Virus record (IMG/VR): IMGVR_UViG_3300020417_000958
Coordinates: 1-45,939 of that record
Strand: one strand, 5' to 3'
Origin: a virus
Length of the DNA stretch: 45,939 nucleotides
Both the position numbers and the translations under genes were made by a program. Within the stretch, counting starts at the first letter, position 1. Each line of letters starts with the position of its first letter. The notes below the pieces were generated by a model that worked only from the letters and a program-made list of their open reading frames with translations, did not search any database and had not been told where the DNA came from. Below, one piece after another: positions 1-45,939 of the stretch.

Positions 1-1
1 T

Positions 2-109
2 CTATTATTATACATTGTTAATTCATTGCCCATGGGTACAAGAATTCTATAATTTTTATTCTGATCATAGTCAAATAATGCTAGACTTTTTGGAGGTTTC
101 TATAGGGAT
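2..109 (+). pseudogene. Broken 5' continuation of the giant RNA polymerase gene (probable double frameshift)
   Basis: Immediately before the ATG at 110 the same frame reads protein-like residues RLFGGFYRD from base 83. It is closed by stops between 50 and 70. Bases 2-40 in that frame also look coding (VNSLPMGT), and the intervening 30 bases look coding in the next frame (EFYNFYSDHSQ). One extra A near 40 (ACAAGAA) and one missing A near 73 (CAAATAAT) would join all three pieces into one uninterrupted frame. I infer that the giant protein continues left of the window and was split by two compensating A-run indels. These could be sequencing errors or real mutations. The rival reading is a separate upstream gene in frame 3 that ends at the TGA 111-113, overlapping the ATG as ATGA, a junction type common in this genome. 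Confidence 0.5.
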
Positions 110-3100
110 ATGAGAGCTGTTAATTTAGCTTTATCAGAATCTAAAATGGAATCAGCACTAGTAGTTAATGAACAAATAGGTAGAAACCTTGGTGCATTAC
201 AAGGTGCTACAGGAGAGTATACTGATGAAGATTTTAGAAAAGCACAAGCAAATGCTGCTGACGCAGGGTTTTCTACTTTAATGTGGAACTGGCCTCTAAT
301 ATATGTTACAAATAATATGATATTACGTACAGCATTTAGAGGATTTAATACCACTAGACTAGGTAAGATACTTAATGATACAGGTGGATTACATAAAAAC
401 ATAAGACAAACAAGACCTTTAAAAGATGCTGCTACTGGCGGATTAGCAAAAAATATTTTTGAAGATGTAAGCTCTAAAGGTTGGAAAAATACATTAGGTA
501 TACCTTCAGCTAAGAAAATAGGAACATGGACTGCTGGAGGGACAACACTTGCTGGTGCTCATGGAGCAGCCAGATATTTTGCATATAATATAGCAGAAGG
601 TGGTCAAGAGGTTTACCAAGAAGCTGTTGCTGTAGGAGCAAAAGATTATTATTCTCAAATTTTAGAAGATCCTCAGGCAGGTGATTGGAATACTTTATGG
701 GCATCTATGCATGAAGGTGCTTCTTCACAAATGACAGGACAGGGGTTTGAAACATTTATGTCAGGATTTTTAATGGGAGGCCTTGTTAGAGGACCACAAA
801 AAATATTATTTGAAACACTACCAGGACTTATACAACAAAAAGCAAGACCTGGAGAATATGCAGATTATCAAAAAACTAGAGATGATTATGTTGATAAACT
901 AGTGAAAGTTTATAATGACAAGTGGAATGAATTTGTAGATATTGGAGATTTTCAATTTAATCCTCACAAAAAAGCACAGGCTGTTATGAGACAAGCAGCT
1001 GATGGAATGAATGCAGCTGAGCTTAAACAAGATCCTCTTGGATTTTATGATGAGAAAGATTTTATAAAGTTTAGCCAAGCATATAGATTATTTGAGACAG
1101 GTGGATCACCTTTCTTTGCAAGTGCAATAGGAGACATAGGTAATAATCTTACTGATGAAGAATTGATACAAGCATTTCCTATGCATGAAAAGGATATAAA
1201 AAGCGGTAAGTACAGAGATAGACTTAAAGAGACTGTACAAGAAATAAATGATATGCAAGATAGATTTACTTTGCATAATGATAAATTTAAAAATAAATAT
1301 GATCCAAATAAATTTAAACCAGGTACAGTAGCTCACACTAGAGAATCAGCTAGATGGGCTGGCTATGAACAAGCTAGATATTTGTATTTGTTTGCTGAAG
1401 AATCTTTTAAAAGGGCACTAGAAAGAACAAATAAAATATATGAAGGTTTAGCTACAGAACCTGTATTTCAAGATAATAGCAAAATAGCAGCTAATGATAT
1501 ACAAGTATTAGCTGAAGGCAGATCTATTCAAGAAGAAATGATTTTGCTAGCTCAAGAAGTTGAAATGCTAAAAGAAACTAAAGGTGATAATAGAAAAGAA
1601 ATTGCTTCTAAGAAAAAGAAAATGAAAGCTTTAGCTAATTACTTTGATATTCTTACTGCTAAAGAAAATCAAACTAAAGATGGTAAAAGATTTAGTAGAA
1701 CTCCAGCTAATATAAAGAAACTTAGAAAGGTATTTTTAGAATATGTAGATGTACTTGCTGAAGAAAAAGGTACTTACACAAATGTAAACAATATAGATGC
1801 TTCATTACGTAATTTAATTGATTTAAGTGTTTTAAAAGACAGATCTAGAGCGTATGAAAGAGCCGTAAGGTTTTTAGCTGACCCATCTGAGTTAGATAGA
1901 TTATCAGATAATATGCAAAATCAATTCTTGTTTATCTTTAATAATCAAATTAAGTATTATAAAAATAGTGTAAAAAATAAAATAGCAAAACAAGAAAGAG
2001 CTGTATTATTAAGAGCTTTTGCAAATTTAGGTGTATTACCAATTCCAGAAGAAGCAGAAGCATTTATTTTATCTGGAGATGTTTCAGTCTTAAAAACTTT
2101 TCAAAGCAAAGAAGGAGTAATTACAGAAGAATCAAATCCAGAACTATATCAAGCAATACAAGAAAAAATTGAAAATTATAGAAAACTATATAATAAAAAT
2201 GTAGAAAAGCCTGCTGAAAAAAAGGAAGATACACAAGAGCAACAACCTGATCCAGATTTTGAAAGTGCTAGACTTGACCAACAAGAAGACTTTGATAAAG
2301 CAAGTAGAGATGGGCAGCCTTTACCTGCAATAAATACGGATATTATATCTGAGGAAGAAGCTATAGTTCTTAATAGACTTTATGATAAATATGCACAAGG
2401 TTCTACAGATGAAGTACTAAGTGAAGATGAGTGGCTAGAGTTAACTAAAACAAAAAGGCAATATAATGCAATCAAAAAATTATTTGATAGATACAAGGCA
2501 GATATAAAAAATATTGATGATATAAATAAAATTCCAACATTTAACCAATGGTTTACTAAAAATAGAGGAGAAAATTCTATAAAGAGTATACTTGCTTTAG
2601 GTGGGGCTAGTTCATTACAGCCATCAGACTTTTTACCTAAAGAACAAAAGATAGAACCTAAGCAATTACCAAGTAATCAGAAACGTATAAAAGCTGGTTT
2701 TAATAAAGATATAAACTTAGTAAGAATTAAAACTACTGATCAAGAGGGTAATGAAGTAGCTATATATGAGTTACAAGATAATCAAGGGGCTATTCTTTCT
2801 GATGGTATTTTACAAAGAGCAGGTGTAGAAAATACTAGTTATGTTTCTATAAGAGAAGGTGAAAATGCTTTTAACAAAGTAATTAAAACCATAGATAGTG
2901 ATGTAGCATTTAATTTTGATGGTATTGAATTAAAATACGGTGATAGAATTGTAGATGATAAAGGACAACAATATATGGTTCTTGGTACTCCTAAAAATAT
3001 ACAAGATGGTAATAGCTTACTTGTTAAAGTTTTAGGTACTAATAAAGAACAAACTTTACCAGAAGTAGGATTCTCTACAAATTATAAATTAGATACAAGA

Positions 3101-6100
3101 ACATTTAAACAAAGACTCAGCCCAGAAAAAACTACATTAACTAGAATAAAATCTGGGGAACTTACACATATTTATCCTGACAAAGATAATACAAACTCAA
3201 TAAGAGATGTTATAAAAGATCCAAAATTTGATATAAATAAGTTAACATTTAAAATTAGTCTTAATCCTGCTAGAAAAGAGAGTAATTTCCAAATAGGTAA
3301 TGAGTTGAAAGCTAATCCTTATATATGGAAAAGAGGTGATAAGTACAATGTAGAAATGATATATGATAATAAAGCTATTGGATATGTTTCTAATGATCAG
3401 TATAGAATAGCGTTTAATAATAAACCACTTGATTTAAATAAACCATTATCATCTTTGCAATTTGTTTTTGATATTAATGACAAAGCTAAAATAGAAAATC
3501 AATACGGAAGTGATAAAGAGTTTGTACGTATTTTAGATAACTTGTATACTGCAGGAAAAAGCACAGTCACTTCACAAGAACTACAAAATGAAGGTGTCTA
3601 CTTTAGTGTTAATGATGATAGAATTGTATATAATGCTCCACCTAAAAGTTTAGATCAGTACTCATATAATACATATGATGGCTCAAGATTAATTATTACT
3701 GTAAGAAGAGAAAAAACAACTAAAAAATTAATTGTAGAACACGTTAGTGATTTACAAGCTGATAATATTGCTGAGTCACAAGTTTTATTTGAAAAAGCAT
3801 TACAAGATTTAGATGACAATACTAACTTTAATATACAAAAGCCTGGGTATTATGCTATAATTAATAAACCGAATGGAAAAGTAGGTGTATTATCTTTAGA
3901 TATAAAATCTGATAAGGCAACGTTAGATGAAGTATTTAGTAAAATAAAAGATAAGTCTAAAGATTTACTATCTAACAATGTAGAAAAAGGTAAAGCAAAA
4001 GATAAAGCAGCAGCCGAAGAGTTTAATAAAGATCTTAGTAATGATATTTTTGTATCATCTAAACCTGGTTCATACACTAAACTATTCTTAAATGCTTTAG
4101 GAGATTTAATACTTGAAGCTAGAGTTGATGGTAACAAACAATCTGTTAAGGTAAGCGCACAGGAATTAGATGAAGGAAAAGATATGAATGAGCTTATCAA
4201 GAGAATGAATGAAAAATCATCATTTAAATTTTCTACAAACAATTTTAAAAGCAATATATCTAAAGAAGCTGAGATAGATGAGATAGTTGCTAAGACGCAA
4301 TCTACAACTGACTTTGTTGCTCCTCCAGTAAATAGACAAATGAGATATTATGTTCAGTCAGATGTGCTAGAAACAGGAAGATCTGCAGAAGTAGCTCAAC
4401 CTAAAAGTACTGAAGTTGATTTAAAAGCAGTAGAAAAATTTGATGTAGAGTCTGCAGAATCACTTGCACCAGCAGATTTACGTGTTCAAGAATTAAAAGA
4501 GGCTAAACTTAATGTAGAAAAAATTAAGAAAGAAGTATGGGCTAGTGCTAAAGCAGAAGGTATAAGTAGAATGAAAGCTTTAAAAGATAGCAAAGAATAT
4601 CAAGAAGCTGTTAAGAAAGTAGAAGACATACAAAAAAGCTTTGACACTGATGCATATAAAATATTACAAGATTTACCTTCTGTTGAAACAGAAAAAGTTG
4701 ACTCATTTATTAGATGGGCGCAAGAAAACTTACCAGAGTTTATAGGCATAAAGAACATAAATGAACTAGGTGAAAGACTAAAAAATAATGGTACTACAGT
4801 AGGGGCATTTGTTATGGCTCTAAATGGGTTATCTAATGGTATGGATATCAAAGGTACTATATATGTAGGTTCTGCAGGATTTAGATATCATGAAGCTTTT
4901 CATGCAGTGTTTAGATTATTACTTACAAAAGCAGAACAAAAACAATATTATGATATTGCAAAGAAAGAACTAAGAGCTAAGCTTAGAAGAGAAGGTAAAG
5001 ACTTTGAGCAAGAATTACAAAAGTTTAAAAATACTTCTGCATTATATATGTCATTCTCTAGGGCTAGATTGCTTGAAGAATTTTATGAAGAGTATATGGC
5101 AGATGAATTTGAGAAATTTAAGAAAAATCCTAGAAGCTCAACTGCTGGTGGATTTATCAAATCTTTCTTTACAAGATTAATTAATTGGATTAAAACTGTC
5201 TTAGGTACATTTACTAAGAATGAGTTACAAACTTTATTTGAAAATATTGACGCAGGTAAATATAAAAATGCAACTAATTTAGCAAGCAACATGTTTACTG
5301 ATGAAATGGTTTTACATGATGCAAGCGTTGGTATATCTACAACAGCACATAAAATATTACCAACAAAAGAAAAAGTTGATGAGGCAGGACGTGTAACTTA
5401 TGAATACTTAGATGCTAATGATGCTAGCTTTGTTATTGATAGTATGATGTCTAGGACGTTAGCTCTTAATGATATGGATAGTGAGATGAGTTTATTAGAA
5501 ATAGAAGCTCAAGTATATGATGAGTATGTTGACTTATATGATCCTGACAATACTAAATATGATGAACTAGATGCAGTACAACGTCAAAAGGTAATAGACA
5601 TATCAAATGCCTTAGCCTTTGTAGAAAATGGTATACCATCTGTATCACTAGGTGTTAGAGAAAGGATTGATACATTAAATCTTAAAATAGATAAGCAAGC
5701 AGAAATAGATGAAGTGTTTGAATATGATTTAGGTCTTAGATCAACAGATGTATTTGACAAAGATCAATCTACAATAGGCGGAGCTACAGCATTACCTATG
5801 AAAGTAAGAGCATATATGGCAACTACTTTACTAGAAGAAACAGATGTGTTTGGTAATAAATTTTTAATTGATCCAATATATGATGAGCAAGGTAAAATTA
5901 TAAATGAAGGTGTACGTCTTATTGTACCAGTAGATGTTGACACAGTATATAATGGTGTTCTAAAAGCTGTTCAAAATAAAGAGACAGCTTATGATATACT
6001 AAGTAGCTTATATGCATATAGAAACAATGGACCACATACTAAAGCATTTGTAGATAGGTTATTTAATGATATGGGTATTGATGGAGAGGTATTAATAGAA

Positions 6101-9100
6101 TCAGGATCTTTACCACCATACGTTCACAATTCTGCATTTGCTATGCAAGTTATAAAGTCATTCCAAAATGCAAGAATTAATTATCTATTTGTACAAACTG
6201 TACAAGGTAGAACTATATTTTATTCTGCTGCAACTAGAGATGCTTCTAAATCTCAATTAGATCAATGGCAATTAGCTTATGATAACAGAAGATCTAAAAT
6301 GAAAGCTGACAAACAATTCAATTCTAAAGTCCAAGTAATATTAAAAAAGACTTTGGGTAGATTGCAGGCAACAAGAACAAAATTAGACAACGTAAGATTT
6401 GATAATGAAGCAAGACAGCTAGCTACTGAGATAAATGAAACTCTTGGTATACAACTATCTCCAGAATATTTAAAGGTAAGTATGCTAGCAGCTAAACCAG
6501 ATAATATTGTAAATAAAACAAAGATACAACAAAAGCTTTTAGATGATTTTGGTAAGATAAGAACGTTAACTGTTGAAGATGTTTCTGCTATAAAAGATAT
6601 TATTTTAGCAGATGGTAATTTATACTCTAAAGAGTCAGGTGCAGAAAGCAGACTTAGAGGTATAGCAATAGGCAATGCACAATTAGATGAAAATGTTGGT
6701 GCTAGTACACATACAAATGCAAATGGTGATATGGTAGTATCACACCAGATGCCTACGTTCCATACAAAGATGTTAAGAAAAATGAACGAGGTTGATTTTC
6801 TAGAAGAGTTAGAAGCAAGATTTCCTGATAACCCATTAATCAAAAGTGAAGCATTTAGACAAATGTCAATTGAAGGAAGACATGAGGTTTTAAGATTATC
6901 AGGATTTAGAAAAGGTGGTAAAGTTAGATTTGATGAAGAGCTTAATGAAGTTATTAGTGATGGTACTAAACAAGCTGAAGTTTCAAGAACATACGGAGAT
7001 CAAAGTCCAAAAGAATTTATAGAAAACTTAATATCATTATACACATATTATTATAACACAAACAAACAAGAAAACAAAACATATAGTGGTCAAGCAATAT
7101 CACCTGTACTTATAAGAGTTATGGAAGCAAGTGATACTGGAGATATGGCAGCATTGCCTATAAGTAAAACTGTAGAGCTTGAAAAAGGAAAACTTAAAAT
7201 TTCTCAAGATACATTAGATATATTTTATAAACAAATACAAAATGAGTATGACAGAATTGTAAGAGAATCAAATGAAGATACAAAGACGCAAGATATAATT
7301 GAAGATTATAATGATACCCCTAATGGAAGAGCATACAAACTTTTTAATACTAGAGCTATATTACCTGATGAAGTAGTACAATTATTAGAAGGTTTTGCAA
7401 AACAAGGAAAACCATTTGCAGAAGCAGCAGCATTAAGCACTGGCAAAACAAATATTTTTTCTGTGTTAAGAACTCAATTAGGAAATGAGTTTAATACTTT
7501 CTTTACTGAGCTTAAAGAAATGGCTCCTAATAAAGATATAACAAAAATAGTTCCTGATATAATTGTAAACGGATCACAAAATGAAATAGCAGATCAACAA
7601 TTAAATTTACTTTACAATAATGTAAATCATAATCTAGCTCAGATATACTTTAATGATAAAATAAATACTTTTGCTATTAACGAATTATTATTAGGTGATG
7701 AATCATTAACATTAAAAGATGCTGTAGACCAGGCTAAAAGAGCTAAAGGTCAAAATGGAGCAATACGTTCTGTTGAGATACCTTTCACAGATCCTATGTT
7801 AGGTATAACACATAAACTTAAAAACATAGATCTTTATGCATTTAAGGATCCTACATTTAAGAAAAGAGCCGGTGGTCCACAAGACCAAACAGATGCACAA
7901 GTTTATTATACAGAAAAAGGATTTAGATACTTCCAATTTGGTATAGGTAATTTAACTCAATCATATGCTGATGTTCTTGATCTTGTTAAGGATGGAAAAA
8001 AAGTTCCAGCAAAGTATGTTGACACGTATGCTGCAAAAGCTAATGCTATGAACTCTAAGAAGTTTGTGTATTTTGATGGTCAAACTTATATGAAGATGTC
8101 AATAGTTCCTCTTACAAAAGAGTTTACATCAATTAAAGATGAGAATGGTCAGTACACTATACCAAAAGCTAATAAGGTTGAGCTACATAATTTAAGAGTG
8201 AAAATGGAGGAATATGAACAAGCTAATGAAAGTGTAGTTGTTAGTGGTGGTACAACTGCATTAAAGATGCTTAAGAAAAATATTCATACCGCAGACAAAG
8301 CATTTGGTTTTAATTCCATTGACAGAGAAGATGTAAGTAAACTTGAAGCTAGGTTTATGGGACTACAACAAGTAACTCCTTCTAATAAATCTGAAGCAAC
8401 AGTTGGTACACAGATGAGAGTATTGATTACAGCTGAACAAGATTTAAAAGAAGATGTAATTGTTGATGGTAAAAAACAACCAATGAAAGATGTAGTTGAT
8501 CAGTACAATAAAAACATTATTGATAAACTGCAAGGTCTATTTAATAAATATGAAACTTTATTATATCCTAAAGGAATTGAAGGCCCGGCTGATTTATATA
8601 CTTATTTAAAAAGTGCACAAAGAAATTTAAAAGCAGGAAAATATTCTAGTAATATAATAGATATGTTTTCTGTAGATGATAACGGAGCAATGAAGTATGG
8701 CACCCATGCACCTTTTGTAATAAGAGATGCAGAAAGAGCATTATTATCAATGTTTAATAAAACAGTAGATGAAAAAGTTCCTGGTACATCAGCTACCCTT
8801 ATGTCTGACTATGGTATAAAAATATATAGAAAAGTATATTCTCTAGATAGTGATGGTGTTCCGTTAGAGCAAGAAGTAATAAGAGAAAATATTATACACA
8901 AGAATGGTACAGTTGTAGACCTAGATATATCTGAAGATCAAAATATAGATGTATTAAGAAAAGAAATTGAAGCTTCTAATGGTAAAGGAGTTATAGTGTT
9001 AGATAGATTAAGATCTGATATGGTAGACAAAGATGGATTAAAGTATTCTGAGTTTGTGATGCCAGCTATGTCAGCGAGTATAGCAAGACTTTTAGAAGAT

Positions 9101-12100
9101 ACTAATATGCCAATACCTGAATTTTTATCTAAAGTTTATGGTGTGCGTATACCATCACAAGATAAACACTCTGCATTAAACTTAAGACTTGTTGATTTTA
9201 TGCCAAGTTATATGGGATCTACAGGAGTTTTTGCAAGAGAAATACTAGAAAGATCAGGTGCGGATTTTGATATAGACAAGATATATCTACACATGAAAGA
9301 GTTATATGAGAAAAATGGTAAATTTTATGAGTATGGTAAACAAGGCTTTGATGATTATATACAATATGTAGGTGACGCTATCAATTCAGGTAAACCTAAT
9401 GCTTTCAAAGATGCTTTTGAAAAATTCATGTTGGGTAGCAAAAAGAGTGATAAGATCAAACAAAAAGATGCAATTACAGGTGCACTAACTCAATTAAATT
9501 TACCTACTACAAAAGAAGAATTTGACAAGTATGAAGGGCCTAGTTTATACCCTGGTGCAAATAACAACAAAGACTTAGAGTTGAAGTATGCTATGTTAGG
9601 TAATAAAAAAATAACAGAATCATTAACTCCAGGAGGAACTCCTATTATTGCAGAAGAAGCTGGCTTAGATAGATTAAAAAGTGTTAGAGCATACATGGAA
9701 GAGGTTGTTCCTGAGTGGGCACAAAAAACTGCAGATACTACTTTAGATGTAAACTCTTTATTAGGTAAGTTTTATTCTTATAAAAATAATAAAGAAGGAG
9801 CTGGTAATATTGGTTTAGCTGTAAAACCAAATTTAGCATATTCATTGCTAAGAGAGTATGATATAAAATTAAATGGGCTTGCAAAGTTTGTAATAAATAA
9901 AAAGACTGCAACAAAATTTGAAACTATGGTTGATAATAAGCAGGGTGGAAAAGATAGAATAGCTTCAGTTTTTGATGAGCTTGTATCTGCAAATGTTGAT
10001 AATGCAAAAGAAAGACTTGTTTCTAAATTAGGTTTGAATAGAAATAATCTACCCATTGCTGGAGCAGCTTTAGCTGTAGGAATACCTATTGATGATGTTG
10101 TTTTATTTATAAACTCACCTATATTTGAAGAGGATACTTATCAAGATAAAAGAGATCCTTATCTATTTGAGCAAAGTGGTATACCTAAAATTACAACAAC
10201 AGAAATATTAAAGACATATAGTCCTGAATTTAATACTCTTCCTAAAAACCAACAAGCTAAGATAAAAAGAAATATGATTGATATTAGACAAAGGCTAGGA
10301 GCTATATCTGCACAAGCAAGAAACTTAGGAGTTCTTATGAATTATATGAGAGGATTTGGTAAAGACTTTGGTGCATCTTTATATCAGGACAGACAAATAG
10401 CACAGTTATTTGGTGGTACTAAAAAAGCGGCTAAAGCATCATTTATAATTAATGCTGCAGAGGATAGTTTTATTGTGTCTAACTTAAAGCTTGCTGAAAG
10501 GTTTTCTGAAATAGCAGAAAAAATATTACCAAGATTTAATTCAGAATTTAAAAAACATTTTCTACAACGTATTTTACCTCAGATGTCTCCATTTGTAGTA
10601 GAGAATAAAGGTGAGTATGTAGATCAAGTAGCTTTAGATTATTTAGCATATAGATTAATATCATTATATAAAGATAATCTTAATAATAGCCCAAGTAAAT
10701 TAGCAGGTACTTTAAGTAATTCTATGATTTATGGTAATAGTAATACAGAAAGTGTTATTGATGTAGTAGAAAGGTTGAGAAAAACTGATCCAGAAAAAAG
10801 TAATTATTTTTTAAATAACTTTGTACAAACAGTAAGTTATGATAATGAACAAAACAATGATGGTCTAAATAAAGCTGTGACAAATACATTTGCTAGATTA
10901 ACTGATAATCAAAAGATAAAAGTTCAAAATGGGTTTGCTATGTTATATGGTAATTCTTCAACAAGAACAGACGCAGTTAAGTTATTACATTATATAATAG
11001 TAAAAGACGGATTACAATTTAACACAGCTTCTTTATTGCAAGCACTAAGTCCTTATATTATAGAAACATTCTTAGATAAAACAACAAATATTTTTACTAA
11101 TCCTGTTTCAGCATTTGATGCTGTACAATTTGCTAGAAATTATTTTAAAAGTGCTAGTGCACAAAAATATTTACAGCAAGAGTTTGATAGTTTAGCTAAA
11201 CCTTTTGGTAAGAAATCAATAAGAGATGGAGTAGAGTACAGACTAGTGCCTAGAGAAAAAGTTTTAGTAGAAACAAGTGAAGCTATGATACCTGATGAGA
11301 TAAGATTATACATAAGAATTAATAACCAATTATTTGAGTACGACAATATGGATTATGATGGTGTTGCAGATGAAGTACCATATAAATTAATACCTATAGA
11401 AGGAAGTATAGCACAGAATCCAATAGGGTTTATGTTTAATGATGCTAACTTTAGTAGACCAGCATATAAAGATATTGCTAAATATAACAAAACAACAGAT
11501 CAAATTAGTTTAGAAGAATTCCAAGAAATGCAAGGGATTACTAAAGCATTTGAAACAGGATCAAATGTTACAGCTAATGAAAACGGATATACAATAGAAG
11601 ATGCAATAGGTATATCAGAAAAAGCTATTGAAGGATATACTATTCCAACAGAACAAACAGAAGTTGTCAAAGAAACTCCAAAAAAAGGAGATATTGTTAC
11701 TCTAGAATTTTATTTTGAAAAAGAAAATAAAATAACACCTGTTAAAGTAACAATAGAAAATATTACAGAGATTGAACAAGGAGGGGCTATAATTACGGAC
11801 AATAAAGGTAATGTTATAAAAGAAGAACCAGGGACTATAGAATATGAATTAACTTTAGTATCTAATAAAGGTAGAAAATATGAAGTTACTGTTGGTAGAG
11901 ATGGTAATATAACTCAATTTTTAGGGAAAAATAATAAATTGAAAATAGGTACAGATAATTATATTCCAGAATTTGATTTAAAATCTCAACCAACCCAACA
12001 AAATTTTGAACAAGCAGATTTAGAAGAGCAAAAGCCTATGGCTAAGTCTAGAGTTAAAGAGTTATTAAAAGCAAGTCAAGAGGTTAAAGACAATAAAAAA

Positions 12101-12259
12101 CTTGAAAACTTCTGGGATAATGAAATAAATAATTATTTAGAAAGAAAAGAAAAAACAGGATATAATTCTTATCTTGATTTAGAAAATGCATACAAAGAAG
12201 TTGCAGATGATATATCAGTGGAAGAATTTATTGAGAACAGTGTAAGATGTAAATTTTAA
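110..12259 (+). CDS. Giant virion RNA polymerase-type protein with zincin-like motif (4,049 aa)
   Basis: Probably packaged in the virion and injected to transcribe early genes, as shown for the crAss-like phage phi14:2 polymerase. The key signature is DFDID at residues 3052-3056, preceded by R3013-x-P and followed by K-I-Y-L-H. This parallels the beta-prime layout NRxPT...ADFDGDQMAVH, whose aspartates bind catalytic magnesium. The polymerase core therefore lies around residues 2900-3200. A second motif, HEAFH at 1594-1598 with an acidic helix EEFYEEYMAD near 1656-1665, looks like an HExxH zinc metallopeptidase. The N-terminus has a hydrophobic segment near residues 60-75 and an Ala/Gly-rich stretch near 150-230. 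Residues near 3850-3960 look beta-rich. The protein is about twice the length of the phi14:2 enzyme. The ATG at 110 is probably an internal Met, see the broken 5' extension. The stop at 12259 lies 2 nt before the next giant gene. The polymerase assignment is strong and the protease role is inferred. Confidence 0.82.
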   Translation: MRAVNLALSESKMESALVVNEQIGRNLGALQGATGEYTDEDFRKAQANAADAGFSTLMWNWPLIYVTNNMILRTAFRGFNTTRLGKILNDTGGLHKNIRQTRPLKDAATGGLAKNIFEDVSSKGWKNTLGIPSAKKIGTWTAGGTTLAGAHGAARYFAYNIAEGGQEVYQEAVAVGAKDYYSQILEDPQAGDWNTLWASMHEGASSQMTGQGFETFMSGFLMGGLVRGPQKILFETLPGLIQQKARPGEYADYQKTRDDYVDKLVKVYNDKWNEFVDIGDFQFNPHKKAQAVMRQAADGMNAAELKQDPLGFYDEKDFIKFSQAYRLFETGGSPFFASAIGDIGNNLTDEELIQAFPMHEKDIKSGKYRDRLKETVQEINDMQDRFTLHNDKFKNKYDPNKFKPGTVAHTRESARWAGYEQARYLYLFAEESFKRALERTNKIYEGLATEPVFQDNSKIAANDIQVLAEGRSIQEEMILLAQEVEMLKETKGDNRKEIASKKKKMKALANYFDILTAKENQTKDGKRFSRTPANIKKLRKVFLEYVDVLAEEKGTYTNVNNIDASLRNLIDLSVLKDRSRAYERAVRFLADPSELDRLSDNMQNQFLFIFNNQIKYYKNSVKNKIAKQERAVLLRAFANLGVLPIPEEAEAFILSGDVSVLKTFQSKEGVITEESNPELYQAIQEKIENYRKLYNKNVEKPAEKKEDTQEQQPDPDFESARLDQQEDFDKASRDGQPLPAINTDIISEEEAIVLNRLYDKYAQGSTDEVLSEDEWLELTKTKRQYNAIKKLFDRYKADIKNIDDINKIPTFNQWFTKNRGENSIKSILALGGASSLQPSDFLPKEQKIEPKQLPSNQKRIKAGFNKDINLVRIKTTDQEGNEVAIYELQDNQGAILSDGILQRAGVENTSYVSIREGENAFNKVIKTIDSDVAFNFDGIELKYGDRIVDDKGQQYMVLGTPKNIQDGNSLLVKVLGTNKEQTLPEVGFSTNYKLDTRTFKQRLSPEKTTLTRIKSGELTHIYPDKDNTNSIRDVIKDPKFDINKLTFKISLNPARKESNFQIGNELKANPYIWKRGDKYNVEMIYDNKAIGYVSNDQYRIAFNNKPLDLNKPLSSLQFVFDINDKAKIENQYGSDKEFVRILDNLYTAGKSTVTSQELQNEGVYFSVNDDRIVYNAPPKSLDQYSYNTYDGSRLIITVRREKTTKKLIVEHVSDLQADNIAESQVLFEKALQDLDDNTNFNIQKPGYYAIINKPNGKVGVLSLDIKSDKATLDEVFSKIKDKSKDLLSNNVEKGKAKDKAAAEEFNKDLSNDIFVSSKPGSYTKLFLNALGDLILEARVDGNKQSVKVSAQELDEGKDMNELIKRMNEKSSFKFSTNNFKSNISKEAEIDEIVAKTQSTTDFVAPPVNRQMRYYVQSDVLETGRSAEVAQPKSTEVDLKAVEKFDVESAESLAPADLRVQELKEAKLNVEKIKKEVWASAKAEGISRMKALKDSKEYQEAVKKVEDIQKSFDTDAYKILQDLPSVETEKVDSFIRWAQENLPEFIGIKNINELGERLKNNGTTVGAFVMALNGLSNGMDIKGTIYVGSAGFRYHEAFHAVFRLLLTKAEQKQYYDIAKKELRAKLRREGKDFEQELQKFKNTSALYMSFSRARLLEEFYEEYMADEFEKFKKNPRSSTAGGFIKSFFTRLINWIKTVLGTFTKNELQTLFENIDAGKYKNATNLASNMFTDEMVLHDASVGISTTAHKILPTKEKVDEAGRVTYEYLDANDASFVIDSMMSRTLALNDMDSEMSLLEIEAQVYDEYVDLYDPDNTKYDELDAVQRQKVIDISNALAFVENGIPSVSLGVRERIDTLNLKIDKQAEIDEVFEYDLGLRSTDVFDKDQSTIGGATALPMKVRAYMATTLLEETDVFGNKFLIDPIYDEQGKIINEGVRLIVPVDVDTVYNGVLKAVQNKETAYDILSSLYAYRNNGPHTKAFVDRLFNDMGIDGEVLIESGSLPPYVHNSAFAMQVIKSFQNARINYLFVQTVQGRTIFYSAATRDASKSQLDQWQLAYDNRRSKMKADKQFNSKVQVILKKTLGRLQATRTKLDNVRFDNEARQLATEINETLGIQLSPEYLKVSMLAAKPDNIVNKTKIQQKLLDDFGKIRTLTVEDVSAIKDIILADGNLYSKESGAESRLRGIAIGNAQLDENVGASTHTNANGDMVVSHQMPTFHTKMLRKMNEVDFLEELEARFPDNPLIKSEAFRQMSIEGRHEVLRLSGFRKGGKVRFDEELNEVISDGTKQAEVSRTYGDQSPKEFIENLISLYTYYYNTNKQENKTYSGQAISPVLIRVMEASDTGDMAALPISKTVELEKGKLKISQDTLDIFYKQIQNEYDRIVRESNEDTKTQDIIEDYNDTPNGRAYKLFNTRAILPDEVVQLLEGFAKQGKPFAEAAALSTGKTNIFSVLRTQLGNEFNTFFTELKEMAPNKDITKIVPDIIVNGSQNEIADQQLNLLYNNVNHNLAQIYFNDKINTFAINELLLGDESLTLKDAVDQAKRAKGQNGAIRSVEIPFTDPMLGITHKLKNIDLYAFKDPTFKKRAGGPQDQTDAQVYYTEKGFRYFQFGIGNLTQSYADVLDLVKDGKKVPAKYVDTYAAKANAMNSKKFVYFDGQTYMKMSIVPLTKEFTSIKDENGQYTIPKANKVELHNLRVKMEEYEQANESVVVSGGTTALKMLKKNIHTADKAFGFNSIDREDVSKLEARFMGLQQVTPSNKSEATVGTQMRVLITAEQDLKEDVIVDGKKQPMKDVVDQYNKNIIDKLQGLFNKYETLLYPKGIEGPADLYTYLKSAQRNLKAGKYSSNIIDMFSVDDNGAMKYGTHAPFVIRDAERALLSMFNKTVDEKVPGTSATLMSDYGIKIYRKVYSLDSDGVPLEQEVIRENIIHKNGTVVDLDISEDQNIDVLRKEIEASNGKGVIVLDRLRSDMVDKDGLKYSEFVMPAMSASIARLLEDTNMPIPEFLSKVYGVRIPSQDKHSALNLRLVDFMPSYMGSTGVFAREILERSGADFDIDKIYLHMKELYEKNGKFYEYGKQGFDDYIQYVGDAINSGKPNAFKDAFEKFMLGSKKSDKIKQKDAITGALTQLNLPTTKEEFDKYEGPSLYPGANNNKDLELKYAMLGNKKITESLTPGGTPIIAEEAGLDRLKSVRAYMEEVVPEWAQKTADTTLDVNSLLGKFYSYKNNKEGAGNIGLAVKPNLAYSLLREYDIKLNGLAKFVINKKTATKFETMVDNKQGGKDRIASVFDELVSANVDNAKERLVSKLGLNRNNLPIAGAALAVGIPIDDVVLFINSPIFEEDTYQDKRDPYLFEQSGIPKITTTEILKTYSPEFNTLPKNQQAKIKRNMIDIRQRLGAISAQARNLGVLMNYMRGFGKDFGASLYQDRQIAQLFGGTKKAAKASFIINAAEDSFIVSNLKLAERFSEIAEKILPRFNSEFKKHFLQRILPQMSPFVVENKGEYVDQVALDYLAYRLISLYKDNLNNSPSKLAGTLSNSMIYGNSNTESVIDVVERLRKTDPEKSNYFLNNFVQTVSYDNEQNNDGLNKAVTNTFARLTDNQKIKVQNGFAMLYGNSSTRTDAVKLLHYIIVKDGLQFNTASLLQALSPYIIETFLDKTTNIFTNPVSAFDAVQFARNYFKSASAQKYLQQEFDSLAKPFGKKSIRDGVEYRLVPREKVLVETSEAMIPDEIRLYIRINNQLFEYDNMDYDGVADEVPYKLIPIEGSIAQNPIGFMFNDANFSRPAYKDIAKYNKTTDQISLEEFQEMQGITKAFETGSNVTANENGYTIEDAIGISEKAIEGYTIPTEQTEVVKETPKKGDIVTLEFYFEKENKITPVKVTIENITEIEQGGAIITDNKGNVIKEEPGTIEYELTLVSNKGRKYEVTVGRDGNITQFLGKNNKLKIGTDNYIPEFDLKSQPTQQNFEQADLEEQKPMAKSRVKELLKASQEVKDNKKLENFWDNEINNYLERKEKTGYNSYLDLENAYKEVADDISVEEFIENSVRCKF

Positions 12260-12261
12260 TT

Positions 12262-15200
12262 ATGGCATGTTTTAATAAAAATACAGCAGAATATAAAGCT
12301 TTACAAGAAGAGTTTAAAAAAGACAGTATTGTTGATGCTAAGATAATGGCATGGCAAAGAGTTAATAACAGTGATGTTATACCATCTGTAGATCAAGTAC
12401 AGCAAGGACAGAGAGATAAACAAGTAATGTACTCTACAACAAAAAGAAATTTTTCAGCAGCTCTTATTGGTAATCTAAACAGATTAAAATTAGTTACTAA
12501 AAAATATAAAGGTTCACATTATGTAAATACAACAAATGGTGAACAATTTTTTGCTAGTCAAGAAATACTAAAAGATAATATAAGAAAAATATATAAGTAT
12601 CTTGCTGTTAATAACATACCATCAGATGCTATTAATATTAATAGAACAACTAAGTCAGCAATAATTACTGTTAATGAAGATATGTTTTCAGTGGCTGATG
12701 TAATACCAGCTAAAAGACCAGAGAATACAACAAGAACTTTAAGTGTTGTTGAACATCTAGAAAGACTGTTTCCACAAGTTACAGTTAATATTGCAACTGT
12801 ATCTGAAGCAAAAGAATATTATGATAGTTTACCTAAAGATGAAAAAGCAAAAATAAAATTTGCTGACATAAAGTCTTATTACCAAAATGGTAAAGCTGTA
12901 CTAATACAAGGTAGGGTAACAGATGAAACTGCAATAGAAGAACTTTTACATCCTTTTGTAGATGCAGCTAAAACAGAAAATCCAGAGTTGTTTGATAATT
13001 TATTAAAAGAATCTAAGCTTAATTTTCCTGTATTAAAGCAAGAGATAGATGATGCTTATAGTAATAAGAATGGATTTAAACAAGTACACAGAGATCTAGA
13101 ACTTGTTACACAAGCTATGACAAGACATTTTCAAAAAGAATATGAAGACAAACCTACTAAATCATTTCTTGATAGAATAGTAGATTTTCTAAGATGGTTT
13201 GGTAATCTTATTAATGATTTACATAAGTATGTAACAGAAAAGCAAAAGCCTGTGTTTCAGCTTAGTCAAGCAAATCCAAACTTAAAATTATCTGAGATAG
13301 CACAAATACTTAATACAACTGATATAAGTTTTAAGTTTAACTATAAAGTAGATAATGTAGTTAGATATTCTTTATCTAATAAAAAACAAAAGATTGTAAA
13401 TAGGGTAAAGGATGTAATGAGTGCAAACCCATTACAGAAAAAAATTATTGACAAGTTGTTTCATATAGCTGATAAACAAGCAGATGAAATAGACTCACTG
13501 TCAGCAAACCCAGAGGATATTACTTATGGTAATAGCATAGTAATACTAAATAAAGAGCAAGGCAAGCATGAATATGTAGACATATCAACAGGAGAGATAT
13601 ACACATCTGCAACAACAGCAATTAATGGTGTAATGCAAAATAGAGAAGAAGTAGCAGAAAGCTTAGCTGTTGGTAATGACTTTGACTCAGTAGTAGAAGC
13701 AGTTATAACAGGAGTACCTGTAGATGAATTATTTGCAGAATTACAAGCTGTACCAGAAAGCAAGCTTAAAAATGATAAAGCTAGATTAGAAAGTATATAT
13801 GATGATATACATCAAAAAACTATGCTTGCATATATGGATGGTACTGTGTTTATCCCACAAGTAGTGGTATATGATAGAGCTACTAAGATAGCTGGTACAG
13901 CAGATATAGTAGGTATTACAACAAAAGGAGAGATAAGAATTATAGATCTCAAGACAAGTAGAACTGCTTATATTAGTAAAAACAAAGAACAATATAAAAG
14001 AGAGTGGGATCTAGCAGATGATAGTAAGCTAAAACAAGCTGGTGTTAATAGGATGTCTACATTAGCTAAACATGGATTACAAGTAAACATGTACAGAAGA
14101 ATGTTTGAGAATATGGGATACAAAGTAGAGCAAGGTCCTTATTCTGCACAAACTTTCCATATTCATGTAGACATGGAAGGTAAAGGTAAAAATACAAAAT
14201 GGAAAGGGACGTATAGATTTGATGGTTTAATGCAGCATCCTCCTTTACCAAACAATTCAAATTTAGATAAACTTATACCAAAAAACCCTGATATAATAGC
14301 AAAAGAAAAAATTGAATTTGAAACTAAAAATTCTGATACATATAATCCTTTTAATACACCTGATGAATCTTTACCAGATGATGAGTTTGCAAGTCCAATT
14401 CAAGAAGACACAAGATATAAAGGTATTAAATCTGCTGTAGAAAATTATCAAAAACATTTAGTAGACAGGGCCAAAGCATTAGAACAATACAAAAAACAAT
14501 TGTTTGTAGATAAAACTAATCCAGAAGCATTAGATTATATTAACAACACTTTAGCTACAATACTAGTATCACTTGACCCATTAAGAACAGACCAGGCTGT
14601 AGTACAAAGCAAAGTATTTGTTGATTTAATTAGGATGGCTATAAAAGAAATGGATACTTTTATTGCTTATGTTAATGATCCTAAGAATTTACAAGATAAA
14701 AACTTTATAACATACATAAACAATTTTGATAATTTTGCAAAGTCTTATGAAGCACTAAATGATTTAGGTGCTGATTTATTAAATAAAAATGAATTAAGAT
14801 TAATAAATCAACTACAAACAAAATTAAAAAAAGTAAGAGGTACAAATTATTTACCAGGATTAATAGATACAGCATTAGAAGATTGGGCGGTACAAACTAT
14901 AAAACAAGAAAGCAACCTAGAATATACAGAGGCTGAGCTAAGACAACTAATTAAAAAGGCTGAGGATACAAATTTCTTAGATCTTAATACAAGAGATATG
15001 GCTACTTCACCTGATACAATACTTGCAGTTATAGATAAGCTTTATAAAAGATCAAAAATAAGAGCTCAAATAGTACAAAGAGAAGAAGTTCAAACTATAA
15101 GAACTCTTGGTAATAGACTTACTAGACTTGCAGGGACAAATGATCCTACAATAGTCTTCAAAAACCTGCATGAAGATCCTATTAATAAACCTGGAAAACT

Positions 15201-17973
15201 TGTAGAAAAATTTGGTAAACAATATAATGACAAAGCAGAAGAGTTACGTAATGAATTATTTCATGCAAACGGAGATTGGAAAAGATATATTCAAACAGAA
15301 GATATTAATACACCATTAACACAAGAAGAAATACAGTATAATATAGAACTTTGGAATGCAAAACAAGCTAATGCTGCATTTATGAGAGCTGAAACAAAAG
15401 ATGAAAATAATAATGCTGTAGACGGAGAGTTTCATAGATATACAGATGAATTTAAAAAAATAAGAGATAAGTATCAAATATTTATACCTGTAGGAAATCA
15501 TGGGTTCTGGAGAATGAGAAGTGGTATAAGCCAAGAACAAACAGAAGAGTATTATTTAAAATATTATGATACTAGAGAAGTTGAAACAATGATAATGCTT
15601 GAAGGAAAACCTACAGGTAAAACAAGATTTCAAACACTTAGATTTCCTAAGAAAAAGTTTGTTGAGAAAAGAGAGGTCTCATCCAATGGTGTTAACATGC
15701 TTAGTGATAAATATGTAAAACTAATGAATCCAACAACTGAATTAGGCAGAGCAGAAAAAGATTTTTATGAAGCATACATGGAACTCAGTGATAAGATGAT
15801 GAAAAAATTACCATTAGATGTAAGAGATAGGATGCTTGGGTTTGCACCACTTGTAAAAGGTAAGATGGTAAAGGATGCAAAAAGCAAAGGCATGTTTGGT
15901 CTTGTAAGAGATATAACTAAATACTTTGGAGATGAAGTTAAGGATGTTTTAACAGAAACCACATCATTCAGACGTGTACAAACAGATGAATATGGTAACA
16001 TGATTGACTCAATACCAATAATGTTTGTAGGTAGACCAAGAACACAAAAAGCTGTTCAAGAAATAAATGATAAACTAGAAGAGCTTGAAGCACGAAGAGT
16101 AGCACGTAAAGTAACAGGAGAAGTATATCAAAAACAAAAATCTTTTCTTGAATCAGAAAAAAGAGCAATATTAGGCAAACCTGAAGCATCAGAAATAAGC
16201 ATGGATCTTGCTGACAGTATTATTAAATTCAGCAGTATGGCTACGATTTATGAACAGATGACTGATATTGAAGATACGCTACTTGGTTTAAAGAAAATTG
16301 TTGACAGAAGACAATATGTAGATACTAAAAAAGGTATTGTTAGATATGCAAGAAATTTAAAAGATACAATTGTAGGTAAGAAAGGTAGTAAATCACAAGA
16401 AGAAGCTAATACAAAAAAGAGATTATCAGCTTGGTTTAGTATGGTGTTTTATAATAGTGATGAAATGACTAGAAGTATAGCTGACAAACTTACAAGTTCA
16501 TTAATAGGTATTTCTTCTTTAACATATGTAGCATTTAACGCTATTGGTAACTTAAACAACTTAGCAATAGCATCTGTAAATAATGCAATAGAAGGTATGG
16601 GACAAAGATTTTTTAGTCTTGACTCTTATAAAAGAGCAAACAAAGCATTTTATGCAGATGGTGGAGGTGTAACAGTAGCTTTATTTAGTAGGTTAGCATA
16701 TAAAACATCTAGTAAGAATGGAAGATATGATCCTGATTTAGCAATGAATAAATGGGAAGCTATGGCTCAGCATATGTTTATGATGGATGCTTATGCTGAC
16801 ATACGTGAAGCAACGCAAGGTCAAGGTGCTATGACAGAAGGTTTCTTAACTATACCTGGATTTTATGAAAAATTTAAAAGATTTGGTTATTCATTACAGG
16901 ATGCAGCAGAATATAAAGTACAAACTACTGTTGGTATGGCAATACTAATGGATACGTTGATGGAAAATAGCAAAACAGGAGAGCAGTTAAGTTTTTATGA
17001 TGCTCATGATTATGATGCTAAAACTCAGACAGTAAAATTAAAAGAAGGCTTTGATACTATTATAACTAAAACTGTTAATAAAAAAGAGATAAAGAAATTA
17101 TATGATATAAATGAAAGAGCTGATTTAAGAAATAATATTAGAGAAGCAAACAAGCAGATACACGGTAACTATGCTAGAGAAGACAGGGTTTTACTGCAAA
17201 GACATAATATTGGTCAGTTATTATTCCAGTTTAAAAAATGGTTAGCTCCTGCTATTAGAGCAAGATTCCAAGGTGAATACTATGATGAAAACTTAGGTTG
17301 GATGGAAGGAAGATACGTATCTACTTACAAGTTTTTAGGATATCTAGCAGGGCAATTAAAAAACCTAAACTTCAAAGCTATGAACTTTAAATCCTACAGA
17401 GATGAAGTGTTTGGTAAAAAGTCTGGCTCAACAGAGCAAGAGAATGAAAGAATACAAAACAAAATTTTTGGTATTAAAAGAACAGCTGCTGATCTAGCAA
17501 TGATTATAGCAACTTGGGGTATATACCAATTACTACTTACTGGATTTGAAGATGAAGATGATGACATGGATCCAACTTTAAGGAAACTAAGAAACTTAGC
17601 TATATACCAAGCAAATAGAACATACAAAGAACTTTCTATGTTTATGCCTATCCTTCCGGGTGCATATACACAAATGTCACAGTTTACTAGTGATCCTATA
17701 GCATCTACAAGAAACCTAGGGCAAATAGGAGAAATGTTAAGTACAGGTTTATATACGGGATATAGATTTGGATATGCTGCAATTGATGGTTTAGATGGTG
17801 TAACAGAAAGAGAATACAGAGAACTGATGAAAGACTCTGATTTATTCTATCAATATAAGCCTAGAAAAGGTAAACTTAAGTTCTGGAAAGAAGCAGCAGA
17901 TATTATACCAGGTATATATACAATACAAAAGTTTAATGGATTTTTAAGAAGACAAGACTTTTATATAGACTAG
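12262..17973 (+). CDS. Second giant virion-type protein with PD-(D/E)XK nuclease domain (1,903 aa)
   Basis: This gene starts 2 nt after the RNA polymerase gene and is surely co-transcribed with it. In crAss-like phages several giant genes lie together and their products enter the virion. A nuclease domain of the Cas4/RecB type is visible around residues 510-660: G545-T-A-D548, then D562-L-K564-T, then Q607-x-x-x-Y611. Nearer the N-terminus EELLHPF (226-232) sits in a context resembling a zincin helix but lacks the first His of HExxH, so it may be a decayed peptidase. Long Lys/Glu-rich helical stretches fill the middle. Hydrophobic segments lie near 1415-1435 and 1745-1760, the latter followed by an acidic run. 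The role of a nuclease here is unknown; host DNA attack at entry or genome processing are guesses. Confidence 0.72.
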   Translation: MACFNKNTAEYKALQEEFKKDSIVDAKIMAWQRVNNSDVIPSVDQVQQGQRDKQVMYSTTKRNFSAALIGNLNRLKLVTKKYKGSHYVNTTNGEQFFASQEILKDNIRKIYKYLAVNNIPSDAININRTTKSAIITVNEDMFSVADVIPAKRPENTTRTLSVVEHLERLFPQVTVNIATVSEAKEYYDSLPKDEKAKIKFADIKSYYQNGKAVLIQGRVTDETAIEELLHPFVDAAKTENPELFDNLLKESKLNFPVLKQEIDDAYSNKNGFKQVHRDLELVTQAMTRHFQKEYEDKPTKSFLDRIVDFLRWFGNLINDLHKYVTEKQKPVFQLSQANPNLKLSEIAQILNTTDISFKFNYKVDNVVRYSLSNKKQKIVNRVKDVMSANPLQKKIIDKLFHIADKQADEIDSLSANPEDITYGNSIVILNKEQGKHEYVDISTGEIYTSATTAINGVMQNREEVAESLAVGNDFDSVVEAVITGVPVDELFAELQAVPESKLKNDKARLESIYDDIHQKTMLAYMDGTVFIPQVVVYDRATKIAGTADIVGITTKGEIRIIDLKTSRTAYISKNKEQYKREWDLADDSKLKQAGVNRMSTLAKHGLQVNMYRRMFENMGYKVEQGPYSAQTFHIHVDMEGKGKNTKWKGTYRFDGLMQHPPLPNNSNLDKLIPKNPDIIAKEKIEFETKNSDTYNPFNTPDESLPDDEFASPIQEDTRYKGIKSAVENYQKHLVDRAKALEQYKKQLFVDKTNPEALDYINNTLATILVSLDPLRTDQAVVQSKVFVDLIRMAIKEMDTFIAYVNDPKNLQDKNFITYINNFDNFAKSYEALNDLGADLLNKNELRLINQLQTKLKKVRGTNYLPGLIDTALEDWAVQTIKQESNLEYTEAELRQLIKKAEDTNFLDLNTRDMATSPDTILAVIDKLYKRSKIRAQIVQREEVQTIRTLGNRLTRLAGTNDPTIVFKNLHEDPINKPGKLVEKFGKQYNDKAEELRNELFHANGDWKRYIQTEDINTPLTQEEIQYNIELWNAKQANAAFMRAETKDENNNAVDGEFHRYTDEFKKIRDKYQIFIPVGNHGFWRMRSGISQEQTEEYYLKYYDTREVETMIMLEGKPTGKTRFQTLRFPKKKFVEKREVSSNGVNMLSDKYVKLMNPTTELGRAEKDFYEAYMELSDKMMKKLPLDVRDRMLGFAPLVKGKMVKDAKSKGMFGLVRDITKYFGDEVKDVLTETTSFRRVQTDEYGNMIDSIPIMFVGRPRTQKAVQEINDKLEELEARRVARKVTGEVYQKQKSFLESEKRAILGKPEASEISMDLADSIIKFSSMATIYEQMTDIEDTLLGLKKIVDRRQYVDTKKGIVRYARNLKDTIVGKKGSKSQEEANTKKRLSAWFSMVFYNSDEMTRSIADKLTSSLIGISSLTYVAFNAIGNLNNLAIASVNNAIEGMGQRFFSLDSYKRANKAFYADGGGVTVALFSRLAYKTSSKNGRYDPDLAMNKWEAMAQHMFMMDAYADIREATQGQGAMTEGFLTIPGFYEKFKRFGYSLQDAAEYKVQTTVGMAILMDTLMENSKTGEQLSFYDAHDYDAKTQTVKLKEGFDTIITKTVNKKEIKKLYDINERADLRNNIREANKQIHGNYAREDRVLLQRHNIGQLLFQFKKWLAPAIRARFQGEYYDENLGWMEGRYVSTYKFLGYLAGQLKNLNFKAMNFKSYRDEVFGKKSGSTEQENERIQNKIFGIKRTAADLAMIIATWGIYQLLLTGFEDEDDDMDPTLRKLRNLAIYQANRTYKELSMFMPILPGAYTQMSQFTSDPIASTRNLGQIGEMLSTGLYTGYRFGYAAIDGLDGVTEREYRELMKDSDLFYQYKPRKGKLKFWKEAADIIPGIYTIQKFNGFLRRQDFYID

Positions 17974-18051
17974 TCATCTTTAAATAGGCGGTACATTATA
18001 TACCAACCTATAAGAAATATAGCTATAGCCTGTATATAATCTATTAAAATA

Positions 18052-18387
18052 TTATTTATTATCTCTAGCGTTAGCAATCTCAAGTTCTTTAACTGTTGCT
18101 CTAAGCTTTTCTACTTCTTTCTGTAAGTATTCAATTCTTAGATCTTGCTTAGCATCATCAGGTAGTGCACCCATTTCTCCACGTGGCCATTTAACTCTAA
18201 ACTCATGGTTGAGTTCAACATCATCTTGCATTCTAATAACATCAAGTTGTAGCTGAGAGATCTCTGCGGTTAGACTAAACCATACACCAGCAATAGATAT
18301 AATACCTAGTACCATACCAATAAGAGCTTTTATATCTAGTTGTACTTTAGATTCTTCTGTTAGTGTATTTTTTTCTTTTTTATCCAT
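18052..18387 (-). CDS. Inner-membrane coiled-coil protein, i-spanin-like
   Basis: A 111-residue protein with a charged N-terminus, one hydrophobic segment (about residues 19-41), and then a long charged heptad-type region. This is the topology of an inner-membrane spanin subunit or other single-pass envelope protein. It is the last gene of the minus-strand envelope cassette and follows a lipoprotein gene with a 3-nt gap, the usual neighbour of an i-spanin. The TM region is clearly homologous to the protein at 19784-20068: both show K-V-x-L-D-x-K-x-L, then G-x-W-F-x-L-x-A-x-I. The spanin assignment rests on topology and context only. A structural or anchoring role in the host membrane is equally possible. 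Confidence 0.55.
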   Translation of the reverse strand: MDKKEKNTLTEESKVQLDIKALIGMVLGIISIAGVWFSLTAEISQLQLDVIRMQDDVELNHEFRVKWPRGEMGALPDDAKQDLRIEYLQKEVEKLRATVKELEIANARDNK

Positions 18388-18390
18388 ATG

Positions 18391-18822
18391 TTAGTTGTTC
18401 TTTTTTGGGTTATTTACTGCTGGGTTTGGTGGGGGTGTAACAACAGCTGGGCTAGAAACGTTAGGACCTGATCCATTATTGATAGGTATATTTGGTATGT
18501 TTATATTGTTATTAGGTTTATATACAGGTTTAGGTATATTATAGTAATGTGGGTGATAGTATGGATTATTCCATCTATTATAATATCCAGAAGGTACATG
18601 ATACCAATCATATCCCACTACATTATATATTACATTTGGTTTAATATCTTTAATAGGTATTTTTAACGTATCACCTTCTTTTGACAAAGCAAGTACATGA
18701 GTTATTTCAGGACCTTTACTTTGATAGTAATAGGGTGAACAACTACACATACCTAATAACATAATACATATCATTATAGTTAGTGTTATTACTCTACCTT
18801 TGTCTCTTTGTGAATCTGTCAT
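18391..18822 (-). CDS. Pro/Asn/Tyr-rich lipoprotein, possible o-spanin
   Basis: A 143-residue protein with an N-terminal hydrophobic segment (residues 12-28) ending in a lipobox-like LLGMCSC, so a lipoprotein is likely. The mature part is rich in Pro, Asn and Tyr, with a YYHPHYY-type run followed by repetitive Asn-Ile-Pro stretches near residues 105-120. Low-complexity Pro-rich lipoproteins next to a TM/coiled-coil gene are typical of outer-membrane spanins, and the next gene (18052-18387) has that partner topology. It is 4 nt from the upstream lipoprotein gene. I do not recognise a named family; the spanin role is inferred. Confidence 0.55.
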   Translation of the reverse strand: MTDSQRDKGRVITLTIMICIMLLGMCSCSPYYYQSKGPEITHVLALSKEGDTLKIPIKDIKPNVIYNVVGYDWYHVPSGYYNRWNNPYYHPHYYNIPKPVYKPNNNINIPNIPINNGSGPNVSSPAVVTPPPNPAVNNPKKNN

Positions 18823-18826
18823 TTAT

Positions 18827-19372
18827 TTAGTTAATTAAGTAACCATAAGGAGTAGCTTCTATATCTGTTCCTATAGGCATGTTTTCTAGTTTGAATTCTG
18901 CTACTTGTACTTGCTCAATGTAAGGATTGTAAAACTCACCGCTTCCTTCTAAATTTATTTTACCATCAACTACTAGTTGTACATCAACATAAGCCCAGTT
19001 AACATAATCATTTTCTCCTATGATTTCTAATCCAGCTAGTTTATCATCTGTACCTTCATGATCATACATACCAGTATCTAATAAATCATCATCCATATCA
19101 CCTTCTAAATCATAAGTGAATAATGCAAAATGTTGTCTATCTAATCTAGGAGGGCCATCATCTATTTGTAGATAAAGCACAAAAATCTTTCTTCTAAAGC
19201 CATCAACATCTTTGACAGCTCCAAATGTATTGACAACAGAATATCTTTCATAAGGATCAAACGCAACCCCATCTAATGATATTTCAAAAACCACTTCTGA
19301 TTCAGGGATGACCTCTTCCTTTTCACATCCTAATATTAGAAGTAAACCAAATAATAATAATAATTTTTTCAT
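18827..19372 (-). CDS. Predicted exported lipoprotein, function unknown
   Basis: A 181-residue protein beginning MKKLLLLFGLLLILGC, a textbook type II signal with the lipidated Cys at residue 16, followed by an acidic stretch. The Glu/Asp-rich start after the lipid Cys resembles Bacteroidota lipoprotein export signals for surface display, which suggests exposure on the cell surface. The mature chain alternates hydrophobic and polar residues and looks beta-rich, and it is acidic overall. No enzyme motif is visible. It lies between the thioredoxin-like gene and a second lipoprotein, so it probably acts with the exported products around it. Confidence 0.6.
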   Translation of the reverse strand: MKKLLLLFGLLLILGCEKEEVIPESEVVFEISLDGVAFDPYERYSVVNTFGAVKDVDGFRRKIFVLYLQIDDGPPRLDRQHFALFTYDLEGDMDDDLLDTGMYDHEGTDDKLAGLEIIGENDYVNWAYVDVQLVVDGKINLEGSGEFYNPYIEQVQVAEFKLENMPIGTDIEATPYGYLIN

Positions 19373-19382
19373 TGTATTAAAT

Positions 19383-19781
19383 TTAAAACTGAGAAGCTGT
19401 TTTTGCTTCTTCTATTGCTTCATTCAACTCTATTAGAGTTACAGGACATTCTAAATCTAGTCCCGCTTTCCAAACAACTTCTTTAAATCCATCTTTAAAA
19501 AGAATAATTGTTGGAGCCATACGCACCTTGTATTTCTTTTTGGCTTCTGGTGCTTTGCTAATATCTACTCTGACATAAGGTATATCTACAGAATTCCAAT
19601 CAGAGAAAGCATTTGCATCATTAAACTTTGCCCAAAATTCTACTACAATAAGTGGCTCATTATCTGCATATGCACTTTTACCACTTATTATTTCACTTAT
19701 GTTTGAGTCATCTGCCCAGTCTTGAGACAATGCCATTGTAGGCAGTAGTATCATTACTAGTAATATAAAATTTTTTAACAT
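19383..19781 (-). CDS. Exported thioredoxin-fold protein lacking the CxxC
   Basis: A 132-residue protein with a signal peptide (cleavage likely after ALS at residue 19) and a thioredoxin-like core. The strand IVVEFWA (45-51), the loop where WCGPC should lie, and M-A-P90-T with the conserved cis-proline all match the fold. The two redox cysteines are replaced by Asn54 and Asn57, so disulphide exchange is not expected. Such proteins usually bind peptides or act as structural adaptors. It begins 2 nt from the TM/coiled-coil gene at 19784 and precedes two lipoproteins in the same direction. A periplasmic binding or chaperone role in the envelope cassette is inferred. Confidence 0.65.
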   Translation of the reverse strand: MLKNFILLVMILLPTMALSQDWADDSNISEIISGKSAYADNEPLIVVEFWAKFNDANAFSDWNSVDIPYVRVDISKAPEAKKKYKVRMAPTIILFKDGFKEVVWKAGLDLECPVTLIELNEAIEEAKTASQF

Positions 19782-19783
19782 GA

Positions 19784-20068
19784 TTATCTTTTTTGCTGCA
19801 ACTCATATAAACGCTCATCCATCTTCTCTAACGTTTCTTTTATTTCTTCCACATCATCCTGAGTATCAATTATTGTTTGTCTTATAAGTTCATCTTTCAG
19901 ATCATACTCAACTCTATCTATCACAGGAGCTGGTAGTTCTTTTGCTAAAGCTATATCAGCCTGTAAAGCAAACCACATACCAACCATTGCAGCTATACCT
20001 ACGGCTATTGTGCCTAGTGTTTTTAAGTCTAATGTTACTTTAGTATCTTCACCTATCTGTTTTGCCAT
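19784..20068 (-). CDS. Inner-membrane coiled-coil protein, paralog of the 18052-18387 product
   Basis: A 94-residue protein with a single hydrophobic segment (about 17-36) followed by an acidic coiled-coil region (residues 50-92). Its first 45 residues share the pattern K-V-x-L-D-x-K-x-L, a Gly-rich TM and W-F-x-L-x-A-x-I with the product of 18052-18387, so the two arose by duplication within this cassette. The N-terminus is likely cytoplasmic and the coiled coil periplasmic. It starts 11 nt after the outer-membrane barrel gene. A spanin-like or scaffold role is possible. Confidence 0.6.
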   Translation of the reverse strand: MAKQIGEDTKVTLDLKTLGTIAVGIAAMVGMWFALQADIALAKELPAPVIDRVEYDLKDELIRQTIIDTQDDVEEIKETLEKMDERLYELQQKR

Positions 20069-20079
20069 GTTTTCTATGT

Positions 20080-21312
20080 TTATTTAAATGAAAAATTAAG
20101 TCCTACACTGCCTTGGAATAACTCACTATCCCATAGCTTTGCATATTCTCCTTCAAAAAATACTCCTAGTTGTTTACTAAGTTTCCAACCAAAGTTCACA
20201 CCAGCAGAGTAATCATCCCATTGTTCATGTTCTGAATCTTCTACCAATCCACCTTTACCCCAGTTGTTTCTATTTAAATAACTGTAATCTTCATCACCTG
20301 AAACATATTTGTGATAAGGTAGTATGTAGTTACCATATGCATGTAACCAAAAATTATTTTGATAATGATAGAAATCAAATCCTACAATAGGTGCTACCTC
20401 ACCAAATGCATCTATTAGATCCCATTGTTCATTATTATATCTGTTTATTAAATCTCTAAATACTGTATTACGGAAGTCTATATCAGAGTAAGCTACAATT
20501 CTATCTTCTGGATCTTTCCATATCCAGTCATATCTTTCTTCACCTGTGTTTACATCTACATATTGAGTATAGTGATCTGTATATCCATACTCATATCCTA
20601 AGCTATACCAAGGGTTTGCAGGATATTCTACAACTTCTCCTGTTTGTGGATTAGTCCATGTCTCTGTTTCATTTAACCATATTTCAATTGGGTTATATCC
20701 ATAAGCACGCTCATGAGTACGGTAGATAGCACCGGCTGATATACTAAACTTTTTACCAATAGGAAGTCTAGCTCTAACTTCTGCAGATTTGTAGTCAAGA
20801 TTTATTTTTCCAACTTGTCTTGACTCAGCTTTTATAATGTGATACTTACCTGTCCACTTAACAAAGAACCTGTGGTTGTCAAATACTTCTCCTCTACTTC
20901 TTTCTTTACCTACATCAAACTGGTATTCTAATCCTGATAATGCTGAGCTAGGTGCAGTAAATGCCAGTTGTTGTTCTGTACCATCATACCATTCTCTTGG
21001 CTTTCTTTCATATTGGAAACGTGCAAGTTTTCTAATACCAAAACTATATCTGTAATCAAACTCATAGTATTCAGTTACATCTATAACACGCGGTATAGAA
21101 TAGAGATCACCGTCTGCAGGTCTCTCTACAAAGTAGTCTTTTCTTTCTGATTCATACGGGCTACGGAGATCACCAGCAGCATAAACTGTCCCGTATTTTA
21201 TGAAGTCTTTATATAATGCTTTAAAAAATCTACCTTTTTCTTTTGAATCTTCCTGAGAGAAGACAGGTAGAGTAAATAGTAATGTTAATATAAGTAGTAT
21301 TGTCTTTTTCAT
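20080..21312 (-). CDS. Predicted outer-membrane beta-barrel protein
   Basis: A 410-residue protein with a clear signal peptide (MKKTILLILTLLFTLPVFSQ; cleavage after about residue 19). It has many alternating aromatic/polar strands of the kind seen in outer-membrane barrels, such as YSFGIRKLARFQYE and LGYEYGYTDHYTQYV. The C-terminus ends in F-S-F-K after G-S-V-G-L-N, close to the aromatic beta-signal read by the barrel assembly machine. No enzymatic motif is visible. A phage-encoded outer-membrane protein could block secondary infection by masking receptors, alter permeability, or aid release. It is the largest member of the envelope cassette and follows the DUF2279-like gene by 5 nt. Confidence 0.7.
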   Translation of the reverse strand: MKKTILLILTLLFTLPVFSQEDSKEKGRFFKALYKDFIKYGTVYAAGDLRSPYESERKDYFVERPADGDLYSIPRVIDVTEYYEFDYRYSFGIRKLARFQYERKPREWYDGTEQQLAFTAPSSALSGLEYQFDVGKERSRGEVFDNHRFFVKWTGKYHIIKAESRQVGKINLDYKSAEVRARLPIGKKFSISAGAIYRTHERAYGYNPIEIWLNETETWTNPQTGEVVEYPANPWYSLGYEYGYTDHYTQYVDVNTGEERYDWIWKDPEDRIVAYSDIDFRNTVFRDLINRYNNEQWDLIDAFGEVAPIVGFDFYHYQNNFWLHAYGNYILPYHKYVSGDEDYSYLNRNNWGKGGLVEDSEHEQWDDYSAGVNFGWKLSKQLGVFFEGEYAKLWDSELFQGSVGLNFSFK

Positions 21313-21317
21313 ATTAA

Positions 21318-21647
21318 TTATTTTTTTCTGTTTCTTTTCTTGTCAAACAAATTAATAGTGAGAGAGATTGAAACACTACCTAAAGCAGTTGCAAGTAAAT
21401 CTTTACCATCAAATCTATTTCCTGGTTGTGAAGCATCTAATGTTTCTTTTGCAACACCTGCAAGTAAGCCTGCACCAATACCACATAACAAGGCTTTATT
21501 AGGATCCTTAAGTTTTTTCTTAGCAAATACATATGTAAGTCCACTTATAGTAGAACCAGCAATAAAATGTTTTTGCTTATCTTTTTGGATTTGACCTTGG
21601 AGAATATGAGATACCATCATAAATAATAAAAATATACAAGTTTTCAA
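21318..21647 (-). CDS. Small exported DUF2279/YfiM-like protein
   Basis: A 109-residue protein with a signal-like N-terminus, then D-K-Q-K-H-F-I-A-G (residues 23-31), a Gly-rich hydrophobic middle, K-E-x-x-D-A, and F-D-G-K-D-L-L-A-T-A-L-G. This layout matches the DUF2279/YfiM-type periplasmic proteins common in Bacteroidota. The chosen start is TTG at 21647: it gives an N-terminal Lys and a proper signal peptide, whereas the first ATG would remove the charged part. It is the first gene of the envelope cassette and has the TTTTTGTATATTA element about 59 nt upstream. The function of the family is not established. Confidence 0.6.
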   Translation of the reverse strand: MKTCIFLLFMMVSHILQGQIQKDKQKHFIAGSTISGLTYVFAKKKLKDPNKALLCGIGAGLLAGVAKETLDASQPGNRFDGKDLLATALGSVSISLTINLFDKKRNRKK

Positions 21648-21705
21648 TCTTTTGAGCTAAAATAGGTTTAACTATAGATTGGTTTATTTATGTTGGTTTA
21701 TAATA

Positions 21706-21718
21706 TAATATACAAAAA
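21706..21718 (-). promoter_or_regulatory. Candidate phage promoter element (TTTTTGTATATTA)
   Basis: On the minus strand this 13-mer is identical to sequences at 24666-24678 and 24733-24745 on the plus strand. It is the only conserved feature in the 91-nt gap between nrdA and the envelope cassette, and it points towards the cassette about 59 nt before its first gene. The repetition at separate transcription-start regions is seen; the promoter function is inferred. Confidence 0.45.
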
Positions 21719-21738
21719 GACGTTTAAATTAGCAAAAT

Positions 21739-23364
21739 TTATCCCTCACAACTTGCACATTCTAGTATATTTCTGGAGAATGCTTGAGCAGAGCTCTGAC
21801 TAAACTGATAATACAAAGTCTTAACCCCTAGTTCCCAAGCACTTAGATATAATTGATTTATATCTTTTGCAGGAACGCTTGGATGTATCATTAAATTAAG
21901 TGACTGAGATTGATCTATATACTTTTGTCTTTGAGATGCTTGTATAATTATTTCTTTTGGTGAGATTTCTATGAATGATTTAAACACAGCTTTACTTGGA
22001 AAATCTAGATGCTGAACTGACCCATCTTTCTTTAGTATACTTTCCCAAGTATCATCATTATCTAAATCATATTTTTTTAACTCTTCTTTTAAGAAAGGAT
22101 TTTTATAAATGGTTTTAGTTTTAGCTAAATCTTTAATAAAGTAATTAGATTTTATTGGCTCAATACCCATAGATACTGCACCATGTATAAAACTACTTGA
22201 TTTTGTGGGAGCTATAGCCATCAATGTAGTGTTTGCATATCCTTCTCTAATACACTCATAACCTTTTTCATTAGCTAAATACTTAGATGCATTTTGTGCT
22301 GTTTCATTTAAATATTTAAATATCTGAGAGTTTAAACTTTTAGCTTCCATTGACTCAAACTCAACAAGTTTAGATTGTAATAAACTATGGTATCCTAACA
22401 CACCTAAACCTATAGCTCTGTGTTTCTTAGCAAATGTATAAGCTCTTTTAAGGCCAGCTTTTACTTCAGCTTTTTTAATAAACTCATCCATAACAGCATT
22501 TAAAAAGAATACATATGTTTCTACAGCATCTGTTTTAATAATATCATCCCAGTGTAATAAATTTATAGATCCTAAACAGCACACAAATGAATTGTAACTA
22601 TCTGTTGGAAGTTGTATTTCTGAACATAAATTAGATGCAGTTATATCTAAACCTAGATCTTTATAAGGAGAATTGTTATTGCTGTTATCTTTAAACATTA
22701 TATAAGGAAAACCAAACTCATTTCTTCTTTGTATTACTTTGGCCCACAGCTGACGTTTTTCATTATCACCTTCTTTCATTTCATTTAACCATTGGTCAGT
22801 TACTGTAATACCATATTGTAAGTTTTGTATTGGATTTCCCTCAGTTCCAATATCTAAAAAGTCTGCGGCATCAGGATGTTCAAGTGGTAAATATACAGCA
22901 CAAGCACCTCTTCTTGCCTCAGATTGTTTACATACATCTACAACAGTATCATAAATTTTAGCATAATGAACAGGACCATCAGCCAGACCTCCGGTTGATA
23001 TAGTAGATCCTCTTGGTCTAATGTTGCCTAAGTAAGCGCTTGTACCACCACCATATTTAGACATCATGCCTATTTCTCTGCCTGCGTTTAGTATACTATC
23101 TAAGTTATCATCTATGTTAGATCCATAACAACTTATAGGTAATCCTTTTTGTTTACCAAAGTTTATCCACACTGGTGTAGAAAGACTATAATAACCTAAT
23201 GACATATAATGCTCAAACTTTTGTGCAAAGCCTGGCATTTGTAAATACTTTTCTGCTGTATTTGCTATATCTTTAATCCTTTGTTCTGGTTCTTCTGATA
23301 TATATCCTCTTGATAAAAACTTGCGGCTATCTTCATTAAGCCAATAATACTTACTAAACTCCAT
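21739..23364 (-). CDS. nrdA: Class I ribonucleoside-diphosphate reductase, large subunit
   Basis: Reduces ribonucleotides to deoxyribonucleotides with the radical supplied by NrdB. The expected catalytic residues are visible: P-I-S-C79-Y-G (first redox Cys), N245-L-C247-S-E249 (thiyl radical Cys and Glu), C262/C263 in the partner redox position, a PTKSSS phosphate loop, the tyrosine pair Y518-Y519 that relays the radical, and the C-terminal E-C536-A-S-C539 reductant shuttle. At 541 residues it is much shorter than cellular NrdA (about 760). It begins directly at the catalytic region and has no N-terminal ATP-cone, so dATP feedback control is probably absent. It is coupled to nrdB by a one-base TAATG overlap. 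Confidence 0.95.
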   Translation of the reverse strand: MEFSKYYWLNEDSRKFLSRGYISEEPEQRIKDIANTAEKYLQMPGFAQKFEHYMSLGYYSLSTPVWINFGKQKGLPISCYGSNIDDNLDSILNAGREIGMMSKYGGGTSAYLGNIRPRGSTISTGGLADGPVHYAKIYDTVVDVCKQSEARRGACAVYLPLEHPDAADFLDIGTEGNPIQNLQYGITVTDQWLNEMKEGDNEKRQLWAKVIQRRNEFGFPYIMFKDNSNNNSPYKDLGLDITASNLCSEIQLPTDSYNSFVCCLGSINLLHWDDIIKTDAVETYVFFLNAVMDEFIKKAEVKAGLKRAYTFAKKHRAIGLGVLGYHSLLQSKLVEFESMEAKSLNSQIFKYLNETAQNASKYLANEKGYECIREGYANTTLMAIAPTKSSSFIHGAVSMGIEPIKSNYFIKDLAKTKTIYKNPFLKEELKKYDLDNDDTWESILKKDGSVQHLDFPSKAVFKSFIEISPKEIIIQASQRQKYIDQSQSLNLMIHPSVPAKDINQLYLSAWELGVKTLYYQFSQSSAQAFSRNILECASCEG

Positions 23365-24344
23365 TAAAATAAATCATTTACTGTTATACTTTTACTCTTT
23401 TTATTATAATCAATTTGTTTCTTATAAAAGAAGTCTCCCTCTTTTGTAGATTTCATTTCTACCTCAAACCACTTGGTTTCTTTTAACATATCTTTATCTA
23501 CGTCAAACATAGGTGACATTTTAATTTTCTTAAGTGAATTATTAAATCTGTTTTTGATAAAGTTTTTTATAACATCTTTTGGTAAAAAAGTTAATTCACC
23601 TGATTCAAAAATCCAGTCAAGTATATCACACTCAGCAATATAAGCTTTATTGCATGCAGAGTAAATTAAATTATCAAAGTCTTCATCAAACCATTCTGGG
23701 TTTTCTTTTTTTATAATATTAATAATTTCAGCACCAAAGTTACCATGTATATCTTCTTCTTTACTTGTAGCTTCAACCACATTAGAAATACCTTTTAGTA
23801 TACTTCTCTCTTTATTAAAAGACATCATTATCAAGAACTGGCTAAATAAGCTTACGTGTTCTATAAATAAAGAAAACAATAGTACAGACTTAGTATACAT
23901 TTTATCATCTCTACTTCTTGAACCATCTAAATATTTCTTTAAGTATTTTATTCTTCCTTTGATAGCAGGTATCTCTACTACATTTTTAAATTCATTTTCT
24001 AAACCTAGTATTCTTAATAGTCTTGCATATGCATCTTTATGTCTAACCTCAGACTCTGCAAATGTAAAACCTACATCTCCTATCTCTGTAATAGGCATAC
24101 GCTTATACAGGTCACCCCAAAAAGTTTTTACATTAACTTCTATTTGTGCAATTGCAAGCATAGTTTTTTTAATTACATCACGTTCTTGATCTGTAATATT
24201 TACTTTAAAGTCTTGTATGTCTTCAGTAAAGTTAAATTCTGTGTCTATCCAATATGAATGACGGATAGCATCTTTATAAGCAAGTAATTGAGGATACTCA
24301 TAAGGGAGTATATTTGTTCTAGGTTGAAAAATGTTTTTATTCAT
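23364..24344 (-). CDS. nrdB: Class I ribonucleotide reductase, small (radical-generating) subunit
   Basis: A ferritin-like di-metal protein that makes the tyrosyl radical used by NrdA. Metal ligands and the radical Tyr follow the class Ia pattern: E69, E99-x-x-H102-x-x-x-Y106 (the same spacing as E115/H118/Y122 in E. coli), E162 in F-I-E-H, and E197-x-x-H200. The C-terminal tail, ending in a hydrophobic D-L-F, should dock to the large subunit. Length (326 aa) is normal. It is the first gene of the reductase pair and lies downstream of a minus-strand terminator at 24371-24405, so it probably has its own start or depends on read-through. With nrdA it supplies dNTPs for phage replication. Confidence 0.95.
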   Translation of the reverse strand: MNKNIFQPRTNILPYEYPQLLAYKDAIRHSYWIDTEFNFTEDIQDFKVNITDQERDVIKKTMLAIAQIEVNVKTFWGDLYKRMPITEIGDVGFTFAESEVRHKDAYARLLRILGLENEFKNVVEIPAIKGRIKYLKKYLDGSRSRDDKMYTKSVLLFSLFIEHVSLFSQFLIMMSFNKERSILKGISNVVEATSKEEDIHGNFGAEIINIIKKENPEWFDEDFDNLIYSACNKAYIAECDILDWIFESGELTFLPKDVIKNFIKNRFNNSLKKIKMSPMFDVDKDMLKETKWFEVEMKSTKEGDFFYKKQIDYNKKSKSITVNDLF

Positions 24345-24370
24345 AGTAAAAGTTTTAAAAGGTTGAAGAC

Positions 24371-24405
24371 AAAAAGAAGCATGTGATTAGATACCACACG
24401 CTTCT
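24371..24405 (-). terminator. Rho-independent terminator after the 24460-24654 gene
   Basis: On the minus strand an 11-bp stem (AGAAGCGTGTG with CACATGCTTCT, one mismatch) with a 9-nt loop is followed by TTTTT. It lies between the small gene ending at 24460 and nrdB starting at 24344, separating the two. Confidence 0.7.
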
Positions 24406-24459
24406 GGAGTTATTCACTATAATAATTTATAAAAATAAATTATGGTCTACAAATAATTT

Positions 24460-24654
24460 TTAACTTTTCCAATCAACATATGTAATTTGCAACGTAGCAA
24501 ACAAGAAACCAAGCTCTAAACCATATAAAGGTCTGAACTCATTGTCTTCACATTTAATTGTACAGTTGATTGTTTTAATTCCTAATAATGATTCATTAGG
24601 TAATACATTGAAGGATACTCCGATCCCTGTTTCATTTTTAGATATTGTATTCAT
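24460..24654 (-). CDS. Small protein of unknown function (64 aa)
   Basis: No family recognised. The 64-residue protein is mixed alpha/beta in look, with two Cys (C31, C35 as C-T-I-K-C) and a hydrophobic C-terminal third (GLELGFLFATLQITYV). It stands alone between the divergent promoter region and a strong minus-strand terminator, so it is transcribed as a short separate message. A short, independently terminated early gene of this kind is often a host-takeover or regulatory factor in phages, but nothing in the sequence proves that. Confidence 0.5.
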   Translation of the reverse strand: MNTISKNETGIGVSFNVLPNESLLGIKTINCTIKCEDNEFRPLYGLELGFLFATLQITYVDWKS

Positions 24655-24664
24655 AAATTGTTGA

Positions 24665-24747
24665 TTTTTTGTATATTAATAATAGGACAGTGTCCGTAAA
24701 CAAATATAATGTTAATTGTATTAACGACATAATTTTTGTATATTAAT
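24665..24747 (+). promoter_or_regulatory. Divergent control region with a 15-bp direct repeat
   Basis: The 117-nt gap between divergent genes holds TTTTTGTATATTAAT twice in direct orientation, at 24666-24680 and 24733-24747. The second copy ends 24 nt before the ATG at 24772, a reasonable promoter position for the plus-strand small-gene operon. The first copy is about 91 nt from that ATG. The same 13-base core recurs before the envelope cassette. The two copies may be tandem promoters of a phage polymerase or binding sites of a regulator. Confidence 0.5.
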
Positions 24748-24771
24748 TATATAACCAATAACAAATTAATT

Positions 24772-25023
24772 ATGTTTAAGAAAATTTTAAGTGGCATTTG
24801 GAACTTCTCTTTAAAAAAAGGGTGGAACTGGCTATGGTCAAAAACAGATATTGACGAGAAAGCAGTAGAGACCGCTAAGGAGATACAAAGAAGATTTAAG
24901 TTAACTGCACAAGAACTTGCAGATGTAGCAGATGCTATTAAAGAAGTTGGCAACCAGGTAGGTGATCTTGATGACGCTGTATCAGGTGGCAAACGTAGAG
25001 GTAGACCAAAAAAGAATGGCTAG
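24772..25023 (+). CDS. Small protein with C-terminal AT-hook-like motif
   Basis: An 83-residue protein. The N-terminus (residues 1-26) is Trp/Lys-rich and amphipathic (several Trp within WNFSLKKGWNWLW), the middle is an acidic helix, and the C-terminus is K-R-R-G-R-P-K-K, which matches the core of an AT-hook that inserts into the minor groove of AT-rich DNA. ATG 24772 is chosen because the earlier in-frame ATG lies inside the promoter repeat and adds no sensible residues. It is the first gene of the plus-strand operon and its end overlaps the next gene by 8 nt. DNA or membrane binding is inferred. Confidence 0.6.
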   Translation: MFKKILSGIWNFSLKKGWNWLWSKTDIDEKAVETAKEIQRRFKLTAQELADVADAIKEVGNQVGDLDDAVSGGKRRGRPKKNG

Positions 25024-25150
25024 AATTATTTTAAGACCATACGTCAAACCCTCTAGAAAAAGAAGACCGGGTGTTCATTCTAAGACTAAACAGTCTAATC
25101 AGAAAGGAAGCAAACTATATTTTAAAAGGTATAGAGGTCAAGGTAGATAA
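25016..25150 (+). CDS. Very basic 44-residue protein
   Basis: Begins ATGGCTAG within the last codons of the preceding gene (8-nt overlap), which argues for translational coupling. The product is about one-third Lys/Arg, with R-R-P-G-V-H in the middle and a C-terminal K-R-Y-R-G-Q-G-R. I have the impression that marine phages carry similar tiny basic proteins, but cannot verify this here. It would bind nucleic acid or act as a small virion component. The longer in-frame start at 24962 is rejected because it would overlap deeply with the AT-hook gene. Confidence 0.55.
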   Translation: MARIILRPYVKPSRKRRPGVHSKTKQSNQKGSKLYFKRYRGQGR

Positions 25151-25175
25151 GTTTAACTATTTAATATTTAATATT

Positions 25176-25409
25176 ATGGGATTCAAAAACAGAGTGAAAA
25201 AGGCTAAGGCACTAATAGGACTTATGGGTATGGAAAAAGGTGGTGATGTGTTAGACTATTATGGTGGTGGCTCAACATCAAGTTCAATTATAGACCCAGA
25301 ACTTTCTATGAGATATGGTGGTTCTGTCAAGAAGAAAAAGAAAAAGAAAAAGATGAAGAAATACCAGATAGGAGGTAGCAGACAAGCTAGTACTTATTCT
25401 GGAAAATAA
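25176..25409 (+). CDS. Small Gly/Lys-rich protein with an eight-lysine tract
   Basis: A 77-residue protein from ATG 25176. A basic N-terminal helix (GFKNRVKKAKALIG) is followed by Gly-Gly pairs (YYGGGS, RYGGS), then eight consecutive Lys near residues 52-59, then Y-Q-I-G-G. It resembles the low-complexity Lys/Gly proteins found with virion genes in marine phages. It probably binds DNA or RNA or sits in the capsid. It follows the 44-residue basic protein by 25 nt and precedes a fibre-like gene by 6 nt. Confidence 0.5.
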   Translation: MGFKNRVKKAKALIGLMGMEKGGDVLDYYGGGSTSSSIIDPELSMRYGGSVKKKKKKKKMKKYQIGGSRQASTYSGK

Positions 25410-25415
25410 TATACT

Positions 25416-26021
25416 ATGAATATTTTAACTGATATACTTAGTTTAATCAAGCAGGACAAATTCGCTCCTTCAGCAGCAGATAATGATGTTATAGCAATTG
25501 GTGTTCATGAAGAACCAGACATGTTAGGTATAGCATCCCCAATCCCTTATAAATCTGTTAAAGTAATCAAACTCAAGGACTTACAAATACCTGCACAGAT
25601 TTGTACTTATGTAAACGTTCCTACAAATGTTGTTGGCAATACTGCAGGTGTCTATAAGGAAACCGTTACAACTACAAATCCGCAAACTTGCACAGTCAAG
25701 CTGCGTAAACTTAAGTCCCTATCAGTTAACACTACAATCACGGAGAATGGTGACTATATAGATATAACCACCACCGGAGAACCAAACGCTGCTGTAAACC
25801 TATCCACTAGTACTGGATTAGGTTTATTTGCTAGCAAGAATGGAGAGACATTGCAATTTAAATCTATCAAAGCTACAAGTACAGGAGGAGTATTTACTGC
25901 TAATACTGAGCTTATAGATTTTCAATATGCAACACAAGTAAGATTAACGTCACCAAACGGTAAAGTATGGAGACTTAAAGTTAGTAACACTGGTGCACTT
26001 AGCACAGAGGAAATAACATAA
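25416..26021 (+). CDS. Tail or head-fibre-like virion protein (201 aa)
   Basis: No enzymatic motif is visible. The N-terminal 60 residues share a pattern with the 333-residue protein at 28043-29044: M-N-I, D, S, D-x-F, later I-A-x-x-V/D, then S-P/N-P and V-K-V-x-x-L. This suggests a common virion-attachment segment. The rest is Thr/Asn/Gly-rich and beta-like, ending in R-L-T-S-P-N-G-K-V-W-R-L-K-V-S-N-T-G-A-L, a type of ending found on phage structural proteins. Likely a small fibre or decoration protein; the exact place in the virion cannot be told. Confidence 0.5.
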   Translation: MNILTDILSLIKQDKFAPSAADNDVIAIGVHEEPDMLGIASPIPYKSVKVIKLKDLQIPAQICTYVNVPTNVVGNTAGVYKETVTTTNPQTCTVKLRKLKSLSVNTTITENGDYIDITTTGEPNAAVNLSTSTGLGLFASKNGETLQFKSIKATSTGGVFTANTELIDFQYATQVRLTSPNGKVWRLKVSNTGALSTEEIT

Positions 26022-26032
26022 AATTTAAAATA

Positions 26033-26233
26033 ATGCCAGCAAAGAAAAAGAAAAAAAGTACAGTAAACGCATCTGGTAATTATACAAAGCCAACTATGCG
26101 TAAAAGATTGTTTAACCAAATCAAAGCCGGAAGCAAAGGTGGTAGACCAGGACAGTGGTCAGCACGAAAAGCACAACTTTTAGCTAAGAAGTATAAAGCT
26201 GCTGGTGGAGGTTACAGAGGAAAAAAGAAATAA
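26033..26233 (+). CDS. Small basic protein with GGRPGQWSARKAQLLA motif
   Basis: A 66-residue protein starting M-P-A-K-K-K-K-K. The central G-G-R-P-G-Q-W-S-A-R-K-A-Q-L-L-A followed by K-K-Y-K-A-A-G-G-G-Y is a motif I associate with conserved small proteins of phages and environmental sequences, though I cannot name the family with certainty. Its strong positive charge suggests nucleic-acid binding or virion packing. The TAA overlaps the ATG of the next gene (TAATG). Confidence 0.6.
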   Translation: MPAKKKKKSTVNASGNYTKPTMRKRLFNQIKAGSKGGRPGQWSARKAQLLAKKYKAAGGGYRGKKK

Positions 26234-26691
26234 TGTCTAAACCTAAGAAAAAATTTAAAGACACTAAAGTTGGACAGTTCTTGTCACAAAAAGTACCTAG
26301 TATATTAGGGGTTGTGGGAGATGTTTTGCCTGACGCAGGTGTATTTGGTGTAGTAAAAGGATTAATTTCAAATGATCCGGCTTTACCACCAGAAGATAAA
26401 GAAAAAGCAATGAAGCTTTTAGAACTTGATATGATAGAAATGCAAGAAGTAAGTAAACGTTGGGAATCAGATATGAAGTCTGACTCTTGGCTCAGTAAGA
26501 ATACTAGACCTATGAGTTTAATATTTCTGACATTATCTATGGTTTTATTAATTTTATTAGATAGTTTTGAATGGAGTTTTAATGTATCACCTGGTTGGGT
26601 AGATCTATTGCAGACTCTTTTAGTTACTGTCTATGTAGCATATTTTGGTTCTAGAGGAGCTGAAAAGTTTCAAACAATTAAAAATAAATAA
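26233..26691 (+). CDS. Three-TM holin-like protein
   Basis: A 152-residue protein whose last 60 residues hold two or three hydrophobic segments (about 98-112, 120-140). The helix before them contains the W-E-S-D-M-K-S-D-S-W-L-S-K-N-T-R-P-M-S pattern typical of three-TM holins such as the GTA-release type. Holins form pores in the inner membrane to time lysis. The N-terminal third is Lys-rich with a Gly/Val stretch. No endolysin is visible in the window, so the partner enzyme must lie elsewhere. Starts at a TAATG junction. Confidence 0.55.
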   Translation: MSKPKKKFKDTKVGQFLSQKVPSILGVVGDVLPDAGVFGVVKGLISNDPALPPEDKEKAMKLLELDMIEMQEVSKRWESDMKSDSWLSKNTRPMSLIFLTLSMVLLILLDSFEWSFNVSPGWVDLLQTLLVTVYVAYFGSRGAEKFQTIKNK

Positions 26692-26692
26692 T

Positions 26693-27049
26693 ATGTTAAA
26701 GGATAAAGAACTAAGAGGATATATAGGTGCTGCCACAGTATTTTTACTTGTGATGGGATTACTATTATTTTTAGCATTCTTTGAAATACCAGATACTAAC
26801 AATGATATATTCAAAGTTATTGTAGGTATGCTTGTTGGTTCACTATCAGTTGTTATCTATACATTCATAGGTAAGAACCCGGAAGAGGTAGAAGCACTAA
26901 AAGCAAAGAATGAAGCCTTAGAAGATAAAGTATCTGCTATGGTTGTAGAAAAAGATAAGTTAGAAGCACTACTAAGAGATCTCCAAACAGAGGTAATTGA
27001 TAAGTTATCTATAACAGGGGAGAAGTTTGAGTTTAAAAAAACTAAGTAA
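26693..27049 (+). CDS. Membrane protein with two TM segments and a coiled coil
   Basis: A 118-residue protein from ATG 26693 (a longer TTG-started frame back to 26645 would run inside the holin gene and is rejected). Hydrophobic segments at about 10-30 and 38-58 are followed by an acidic heptad-type coiled coil (residues 62-100). The layout suits a membrane-anchored assembly or lysis protein. It starts 1 nt after the holin-like gene and overlaps the next by TAATG. No family recognised. Confidence 0.55.
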   Translation: MLKDKELRGYIGAATVFLLVMGLLLFLAFFEIPDTNNDIFKVIVGMLVGSLSVVIYTFIGKNPEEVEALKAKNEALEDKVSAMVVEKDKLEALLRDLQTEVIDKLSITGEKFEFKKTK

Positions 27050-27273
27050 TGCAAATATCTAAAGAAGTATACAAATATCTAAAGACTAAAGCTGAAGCAG
27101 ATAAATCTAAAGCTCTTCTAAGTCTAGAGTTATTAGGTAATAATGCAGTTGGTATTGGGGATCACTCTACTGGTGATTTCTATAAGAATGTAGATGAAGC
27201 ATTTGAAGGGCTGTGTGATGCACTTGATAGATTAGATGTATTAGATAAAAATTTTGATGTTGAATGGGATTAA
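27049..27273 (+). CDS. Small acidic helical protein (74 aa)
   Basis: Unknown function. Helical and acidic, with no Cys and a C-terminal F-D-V-E-W-D. It is placed between the membrane coiled-coil gene (TAATG overlap) and a DUF5872-like basic protein gene (10-nt overlap). An acidic protein among strongly basic ones could be a partner or counter-charge; that is a guess. Confidence 0.5.
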   Translation: MQISKEVYKYLKTKAEADKSKALLSLELLGNNAVGIGDHSTGDFYKNVDEAFEGLCDALDRLDVLDKNFDVEWD

Positions 27274-27506
27274 CAGCAAGACAAAAAAGTTTAAAAAGAT
27301 GGACTAAACAAAAATGGAGAACTCCATCTGGTAAGAAAAGTTCTGAGACAGGTGAAGTATATGCACCATCAAGAACAATAAAGAAACTTAAATCTACTAA
27401 GAAAGGTAGATCTAAGCTAGCAGCTGCTAATAGAAAGAAGAGAGCTGCAACTAAGAAAGGTAAACAACATGCAAGACATGGTTTACATAAAGGTAAAAAA
27501 CGTTAA
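27264..27506 (+). CDS. DUF5872-like small basic protein
   Basis: An 80-residue protein with S-L-K-R-W-T-K-Q-K-W-R-T-P-S-G-K at the N-terminus, then G-E-V-Y-A-P-S, then a long Lys/Arg/Ala stretch ending in G-K-Q-H-A-R-H-G-L-H-K-G-K. This order matches, as I remember it, the DUF5872 family of small basic proteins in aquatic phages. Function is not established; a DNA-binding virion role is likely from the charge. Overlaps the preceding gene by 10 nt. Confidence 0.6.
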   Translation: MGLTARQKSLKRWTKQKWRTPSGKKSSETGEVYAPSRTIKKLKSTKKGRSKLAAANRKKRAATKKGKQHARHGLHKGKKR

Positions 27507-27517
27507 ATTATATTACT

Positions 27518-27751
27518 ATGCCAGCAAAAAAAATTAAAGCAGCAAAGAAGAAAGGTACAATGCCAAAGAGCGTTGTTAATTATAAAAAAGGTGGCTCAGT
27601 TTCATCTAAGGGTGTAAAAGCTCCAGCCGGTTTTCACTGGATGAAAGCAGGATCAGGATTTAGATTGATGAAGCACACTGGTAAATTTAAACCACATAAA
27701 GGCGCATCATTAGTTGCTAAGTTTAAAGTACAAAAAAGACATAGCAAATAA
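27518..27751 (+). CDS. Small basic virion-type protein (MPAKK start)
   Basis: A 77-residue protein with the same M-P-A-K-K opening as the 26033-26233 product, a Lys-rich head, then V-K-A-P-A-G-F-H-W-M-K-A-G-S-G-F-R-L-M-K-H and a K-P-H-K-G-A-S-L tail. The aromatic/Gly core looks like a small folded domain. Probably a conserved structural or DNA-binding protein. TAATG overlap with the next gene. Confidence 0.55.
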   Translation: MPAKKIKAAKKKGTMPKSVVNYKKGGSVSSKGVKAPAGFHWMKAGSGFRLMKHTGKFKPHKGASLVAKFKVQKRHSK

Positions 27752-28038
27752 TGGCAAAGAAAAAAGATCCTAAATTAACTAGAGCTGGTGTTTCAGGATA
27801 CAATAAACCAAAGAGAACACCTAACCACAAAACAAAGTCACATGTTGTTGTGGCAAAGGTTGGTAACAAAACAAAATTAATAAGGTTTGGACAGCAAGGC
27901 GTAAGAGGAGCTGGTAAAAACCCAAAGAGCAAAAAGGATAAAGCAAGAAAGAAATCTTATTATGCTAGACATAATGCACAAGACTCTAAACCATCAAAGC
28001 TTTCTGCAAGATATTGGTCACATAAAGTAAAATGGTAA
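27751..28038 (+). CDS. Basic protein with conserved G-Y-N-K-P-K and RFGxQG motifs
   Basis: A 95-residue protein containing L-T-R-A-G-V-S-G-Y-N-K-P-K, a beta-like K-S-H-V-V-V-A-K-V-G, then R-F-G-Q-Q-G, then a Lys/Arg stretch and S-A-R-Y-W-S-H-K-V-K-W. I recognise this as a recurrent phage small-protein type but not a named family. It could contact DNA in the capsid or form part of the portal/tail region. Starts at a TAATG junction and ends 4 nt before the 333-residue fibre-like gene. Confidence 0.55.
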   Translation: MAKKKDPKLTRAGVSGYNKPKRTPNHKTKSHVVVAKVGNKTKLIRFGQQGVRGAGKNPKSKKDKARKKSYYARHNAQDSKPSKLSARYWSHKVKW

Positions 28039-28042
28039 TACA

Positions 28043-29044
28043 ATGAATATATTTCAAGATTTAACGAGCATGTTCAACAAAGATCAGTTTCTTGTTGGCG
28101 TTCCAAAAGCAAAAGATTATCTACCTATAGCTGTTGACAAAGGTAATAGACCAGGCACCCCAGTTAGTAATCCAGAAGTAAAGTTAGTTAGAGTTACAGA
28201 TCTAGCAAGTGCAGTTGCAAATGTACTAGAGACAGCTTCAGACTTTAATAGATTACGAGTTATAGGTGATTCAACAGCACAGTTTAATCCAGTAGAGAAT
28301 ACGTCATTAGTTACGTTTGCAAAGAGAACGAGTGATAACAGCATTCAGATAGCACTTAACGAGAAAGTTCAGTTCCACGGTTCTCAGGCATCTGGTACAA
28401 ATCAGTACTTACGAATGTCTAGTTTAGAAGTTGAAACTACATACACAGGTGGATTTCCACAGTTAGTTGCAAATCAGGTTAAGAGTCAATTCACTGGAAC
28501 AGGAAATGCTTATTTTGTTATACCTCAAATTAATATTGCAAAATTAGATGGTAGTACTAACAAGCAAGTAAATAGTATATATGGTCATAGTAATCAAGTA
28601 AGGCTTGAAGGAACAGGTAATGACACTACCGAGTTTGTTATTTCTCACCATAATACAATTCATATAGATAACCCTAATCAAGATATTAATAATATCTATT
28701 CAGGATACTATCAGATAGATGTCAATGGAGGTGCTACAATAGATGATGCATACCAGCTATACCTTGACTACCAGAAGTCAACAGAAACACTAGCAAATTA
28801 TAAAGGTATCTATCACAAGTATAATGGAACTGCAGCACAGGCACAGTTTATACACAATGAAGCTGATATACCTCTAGATACTGCAGGAGCTGTGAATGCT
28901 AAAGAGTTTAATCTTAATGCACTTAACACAGGACCAGCAAATAATGCATCTGGTACACCAGGACAGATCAGAATAGACGCTAACTATATTTATGTATGCG
29001 TTGCAAATAACTCTTGGAAAAGAGCAGCATTATCAACTTTCTAA
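28043..29044 (+). CDS. Tail or fibre-like virion protein (333 aa)
   Basis: The C-terminus (G-T-P-G-Q-I-R-I-D-A-N-Y-I-Y-V-C-V, then W-K-R-A-A-L-S) is a motif common at the ends of phage tail-fibre and structural proteins. The middle is Asn/Thr/Gly-rich and beta-like, as in trimeric fibres. The N-terminal segment resembles that of the 201-residue protein at 25416-26021, suggesting a shared attachment module. Likely a receptor-contact or decoration protein. It is the last large gene of the plus-strand operon. Confidence 0.6.
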   Translation: MNIFQDLTSMFNKDQFLVGVPKAKDYLPIAVDKGNRPGTPVSNPEVKLVRVTDLASAVANVLETASDFNRLRVIGDSTAQFNPVENTSLVTFAKRTSDNSIQIALNEKVQFHGSQASGTNQYLRMSSLEVETTYTGGFPQLVANQVKSQFTGTGNAYFVIPQINIAKLDGSTNKQVNSIYGHSNQVRLEGTGNDTTEFVISHHNTIHIDNPNQDINNIYSGYYQIDVNGGATIDDAYQLYLDYQKSTETLANYKGIYHKYNGTAAQAQFIHNEADIPLDTAGAVNAKEFNLNALNTGPANNASGTPGQIRIDANYIYVCVANNSWKRAALSTF

Positions 29045-29055
29045 AATAAATAACT

Positions 29056-29118
29056 ATGAACAATAAATATTCAAGAAGAGATGGAGAACCAGCACCGGTT
29101 CCTCCAATTTGGGATTAA
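29056..29118 (+). CDS. 20-residue micro-ORF at the end of the virion operon
   Basis: ATG at 29056 and TAA at 29116-29118, 11 nt after the fibre-like gene. The product ends in P-V-P-P-I-W-D and carries R-R-D near the middle. It is followed by the operon terminator about 40 nt later. The spacing matches other junctions here, so translation is plausible. Role unknown. Confidence 0.4.
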   Translation: MNNKYSRRDGEPAPVPPIWD

Positions 29119-29156
29119 AGAGTAGTTAAATTTACGGAATAACCACTACTCTTGAG

Positions 29157-29180
29157 AAGAGGGCCTTTTGGGCCCTTTTT
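29157..29180. terminator. Strong terminator between convergent operons
   Basis: Stem GGGCC (29161-29165) with GGCCC (29171-29175), extended by A/G-T pairs to 9 bp, loop TTTTG, then TTTTT on the plus strand. It lies between the plus operon (ends 29118) and the minus operon (ends 29185). On the minus strand the stem is followed by TCTTCTC, a weaker tail, so it may work in both directions. Confidence 0.85.
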
Positions 29181-29184
29181 CTAT

Positions 29185-29379
29185 TTAACAGTTATTTATG
29201 CAAGAACTATCCCAACCATCCTTTTCTGCATAACATGAGTTCATATATGTTGTACCATCTGGTGTACATACCGGTTCATATATCTCTATACATGTAGTAC
29301 CTTTTGTGTACTCACCTTTAATACAATCCCCATCTTTTTGACAGGATAATAATAAAAACATAATTAATAACTTTCTCAT
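29185..29379 (-). CDS. Kazal-type protease-inhibitor-like lipoprotein
   Basis: A 64-residue protein. MRKLLIMFLLLSC is a type II signal with the lipid Cys at residue 13. The rest holds six Cys (19, 30, 38, 49, 60, 64) in the Kazal layout: C30-I-E-I-Y-E-P-V-C38, then x-x-D-G-T-T-Y-x-N-x-C49. Ten residues separate the third and fourth family cysteines, as in Kazal domains. Kazal domains block serine proteases by presenting a rigid loop before the P-V-C turn. The protein would sit on the host envelope. It is the final gene of the minus operon, 1 nt after the radical SAM gene. Confidence 0.7.
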   Translation of the reverse strand: MRKLLIMFLLLSCQKDGDCIKGEYTKGTTCIEIYEPVCTPDGTTYMNSCYAEKDGWDSSCINNC

Positions 29380-29380
29380 T

Positions 29381-30214
29381 TTAAAATATATATCTAATTG
29401 TTTCTAGTGGAAAATATTTCTTGTATATCTCTTTAAACTCCATCAATAATCTACCTTTGTGTTTAATTGGGTATCTCATAACACCACTATGATTTTTAAT
29501 CTCATTAGATCTTCTCATAAGTTCTTGTGCTTCTGGTGAAGCCTTAGCCATTTGATTTTTATGGTTAGTTAATGCAATTACCTCACACTTATTTACGCCA
29601 GCTATTTCTTTTACAACAGCAAATAACGTATTATATTCTTCTTTCCATCCCGGATAGAATACGAGTGGACTATAATTACAGTGCACTTCCCATCCCAAAT
29701 CTTTTAGACGATTGATATCTACAATACGACTAGCTATTTTCTGCATCTTAGGTTCAAGTATGTCTGAATACTTCTGAGGCATCAAGCTTACCCTTACTCT
29801 TGGTTTCTTATTAAAGTGTCTCACATCTAGTTTCAATAGTGACGGATACTTTGTTGCCATTGTAGTGTTGAGTTGTGGATGGTCATCATATCTCTTTAGG
29901 TAGTCATGCAATGATTCAGGCATATGCCTCTGCATCAATACTAAGTCTGTGTTACATGCAATATCTACCATAGTATATATAGGGTCTTGTTGGTCTGGTG
30001 TTTTGTAGTATGATTTTTCCCAACTTACAACAGAATTAAATATCTGTTCTATGTTTTGGTTTACATACACTCTACGCCCATTATAACGAGACATATAACA
30101 ATAAGTGTCTACACAGCCACCCATGCAACCATAGATTACATTAGGGGCTATGCAGTTTGCACTATTGTTATTGGGTTTTGTTGTAAGAGTTTTTGTTACT
30201 TGTTTTACTATCAT
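29381..30214 (-). CDS. Radical SAM protein, spore-photoproduct-lyase-like, with unusual cysteine spacing
   Basis: A 277-residue protein. Y-G-C30-M-G-G-C34-V-D-T-Y-C39-Y looks like the 4Fe-4S site of a radical SAM enzyme, but the spacing is CX3CX4C and not the usual CX3CX2C. The following pattern (T-D-L near 89-91, then R-V-R-V-S-L-M-P) and the size resemble the spore photoproduct lyase branch, which splits thymine dimers in DNA. A DNA-repair or base-modification reaction is therefore possible but not proven. The start overlaps the upstream DUF5664-like gene by 47 nt; no later Met keeps the cluster. Confidence 0.6.
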   Translation of the reverse strand: MIVKQVTKTLTTKPNNNSANCIAPNVIYGCMGGCVDTYCYMSRYNGRRVYVNQNIEQIFNSVVSWEKSYYKTPDQQDPIYTMVDIACNTDLVLMQRHMPESLHDYLKRYDDHPQLNTTMATKYPSLLKLDVRHFNKKPRVRVSLMPQKYSDILEPKMQKIASRIVDINRLKDLGWEVHCNYSPLVFYPGWKEEYNTLFAVVKEIAGVNKCEVIALTNHKNQMAKASPEAQELMRRSNEIKNHSGVMRYPIKHKGRLLMEFKEIYKKYFPLETIRYIF

Positions 30215-30581
30215 TATCTAATATATAAGCACCCTCAGTTCCTGCATCACCAGGTTGGATTTTATATTCACCAAACTGGGGATCATAACCTTTCTTTTTT
30301 TTATTTGCCTCAAGCTCTTTTTGTAAATTAGCAAGAGCTCTCCAGGCTACTTTTGCTGAGTGAAGTTGACCATCTGTGTCAACACTTCCAGCATCAATAA
30401 GGTGACGAGCTAGTGCATCAAGTTCATCTGTGCTTTTAGCTCTGTCCCAATGTAAAGGTTTATCAGGATGATGTTGTTGGTTGCCAGCTAATGAAACTTT
30501 AGCAACTTCCATTATAGCATCAGGAAAATACTTTAGTACACCAGTAAATACTGGCCTATCTTTTCTTTGTTTAGCATCCAT
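30168..30581 (-). CDS. dATP/dGTP diphosphohydrolase-like (DUF5664-type) protein
   Basis: A 137-residue protein with the order Y-F-P-D-A-I, H-H-P-D-K-P-L-H-W-D, D-E-L-D-A-L-A-R-H-L, and H-S-A-K-V-A-W-R-A-L-A. I associate this with the phage DUF5664 family, annotated as the N-terminal domain of dATP/dGTP diphosphohydrolases. The His/Asp residues could bind metal. Such enzymes clean or skew nucleotide pools. The C-terminal 40 residues are low-complexity and overlap the radical SAM gene. It begins just after a hairpin with a T-run (30602-30681). Confidence 0.5.
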   Translation of the reverse strand: MDAKQRKDRPVFTGVLKYFPDAIMEVAKVSLAGNQQHHPDKPLHWDRAKSTDELDALARHLIDAGSVDTDGQLHSAKVAWRALANLQKELEANKKKKGYDPQFGEYKIQPGDAGTEGAYILDNDSKTSNKNSYNKTQ

Positions 30582-30601
30582 AAGTTAAGGTTAAAAATTA
30601 A

Positions 30602-30681
30602 AAAAAAGTATAAGGGGAGTTTTTGCTTATTTTAATCAATTATGAAAAATCCAACAAGTTGGTTTACTCCCCTATATACTT
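30602..30681 (-). terminator. Long hairpin with nested stem and T-run
   Basis: On the minus strand AAGTATATAGGGGAG (30681-30667) pairs with CTCCCCTTATACTT (30619-30606) around a 47-nt loop, followed by a run of T to about 30599. Inside the loop, CCAAC/GTTGG (30651-30662) forms a second hairpin followed by ATTTTT. It directly follows the stop of the small TM gene. It probably ends or attenuates transcription before the 30168-30581 gene. Confidence 0.6.
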
Positions 30682-30760
30682 AATCATGCCAAGCATCACT
30701 GAATGTTATCTTAAGACAAACATACAGCAATACTACGGCTATGACTATCTTTGTCATCAT
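30680..30760 (-). CDS. 26-residue membrane peptide
   Basis: A very short gene. Its ATG at 30760-30758 overlaps the TGA of the DUF932-like gene as ATGA, the normal coupling in this genome. The product is one hydrophobic segment (I-V-I-A-V-V-L-L-Y-V near residues 5-14) with a Lys on each side and a polar tail ending in D-A-W-H-D. The TAA abuts the terminator hairpin. Size and coupling support a real gene; its role is unknown, possibly a membrane regulator. Confidence 0.55.
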   Translation of the reverse strand: MMTKIVIAVVLLYVCLKITFSDAWHD

Positions 30761-31653
30761 CTTTGAGTAGGTTGTACTCTAAGAAGATTCTCTACTCTGT
30801 TTTGAACCATATCTAGTTCTACAGTATTTGGTTCTTCTAACCAGTCTGTAGTATCAAGTTCTAATTCTTGACCTTTATCATATGGGTTAAACTTTGTAGT
30901 TGTAACTACTTCTGTTTGTGTAGTAGTTGGAGACTTGACATGTTGTGTTATAAAGTTATGAAATGCTCTCATATCTTTTAACCATGTACGCGGGTGTGTG
31001 ATTCTTAATGCATTAGACACATAATTATAAAATGTCCATGCAGAAGAAACTGTCTCACCAGCTTTAATACTATCTTTAATCATACTCATCTGAGTATTAT
31101 CTAAGATGTCCAGGTCACAATATAATGTCCCAAGAAGCTTTCCTTGCTCTGTTTTACTAATCATTGTAGTATTTAAAAAGTCTCTGTCATCAATAATAGT
31201 TCTGAATGTAACTTCAGCATTCTTGATCTGACTGCTAATTTGCGCTTGGATTTCTGCATCTGCAGATCCAGTGTGCTTTCTAGCAAAGCTTAGCTCACCT
31301 GTACACATATTAATACCTGTAGTTAGTACATATGCACCAATAGAACACTGAAATCTAGTAGATTTATCATAAGAGTTTGTCCAAGCAAACATCATTCCTA
31401 ACTCAGTTTCTTCCATAACCTTACGGTCTTTGTTGATGAGTGGAACAATATGATATATTCCTTGTGCTACTTGAGCGTTCATGTTACATCTGTATGTTTC
31501 ATTTGTAACACGGAAGCCACTATCATTAAGCATTCTAAGTGTTTGGTCTATTACCCTAGCGTGGGGTATGACTGTATAAGTATTACCATGATTTGGTAAC
31601 GGTTGTGACTCTAGATAAGCTCTAGTAGTCACTGATGGTTTTCTGTATCCCAT
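30757..31653 (-). CDS. DUF932-like phage/plasmid protein
   Basis: A 298-residue protein with F-A-W-T-N-S-Y-D-K-S-T-R-F, then I-G-A-Y-V-L-T-T-G-I-N-M-C-T-G-E, then R-K-H-T-G. This is the order expected for the DUF932 family (also called LGT-type phage/plasmid proteins), found next to replication and repair genes in many mobile elements. Biochemical role is not established. The C-terminal 60 residues are Thr/Glu-rich and flexible. It is followed by a coupled 26-residue membrane peptide gene. Confidence 0.6.
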   Translation of the reverse strand: MGYRKPSVTTRAYLESQPLPNHGNTYTVIPHARVIDQTLRMLNDSGFRVTNETYRCNMNAQVAQGIYHIVPLINKDRKVMEETELGMMFAWTNSYDKSTRFQCSIGAYVLTTGINMCTGELSFARKHTGSADAEIQAQISSQIKNAEVTFRTIIDDRDFLNTTMISKTEQGKLLGTLYCDLDILDNTQMSMIKDSIKAGETVSSAWTFYNYVSNALRITHPRTWLKDMRAFHNFITQHVKSPTTTQTEVVTTTKFNPYDKGQELELDTTDWLEEPNTVELDMVQNRVENLLRVQPTQR

Positions 31654-31688
31654 AATTAATAAACTTTAAAAGTGTAAATATAAGTAAA

Positions 31689-31889
31689 TCATTTTGATAT
31701 AGCAAGTTTTTCTTCCTCAATCCACTGCACAAATCCGTCTTCTTCAGCCAGTTTTGTTGCTGCTTTTTGATTAGGTGCCCAAACTCCCATCCATTTTTTG
31801 TATAATGTAGGATTTGGTGCACTCCACATTTTATCATGTGGAATGTACCAAACATTAAAGAACTTTTGTCCTTTGTATTTACTTTTCAT
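31689..31889 (-). CDS. Small Trp-rich protein next to DNA polymerase
   Basis: A 66-residue protein starting 2 nt after the polymerase gene, in the same direction. It is rich in aromatics (W14, W22, W33, W37, W56) and Lys, with Y-I-P-H-D-K-M-W and W-A-P-N-Q-K-A-A-T-K-L-A-E-E. It could be a compact adaptor domain, for example a polymerase accessory, but I do not recognise a family. Confidence 0.5.
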   Translation of the reverse strand: MKSKYKGQKFFNVWYIPHDKMWSAPNPTLYKKWMGVWAPNQKAATKLAEEDGFVQWIEEEKLAISK

Positions 31890-31891
31890 AA

Positions 31892-33883
31892 TTAAAATAA
31901 TTCTAACTGATTAGTAGAAACCTTCAATATATTATTTATTTCTTGTTCTATTGCAGATAAATAGTATACTTTATCTATATTATAATTTTCCCATTGTGGT
32001 TCTACCTTCATCTTATTGTATAAAGTTTGTAACCACTTACCGGATTCTAATTGTATCTCTCTCTGATCATTTTTATTTACTTTAATAATCTTAACACCGG
32101 TTTTGGATATATAATATCTATTTATCTTTTGTAGTTTTTCTTCATGAAACTTACCTTCTTTTACTGTTCTTGATACTTGTTGCCAATCACCTTTAGATTT
32201 ACCACCTATGCAGTAATCTAAAATGTTTTTGTTTTGACTTAAGTATTCTTCAGGTAAAATATCATGTATAAAATAATAATATATTGCTTTTGGTATAATT
32301 AATTTAGACTTATTCTTATGCAACATTAAATTATGGAAGTCAAATCTACCCTTGAGTTTTGTTGGAGCGTAATAGAACTTATCCTTATCTACTTTATATA
32401 GATAATGAGGGCTCTTTTGCTTCAAACTTCTGAATTTCTCAAGAGGTACTTGAATATAGTTGTTCAATCCTATGTAATTATTTACATCACCAAGTACCAG
32501 CTTTTGATATTCATCATGCTCAAGCTGTAGATTTGTTATATCCTCCCATTGTTTGCATATCTCTAGATATCTATCTTTATCTTTTCTAGGTATTCTAATT
32601 TCTATACCATCTGTGTTTTGTAGTAATGATACTGCCTCAGGTATTTCTTCCATAATCATTTCATAGAGCATCATCAGTGTTAGCTGACCGTTTACTGTAA
32701 TCTTCATACAGAGCTCTGGATCATAAAAGAAACTGTTTATATCATTACTCAAACCAAATGTACTGTTTAGTATAATCTTATAAACATAATTCATAGGATT
32801 ACTTTTAGGTATCTTCTTTCTTTCTCTAAAGAACCATTCATATTGATCACAGAACTCATCCGCAGGGAAGTGTCCTGGTGACCATCTATTCTTGATTACT
32901 AAATTAGGATAGAATGAAGTTACATCTGATGACATTATTATATGTTCATCATCAGATACATATACACCTGGTTCTCTTGCACCATGTGCACCACCTAAAC
33001 CAAAGTGTGTTGTCACACTTTTATAATTAACATTGTACTTAAATCCTCCTCTTAAATTAGATGGATCTAACTCAACATGTTTAAATCTATCAAGCAGAAC
33101 ATTAAACTCTGCTGACTTAAATTCAACATATGGTAGAATTATATCTTTGAACTTAATAGTTTCCCTATAAGTTCTCATCTTCTTTAATTCTGATTTTGGT
33201 ATGTTAAGTAATCTAGATAAGTAATAACCAAATAGTTCTTTACTTATTCTTGGTTCAGATGCACTAAATAGATTAATACCATACTCTTTAGTTAATGTTT
33301 TACGTAAGCTAATTAAAGATTTACTTCTGTTAAATATTTCTTTAGTTGACTCAACATCATTAACACAATACTCTATGATTGTATCTATTTGTTCCTGAGA
33401 CATAATTTCTGTCTCATGAGACAATGGCATATCAAGAATGTTTTGCCAATCCATACTGTACTGTATCCATTTTAGTCCAGAACGTTTAGCTGGATTATCC
33501 CAATGGTGCATTTTAAATATGTCTATTTGACCAATAACCATTTTCCATAATGGATACTCAGAGAACTGTTTGTTGTTAGCAGCAGTTATTGTTTTCTGTG
33601 CATATCTATATACAGCTCTAGCAGCATCTTCTGGTTTACCAAAAACAAAATCTTGATGATTGTCTAGTATATAATGAGTGACCTGTGCATCAAAGGCAAG
33701 TCCATTAAATGATATGTGCCACTCTCTTTTATTTATATTGTTTTTCAAAAAGTCTATGAAACTTTCTCTGTCATCTTGTAATTCATGTACTACAAACACT
33801 TTTGTCTCTTCAGACTTATAATGTTTAAATACAGCTACAAAACAATTAGATAGTGTCTCATAGTCCATTACCCAATGGTTCAT
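31892..33883 (-). CDS. Family B DNA polymerase with 3'-5' exonuclease domain
   Basis: Replicative polymerase of 663 residues, compact for family B. Exonuclease motifs: D7-Y-E9 (Exo I), S-F-N60-G-L-A-F-D65 (Exo II), and Y172-x-x-N-D176 (Exo III). Polymerase motifs: motif A with D320...F-Y-P (324-326), motif B K369-x-x-x-N373-S-T-F-G377, and motif C N-T-D425-G, where the first Asp of the usual DTD is Asn. The N-terminal exonuclease begins almost at residue 1, so no uracil-sensing or extra N-terminal domain is present. A strong terminator ends only 15 nt before its ATG, so expression may depend on read-through. The thumb region follows motif C. Confidence 0.9.
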   Translation of the reverse strand: MNHWVMDYETLSNCFVAVFKHYKSEETKVFVVHELQDDRESFIDFLKNNINKREWHISFNGLAFDAQVTHYILDNHQDFVFGKPEDAARAVYRYAQKTITAANNKQFSEYPLWKMVIGQIDIFKMHHWDNPAKRSGLKWIQYSMDWQNILDMPLSHETEIMSQEQIDTIIEYCVNDVESTKEIFNRSKSLISLRKTLTKEYGINLFSASEPRISKELFGYYLSRLLNIPKSELKKMRTYRETIKFKDIILPYVEFKSAEFNVLLDRFKHVELDPSNLRGGFKYNVNYKSVTTHFGLGGAHGAREPGVYVSDDEHIIMSSDVTSFYPNLVIKNRWSPGHFPADEFCDQYEWFFRERKKIPKSNPMNYVYKIILNSTFGLSNDINSFFYDPELCMKITVNGQLTLMMLYEMIMEEIPEAVSLLQNTDGIEIRIPRKDKDRYLEICKQWEDITNLQLEHDEYQKLVLGDVNNYIGLNNYIQVPLEKFRSLKQKSPHYLYKVDKDKFYYAPTKLKGRFDFHNLMLHKNKSKLIIPKAIYYYFIHDILPEEYLSQNKNILDYCIGGKSKGDWQQVSRTVKEGKFHEEKLQKINRYYISKTGVKIIKVNKNDQREIQLESGKWLQTLYNKMKVEPQWENYNIDKVYYLSAIEQEINNILKVSTNQLELF

Positions 33884-33897
33884 GTTATATGTTAGTT

Positions 33898-33925
33898 AAA
33901 AAAAGGGATGCTCTCACATCCCTTT
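33898..33925 (-). terminator. Intrinsic terminator directly before the DNA polymerase gene
   Basis: On the minus strand AAAGGGATG / CATCCCTTT form a perfect 9-bp stem with a 6-nt loop, followed by four more T (seven T in all). It lies after the 33952-34365 gene and 15 nt before the polymerase ATG (33883), leaving no room for a promoter in between. Confidence 0.85.
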
Positions 33926-33951
33926 CAATGAATAAAAAACAAAGATTAATT

Positions 33952-34365
33952 CTACACCTCTGTAATGATCTTAGATACTTTTGTATCCTTGACCTCTACA
34001 TCCGTGTATTGTTTGTAATCAAACGTGTCAGCATTAATAGCAAAAATATTAATGAAACTTTCAATATCAGATTTTTCACTAATGTAATACTCAGAATAAG
34101 TTTCTTGACTTATTCTTTGTTCTTTTACTGTTTTACCTGTTTGTTTATTAGGTACTTTTAATCTCATAGGTTGACCTTCATCATTTAATCTTGGTACCAT
34201 ATGGAATGATTGTTTACTATTAGTACCAATACATGCCAATATACCACTTGATGGGTCAAACATTGCTTCAATATACGGAGCTTCTTTGCTCACAGGAATC
34301 AGATTAAAACTTTTAGCCCCTCTAAAGGCTGAAGTTACAAGCATCATATTTTTTCCTATACTCAT
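33952..34365 (-). CDS. Conserved-looking unknown protein (137 aa)
   Basis: No named family. Begins M-S-I-G-K-N-M-M-L-V-T-S-A-F and contains F-D-P-S-S-G-I-L-A-C-I-G, then a Lys/Thr-rich loop K-Q-T-G-K-T-V-K and an acidic C-terminal half with many Asp and Tyr. Looks beta-rich. It is the last gene before the terminator in front of DNA polymerase. A replication-accessory role is a guess from location. Confidence 0.5.
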   Translation of the reverse strand: MSIGKNMMLVTSAFRGAKSFNLIPVSKEAPYIEAMFDPSSGILACIGTNSKQSFHMVPRLNDEGQPMRLKVPNKQTGKTVKEQRISQETYSEYYISEKSDIESFINIFAINADTFDYKQYTDVEVKDTKVSKIITEV

Positions 34366-34374
34366 AATTTAAAT

Positions 34375-34953
34375 TTATTTCTCCAAAGATAATGATTTTT
34401 GTGAGTTTTCCAAATCTTTTTCTATAGGGTAGGAACAATATAAGGTTTCTTTTATCAAATCCGGTACACTACATAGCTCATATACATCTGCAATAGTTTC
34501 AATGTCAACATCAAAATATGCTGCATATCTTTTATGTAGTGCTTCTTCTGGACTTAAGAAAGCTTTTATCCACATGGATATTCTACCTTGCCCTCCAAAG
34601 AAATCAAGAATTGTTATTTTTGCATTCATACTCATGGCTGAATATCTTCCCTCAAGGAATCTATCATAGTCATGAGTATGATCACTCATATCAAATACAA
34701 TTATTTGTTCATCACCAATATCATAGTGAGATATATCTTTATAGTAATTAAGATATTTGAGTTGAAATGCAATAAACTCTTCATCAAACTTAGACTTATA
34801 GACACATATAAATTTATAGTCTGATGTTTCATAAACACCATCCCAAGATACATATGTTTCTACGGGTACAAAGTCTAATCCTTTCTTGAGTTTTAGTAGT
34901 GGATATAAGAATACTTTGCTCTTCTGAAAATAATCTGTATATACAGCATCCAT
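34375..34953 (-). CDS. Unknown alpha/beta protein (192 aa)
   Basis: No family recognised. Aromatic-rich with many Tyr and Asp; core strands such as D-Y-K-F-I-C-V-Y and Q-I-I-V-F-D-M-S, then F-L-E-G-R-Y-S and I-L-D-F-F-G-G-Q-G-R-I-S-M-W. The C-terminus is a helical tail. Starts 1 nt after the exonuclease gene stop, so it is translated with it. Possibly an accessory factor of the nuclease or polymerase. Confidence 0.5.
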   Translation of the reverse strand: MDAVYTDYFQKSKVFLYPLLKLKKGLDFVPVETYVSWDGVYETSDYKFICVYKSKFDEEFIAFQLKYLNYYKDISHYDIGDEQIIVFDMSDHTHDYDRFLEGRYSAMSMNAKITILDFFGGQGRISMWIKAFLSPEEALHKRYAAYFDVDIETIADVYELCSVPDLIKETLYCSYPIEKDLENSQKSLSLEK

Positions 34954-34954
34954 A

Positions 34955-35938
34955 CTATAAGTTAACCCTTCTTACTAAGAATTCATAGGGTAAACTAAAG
35001 TTTTTAGTACTAAAATGGTGTTTTGCAGCCTCTAAAGCGTTAAATAAATCATCCATCCAGCTTGTCATAGAATCAATAGATACATTAAATATATAGATTT
35101 GATCATATGAATCAATTACTATAAATCTAAATCTTATTATGTATTCTTGCTTGTCTTCTGGTAGATTTTCATATACTAACTTAGAATAAACTGCAGCCTG
35201 TAACCAGTAATTATAGTACTCTACTGTGTCAGCAAAATCTGTTATACTTTTTGACGTAGTTTTAAGGTCATATATAGTAACTTCTTTTGTGTCATCATTA
35301 ATTTCATAAAAGTCAACATAGCCGTGTAATCCAAAATCATAATCTTTAAGCTCACATTTTAAATAAGCTTCTGCATGTGTTTGGATTGGATCTAATTCAA
35401 AGTCTGATTGCTTTTTTGTTAAGGCTTCTTTAACCTCATCATTAGCATTAAGCAGCTCTACTCTATCTTTACATTTGTTTAATGTATCAACATCAATAAC
35501 ATTCTTAATATCATTTATTATAAAATGCCAATAGTCTGCATTATCCTGCGTTCTTATCTTTGCAAGTCTTTGCTCATCTTTCTTGAGGCTTTGATACAGG
35601 TTAATCTCTTTAAGAGAATCTAATATCACAAAGTCTTCTACTTTATCAAGCTTTTTTGAATCAGTGTACTGCAGCATATTATGCAGTACTTTCTTAACAC
35701 TATCACTAGGAGTTTTCCCAGGTGCTATTTTAAACTTTTCTTCTAACTTATCAGGTTCAAATAAAAGGCAGTGTATAACACTACCTTCTATAAGATGCTT
35801 ATCCATCCTCACTTCTTTTTCTTGTAAGATATAATCTTTATAAAATAAAGCCGGTGAGAATAGTAACCTGTTTAATGATGAATAACTAAAGTTAAAGTCC
35901 TTCTTAAAGAATTCTTCTTCTTTTACTTTATCTATCAT
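34955..35938 (-). CDS. PD-(D/E)XK exonuclease (Cas4/RecB/YqaJ-type)
   Basis: A 327-residue nuclease. Core motifs: E51-G52-S-V-I-H56 (GxxxH near the N-terminus), G-Y-V-D209-F, Y-D224-L-K226-T-T, and Q247-A-A-V-Y251 (the QxxxY helix). This matches the RecB-like exonucleases of phages that trim DNA ends for recombination. No Cys cluster for a 4Fe-4S centre is visible, unlike Cas4. The ATG overlaps the stop of the upstream 42-residue TM gene as ATGA, and the gene lies downstream of the MoxR/VWA run. Confidence 0.8.
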   Translation of the reverse strand: MIDKVKEEEFFKKDFNFSYSSLNRLLFSPALFYKDYILQEKEVRMDKHLIEGSVIHCLLFEPDKLEEKFKIAPGKTPSDSVKKVLHNMLQYTDSKKLDKVEDFVILDSLKEINLYQSLKKDEQRLAKIRTQDNADYWHFIINDIKNVIDVDTLNKCKDRVELLNANDEVKEALTKKQSDFELDPIQTHAEAYLKCELKDYDFGLHGYVDFYEINDDTKEVTIYDLKTTSKSITDFADTVEYYNYWLQAAVYSKLVYENLPEDKQEYIIRFRFIVIDSYDQIYIFNVSIDSMTSWMDDLFNALEAAKHHFSTKNFSLPYEFLVRRVNL

Positions 35939-36063
35939 TGTTTTATAATCATTAAAATTAATAATATGAAGCAGCCTACCATACTAAAAAATGCACCTTT
36001 TGCATTACTTATATACTGTTGCTTACTTCTTCCTTGTCTATATTTGATATCATTATCAGTCAT
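35935..36063 (-). CDS. 42-residue single-TM protein
   Basis: From ATG 36063 to TGA 35935, with a polar, basic N-terminal half and one hydrophobic helix (residues about 25-40, with C-F-I-L-L-I-L-M-I-I). It overlaps the coiled-coil gene by 8 nt and the exonuclease gene by ATGA, so it is firmly embedded in the operon. Role unknown; it could tether a partner to the membrane. Confidence 0.55.
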   Translation of the reverse strand: MTDNDIKYRQGRSKQQYISNAKGAFFSMVGCFILLILMIIKQ

Positions 36064-36184
36064 AATCTGAAAGTTTTTGTTGTAATTTTTGTATTCTTTC
36101 TTTAATCTCCTGAGTCTGAACTTTTCTCATTTTTAATTTAATAATCTCATCTATTATCTCCTGTTTATTAAATAGTTTTTCCAT
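36056..36184 (-). CDS. 42-residue coiled-coil protein
   Basis: ATG 36184 lies 1 nt after the stop of the 401-residue gene. The whole product is a charged helix with heptad-like leucines/isoleucines (L-F-N-K-Q-E-I-I-D-E-I-I, then E-R-I-Q-K-L-Q-Q-K-L). Too small for a catalytic domain; a dimerising adaptor or regulator is plausible. Confidence 0.55.
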   Translation of the reverse strand: MEKLFNKQEIIDEIIKLKMRKVQTQEIKERIQKLQQKLSDYD

Positions 36185-36185
36185 C

Positions 36186-37391
36186 TCAGAAAGGTAGGTC
36201 ATCAAATCCATCTGGCTTAGTTAATTCTTCTATAATTTCCTCACCAGATACCGGCTTCTTGACTGCACTGTCAAAGCCGTGATTTAATTTAATTGACTCA
36301 ATAGGTATATTAAATACAAATGACTTAGAACTTCTCTCTTCACGTGGTATACCAATACCCGTACTTACAAGAACTTTACTATGAATATTATTTCTGATTT
36401 TCAACCATACCCATTCTGTTAATGAATCTTCTAATGCAAGCTCTGCAACTAGATCATTGTAGACATGAATTTGATGTGGATTTGTATTTCTAGGATCAAA
36501 GTTATGCATTCTTTCTCTTAATGCTTTTACATTAACTGTATTCCAATTATCTGCATATCTAATATTATCCCATGTAAATATATACATATATGCCACTTTA
36601 TCTAAACATTTCTCTATATTACAATTAGCTAGCATTTCTAATGCCATTGCTTTAGCAGCACTATCAGAAGATCTCAACATTTGCATTGTAGTATCTACCT
36701 CATCTTCTGTTATAACATGAGCATCTTCATTACAAATTTTATTAAGGCATTTATCTAAAACTAAATTATGCTTTCTCACATTATTCCAGTGATTAACATT
36801 TCTGTTTTCTAATATAACACTACTAGAATTACCAAGATCACTGCTAGCTTCTCTTTTTACTTTATCCCATTGCTGTCTGAGTTTGTCATAATCTCTAGTC
36901 CCACCATAATAGTATCCAGTTTTAATACAAATTCTATCATTTGCATTTAACTTTTCATACAGGGACTTTATATTATCAACAAACTGTTGGTCAGCTATTT
37001 TAGGATATTGCTCTACAACACTTATAAAATCTGCAAGATGGTCTACGGTATGATAATTATACCAAGACGTGTCTAATAATGATTCTAAAAATTTGTTAGA
37101 TACAATAGAATAGTCTGCTTTATCCGGGTCTCTTACAACTTTTACATTGTATTTTTCCTTCAAGGTATCTACCTTCATTCTAGGTAAAGATAACTTTGGA
37201 AATCTATATAATTTTTTGCCTTGGATTTCTATATCCTCAGGCTCTTTTACAATATCTAGAGTTACAAAGTCTGAAGTCTTTTGTGACCAGTGTGTTTTGT
37301 TTCCAATCCAATAACCAACGTTATTTACTTTACCACTTAGTTTATCTCCAGCATCATTGCACTCTATATCTAATAAGTATGCTTTATTCAT
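36186..37391 (-). CDS. Unknown protein with SSB-like C-terminal tip, paralog of 37384-38400 product
   Basis: A 401-residue protein, no family recognised. It shares a layout with the preceding gene's product: R-D-P-D-K-A-D-Y against T-D-L-D-V-A-D-V-I-I-T near residue 90-110, and V-I-T-E-D-E-V-D, then M-Q-M-L-R-S-S-D against V-L-T-Q-E-M-L-S, then M-A-Q-L-D-G-S-D near residue 225-250. The C-terminus is D-G-F-D-D-L-P-F, the same style of acidic, Phe-ended tip by which SSB recruits DNA-repair enzymes. It is downstream of the MoxR AAA+ gene. I infer a DNA-associated scaffold or a substrate of the AAA+/VWA pair. Confidence 0.55.
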   Translation of the reverse strand: MNKAYLLDIECNDAGDKLSGKVNNVGYWIGNKTHWSQKTSDFVTLDIVKEPEDIEIQGKKLYRFPKLSLPRMKVDTLKEKYNVKVVRDPDKADYSIVSNKFLESLLDTSWYNYHTVDHLADFISVVEQYPKIADQQFVDNIKSLYEKLNANDRICIKTGYYYGGTRDYDKLRQQWDKVKREASSDLGNSSSVILENRNVNHWNNVRKHNLVLDKCLNKICNEDAHVITEDEVDTTMQMLRSSDSAAKAMALEMLANCNIEKCLDKVAYMYIFTWDNIRYADNWNTVNVKALRERMHNFDPRNTNPHQIHVYNDLVAELALEDSLTEWVWLKIRNNIHSKVLVSTGIGIPREERSSKSFVFNIPIESIKLNHGFDSAVKKPVSGEEIIEELTKPDGFDDLPF

Positions 37392-38400
37392 TTTTTAAAA
37401 ATTTTTGATATTCAGGTTTAACTTTTACATTAAATACATACAGATCTCTATTTTGAATAGTAATCTGTTCTCTACATATAGGTTCTAAGTATCTGAAATT
37501 TATTGAATTTAATAAATTTTTCTCTTGTAACCAAATAATCATTTGTTCTGCACTAAAATCATAAAATGTCTCCATGTCAGATTTATTGTACCAATATTGC
37601 AAGTCTTTATTTCTTGATGTGTAACTCAAGTCATAACCATGTGTTTGTGCTAATTTCCACAATAAATGATAATTTGTTTTATGATCAATTGTAGGAAGTA
37701 TCTTATATGCTAATTCCTTATCTTCATCACTGCCGTCTAGTTGAGCCATCAACATAGAGAGCATTTCTTGAGTTAGTACTTGTTTTGTTGCTGATTCATT
37801 CATAGCAACACTTACTGACACAGTATCCATTCCTGCATCTATCTTAAATGCAAGCTCTAATGCAAGGCCTGTAATATAATCCATATCATATATACTATCC
37901 TTATCATCATCATCTAAATGCCAGTGTTGACCAAATTTATCTGAGTCCTTATCATATTGATACAATAAAGATTCTTCAAGATTAGTATGACTTGTATGCA
38001 CTGCATAGTAGTTCCATAATTTTGCTAGCAAAACTTTTGTACTGATATTATTACCATTTTCAAAGTTATCTTCTATTTTATCATGTGTAATAATAACATC
38101 TGCTACATCTAAATCTGTAGTTACTGTTATTTTATGCTCTTTTAGACAAGACTTAAGTCTGTCCATTGGCATGGGACAGTTTGGAACAACAAATGCTTTT
38201 TTATATCCTTTACCAGTTAATGTATCTGATACAGGTTTTGTAATTTTATAATGTAATTCTGCTCTTAATGTTGGATTTTGCAACAAATAGACGGGTTGAT
38301 ACCCACCATATGCAGACACTAGATGTATTTTACTAGTGTCCGCTATATTATAGGTATCTAAAACATCTTGTGAGACAGTTTTAAATATGTATTTTGCCAT
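37384..38400 (-). CDS. Unknown protein, paralog of 36186-37391 product
   Basis: A 338-residue protein between the MoxR-type ATPase gene (1-nt TAATG overlap) and its paralog (8-nt overlap). The N-terminal 130 residues look alpha/beta, and the middle has an acidic W-H-L-D-D-D-D-K-D-S stretch. The region near residues 205-245 shares the V-x-T-x-E, then M-x-x-L-x-x-S-D pattern and a following helical repeat with the paralog. It lacks the acidic Phe-ended tip of the paralog. Function unknown, but such direct coupling to an AAA+ gene suggests it is a partner or client. Confidence 0.5.
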   Translation of the reverse strand: MAKYIFKTVSQDVLDTYNIADTSKIHLVSAYGGYQPVYLLQNPTLRAELHYKITKPVSDTLTGKGYKKAFVVPNCPMPMDRLKSCLKEHKITVTTDLDVADVIITHDKIEDNFENGNNISTKVLLAKLWNYYAVHTSHTNLEESLLYQYDKDSDKFGQHWHLDDDDKDSIYDMDYITGLALELAFKIDAGMDTVSVSVAMNESATKQVLTQEMLSMLMAQLDGSDEDKELAYKILPTIDHKTNYHLLWKLAQTHGYDLSYTSRNKDLQYWYNKSDMETFYDFSAEQMIIWLQEKNLLNSINFRYLEPICREQITIQNRDLYVFNVKVKPEYQKFLKNE

Positions 38401-39677
38401 TATTTCATAGTCATTTTAATAATTTCTGGTTTCATCATAAGCTTACTATACTTCTTTTTATTACCATTATAGATAGTTCTAACAATCAAATACTTTAGGT
38501 CATCAGTAAAGTAATCACCTGTACATAGTATTTCTACTCTATCATTTATCTTTTGTGTAATAGTATTTTCCTTAGAATATACTACAGCATAGTTAGCAAA
38601 TCTTGTTGCCAGTGTTGATGCAATGTCTGCACGATAAGCATCTCCATCTCCAATACACCCTTTTAACTCACCAAGTATATAATCTTGGTTATCATGAGTC
38701 AATAGATCCATTGGTGTTACAAGCTTATCTAATTTATTATTAATAAATGTAGTAAACATTGAGGCAAATGCATCTCCTACACTACCTTCACCAATCAATT
38801 GAATCAGTGATAGACTATCTTCAAACTTTTCAAAGCTTGATATAGAGTTAAAGAATGTAGTTATAGATCTTGCATTAGTCTCTTGTGTTACTAACTCTGG
38901 GTGTAGTAGTAGAAAGTTAATACATCTTGTATCAATTCCTGCTTCTTCTGCCCATCTAGCCCATACATTAACATCATATTTAAGATTAGCAGTAATATAT
39001 CTAGTCTTTTGTGCTGAGTCAACACTATTAACCATATAGTCTCCATTATCTGGATTTGCTGTTAATATAATATGCCAATCATCTGGAAGAGTCCATGATA
39101 TATATTGTTGTCTATCAACCAACTCCATCACTGCTTGTATAAATCTCATATCAGCACGGTTCCAATCATCAAGTAGTAATATACCACCCTTCTTCTTATC
39201 AGCAATCCACTCTGGTGCACAATATGACATCCTGTTCTTGCCTGTCATTTTATATCCTTGCTTAAGATATTCTTGTACAGCAAGCTCATCAACCCACATT
39301 CCTACTTTTTTAGTTACAGTTTGTGTATTGAGATTAGCAAGGCTAGCACCACCTGCTCTTTGAGTAGCTGTTACCATATTAATACTATCACTATTAGTAT
39401 TTACTGGTATTTGTTTCTCTTTATACATTTGAAACTGACGTACAGGAAAACCTACAAGGTCACCTATCTCTTCTATCTGTGATAGATTTAGTTTAACAAA
39501 GTCAAGATCATTATCCTGTGCCAATTCTATCACTGTAGAGGTTTTACCAATACCAGACTCACCTAATATCTCTACTGATACAGGGTTCTTTCCTTGCTTT
39601 TTTAAGTATCTATTGTTTGTAATTATATGATTTACAAACCCTTTTAATTCATCAATATTTAAATTTACTTCTGCCAT
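38400..39677 (-). CDS. MoxR-type AAA+ ATPase
   Basis: A 425-residue ATPase. Walker A G39-E-S-G-I-G-K45-T46; Walker B L-L-L-D170-D171-W-N-R-A-D; sensor 1 N208 in L-T-A-N-P-D; and S-x-D-S-A-Q-K-T-R-Y with an Arg finger-like position. The insertions and the D-D-W-N-R-A-D style match MoxR-family ATPases, which work with VWA proteins to remodel or load metal into other proteins. The neighbour upstream (39684-40835) is such a VWA protein, 6 nt away, so an ATPase/VWA pair is very likely. Substrate unknown; the two coupled paralogs downstream are candidates. Confidence 0.8.
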   Translation of the reverse strand: MAEVNLNIDELKGFVNHIITNNRYLKKQGKNPVSVEILGESGIGKTSTVIELAQDNDLDFVKLNLSQIEEIGDLVGFPVRQFQMYKEKQIPVNTNSDSINMVTATQRAGGASLANLNTQTVTKKVGMWVDELAVQEYLKQGYKMTGKNRMSYCAPEWIADKKKGGILLLDDWNRADMRFIQAVMELVDRQQYISWTLPDDWHIILTANPDNGDYMVNSVDSAQKTRYITANLKYDVNVWARWAEEAGIDTRCINFLLLHPELVTQETNARSITTFFNSISSFEKFEDSLSLIQLIGEGSVGDAFASMFTTFINNKLDKLVTPMDLLTHDNQDYILGELKGCIGDGDAYRADIASTLATRFANYAVVYSKENTITQKINDRVEILCTGDYFTDDLKYLIVRTIYNGNKKKYSKLMMKPEIIKMTMK

Positions 39678-39683
39678 TTTATT

Positions 39684-40835
39684 TTAATTTAATTGTATTT
39701 TAAGTCCTGGTAATTCTTCATTGATACTACAGCTACTGCTATGAACCCATAATGTGTTCTTAGGACAGTTCTCTGGAATACCAGCTTCACCATCTGTTAA
39801 ATATATAAGTGCCGTGTAGTGTTTTTGATTATAGTGGTCTACTACAGGCTGAAAATCTGTACCACCTCTTCCTTTTATACCCCAATCTTTCTTAGGATTG
39901 TAGTCTTCAACGGAATTTATTTGTGTGTCACATTGAACTATTGTAATCTTATGACCTGTTTTGTGCATGTGATGTATTTCATTCATAAACTCCTTCAACT
40001 CTTCTGTTGAAACTGAGCCAGATGTATCTACACCAACACAAACATGATTTTTAGTTTTGATTTTAAGGCCAGGATTTTCACTATATCTTTTATTGTATTT
40101 ACGTCTTAACTTTTTAGTATATACAACACTAGATCTACCTACAAATCTTTTTAAATAACCTTTCCAATCAAACTTTGGAGGAGGCACATGCAATAATCTT
40201 TGGATTAATTCATAAAGTTCTCCTGGAATATTTCCTCTCCTTCTTTCTGTTTGCTGTGCAACCTCCTTGATCTGATGTTCAATTTGTTTTTCTATAAGTT
40301 TCTTTTCTGAGTCTGGTAATTCATCAAACTCATCCCAACACTTATGACAGTATTGGCTTTCACCATTCATTTCACCAAGTAACTTATCTAAACTTGGAGA
40401 ACTGCCGTCTTTTTGTGCTTGTTCAAGCTTATCATAATAATATTTAGTACCTTTTCTTTCCTCTAAGTTTAACTCTGGGAACATACTTAGTACTAAACCA
40501 CCATCTGGTAAGCATGAAGCTGATATATATTGATTTATTTCCAGATCTGCAGCTATATTAAATAACTTCTTATCTCTATATGAGTCACGCAGTATAAGGT
40601 GACCAAAGGATATATGCAATATCTCATGCTTAATCAATCCTTTTCTCTTATCTTCATTAAGTTCACTAAAATAATCTGGATTTATAGCAAGTTGTACACC
40701 TATACCGTGTTTACTTACACCTGCTGTAGGTATATTTTTTATGTATACTTTATTTAATCCAACTAAAAAGAGCCCGTAAAAGGGCTCCTCTAGTATTAAT
40801 GTTTTAGTGGCTTTTGATACTTGATCTTTTACCAT
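39684..40835 (-). CDS. VWA-like DUF2201-type metallopeptidase-like protein
   Basis: A 383-residue protein. The N-terminal part has the DUF2201 features P-F-Y-G (18-21), I-P-T-A-G (35-39), N-P-D-Y-F (52-56) and H70-E-I-L-H74-x-x-x-x-H79, a zincin-like site. The C-terminal part is a VWA domain with the MIDAS residues D270-T-S272-G-S274, T326 (G-G-T-D-F) and D348 (Y-L-T-D-G-E). It is the usual partner of MoxR ATPases. A perfect intrinsic-terminator hairpin is embedded in codons 16-24. It overlaps the upstream 120-residue gene by 7 nt. An active peptidase is possible but not shown. Confidence 0.8.
   Translation of the reverse strand: MVKDQVSKATKTLILEEPFYGLFLVGLNKVYIKNIPTAGVSKHGIGVQLAINPDYFSELNEDKRKGLIKHEILHISFGHLILRDSYRDKKLFNIAADLEINQYISASCLPDGGLVLSMFPELNLEERKGTKYYYDKLEQAQKDGSSPSLDKLLGEMNGESQYCHKCWDEFDELPDSEKKLIEKQIEHQIKEVAQQTERRRGNIPGELYELIQRLLHVPPPKFDWKGYLKRFVGRSSVVYTKKLRRKYNKRYSENPGLKIKTKNHVCVGVDTSGSVSTEELKEFMNEIHHMHKTGHKITIVQCDTQINSVEDYNPKKDWGIKGRGGTDFQPVVDHYNQKHYTALIYLTDGEAGIPENCPKNTLWVHSSSCSINEELPGLKIQLN
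40765..40787 (-). terminator. Terminator-like hairpin inside the VWA gene
   Basis: On the minus strand GAGCCC (40787-40782) pairs with GGGCTC (40775-40770), loop TTTTAC, then TTTTT (40769-40765). It overlaps the codons for E-P-F-Y-G-L-F about 48 nt into the gene. It could attenuate transcription of the MoxR/VWA run; the same bases also encode a conserved motif, so it may be chance. Confidence 0.4.
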
Positions 40836-41191
40836 TTAACTTTTATTTTAAAATTCTCTATAAATTCAAATGAGTTTATCTTCAACACATTTTCACTTAG
40901 TGTCCTTGTGAGAAAGTGTGTAAATACATCTTGTGCATTTTTATCCTTTTCTCTCAACATATTATACAAAGCTTTATAAGTAAACTCATCAGCCTGAGGC
41001 CAATTAATATGAGGAAATTCTTTTATATAATTTTCTCTTTGAGTTGTTACTAGTTCTTTGCCTAATAATAATATATAGACAGGATCCAAATCAAGGTTCT
41101 TAATATTAGAAACTGCAATATTAAAGTCTTCTTCTGTGCTTTTCAGCATTTGTAAAGTATTATCTAATTCTTGTATATTCATTTTAATCAT
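40829..41191 (-). CDS. Unknown helical protein (120 aa)
   Basis: No family recognised. Almost fully helical by composition, with L-D-N-T-L-Q-M-L-K-S, Y-I-L-L-L-G-K-E-L and a basic C-terminus F-K-I-K-V-K-W. Overlaps the DUF6915-like gene by 8 nt and the VWA gene by 7 nt, so it is translated with the MoxR/VWA pair and may be an adaptor for it. ATG 41191 is used; ATG 41182 would shorten it by three residues. Confidence 0.5.
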   Translation of the reverse strand: MIKMNIQELDNTLQMLKSTEEDFNIAVSNIKNLDLDPVYILLLGKELVTTQRENYIKEFPHINWPQADEFTYKALYNMLREKDKNAQDVFTHFLTRTLSENVLKINSFEFIENFKIKVKW

Positions 41192-41531
41192 TAATTTTCA
41201 ACGTTTTTTTCATCCAATCTGGTCTGTTGCCTGATATAAGACAACTGAGCCATTCTTTAGCCGAAGGTATGTAATTATTACAATCTTCTTTAACATGCTG
41301 TTCTCCAACATATCTTGTGTATACTGTTTTACCATCTGAATTTGTAAAACTCTTACCAAATATTTTTTCACATTCAAATATTCCTTCAGAGTGGTGACGG
41401 AAAGCTCTATGATTAGAGTGACCCAACCATTGCTTTGTTTCATCAAACCAATCATGAATCTTTTGATAATCTTCTACTTTACCGCCCCATTTCCTGCAAG
41501 AACTTTTGCTGTGCAGTATAGGGTGTGCCAT
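41184..41531 (-). CDS. DUF6915-like protein
   Basis: A 115-residue protein with K-W-G-G-K-V-E-D-Y, I-H-D-W-F-D-E-T-K, H-R-A-F-R-H-H-S-E-G-I-F-E-C-E and V-G-E-Q-H-V-K-E-D. I match this from memory to the DUF6915 family of small phage and bacterial proteins. The conserved His/Asp/Glu could bind a metal as in HD-like folds, but the activity is unknown. Starts at a TAATG junction with the zinc-ribbon gene. Confidence 0.65.
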   Translation of the reverse strand: MAHPILHSKSSCRKWGGKVEDYQKIHDWFDETKQWLGHSNHRAFRHHSEGIFECEKIFGKSFTNSDGKTVYTRYVGEQHVKEDCNNYIPSAKEWLSCLISGNRPDWMKKTLKIND

Positions 41532-41698
41532 TAATTATATATATTAGGGAGTTGTGACATGTTAATCCTATGAGGAATAACAACTTTATAGTTGCATGTA
41601 GTACAACATCTGCCTTCCATAAGAGGTGCAGCATTGTGACCCATTCCTTCATAATCATTTTCACATATTACGCACTTATGAGTAGATACTGGGTCCAT
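41531..41698 (-). CDS. Small zinc-ribbon protein (55 aa)
   Basis: H-K-C9-V-I-C12 and C31-C-T-T-C35 give two Cys pairs for one zinc ion. G-M-G-H-N-A-A-P-L and K-V-V-I-P-H-R-I are conserved-looking flanks that I have seen in small phage proteins. Starts inside the last codons of the DUF6878-like gene (23-nt overlap); an earlier in-frame ATG at 41710 would add four residues. Likely a nucleic-acid or protein adaptor. Confidence 0.6.
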   Translation of the reverse strand: MDPVSTHKCVICENDYEGMGHNAAPLMEGRCCTTCNYKVVIPHRINMSQLPNIYN

Positions 41699-42071
41699 TG
41701 TAAAATGCATTTATAACTGTGCGTTGATTGTAGTCCATCTCAAATTGTGCTGTATCAGTACAAACAGTAAACCTACCATAACCACCTTCATTATTTACCC
41801 AATCACCATGCCTACATGCTTCAGTGTCAATTTGATCAAAAAATAAGTCTGTTACAAGTGTAGATTCTTCTTCTGTGAGTGTTGTTGAGTCAAAGTTACT
41901 GTGCCAACAAGATTGGCCAAACATGTCTTCTACTTCAACATCATCTATATCTCCTGAATCTCCTGATCCTGAGAAGTTTATATGGACCTTACTTATTCCG
42001 CGGTCTCTTAGTTTTATTAGTATCCCTGCTTTTTGCAGATCTTCCGTTTCTTGTTTGTGTGTTCTCCACAT
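41676..42071 (-). CDS. DUF6878-like protein
   Basis: A 131-residue protein with H-I-N-F-S-G-S-G-D-S-G-D-I-D-D-V, later G-D-W-V-N-N-E-G-G-Y-G-R-F-T, then M-D-Y-N-Q-R. This order fits the DUF6878 family as I remember it. Acidic and probably a compact beta domain; function not known. Its first 28 codons overlap the 3' end of the rusA-like gene by 83 nt in another frame; no later Met keeps the conserved part, so the overlap seems real. Confidence 0.6.
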   Translation of the reverse strand: MWRTHKQETEDLQKAGILIKLRDRGISKVHINFSGSGDSGDIDDVEVEDMFGQSCWHSNFDSTTLTEEESTLVTDLFFDQIDTEACRHGDWVNNEGGYGRFTVCTDTAQFEMDYNQRTVINAFYNGPSIYS

Positions 42072-42444
42072 TTTCTTCTTCTTTTAATATTTCAATAAAT
42101 ACTCCTGGATTGTTTTTATCATACCTATATTCTGGAAATACGGGTATTAGATGTTTCATATCATCATCTTCAATCCATCCATGTTTAACCATATCATCCT
42201 GTATTGTCTGTGCAGGATTTATATAATCAAACTTATGTCTAGTACCTCTGATAAAAGTGAAGGCTATTTTTACAGGTAGCTCATGCTTTTCCAATTCTTT
42301 CTTAAAGAGTGGCGCATAAGATGCAAAATATTCTTTTGTATTTTTTCTATAGTTCATTACAGTTTTACTTGCAATAAAATATTTTCCTGTCCAACGTCTT
42401 CCGTTTTTACTACTTGGTACATTGCCTGGTATAAACCATTTCAT
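41989..42444 (-). CDS. rusA: RusA-type Holliday junction resolvase
   Basis: Cuts four-way junctions during replication and packaging. The 151-residue protein opens with P-G-N-V-P-S-S-K-N-G-R-R and has the acidic site of the family: K-F-D73-Y-I-N-P, then Q-D83-D84, then G-W-I-E-D93-D94-D95. A basic 28-residue tail after the core overlaps the DUF6878-like gene. Starts 2 nt after the primase gene stop. Size is close to RusA (about 120 aa) plus the tail. Confidence 0.8.
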   Translation of the reverse strand: MKWFIPGNVPSSKNGRRWTGKYFIASKTVMNYRKNTKEYFASYAPLFKKELEKHELPVKIAFTFIRGTRHKFDYINPAQTIQDDMVKHGWIEDDDMKHLIPVFPEYRYDKNNPGVFIEILKEEENVENTQTRNGRSAKSRDTNKTKRPRNK

Positions 42445-42446
42445 AG

Positions 42447-43424
42447 TTAAAGTTTTATAGTGTTAATTAGAAGAGTTTTAAGGCTATTATTTACTTTTGA
42501 CGCAGTGTGTTGCTTTACAGCATCTGATATATCTTTACAGTTATTCAGTGAACAGCCATCTAGATTATACATCTCTTTATATTTATGTATAGCCTTTTTG
42601 CCTGCTTCATCATTGTCAAATAAAGTTATAATTTTCTTATACTTCTTCTTCAAATTTTGCACAATATACGGTTTTATCATTGTATTTTCACTATCTGGAG
42701 CAATAACTTCTATTTTTTTGTAGTTAAAACTCCTGAGACACATAGCATCTTTTAGTGATGAACATATGATAAGATAAGGCTTATCAAACTTAAGTTGATC
42801 ATAGCCTTGTAAATAAGGTTTCACTTTGTGGAACTTATGTTTCTTTGAAAATGGTTGATATATCTTATAGATATTACCATCTTTATCAAAGTAACCATAC
42901 ATGTTCTTACCTTCTATAGATAGAGATTTAACTTCTCCATCATCTTCTTTAACCATGTTGTAGTACTCAATAGGTTTTACATTATATTCATTTAATAATG
43001 TACTACCAATATTATATGCTAGCCAGTACTCAGCATCATGTTCAAACCAATCTCTTGTTTTTACAAAATCAATTTCCCATTTTGCTGCAATCTTAAAGTT
43101 TGTTTTCTTTATTCCTGCTTTAGCATATTTATTATAGTCTTCAACTATTTTATTAACTGCCTGTGAATAATCTAAATTGAATAATTCTTTTACCAAATCT
43201 ATTTTACTACCGTATTTACCTGTAGAAAAGTCTTTATACTTATATTGCATAATACTTTTATCTACATATATACACATAGATGGTGTTCTTTCACCAGGAT
43301 TAAATATAGATTTGATCTTTATATCTTGTCCAGATAATTGTTCAGGTAAGTTTAAATAGTGATGAAATACCCAATAACTAGGTACACTTGATTCACTTGA
43401 GACAAGGTTTTTTGTATTTAACAT
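42447..43424 (-). CDS. DnaG-like primase with Toprim domain
   Basis: Makes RNA primers for replication. From ATG 43424 the 325-residue protein has N-P-G-E-R-T-P-S (42-49) and K-D-F-S-T-G-K-Y-G, which match the N-terminal CHC2-like primase domain but without the zinc cysteines. The Toprim motifs follow: I-C-S-S-L-K-D (220-226), where Ser replaces the usual first Glu, F-D270-N-D272-E-A-G-K-K, and K-D-I-S-D (297-301). The in-frame TTG at 43460 is rejected since it lies inside the folded element at 43425-43530. The order next to SSB, Sak4-like ATPase and helicase fits a replication module. Confidence 0.75.
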   Translation of the reverse strand: MLNTKNLVSSESSVPSYWVFHHYLNLPEQLSGQDIKIKSIFNPGERTPSMCIYVDKSIMQYKYKDFSTGKYGSKIDLVKELFNLDYSQAVNKIVEDYNKYAKAGIKKTNFKIAAKWEIDFVKTRDWFEHDAEYWLAYNIGSTLLNEYNVKPIEYYNMVKEDDGEVKSLSIEGKNMYGYFDKDGNIYKIYQPFSKKHKFHKVKPYLQGYDQLKFDKPYLIICSSLKDAMCLRSFNYKKIEVIAPDSENTMIKPYIVQNLKKKYKKIITLFDNDEAGKKAIHKYKEMYNLDGCSLNNCKDISDAVKQHTASKVNNSLKTLLINTIKL

Positions 43425-43530
43425 AATTAATAATTTAAGGGCAAGCTCTGCATCACGCAACTGTGTTCTGGCTTATTAAGCAGATACTGCCATATCTGGA
43501 CTTACATGCGTCTACACCCTAAAATTAATT
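43425..43530 (-). ncRNA. Folded ~105-nt element between SSB and primase genes (candidate cis RNA)
   Basis: A noncoding spacer, about 49 % GC in its core against about 30 % around it. On the minus strand its ends pair (AATTAATTTTAGGG, 43530-43517, with CCC...TTATTAATT, 43441-43425). Inside, ACGCA (43459-43455 complement) pairs with its mate at 43511-43507, and CAGATA/TATCTG (43498-43481) forms a 6-bp hairpin. The right arm ends at the primase ATG, so folding could hide the start. I do not recognise a known riboswitch or tRNA. Confidence 0.45.
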
Positions 43531-44206
43531 ATAAATCAAAGTCATCACCAGCATTAACTGTTGTAGCTGGTTCAAAACTTTTTGTTTGTGTACTACCTTC
43601 TTTCTTCTGTATTCTTCTAAGATGATCACTTTCATTATATTTTAGTAATCTTGCACCATCTTTTTCTAGTGCTTCTAATGGTACACCATCTTTAGATAAA
43701 CGTGGTAAGAATAAATCTAGGTTAACATAACCATCTTTATTTTCCCATTCTCTACCACCAATACATGCGTTGAAGTACTCACTGTTAGAGAATAACTTAT
43801 TACACTCTACCATAAAGTCTTCAATAGTATTAGCCTCAATCTCATCAAGAGCATCTCTCTTGTTGACAACTTCACTTAAGAATATCATAGCTTTTAGAAC
43901 TTCATTATCTCTACTGATTTCTACACCACTAGGTAATGTAGTATCCTTATATGGATATGGAGAAAATCTAATTCTACCAACTTGACCTTCATATCTTTCT
44001 CCGTCAGGCTTATTTACATCCTTTAAGAAACCTTGAAAATCACCTTCTTCTGGTTTACCTTCTACATGCAATACAATATTATATGCATCAGAATCATATG
44101 GAGTAACATCAAAGGTAATTGAGTTAATCTTAATTACATTGTTACCTGCGCCCATTACAGGCTTAACTCTGCCACTACCGGCAGACATGTCTTTTGTACT
44201 TAACAT
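43529..44206 (-). CDS. Single-stranded DNA-binding-like protein
   Basis: A 225-residue protein. The central part has beta-rich segments (I-K-I-N-S-I-T-F-D-V, A-Y-N-I-V-L-H-V-E-G, G-R-I-R-F-S-P-Y-P) as in phage SSBs, and the C-terminus is an acidic tail N-A-G-D-D-F-D-L, typical of SSB tips that recruit partners. It lies between the Sak4-like ATPase and primase genes, the usual place for SSB. The fold cannot be proven by eye. It could protect ssDNA and load the annealing protein. Confidence 0.6.
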   Translation of the reverse strand: MLSTKDMSAGSGRVKPVMGAGNNVIKINSITFDVTPYDSDAYNIVLHVEGKPEEGDFQGFLKDVNKPDGERYEGQVGRIRFSPYPYKDTTLPSGVEISRDNEVLKAMIFLSEVVNKRDALDEIEANTIEDFMVECNKLFSNSEYFNACIGGREWENKDGYVNLDLFLPRLSKDGVPLEALEKDGARLLKYNESDHLRRIQKKEGSTQTKSFEPATTVNAGDDFDL

Positions 44207-44226
44207 ACTTTCTAAATTTTAATTAA

Positions 44227-44910
44227 TTAATTATTATACTTATCTATGCATTCATTCACGTATGCAAGATCATTTGGTATGAATGAATCATCAAACATAC
44301 CCATAGGAGACTTACAAGTATTCTCTCCATTGTTCTGAGTATCAAAACCATAGTGGAATACACCGTTATCATCCTTCACCACTTTCCCAAATAGGACAAT
44401 GCTGAATAAACCTTCTAGAGTAAGAGTATTATCTATCATCTTACCAACAGTTTTTGCTTTTACTCTACGGTTACCATTAATATCTGTTGAATCTTCTGAG
44501 TGAGTCAAGAAATATATGACAAGATCTTCTCTCATATCTTTTGGCATCTTTGCAATTTGTGCAAGGTTAGCCGCTATTTGAGTGAACTTATCATAGCCTT
44601 TCTCTGTAGCTCTATCAAAGTATTCAAAAGAACTCATATATTGCCAATCATCAACAACTAGTGTTTTGATGTGTGGCATATTATCATTTACATGTTTCAT
44701 TGCCTTGCCTATTCCAGCAGCAGATGAAACAGCTACAAGATTACCTTTTGGGTTATCTTTATTCATTGTTGTATACTTGCTTTTCCAACCTTTAAATGGT
44801 AAAGGCTTGTTAGCAATGTTGATTATAACAGTTGACTTAGGATCCAGGTTTCTCATACTAGTTGATTTACCTGTTCCTGAGTCAGCAATAATTAATACAG
44901 ATTGTGCCAT
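44227..44910 (-). CDS. Sak4-like / AAA_24 P-loop ATPase
   Basis: A 227-residue RecA-fold ATPase. Walker A D10-S-G-T-G-K15-S-T; Walker B T-L-V-V-D87-D88-W-Q; later Y-F-L-T-H-S (residues about 153-158) acts as sensor. Phage proteins of this size and type (Sak4/AAA_24) anneal or pair single strands and need an SSB; the SSB-like gene is adjacent (20 nt away). The C-terminal G-x-F-x-Y-G-F-D-T-Q-N-N-G region is common in the family. It likely serves replication-linked recombination. Confidence 0.75.
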   Translation of the reverse strand: MAQSVLIIADSGTGKSTSMRNLDPKSTVIINIANKPLPFKGWKSKYTTMNKDNPKGNLVAVSSAAGIGKAMKHVNDNMPHIKTLVVDDWQYMSSFEYFDRATEKGYDKFTQIAANLAQIAKMPKDMREDLVIYFLTHSEDSTDINGNRRVKAKTVGKMIDNTLTLEGLFSIVLFGKVVKDDNGVFHYGFDTQNNGENTCKSPMGMFDDSFIPNDLAYVNECIDKYNN

Positions 44911-45441
44911 TTAATTCATTTTATTTAATATGTGATACATTGTTTTATTAATTGTCTGTAGTGAGTCATTGATCTGACTTAGCACATCTTTGACTGTTGG
45001 ATCTTTCTTATTATCTGGGTCAGGTAAATTAGCAAAGTCTTCTATAACTTTTGCTGCATTATCTGTGATATCTCTGATCACAACAAGTTCACTTACTGGT
45101 ATCAAATGTCTTTGATATCCAGATTTGCTTTCTACAAGTTCATATTCTTCACGCCAGTGTTTATTATGTTTATGTAGATACAAAGTTCTTTTTGGGTCTT
45201 CTGATTCATAATCAATACTTACAAATTCAGTATACACATCTTTTTCTTTCTCTAATTCACTGGGAAAGAAACTAACATGCAGTTCATCCTTACCAGGTGG
45301 CCTATAAGCCATCTTAGGTATATATAGTGCATCAGCTAAATTATTATCCTCAAAGTATTGTTCATGAGTTTTGTATAATTCTTTAACTTTAGCTTTCCTT
45401 TCTTCCGGTTTCATATAATTTCTATTTTTAGTACTTATCAT
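44911..45441 (-). CDS. Unknown replication-block protein (176 aa)
   Basis: Family not recognised. The N-terminal half is Lys/Glu-rich with Y-M-K-P-E-E-R-K-A-K, then a mixed domain (D-E-L-H-V-S-F-F-P, E-F-V-S-I-D-Y-E-S), and the last 30 residues form a helix ending in H-I-L-N-K-M-N. It begins just downstream of the helicase gene and touches the Sak4-like gene (1 nt apart), so it is probably a replication accessory. Confidence 0.5.
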   Translation of the reverse strand: MISTKNRNYMKPEERKAKVKELYKTHEQYFEDNNLADALYIPKMAYRPPGKDELHVSFFPSELEKEKDVYTEFVSIDYESEDPKRTLYLHKHNKHWREEYELVESKSGYQRHLIPVSELVVIRDITDNAAKVIEDFANLPDPDNKKDPTVKDVLSQINDSLQTINKTMYHILNKMN

Positions 45442-45502
45442 AATTATTAAAATATGTGCAACTTACAGCTCGGGAGCAAAATGTTAGTAAAAAAATATTC
45501 TA

Positions 45503-45939
45503 CTATCTCCTAGGCTGTTGTTCTGGTGTTGCCATTTCAGCAATTTCCATTTGCTCAAACTTAGCTTTAAAAAAGCTCATCCTTGCATCACCGTTTCTTG
45601 CTTTTAAGAAATGCAATACAAGCGTCCTATCATCTTCTATGATATACCTATCAGGTCCATAGTATCTGATCTTTTGTTTAGCAGGTCTATTAATACCTAT
45701 TAGTGTATCAGCATGTTGTAACATTGCATCTGAGCCAAATATATCTGACTCAAGTACATAGTTACCATACTTACCATCAACACTCCTGTCCGGATTGTCA
45801 ATGTTCCTATTAAGTTGTGATATAACTACAAACAAGCATGGATACTCACGTTTGGTTTGTGTAAAGAACTCACCTAATTCAAATAACATATCTAAACTGC
45901 TATTTTGATATGGTGCTCTCTTCACAAGCATTGTATGAT
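45503..45939 (-). CDS. DnaB-like replicative helicase, C-terminal part (cut by window edge)
   Basis: The frame is open past the right edge (H-T before the first Met), so the 5' part lies outside. The visible 145 residues hold V-V-I-S-Q-L-N-R, the H3/sensor strand of DnaB, then G-S-D-A-M-L-Q-H-A-D-T-L-I-G-I and F-L-K-A-R-N-G-D-A, corresponding to the DNA-binding loop and arginine-finger region. The tail is Pro/Gln-rich. The enzyme unwinds DNA ahead of the polymerase and works with the primase in this block. Confidence 0.75.
   Translation of the reverse strand, partial: HTMLVKRAPYQNSSLDMLFELGEFFTQTKREYPCLFVVISQLNRNIDNPDRSVDGKYGNYVLESDIFGSDAMLQHADTLIGINRPAKQKIRYYGPDRYIIEDDRTLVLHFLKARNGDARMSFFKAKFEQMEIAEMATPEQQPRR

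Follow-up and report, generated by a model that had tools for sequence, protein, structure and literature searches.

A phage-encoded barrel, coiled-coil and thioredoxin-fold gene trio as a candidate system for opening the host outer membrane

Why would a phage carry a run of genes whose products are all directed to the cell envelope, and what might such a set do to its host? The question is raised by a 45,939-nt stretch of viral DNA (IMG/VR record IMGVR_UViG_3300020417_000958; here, the window), in which seven minus-strand open reading frames at positions 18052–21647 are separated by gaps of 3, 4, 10, 2, 11 and 5 nt. A first-pass annotation of the sequence had described seven genes in one direction with spacings of 2–11 nt, which is exact, and had assigned a signal peptide, lipobox or transmembrane (TM) segment to every product, which holds by hydropathy and sequence. 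The seven genes and a holin gene from the same window are as follows.

18052..18387, minus strand: CC1, CC2 paralogue with a K-WPRG-MG motif, accessory; clusters with CC2
18391..18822, minus strand: PRO, accessory lipoprotein rich in proline and tyrosine; may be an o-spanin-like partner
18827..19372, minus strand: LPP, accessory lipoprotein of 181 aa; in many cases the gene that directly follows OMB or TRX
19383..19781, minus strand: TRX, core component; secreted protein with a thioredoxin fold that lacks CXXC
19784..20068, minus strand: CC2, core component; N-terminal TM segment, then a predicted periplasmic helical/coiled-coil domain, a topology like that of an i-spanin
20080..21312, minus strand: OMB, predicted 410-aa outer-membrane beta-barrel, core component
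21318..21647, minus strand: GLY, small secreted YfiM-like protein, accessory; TTG start
26233..26691, plus strand: probable holin of the 3-TM type (phrog_3427 holin, 5.5e-20), in a divergently transcribed operon at a distance of 5 kb from the cassette

The cassette frames are coding, because their differences from relatives lie mostly at third codon positions (39/25/120 over the three positions for OMB and 8/1/41 for LPP, both against locus L003, and 12/6/43 for CC2 against locus L004). In a sigma-70 promoter scan, sites were no more frequent than in shuffles.

The first-pass annotation had treated the seven genes as one cassette and had named failure of the genes to be conserved together as grounds for rejecting it. 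That test was run, and a core of three genes withstood it. With OMB as the seed, all 71 flanked loci, and all 49 that remained after removal of redundancy, had OMB, a coiled-coil gene and TRX on one strand and no more than 2.5 kb apart; the trio was found within the same distance on one strand in all 61 TRX-seeded loci and in 55 of the 57 flanked loci seeded with CC2, and TRX adjoined CC2 in every one of those 57. Since the core is kept together in nearly all flanked loci, the gene set is not due to chance. The seven genes do not travel as one unit. The conserved unit is OMB-CC2-TRX, and LPP, PRO, GLY and CC1 are optional parts. Two contigs carry CC2-TRX with no detectable OMB, which speaks against the lysis reading developed below; these contigs may be fragments.

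Hundreds of IMG/VR contigs carry the trio; they come from uncultured, mostly marine phages that range from crAss-like to jumbo, and OMB alone has at least 370 relatives in IMG/VR. Searches at the DNA and protein level found no relative of OMB or TRX among 50,697 named phage records. Querying the named records with a divergent member of the OMB family and with a relative of CC2 gave nothing either, so that no cultured phage with the module can be named. A scan of bacterial and archaeal genomes gave homologues in nine loci, all on contigs of metagenome-assembled genomes (MAGs); most have CC2-TRX and five also have an M15 peptidase. A cellular origin was considered and rejected: these contigs mostly carry the phage gene set, so we treat them as viral DNA that was binned into MAGs and make no use of the host labels.

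What kinds of protein make up the unit? Matches to Pfam, NCBIfam, PHROGs and PADLOC that could indicate function were limited to the thioredoxin fold of TRX and a weak YfiM likeness of GLY. OMB has a signal peptide, its AlphaFold model (pLDDT 71) is an antiparallel barrel, and its C-terminus (...GLNFSFK) is a strand ending near an aromatic residue; on these grounds it is predicted, with moderate confidence, to be an outer-membrane beta-barrel, as the first-pass annotation had proposed. The model is closest to Tsx (Z 14.8 over 196 residues), and its other matches include EstA (Z 13.3), LpxR (Z 12.3), OMPLA (Z 11.1) and Pla (Z 11.1). OMB thus shares the outer-membrane barrel fold of Tsx, autotransporter and KdgM-type proteins, but no sequence relation to them was detected in Pfam, PHROGs, NCBIfam or PDB. 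The sole likely distant relative found in the Foldseek viral library is A0A516LKJ4 (E 1.6e-23, 23% identity). Mean column identity in an alignment of 24 OMB sequences is 63%; OMB and CC2 are both conserved more than is usual for spanins, an observation that counts against a lysis reading.

TRX, which also has a signal peptide, matches Pfam Thioredoxin at 2e-6, and its AlphaFold model (pLDDT 83) superimposes on thioredoxin A with Z 14.4 and an rmsd of 1.8 Å over 96 residues. The model therefore bears out the thioredoxin fold that had been claimed for it, and the cis-Pro that it has in common with TrxA is present in 86 of 86 family members. Unlike TrxA, TRX is secreted and lacks CXXC in all 86 sequences, with conserved Asn residues at that position, and by sequence it does not qualify as a redox thioredoxin.

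The two membrane coiled coils of the first-pass annotation are CC1 and CC2, which are related to each other and cluster together. Each has a single TM segment at its N-terminus and a charged helix after it, as judged from hydropathy and sequence. An N-terminal TM domain with a periplasmic helical domain is the arrangement of an inner-membrane i-spanin, and both proteins appear to fit it if, as we infer, their topology is N-in. In the CC2 ectodomain, residues E54, K58, D59, R63 and D72 are present in 100% of 82 sequences.

Two lipoproteins had been noted in the cassette. LPP has a clear lipobox (LILGC). The lipobox of PRO in the window is atypical (MCSC), and the count of two stands because its cysteine aligns with clean lipoboxes of relatives. 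LPP was found near the core in 11 of the 49 non-redundant loci. PRO, a family of 16 sequences, is encoded on the same strand close to the core in 8 of 49, and in locus L094 it is placed between M15 and the holin; a first clustering had confined it to the window and locus L002, a picture overturned when a profile search found more. The designation of GLY as a DUF2279-like protein survives in part, as a weak similarity to the YfiM lipoprotein model of NCBIfam (E 4e-7, 30 bits against a cut-off of 117) with no Pfam DUF2279 match, so by sequence the protein falls below the family cut-off; it also matches phrog_26616 at 8e-7. GLY has a signal peptide in the window and some of its relatives are lipoproteins. 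It lies close to the core in 11 of 49 loci, often just ahead of the M15 endolysin, and in L105 between OMB and M15. When same-strand genes within 6 kb were scanned for the lipobox pattern, 27 of the 49 loci showed none, which speaks for the lysis reading, while LPP, PRO or GLY lipoproteins occur in others. Lipoproteins near about half of the loci also count against it: PRO or LPP could be conventional o-spanins, and OMB would then have another job.

The evidence that bears most directly on function is the neighbourhood of the trio. In many unrelated phages it stands beside an endolysin and often a holin too. Of the non-redundant loci, 24 contain an M15 endolysin, a family that was itself first met as a neighbour of OMB, and in every one of them it is encoded on the same strand at a distance of no more than 4 kb (12.1 expected; P 2.5e-8 if the loci are independent). 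The corresponding count over all endolysins, 34 of 35 loci, is partly circular because some seeds were picked downstream of OMB, and we therefore rely on the M15-only count. The gene run is CC2-TRX-OMB-M15-HOL in five loci, CC2-TRX-OMB-CC2-TRX-M15 in four, CC2-TRX-OMB-(78 aa)-GLY-M15-HOL in L105 and, in the relative that has diverged furthest (35% identity), M15-CC2-TRX-OMB. Elsewhere the same slot is filled by a PG_binding_1+Amidase_2 endolysin with a PF05105 holin, or by Amidase_2. The L105 homologue of the window holin matches PF11351 (GTA_holin_3TM) at 5.8e-5, just below the cut-off.

The crAss-like group, to which the window belongs, is arranged differently. No endolysin is present in the 45,939 nt of the window, and no M15 (PF08291) endolysin was found in the crAss-like parent records; Amidase_2 occurs in 9 of 12 of these, and a holin lies 4.9–7.7 kb from OMB in 12 of the 13 records searched. 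In this group the core adjoins the ribonucleotide reductase genes nrdA/nrdB instead, and the amidase is encoded a long way from it (some 36 kb in contig L002), an arrangement that tells against a lysis reading.

From this gene linkage we infer a role in lysis. Hundreds of phages carry the trio, usually beside the genes that burst the cell, and for this reason we regard it as a probable, so far undescribed means of opening the host outer membrane. On balance we lean towards viewing the cassette as the outer-membrane-disruption arm of the phage lysis system, spanin-like, with a barrel in the place of the o-spanin lipoprotein. CC2 would sit in the inner membrane and extend its helix into the periplasm, and TRX would act as a binding adaptor and not as a redox enzyme. 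With OMB they may span the periplasm as a bridge whose parts the peptidoglycan keeps separate. Once holin and endolysin had removed the wall, the bridge would collapse or oligomerise, drawing both membranes together and so opening the outer membrane. More tentatively, the trio might represent a new trans-envelope lysis machine, with OMB replacing the o-spanin lipoprotein and a dead thioredoxin as periplasmic coupling, in many uncultured marine phages, crAss-like and jumbo phages included, that probably infect Bacteroidota.

How does this candidate compare with known spanins? Like the two-component Rz/Rz1 system of lambda, it has a predicted inner-membrane protein of type II whose helical domain would lie in the periplasm (CC2) and linkage to holin and endolysin, the latter seen for M15 but not for the crAss-like amidase; PRO, in the loci that have it, can be likened to the proline-rich lipoprotein Rz1. 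It differs in that the invariant outer-membrane partner would be a beta-barrel and not a lipoprotein, in the extra secreted thioredoxin fold, and in genes that are separate, not nested, and highly conserved in sequence. Unimolecular spanins of the T1 gp11 type resemble it in their place in the lysis region and their probable Bacteroidota phage host range, and have been annotated in several Flavobacteriia phages (PMC8776804). None of OMB, CC2 or TRX has the N-terminal lipobox and C-terminal TM domain of such a protein, and what one protein does there would here be shared among three. In a survey of Gram-negative phages, spanins were not found in about 13% of the genomes (91 genomes), among them Bacteroides B124-14 and Croceibacter P2559S/Y, and an outer-membrane protein acting as o-spanin was named as a possibility (Kongari et al. 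2018, PMC6139136). In the literature searched, no lysis module of a phage was found to include a barrel or a thioredoxin.

Other readings have to be weighed against this one. The trio might time lysis and not execute it, with OMB/TRX detecting the state of the envelope (superinfection, outer-membrane stress) and CC2 relaying it to the holin, as in lysis inhibition. Such a sensor would agree with the holin and endolysin linkage, the highly conserved CC2 ectodomain and a non-redox thioredoxin fold suited to binding; an outer-membrane barrel is, however, a costly sensor, and because the trio accompanies several unrelated holin/endolysin families, a general envelope job is indicated and not the tuning of one holin. 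We consider this reading unlikely. OMB could instead be an enzyme, a lipase- or protease-like barrel that weakens the membrane at lysis, with CC2 and TRX as delivery or activation factors. The matches to OMPLA, LpxR and Pla and the invariant H158, H200, S176, S190 and D313 of the 24-sequence alignment agree with this, but transport and autotransporter barrels (Tsx, EstA) match equally well or better, no catalytic motif of OMPLA, LpxR or Pla was recognised, the model is of moderate confidence, and an enzymatic OMB seems highly improbable.

The first-pass annotation had left lysis, superinfection exclusion and envelope remodelling side by side; the gene neighbourhood clearly favours lysis, and no evidence for exclusion was found here. 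Phage-encoded outer-membrane proteins that block superinfection are known (the Lc porin of PA-2, the Cor and Llp lipoproteins), and a barrel held by TRX and CC2 could mask or alter the surface against further phages, in keeping with a window cassette that is not adjacent to its endolysin. Exclusion genes are, however, usually single, early and lineage-specific, and the trio is common to very different phages and stands beside lysis genes; there was also no PADLOC match, which by itself does not settle the matter. We regard exclusion as quite unlikely. Very unlikely, in our view, is a module for host-envelope remodelling or uptake, hitch-hiking as cargo in late operons. The nrdA/nrdB neighbourhood of the crAss-like members would suit such cargo, but the same-strand M15 linkage argues against it, and metabolic cargo should have cellular relatives, where the only bacterial and archaeal homologues are those on the nine MAG contigs.

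The trio is a concrete candidate for outer-membrane opening in phages without a recognisable spanin, OMB, CC2 and TRX are three named candidates for a spanin-like role, and the annotation of lysis regions in marine viromes would gain from the module.

Part of the cassette can be traced to named phages through CC1, which matches phrog_20984 at 4e-14 and has homologues in the Pelagibacter phages HTVC027P (gp15, E 2e-10) and HTVC121P (gp53, E 2e-6). Unlike the window's cassette, these two records gave no match in OMB or TRX searches. The homologues resemble the cassette in their position in a probable lysis region: in HTVC027P the gene is two genes ahead of an M15 peptidase, and in two autographivirids CC1 homologues lie between the tail fibre and maturase/terminase genes.

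The outer-membrane barrel protein of the cassette (OMB), a coiled-coil protein with a TM segment (CC2) and a secreted thioredoxin-fold protein (TRX) form a conserved unit. A search with OMB recovered 29 related viral loci; with a profile the number of relatives rose to at least 370, of which 80 were kept. In six-frame profile searches, OMB, a coiled-coil protein and TRX were located within 2.5 kb on one strand in all 71 loci having enough flank, and they occurred together in 49/49 loci of a non-redundant set (OMBs ≥90% identical removed). The trio was also together in 61/61 loci with TRX as the seed and in 55/57 with CC2, both exceptions retaining CC2-TRX; the three seeded searches share contigs and are therefore not independent samples. 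Contigs carrying the module range from <10 to 213 kb, so it is common to many phage types. The gene order is OMB-CC2-TRX, CC2-TRX-OMB or CC2-TRX-OMB-CC2-TRX, at times with the predicted lipoprotein LPP between OMB and CC2. Optional genes are LPP (11/49 loci), the small secreted GLY with weak YfiM likeness (11/49), PRO, a predicted lipoprotein with a P/Y/N-rich tail (near the core in 8/49), and CC1. In loci L043, L052, L058, L064 and L099, a duplicated CC2-TRX flanks OMB on both sides and is followed by the M15 peptidase endolysin (M15), a duplication which suggests that CC2 and TRX may act as a pair.

The first-pass annotation of seven minus-strand ORFs at 18052–21647 with gaps of 2–11 nt, each product carrying export or membrane signals, was borne out for all seven, and the ORFs are coding since they show third-position bias in comparison with relatives. 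One additional ORF may encode an eighth membrane peptide; its conservation was compared with L002, the sole comparable sequence:

17970–18083, minus strand: 37-aa ORF, TTG start, one hydrophobic stretch, overlapping the CC1 end

The AlphaFold model of OMB is a barrel of moderate confidence (pLDDT 71). Its best match among solved structures is Tsx (Z 14.8, 196 residues, 4.2 Å) with many other barrels scoring nearly as high, so for OMB the fold alone is known; A0A516LKJ4 (BFVD) is a likely distant relative. TRX bears a signal peptide and its model is a confident thioredoxin fold (pLDDT 83; Z 14.4, 1.8 Å). Thioredoxin chemistry requires both CXXC cysteines. The motif is absent and the cis-Pro present in 86/86 TRX sequences; judged from these sequences, TRX shares just the fold with thioredoxins and is incapable of that chemistry because the two cysteines are missing. 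CC2 combines a single TM segment with a helical domain in which E54, K58, D59, R63 and D72 are invariant in 82/82 sequences. The related CC1 has homologues in Pelagibacter phages: two genes before an M15 peptidase in HTVC027P, and between tail fibre genes and maturase/terminase in two autographivirids. OMB, CC2, LPP and PRO matched no function-bearing family model, searches of 50,697 phage records yielded no relative of OMB or TRX, and a search of open-access literature found no description of such a module.

The core is linked to lysis genes. M15 (M15_3 peptidase, PF08291, 1e-15; phrog_894 endolysin, 8e-30) lies within 4 kb of the core on the same strand in all 24 non-redundant loci holding it, versus 12.1 expected (P 2.5e-8, assuming independent loci). 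A 3-TM holin (phrog_3427; PF11351) comes after M15 in several loci, as in related locus L105 (CC2-TRX-OMB-78aa-GLY-M15-holin). In the relative that diverges most, at 35% identity, the order is M15-CC2-TRX-OMB. Where M15 is missing, another endolysin occupies its position: PG_binding_1+Amidase_2 with a PF05105 holin after it, Amidase_2 by itself, a phrog_33083-like protein, or DUF5675, for which a lytic role is presumed. Among crAss-like members, 9/12 parents have an Amidase_2 endolysin not adjoining the core, and by gene coordinates a holin is 4.9–7.7 kb from OMB in 12/13 records, including the window. No endolysin was recognised in the 45,939-bp window, as expected of a fragment. A conserved basic-tailed protein (W-SKTTVDEKA...KGKARKGRKK), without match in family searches, often lies between the core and M15. 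The protein whose gene overlaps that of the holin may also act in lysis or be i-spanin-like:

24736–25023, plus strand: basic-tailed protein, ~80 aa (L105:9161–9397)
26233–26691, plus strand: probable holin
26645–27049, plus strand: membrane protein with long coiled coil

The module is most likely an outer-membrane-opening step. Superinfection exclusion, suggested earlier beside lysis and envelope remodelling, is a less likely reading, and so are lysis-timing control, an outer-membrane enzyme and unrelated cargo; none of these has positive evidence as strong. Canonical spanins link the inner and outer membranes and act after wall loss (PMC9636201). By analogy, CC2 would be the inner-membrane partner, OMB the outer-membrane partner and TRX a redox-dead adaptor; in this scheme the folds and the co-location are shown, and we infer contacts among the three, collapse and membrane fusion. 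Kongari et al. found ~13% of genomes spanin-less and noted that an OMP could serve as o-spanin (PMC6139136), a slot that the module fits. As for a lipoprotein partner, a pattern scan, which may miss some, detected no same-strand lipobox gene within 6 kb in 27/49 loci. The module has one defining feature of spanins, the predicted inner-membrane subunit, and, in most lineages, linkage to lysis genes; it does not belong to the unimolecular spanins, and we do not class it as a spanin.

The window, an IMG/VR viral record, is probably a fragment. Two giant ORFs lie downstream of the cassette, convergent with it, and nrdA/nrdB upstream:

110–12259, plus strand: 4049-aa ORF, no near DNA match found in phages
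12262–17973, plus strand: 1903-aa ORF
21739–24344, minus strand: nrdA and nrdB

Residues ~1540–1800 of the 1903-aa ORF have weak, local similarity to crAss-like phage RNA-polymerase-subunit proteins (best E 6e-13), so the phage looks crAss-like by sequence and its host is probably Bacteroidota. The nrdA/nrdB genes adjoining the module fall into two sequence classes (nrdA ~82% vs ~39% identical to that of the window; L005, L007, L009, L016) and face either way, with the core trio unchanged; the RNR beside the module has apparently been swapped. Farther along are a Kazal-type inhibitor domain, unusual for a phage, and two adjoining genes:

29185–29379, minus strand: 64-aa lipoprotein-like ORF, Kazal-type protease inhibitor domain (PF00050, 3e-5, above cut-off)
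29381–30214, minus strand: spore-photoproduct-lyase-like protein (PF20903, 2e-18)
30168–30581, minus strand: dATP/dGTP diphosphohydrolase N-terminal domain (4e-10)

Follow-up and report, generated by a model that had tools for sequence, protein, structure and literature searches.

Gene organisation of the block

The window, by which we mean the whole stretch of DNA analysed here, is a viral contig of 45.9 kb. Between positions 34955 and 41191 it carries a block of genes that all lie on the minus strand. In the order of transcription these encode an upstream protein of 120 aa (40829..41191), a VWA protein of the DUF2201 type (39684..40835; 383 aa), a MoxR-type AAA+ ATPase (38400..39677), two paralogous proteins referred to here as A (37384..38400; 338 aa) and B (36186..37391; 401 aa), a short coiled-coil peptide (36056..36211), a 42-aa peptide with a single TM segment in its translation (35935..36063), and a PD-(D/E)XK nuclease resembling RecB and exonuclease VIII (34955..35938). 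Ahead of the block lie a DnaB-like fragment, Sak4, a primase-like gene and RusA, and 3' of the nuclease it continues with a 192-aa gene, a 137-aa gene and a DNA polymerase (PolB).

The genes of the window are closely packed, with a gap of 6 nt between VWA and MoxR and overlaps of 1 nt (MoxR/A), 8 nt (A/B), 7 nt (upstream 120-aa gene/VWA) and 4 nt (TM peptide/nuclease). Read from its first ATG, the coiled-coil peptide shares 26 nt with B; read from the third, it starts 1 nt past B. Across relatives, the spacing is tight between MoxR and A and mostly tight between A and B in most loci. The distance between VWA and MoxR is about 430 nt in loci L031, L029, L033, L037 and L045, against the usual 5-11 nt. 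The coordinates, spacing and family calls given in an earlier note on this DNA all hold when set against ORF coordinates, Pfam and PHROG; this includes its pairing, 6 nt apart, of a MoxR gene with a DUF2201/VWA gene bearing HExxH, both of which are real members of their families. A promoter scan of the block gave a signal at the level of the shuffled background, an Rfam search of the window returned no match, and the 120-aa upstream protein was without a match in Pfam or PHROG.

The carrier phage

A giant ORF at 110-12259 (4049 aa) contains the motif DFDID, which matches the DxDxD of the crAss-like RNA polymerase; a second giant ORF (12262-17973, 1903 aa) adjoins it. In tblastn, the RNA polymerase of the window matched that of crAss-like phages at E 3e-11 and found 96 records, mostly of crAss-like or uncultured phages. 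The best polymerase matches among sequenced phages are about 34% identical. Because its giant RNA polymerase is homologous to the crAss-like enzyme, the carrier is classed as a crAss-like phage, of a lineage that by this identity has no close cultured relative. The crAss-type structural block (MCP, portal, TerL, IHF, gene 75) was not identified in the window, and phrog_2, presumably TerL, matched none of seven related viral records.

The lineage is widespread, uncultured and mostly marine, and several of the related contigs are 113-118 kb in length. One contig binned in a Pseudomonadales MAG (L168, WLWP01000004.1) measures 114.7 kb, approximately a whole genome, and is a phage of this lineage; L169 and L170 (CAKZOX01...) are further phage contigs of the lineage among those binned with MAGs. 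The assignment of these three to Pseudomonadales and Campylobacteraceae bins is likely to reflect mis-binning, or else to hint at the host. Elsewhere in the window, adjacent genes at 21739-24344 resemble, by eye, both subunits of ribonucleotide reductase, and a thioredoxin-like secreted protein is encoded at 19383-19781.

Conservation of a four-gene unit

Six scans of IMG/VR and one of GTDB genome contigs yielded 149 loci distinct in A/B sequence. The order VWA-MoxR-A-B was present in 138 of them, the other 11 ending at a contig edge inside the module, and in each of the 149, wherever the contig goes on, A/B are accompanied by MoxR and MoxR by A. Such a count, with truncation accounting for every exception, puts the four-gene order far beyond chance; as the scans were seeded with the module's own proteins, this linkage and co-occurrence speak for one lineage. 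The survey of gene order in relatives that the earlier note had called for found the core four together. In every locus covering these genes, the module is flanked by Sak4/RusA on one side and RecB/PolB on the other, and the placement in a replication block, as first proposed, was confirmed by the presence of Sak4, primase, RusA, RecB and PolB around the module wherever covered. VWA, MoxR, A and B form a fixed four-gene unit within this replication/recombination block. Since the whole block is syntenic, gene order alone fails to single out these four genes.

The nuclease matched PDDEXK_1 at 36.7 bits (cut-off 22) and phrog_412, exonuclease VIII, at E 1e-17, and it is a conserved neighbour of the module. 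The suggestion that it forms part of a machine with MoxR and VWA was not upheld, as RusA, Sak4 and PolB are as syntenic as the nuclease, and its distances do not covary with those of VWA, MoxR, A or B (partial r -0.07 to 0.02). On sequence grounds it appears to be a separate gene of the replication block, with nothing tying it to the core four. The coiled-coil peptide, the TM peptide and the upstream 120-aa helical protein had been put forward as components as well. They are restricted to close kin, being found in 7, 3 and 15, respectively, of the 82 loci that had matches (the three loci of the TM peptide all come from one near-identical contig), and were placed outside the core, the coiled-coil peptide as a clade-specific passenger and the 120-aa protein as a clade-specific gene.

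Profile scans of eleven more remote phage regions carrying MoxR, VWA or both (Moorella phage, Alteromonas AD45, AR9, G, phiFa, N4, S-TIM5, Ettore, pv27, RaK2 and pYD6-A) detected no A/B-like protein, and the MoxR/VWA pairs of other phages lie in varied gene contexts. A tblastn search of 50,697 phage records with A, B and a B consensus returned nothing credible. The human-fecal MoxR/VWA contigs MT838754, MT837836 and MT836813 were considered as gut relatives and rejected, as profile scans found no A/B-like neighbours in them; MT838754 looks like a bacterial chromosome.

The VWA and MoxR proteins

The VWA protein consists of a zincin-like DUF2201_N domain (68.4 bits, cut-off 23.2), in which the HExxH at residues 70-74 is part of HExxHxxxxH, and a VWA domain (DUF2201, 63.0 bits, cut-off 26.4) with the MIDAS motif DTSGS, to which D270 belongs. 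Both domains being above cut-off and both HExxH and MIDAS being in place, it belongs with the DUF2201 metallopeptidase-VWA proteins. Among 126 distinct proteins of the clade, HExxHxxxxH occurs in all and the MIDAS motif D.SGS in 124. The VWA match ends at residue 367 of 383, and the protein is without the variable C-terminal effector domain. The VWA member of such pairs is present in several hundred sequenced phage records. The protein is labelled 'HNH endonuclease' in PHROG (members of phrog_1314) and in many GenBank/RefSeq records, a label that looks like a propagated error, given that Pfam finds the DUF2201 domains and no HNH match.

The ATPase matched the MoxR-like profile phrog_1297 at E 9e-35, whereas Pfam AAA_3 and AAA_5 matched below cut-off only. 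Its place among the AAA+ proteins follows from this profile together with the Walker A motif GESGIGKT, whose Lys is K45, the sensor 1 Asn (N208) and a conserved Arg (R226), all of which are invariant, and the closest solved structure by sequence is midasin (E 9e-7). The Walker B motif is present as LLLDDWNRA in the window, with Asp (D171) in place of the Glu of other phage MoxR proteins. This DDWN occurs in 121 of 122 distinct MoxR proteins of the clade, in contrast to DE or EE in 9/9 other MoxR proteins checked from phages and fecal contigs; the catalytic glutamate (DE) of Walker B is thus lacking in these 121 proteins. The change from Glu to Asp may, judging from the motif, mean slow or absent ATP turnover and a slow-cycling ring.

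In several loci these genes are interrupted. In L119 (4760-4993, 4041-4796), L142 (4549-5274), L139 and L192, insertions close to the Walker B codons divide MoxR; those of L119 and L142 contain ORFs for endonucleases of GIY-YIG type (family assigned by eye), and L119 also has a match to the group I intron family of Rfam (RF00028, 79.9 bits). The VWA gene is split just past the HExxH region in L123 (3354-4190), and also in L128 and L129, with an ORF for a LAGLIDADG-like endonuclease (by eye).

Kinship and predicted folds of A and B

BLASTP of A against B gave no signal. In profile comparison the two scored 40.3 (E 1.4e-4), against 13-18 for eight column-shuffled controls and 21 for the reversed control. 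A third copy, X, lies between them in tandem (A-X-B) in L119 (6863-7888); it was absent from both profiles and matched that of A at 30.0 bits and that of B at 104.7 bits. The paralogy of A and B that the earlier note had claimed is borne out by this score and by X. On these comparisons A and B are true paralogs, linked by an X of intermediate sequence.

The AF2 models of A and B had pLDDT values of 84 and 88, respectively. BRCT entries dominate the match list of the A model in VIA-align, with Z up to 7.0, and the B model matched the BRCT domain of PARP1 at Z 7.3 (2.4 Å over 74 residues); many BRCT rows stand in both lists, and all BRCT and ARM/HEAT matches of A and B have Z below 8. Prediction supports a common build, in which a BRCT-like domain (residues ~62-204 of A and ~55-222 of B), carrying a long insertion, is followed by an ARM/HEAT-like domain (~205-282 and ~224-301, respectively). 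The conserved C-terminus of A reads FRYLEPIVR...NRDLY, and the core of B LANCN...NWNTVNVK.

The BRCT idea had been noted from the sequence prior to any fold search. When whole records were searched with Pfam BRCT (PF00533), the sole match lay in gene A in five of eight viral records, the other three giving no match; in the window the only match of the record is at 37999-38196 in A (12.9 bits). A phage contig binned in a Pseudomonadales MAG also has its match in A. These matches always fall at the predicted BRCT-like domain and score 12-18 bits (best 18.2), below the curated cut-off of 21.3, and for this reason A and B are named BRCT-like and not members of the BRCT family. Over most of their length, A and B matched in BFVD only the same four phage proteins, among them one of the crAss-like ctYsL76 and two from a single podovirus record, ctz6O13. 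Among solved structures, profile searches with either protein found nothing, and a Pfam search, in which no direct VMAP profile was used, gave no VMAP, iSTAND, FtsH or beta-propeller match for either.

Evolutionary rates and co-evolution

Thirteen genes were compared by mean pairwise identity over 25 non-redundant loci. Identity was 0.895 for MoxR, 0.896 for Sak4, 0.833 for VWA, 0.641 for A and 0.401 for B, the lowest of the 13, which makes B the fastest evolving. Median dN/dS over 16 pairs was 0.08 (MoxR), 0.12 (VWA), 0.14 (RecB), 0.25 (A) and 0.43 (B); the ranking, with B highest and A third-highest of the 13 genes, is safer than the values, all well below 1, since some of the pairs are of near-identical genomes and synonymous distances in many cases approach saturation.

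After removal of background divergence, residual co-evolution was 0.52 for VWA-A, 0.35 for VWA-MoxR, 0.33 for MoxR-A and 0.29 for MoxR-B, and was not significant for A-B (r 0.12, p 0.19); with 36 comparisons the p values are indicative only. By this indicative measure, VWA, MoxR and A appear to co-evolve mutually beyond the background genes. The correlation of B with MoxR is weaker than that with the primase (0.58) or with the 192-aa gene (0.41).

Proposed role

MoxR/VWA pairs remodel partner proteins in bacteria. By analogy with NorQ/NorD, A and B would be the best candidates for adaptors or clients of MoxR/VWA. The reading that we prefer, with a probability of roughly one half, is that the four proteins make up an ATP-driven remodelling module in which A and B are dedicated adaptors or obligate substrates and the target lies in replication or recombination. 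MoxR would form a hexameric ring holding the VWA protein, as in NorQ/NorD; the MIDAS site and the zincin-like domain of the latter would engage A and B, which would bring the ring to replication or recombination nucleoprotein complexes of the phage, and ATP turnover would then remodel or release these complexes. That the engine is conserved while its two partners evolve fast agrees with variable clients for A and B. The replication/recombination target is favoured because the module sits among Sak4, RusA, RecB and PolB, a location that is only suggestive as a pointer to function. A narrower version, in which the paralogs are BRCT-ARM/HEAT adaptors steering MoxR/VWA to DNA ends, forks or replication proteins, is tentative and would be the less probable form.

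The alternative that survives best, though it is clearly improbable, is a chaperone of virion assembly or maturation, with MoxR/VWA folding or processing structural proteins and A/B being scaffolds or factors of tail or head assembly. An assembly role has been suggested for the MoxR-vWA/metallopeptidase pair of jumbo phages, with an archaeal two-tailed virus as precedent (PMC7824862), and the neighbours of the pair in cyanophage S-TIM5 include Hsp20 and genes with structural annotations; but the present module stands among replication genes in every locus covering them, and gp24/25 of N4 are transcribed in the middle phase and not late (PMC4193335).

We consider it unlikely, and somewhat more so, that A and B use their fast-evolving surfaces to bind variable proteins of the host (or its defence) and deliver these to MoxR/VWA, which would unfold or cleave them. 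The high dN/dS ranks of B and A would agree with such counter-defence or host takeover, as would the MoxR-vWA core with a third protein known from conflict systems (PMC7159879), yet the dN/dS values remain well under 1, every relative has the module at a fixed place in its replication block and not in a variable island, and PADLOC matches were weak and of sub-domains only. Equally doubtful is that A and B are ordinary fast-evolving replication accessories whose MoxR/VWA neighbours do something unrelated, for example inserting the cofactor of the phage ribonucleotide reductase: the block is collinear throughout, including genes that nobody ties to MoxR, insertion of metal cofactors is what NorQ/NorD and comparable pairs do (PMC9976466), and the window seems to encode both reductase subunits (21739-24344), but co-evolution above background is seen for VWA-A, MoxR-A and MoxR-B and not for RecB close by, and tight MoxR/A and mostly tight A/B spacing is kept in most loci.

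Comparison with known systems

The earlier note had suggested that the module may be a new machine. Phage MoxR/VWA pairs in themselves are already known: gp24/gp25 are listed core genes of N4-like phages (Schitoviridae) (PMC4193335), and a jumbo-phage pair of MoxR and vWA-metallopeptidase has been published with a proposed role in virion assembly (PMC7824862). These share with the present module an AAA+ MoxR and a zincin-plus-VWA protein in adjacent genes, but they have no detectable A/B nearby, carry DE and not DD in Walker B, and lie in varied contexts. In the literature searched, nothing was found that joins MoxR, phage and BRCT, or Flandersviridae and MoxR, and crAss-like genome papers made no mention of MoxR or VWA. 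That literature appears to contain no description of the obligate BRCT-like/ARM-HEAT-like paralog partners, of the change in Walker B or of a fixed place within the replication block of a crAss-like phage.

Among cellular systems, MoxR-vWA ternary operons, for which a role in conflict has been proposed, likewise combine a MoxR/vWA core with further dedicated protein(s) in one operon (PMC7159879). Their third component is VMAP, inactive STAND, FtsH or a beta-propeller and their vWA protein often has a C-terminal effector, whereas the module described here has two BRCT-like/ARM-HEAT-like paralogs and no effector. NorQ/NorD, CbbQ/CbbO and RavA/ViaA offer a model for the cooperation of a MoxR hexamer with a VWA adaptor; in NorQ/NorD one VWA protein docks on the hexamer and its MIDAS contacts the client (PMC9976466). 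They differ in being cellular enzyme-maturation systems without a paralogous pair of BRCT-like partners. The BRCT domains of LigA, RFC1, PARP1 and REV1 resemble the first domain of A and B in predicted fold, and that of A in sub-threshold Pfam matches; A and B differ from them in the long insertion, the fused ARM/HEAT-like helices and scores under the cut-off. If the proposed reading is true, BRCT-type domains would here serve in a phage replication module, an unusual place for them. The one-to-one coupling to two partners of predicted architecture gives a first handle on the role of phage MoxR/VWA, and makes the question of its target tractable as a four-protein reconstitution and pull-down.

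Follow-up and report, generated by a model that had tools for sequence, protein, structure and literature searches.

Pseudoknotted RNAs have been described at several kinds of site in phage genomes. The STAXI motif consists of phage-type pseudoknots, two or three in tandem, frequently with UUCG loops and often located near Ssbp genes (PMC2864571). The translational operator of T4 gene 32 is a pseudoknot in the gp32 mRNA, and is also present in phage RB69 (PMC535899). The HDV-like and theta ribozymes are small pseudoknotted RNAs found in the intergenic regions of gut phages (PMC10879173).

The window, that is, the whole stretch of DNA analysed here, is a 45,939-base virus record of a crAss-like phage, with a primase that matches the Crassvirales primases. 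The region of interest lies between two genes:

43529..44206, minus strand: upstream gene, SSB-like protein of 225 aa, C-terminus DDFDL
43425-43528: SSB-primase spacer, 104 nt, noncoding
42447..43424, minus strand: downstream gene, DNA primase of 325 aa, ATG at 43424, match to phrog_12622 DNA primase with E 1e-23

The upstream protein had no Pfam or PHROG matches. The best PDB folds for its AlphaFold model (pLDDT 70) were SSBs and the SSB-like protein PrgE, at a weak E value of 3e-3, and the best viral folds included DUF669 and SSB proteins, so the predicted protein is termed SSB-like, its identity coming from fold comparison only. An initial annotation, made from this one sequence, described the spacer between the two genes as noncoding and GC-rich, and it was right on both counts, the core having 48.7% GC against about 25-35% in the AT-rich surroundings. 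On the plus strand, the window carries two giant neighbouring open reading frames, 110-12259 (4049 aa) and 12262-17973 (1903 aa), a pair located on the strand opposite the replication genes as in other crAss-like phages.

The sense strand of the spacer is the minus strand, as for SSB and primase. Its predicted single-sequence fold was close to that of dinucleotide shuffles (z -0.23, with 76 of 200 shuffles as good), and the fold of the antisense plus strand was also not above chance (z -1.19). A search of the window against Rfam 15 at the gathering threshold gave no matches, and a relaxed search of the region gave at best chance-level E values of 0.5 or worse. The Rfam model of STAXI, which we take to be RF01728, had no match in the window at the gathering threshold and none at E ≤ 1 in seven member loci. 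Since folding of the single sequence was at chance and there was no Rfam match, the spacer could have been dismissed on such evidence alone. Neither a terminator (a GC hairpin followed by a U-tract) nor a minus-strand promoter-like match was found in the window spacer, and the SSB and primase genes are therefore probably co-transcribed. Read-through or frameshifting from the SSB stop into primase was considered and rejected, since a stop ends that frame immediately and primase starts from an ATG of its own.

Searching with the SSB and primase protein sequences yielded 127 loci, from which the orthologous spacers were extracted. Most had a simple hairpin, and a minority shared CCAGAYRTGG-N-AGCTTAAT with the window, within a larger conserved element that pattern scans of IMG/VR also located in contigs where the neighbouring genes are different. 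An alignment of 18 distinct members was made by hand and, independently, with MAFFT (alignment A2), with results that agree. In A2, 89.2% of the cells pair, compared with 70.7% after shuffling, and the covariation was 0.517, compared with 0.180 in the shuffled alignments, none of which reached the observed value in 500 trials; versions with the structure slid along the alignment gave at most 0.138. Three of the four helices, P1, P3 and P4, were recovered by RNAalifold unaided. The parts of the element in the window, from its 5' to its 3' end, are:

43434..43524, minus strand: structured RNA element, 91 nt, identified with covariance models R1 and R2
43517..43524, minus strand: P1 5' arm UUUUAGGG of the closing stem, pairing with 43434-43441; the inner pairs covary
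43507..43509, minus strand: P2 5' strand GCA of the pseudoknot helix, pairing with 43450-43452
43502..43506, minus strand: conserved UGUAA directly 3' of the P2 5' strand (alignments A2 and A6)
43490..43499, minus strand: P4 hairpin CCA-GAUA-UGG, family form CCN-GAYR-NGG
43476..43481, minus strand: conserved single-stranded GCUUAA before P3, invariant in the 18 sequences of A2
43471..43475, minus strand: P3 5' strand UAAGC, pairing with 43442-43446
43450..43452, minus strand: P2 3' strand UGC, between the 5' and 3' strands of P3, so that P2 and P3 cross
43442..43446, minus strand: P3 3' strand GCUUG, abutting the P1 3' arm with no linker
43434..43441, minus strand: P1 3' arm CCCUUAAA, ending 9 nt before the primase ATG

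The helix order is P1-P2-P4-P4'-P3-P2'-P3'-P1', and the crossing of P2 and P3 makes the fold a pseudoknot. Across the family, P1 (GG(G)/(C)CC plus AT pairs) is followed by the seven nucleotides UGYUGAA, the 3-bp P2 5' strand and UGUAA; then come an insert that varies from 0 to about 110 nt, the P4 hairpin, about 6 nt, and GCUUAA or, in part of the later members, ACUUAA. The element ends with the P3 5' strand (5 bp, up to 7), about 20 nt containing AACA and GCG, the P2 3' strand, 3 nt, the P3 3' strand and the P1 3' arm. The P2 pairs form in 98.7-100% of the cells, with double changes at all three pairs and seven helix sequences in the family, and the P3 pairs form in 95-100%, with double changes at four of five. 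The closing pair of P4 is A-U, C-G or U-A across relatives and its two C-G pairs are never broken; the P4 variants of later members, CCCGACGGGG and CCTGACGAGG, reflect this covarying closing pair. A pairing of UGUAA with UUGCG, attractive by eye, was set aside as it had no covariation support. The conserved unpaired UGUAA, GCUUAA, AACA and GCG suggest that the RNA adopts a compact tertiary fold.

The closing stem of the initial annotation was thus retained, although its right arm, thought to extend to the primase ATG, nearly does so, ending 9 nt short. The inner helices, taken here as the 6-bp CAGATA/TATCTG and the 5-bp ACGCA/TGCGT, were not conserved, with several of their pairs forming in only 1-6 of the 18 relatives; the fold drawn previously differs from the conserved one, which is pseudoknotted and was revealed only by comparison with relatives.

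Additional members were obtained by scanning with a pattern for the 5' half only, followed by the covariance model, which added L193, L243, L246, L232, L242, L231, L234/L238 and L248 with E values from 5e-23 to 2e-9; their 3' halves fit the model. The covariation in the resulting alignment of 30 members, A3, was 0.580, compared with 0.174 after shuffling (0 of 500), and in the 26 members kept for model R2 it was 0.586, compared with 0.176. Three degenerate variants, L106 (E 7e-8), L082 (0.001) and L086 (0.055), were excluded from the final model; the L086 and L082 spacers are a shortened relative of the pseudoknot. The element in the window was scored at E 5e-18 by R1 and at 78.7 bits, E 2e-16, by R2 in an unfiltered search of the entire window in which the runner-up had 16.7 bits, the window being one of R2's own training sequences.

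A held-out scan using the middle pattern only, and then R2, identified 19 further members, 18 of them distinct. R2 includes P1, P3 and P4, and P2 is in neither covariance model. The held-out alignment was fitted to these three helices, so the result for P2 is its unbiased part. P2 formed in all 19 held-out matches, as GCG/CGC, TGG/CCA, GGG/CCC, TCG/CGA or GAC/GTC; earlier members also have GCA/TGC, as in the window, and GAG/CTC. In the held-out alignment, A7, 97.6% of the cells pair, with a covariation of 0.703, compared with 0.230 after shuffling (0 of 500), and at most 0.128 for slid versions. The suggestion in the initial annotation that the spacer harbours a new structured RNA is strongly supported, and the search for covariation in relatives, proposed there as one of the checks, found it to be very strong, including in the held-out set. 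When the four helices are read in the sense direction there are 30 G.U cells and 5 A.C cells, 23 of the former coming from a single conserved pair that ends P3, an excess that favours a sense-strand RNA over DNA or an antisense RNA. On these comparisons, the RNA encoded by the minus strand from 43524 to 43434 almost certainly belongs to a new family of structured RNAs in tailed phages.

The element is intergenic and on the strand of its flanking genes in all loci examined, and there is one copy in each of the 20 whole records that bear it. Seven crAss-like contigs of 107-117 kb, which have plain hairpins, lack it. Among crAss-like phages the element occupies the whole SSB-primase spacer, beginning in the window 4 nt from the SSB stop and ending 9 nt from the primase ATG. 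In an unrelated lineage, the element follows a different SSB family: the upstream proteins of L242 and L296 match PHROG 378, those of L138, L231, L248 and L288 are homologous to them, and in L296 the element is 11 nt after the SSB. No similarity was detectable between the crAss-like SSB and the PHROG-378 SSB family. Many other members follow non-SSB genes, some with 100 nt or more on both sides; the preceding gene is a DNA polymerase in L150, a 397-aa protein ending in SPLPF in L164, and small ORFs in L152, L243 and L246. The 177-aa protein upstream of the element in L147 was considered as an SSB, as it ends in EDAPF, but was rejected since it had no family or profile match. In L164, L180 and L184, the element is downstream of the 397-aa gene and the SSB-primase spacers of the same contigs (L033-L035) have a plain terminator-type hairpin, which indicates either a relocation of the RNA within the genome or a separate acquisition.

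A strict pattern was found in only 2 of 84,980 bacterial and archaeal genomes and neither match fits the covariance model, so that within what was searched the element looks phage-specific. BLASTN of the element against phage records returned chance pieces only. The L141 and L146 members end in a T run. Extra long-stem structured regions adjoin the element in several loci (3' of it in L136 and L232, and also in L138, L147 and, about 100 nt 5', L141), examples being GATGAACCATA...TATGGTTCATTC, AAAGAGAGTA...TACTCTCTTT and AAGAAAGGT...ACCTTTCTT, the last of which closes a complex fold of 85 nt; they suggest that structured RNAs form arrays between the gene modules.

When the spacers at the SSB-primase junction were classified by simple patterns that we defined, 49 had a hairpin with a U-tract (terminator-type), 18 a second hairpin designated type B, 17 the pseudoknot, and a few others something else. 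On the tree of SSB and primase, the spacer type changes at least 12 times, and the pseudoknot requires five changes, three of them forced by well supported branches. The nearest relatives of the pseudoknot-bearing phages (82-88% SSB identity) carry the type-B hairpin. The latter has the form TAATGATA-GGGGTGG..(often a GTGGTTGAC loop)..CCACCC-TTGATTTA without a proper U-tract, occurs in L003, L004, L036, L047, L052, L065, L069, L083, L092, L109 and L117, and may be another RNA element. The spacers of L075 and L072 are complex (GGGTGGGGACTGCATAAAGG...CCAGGTTAATACACTTGTTAGTCCCC), and no relation was found for them.

In gut Crassvirales, tRNA-like T-arms were found in the SSB-primase spacer of 11 of the 12 genomes examined (within L275-L286: cr115_1, cr114_1, cr52_1, cr272_1, cr6_1, cr10_1, cr50_1, cr53_1, cr130_1, cr7_1 and, by eye only, cr60_1), and cr118_1 has a plain hairpin. 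These spacers are 125-631 nt long and the structures are mostly 15-27 nt before the primase ATG. The degenerate forms, which are missed by ARAGORN, have an acceptor and a T arm, a UUCGANU loop and the tail ACA; the minimal form, in cr6_1, is 42 nt, TAGCCTG-N11-TGTAG-TTCGATT-CTACA-CAGGCTA. The cr130_1 spacer contains two true tRNAs, tRNA-Gln and tRNA-Leu. The variety of occupants shows that one kind of structured RNA takes the place of another at this junction; the exchange with terminators shows a shared position, not a shared function.

RNAs that combine a rigid pseudoknot with invariant unpaired nucleotides usually turn out to be ribozymes, sensors of a ligand or binding sites for a protein. 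The reading that we tentatively prefer, and consider a serious possibility, is that of an intercistronic or 3'-UTR element whose role would be to uncouple or protect the message of SSB. The element would act in cis, as a junction or 3'-UTR device of a polycistronic replication mRNA. The SSB-primase transcript would be made in one piece, and the knot immediately after the SSB stop would block decay by 3' exonucleases, direct RNA processing, or both, so that the SSB mRNA could outlive the primase message and be uncoupled from it. The knot would substitute for the terminator-like hairpins or tRNA-like structures that relatives have at the same spot, the feature common to all being RNA structure at the 3' end of a replication gene with high expression. 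The many members that follow genes other than SSB, some of them with 100 nt or more on both sides, fit a free-standing RNA as well. The conserved unpaired core exceeds the needs of simple exonuclease protection, so that a ribozyme, a protein-binding site or a trans-acting RNA must also be considered.

Among these, autoregulation by SSB, whose binding the initial annotation had suggested, would have excess free protein bind the pseudoknot and repress its own operon, in the way that T4 gp32 acts at a pseudoknot in its own mRNA, but from the 3' side, on the downstream gene, or both. The element adjoins SSB in crAss-like phages and in the unrelated PHROG 378 lineage, and gp32 of T4 and RB69 provides a precedent (PMC535899). 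However, the SSBs of the two lineages have no detectable similarity while the RNA core is nearly the same, the L150, L164, L234 and L243 members are away from SSB, and most crAss relatives with an orthologous SSB do not have the RNA; this explanation is rather unlikely, though it deserves to be kept in mind. It is likewise an unlikely idea, and the most novel one, that the element represents a new class of small self-cleaving ribozyme, or else a processing signal that mimics tRNA, and serves to punctuate the replication operons of phages. It would then set free the SSB message at its 3' end, and the tRNA-like elements and terminators found at this junction in crAss-like phages would be interchangeable with it.

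A free small RNA or RNA decoy, with a host RNase, toxin or defence as a conceivable target, and merely parked between genes of the early region, would explain the single copy per genome, the differing neighbours, the gains and losses at fixed sites and the occurrence in unrelated phages; nevertheless, the crAss-like spacer is filled exactly by the element and a minus-strand promoter-like match is absent from the window spacer, and we regard it as improbable. For a self-cleaving ribozyme in the strict sense, of a new class and with its cut between the genes of the polycistronic mRNA, one can cite the core of about 85 nt, the pseudoknot, the invariant unpaired nucleotides and the phage intergenic site, all reminiscent of small ribozymes, and the tRNA-like elements, typical processing sites, that gut crAss phages have at the same junction. 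Against it, no known topology fits, there is no Rfam ribozyme match, the helix order of HDV-like ribozymes differs, and ten comparable structured motifs tested by others showed no cleavage (PMC10085705), so that the prospect is decidedly poor.

The initial annotation proposed a candidate cis-regulatory RNA at the primase start and named a riboswitch or thermosensor among the options, and the 9-nt distance from P1 to the primase ATG in the window is what such an element gating primase translation might have. A cis-regulator of primase is not supported in that form, and a riboswitch or thermosensor is very improbable, since the downstream gene differs by lineage (primase, nuclease-like, small ORFs), a change that no riboswitch logic fits, the upstream gene is an SSB in two unrelated lineages, orthologous primases are mostly without the element, and a thermosensor does not need seven covarying versions of P2. 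A DNA structure, either a replication origin or an SSB nucleation site acting as single-stranded DNA, an idea raised by the STAXI authors for pseudoknots near Ssbp genes (PMC2864571) and in keeping with a place in the replication module beside SSB, is scarcely credible, since close relatives replicate without the element and the conserved U.G pair (23 of 26) becomes C.A on the other strand, so that the pairing is strand-specific and RNA-like.

The element represents an RNA family that had not been catalogued and whose covariation is near-conclusive. The family occurs in crAss-like phages as well as in several unrelated phages that are uncultivated, and is linked to genes for DNA replication. 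At the SSB-primase junction of Crassvirales, RNA devices of quite different kinds swap with each other. The window has the family features, namely the crossing of P2 and P3, the CCN-GAYR-NGG hairpin P4 and GCUUAA before P3. The novelty is that of the RNA family, which has no Rfam 15 match and lacks defining features of STAXI and the T4 gene 32 operator, the closest motifs described. Nothing resembling the element was found among the open-access PMC papers that the literature search covered.

The intrinsic terminators of related crAss-like phages have the same SSB-primase position, but neither a U-tract nor a simple hairpin is present in the window spacer. The tRNA-like structures of gut Crassvirales also occupy the same junction. 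As in tRNA, the 5-bp P3 abuts the closing stem without a linker and the loop of P3 pairs back to the 5' part; unlike tRNA, the element has no T-loop and no CCA, and its P3 loop is long. A tRNA or tmRNA identity was considered, as GCAGCUUAAU resembles tmRNA, and rejected, ARAGORN finding none and Rfam no tRNA match in the window. In HDV-like ribozymes the helix order is P1-P2-P3-P3'-P1'-(P4)-P2', a nested double pseudoknot. The element is, like the HDV-like and theta ribozymes, small, pseudoknotted and in phage intergenic regions, but it has a hairpin in the first loop, P2' and P3' are adjacent, there is no Rfam match, and no tRNA adjoins it in the window. Like the T4 gene 32 operator, it is a pseudoknot carried by the mRNA of a phage SSB gene, whereas the operator is 5' of gene 32 and the element is 3' of SSB, has a different conserved core and is found beside other genes as well. 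Finally, unlike STAXI, the element is single-copy in each record and has a closing stem and the CCN-GAYR-NGG hairpin; what the two have in common is that both are pseudoknot RNAs near DNA-handling genes, here those for SSB, primase and DNA polymerase.
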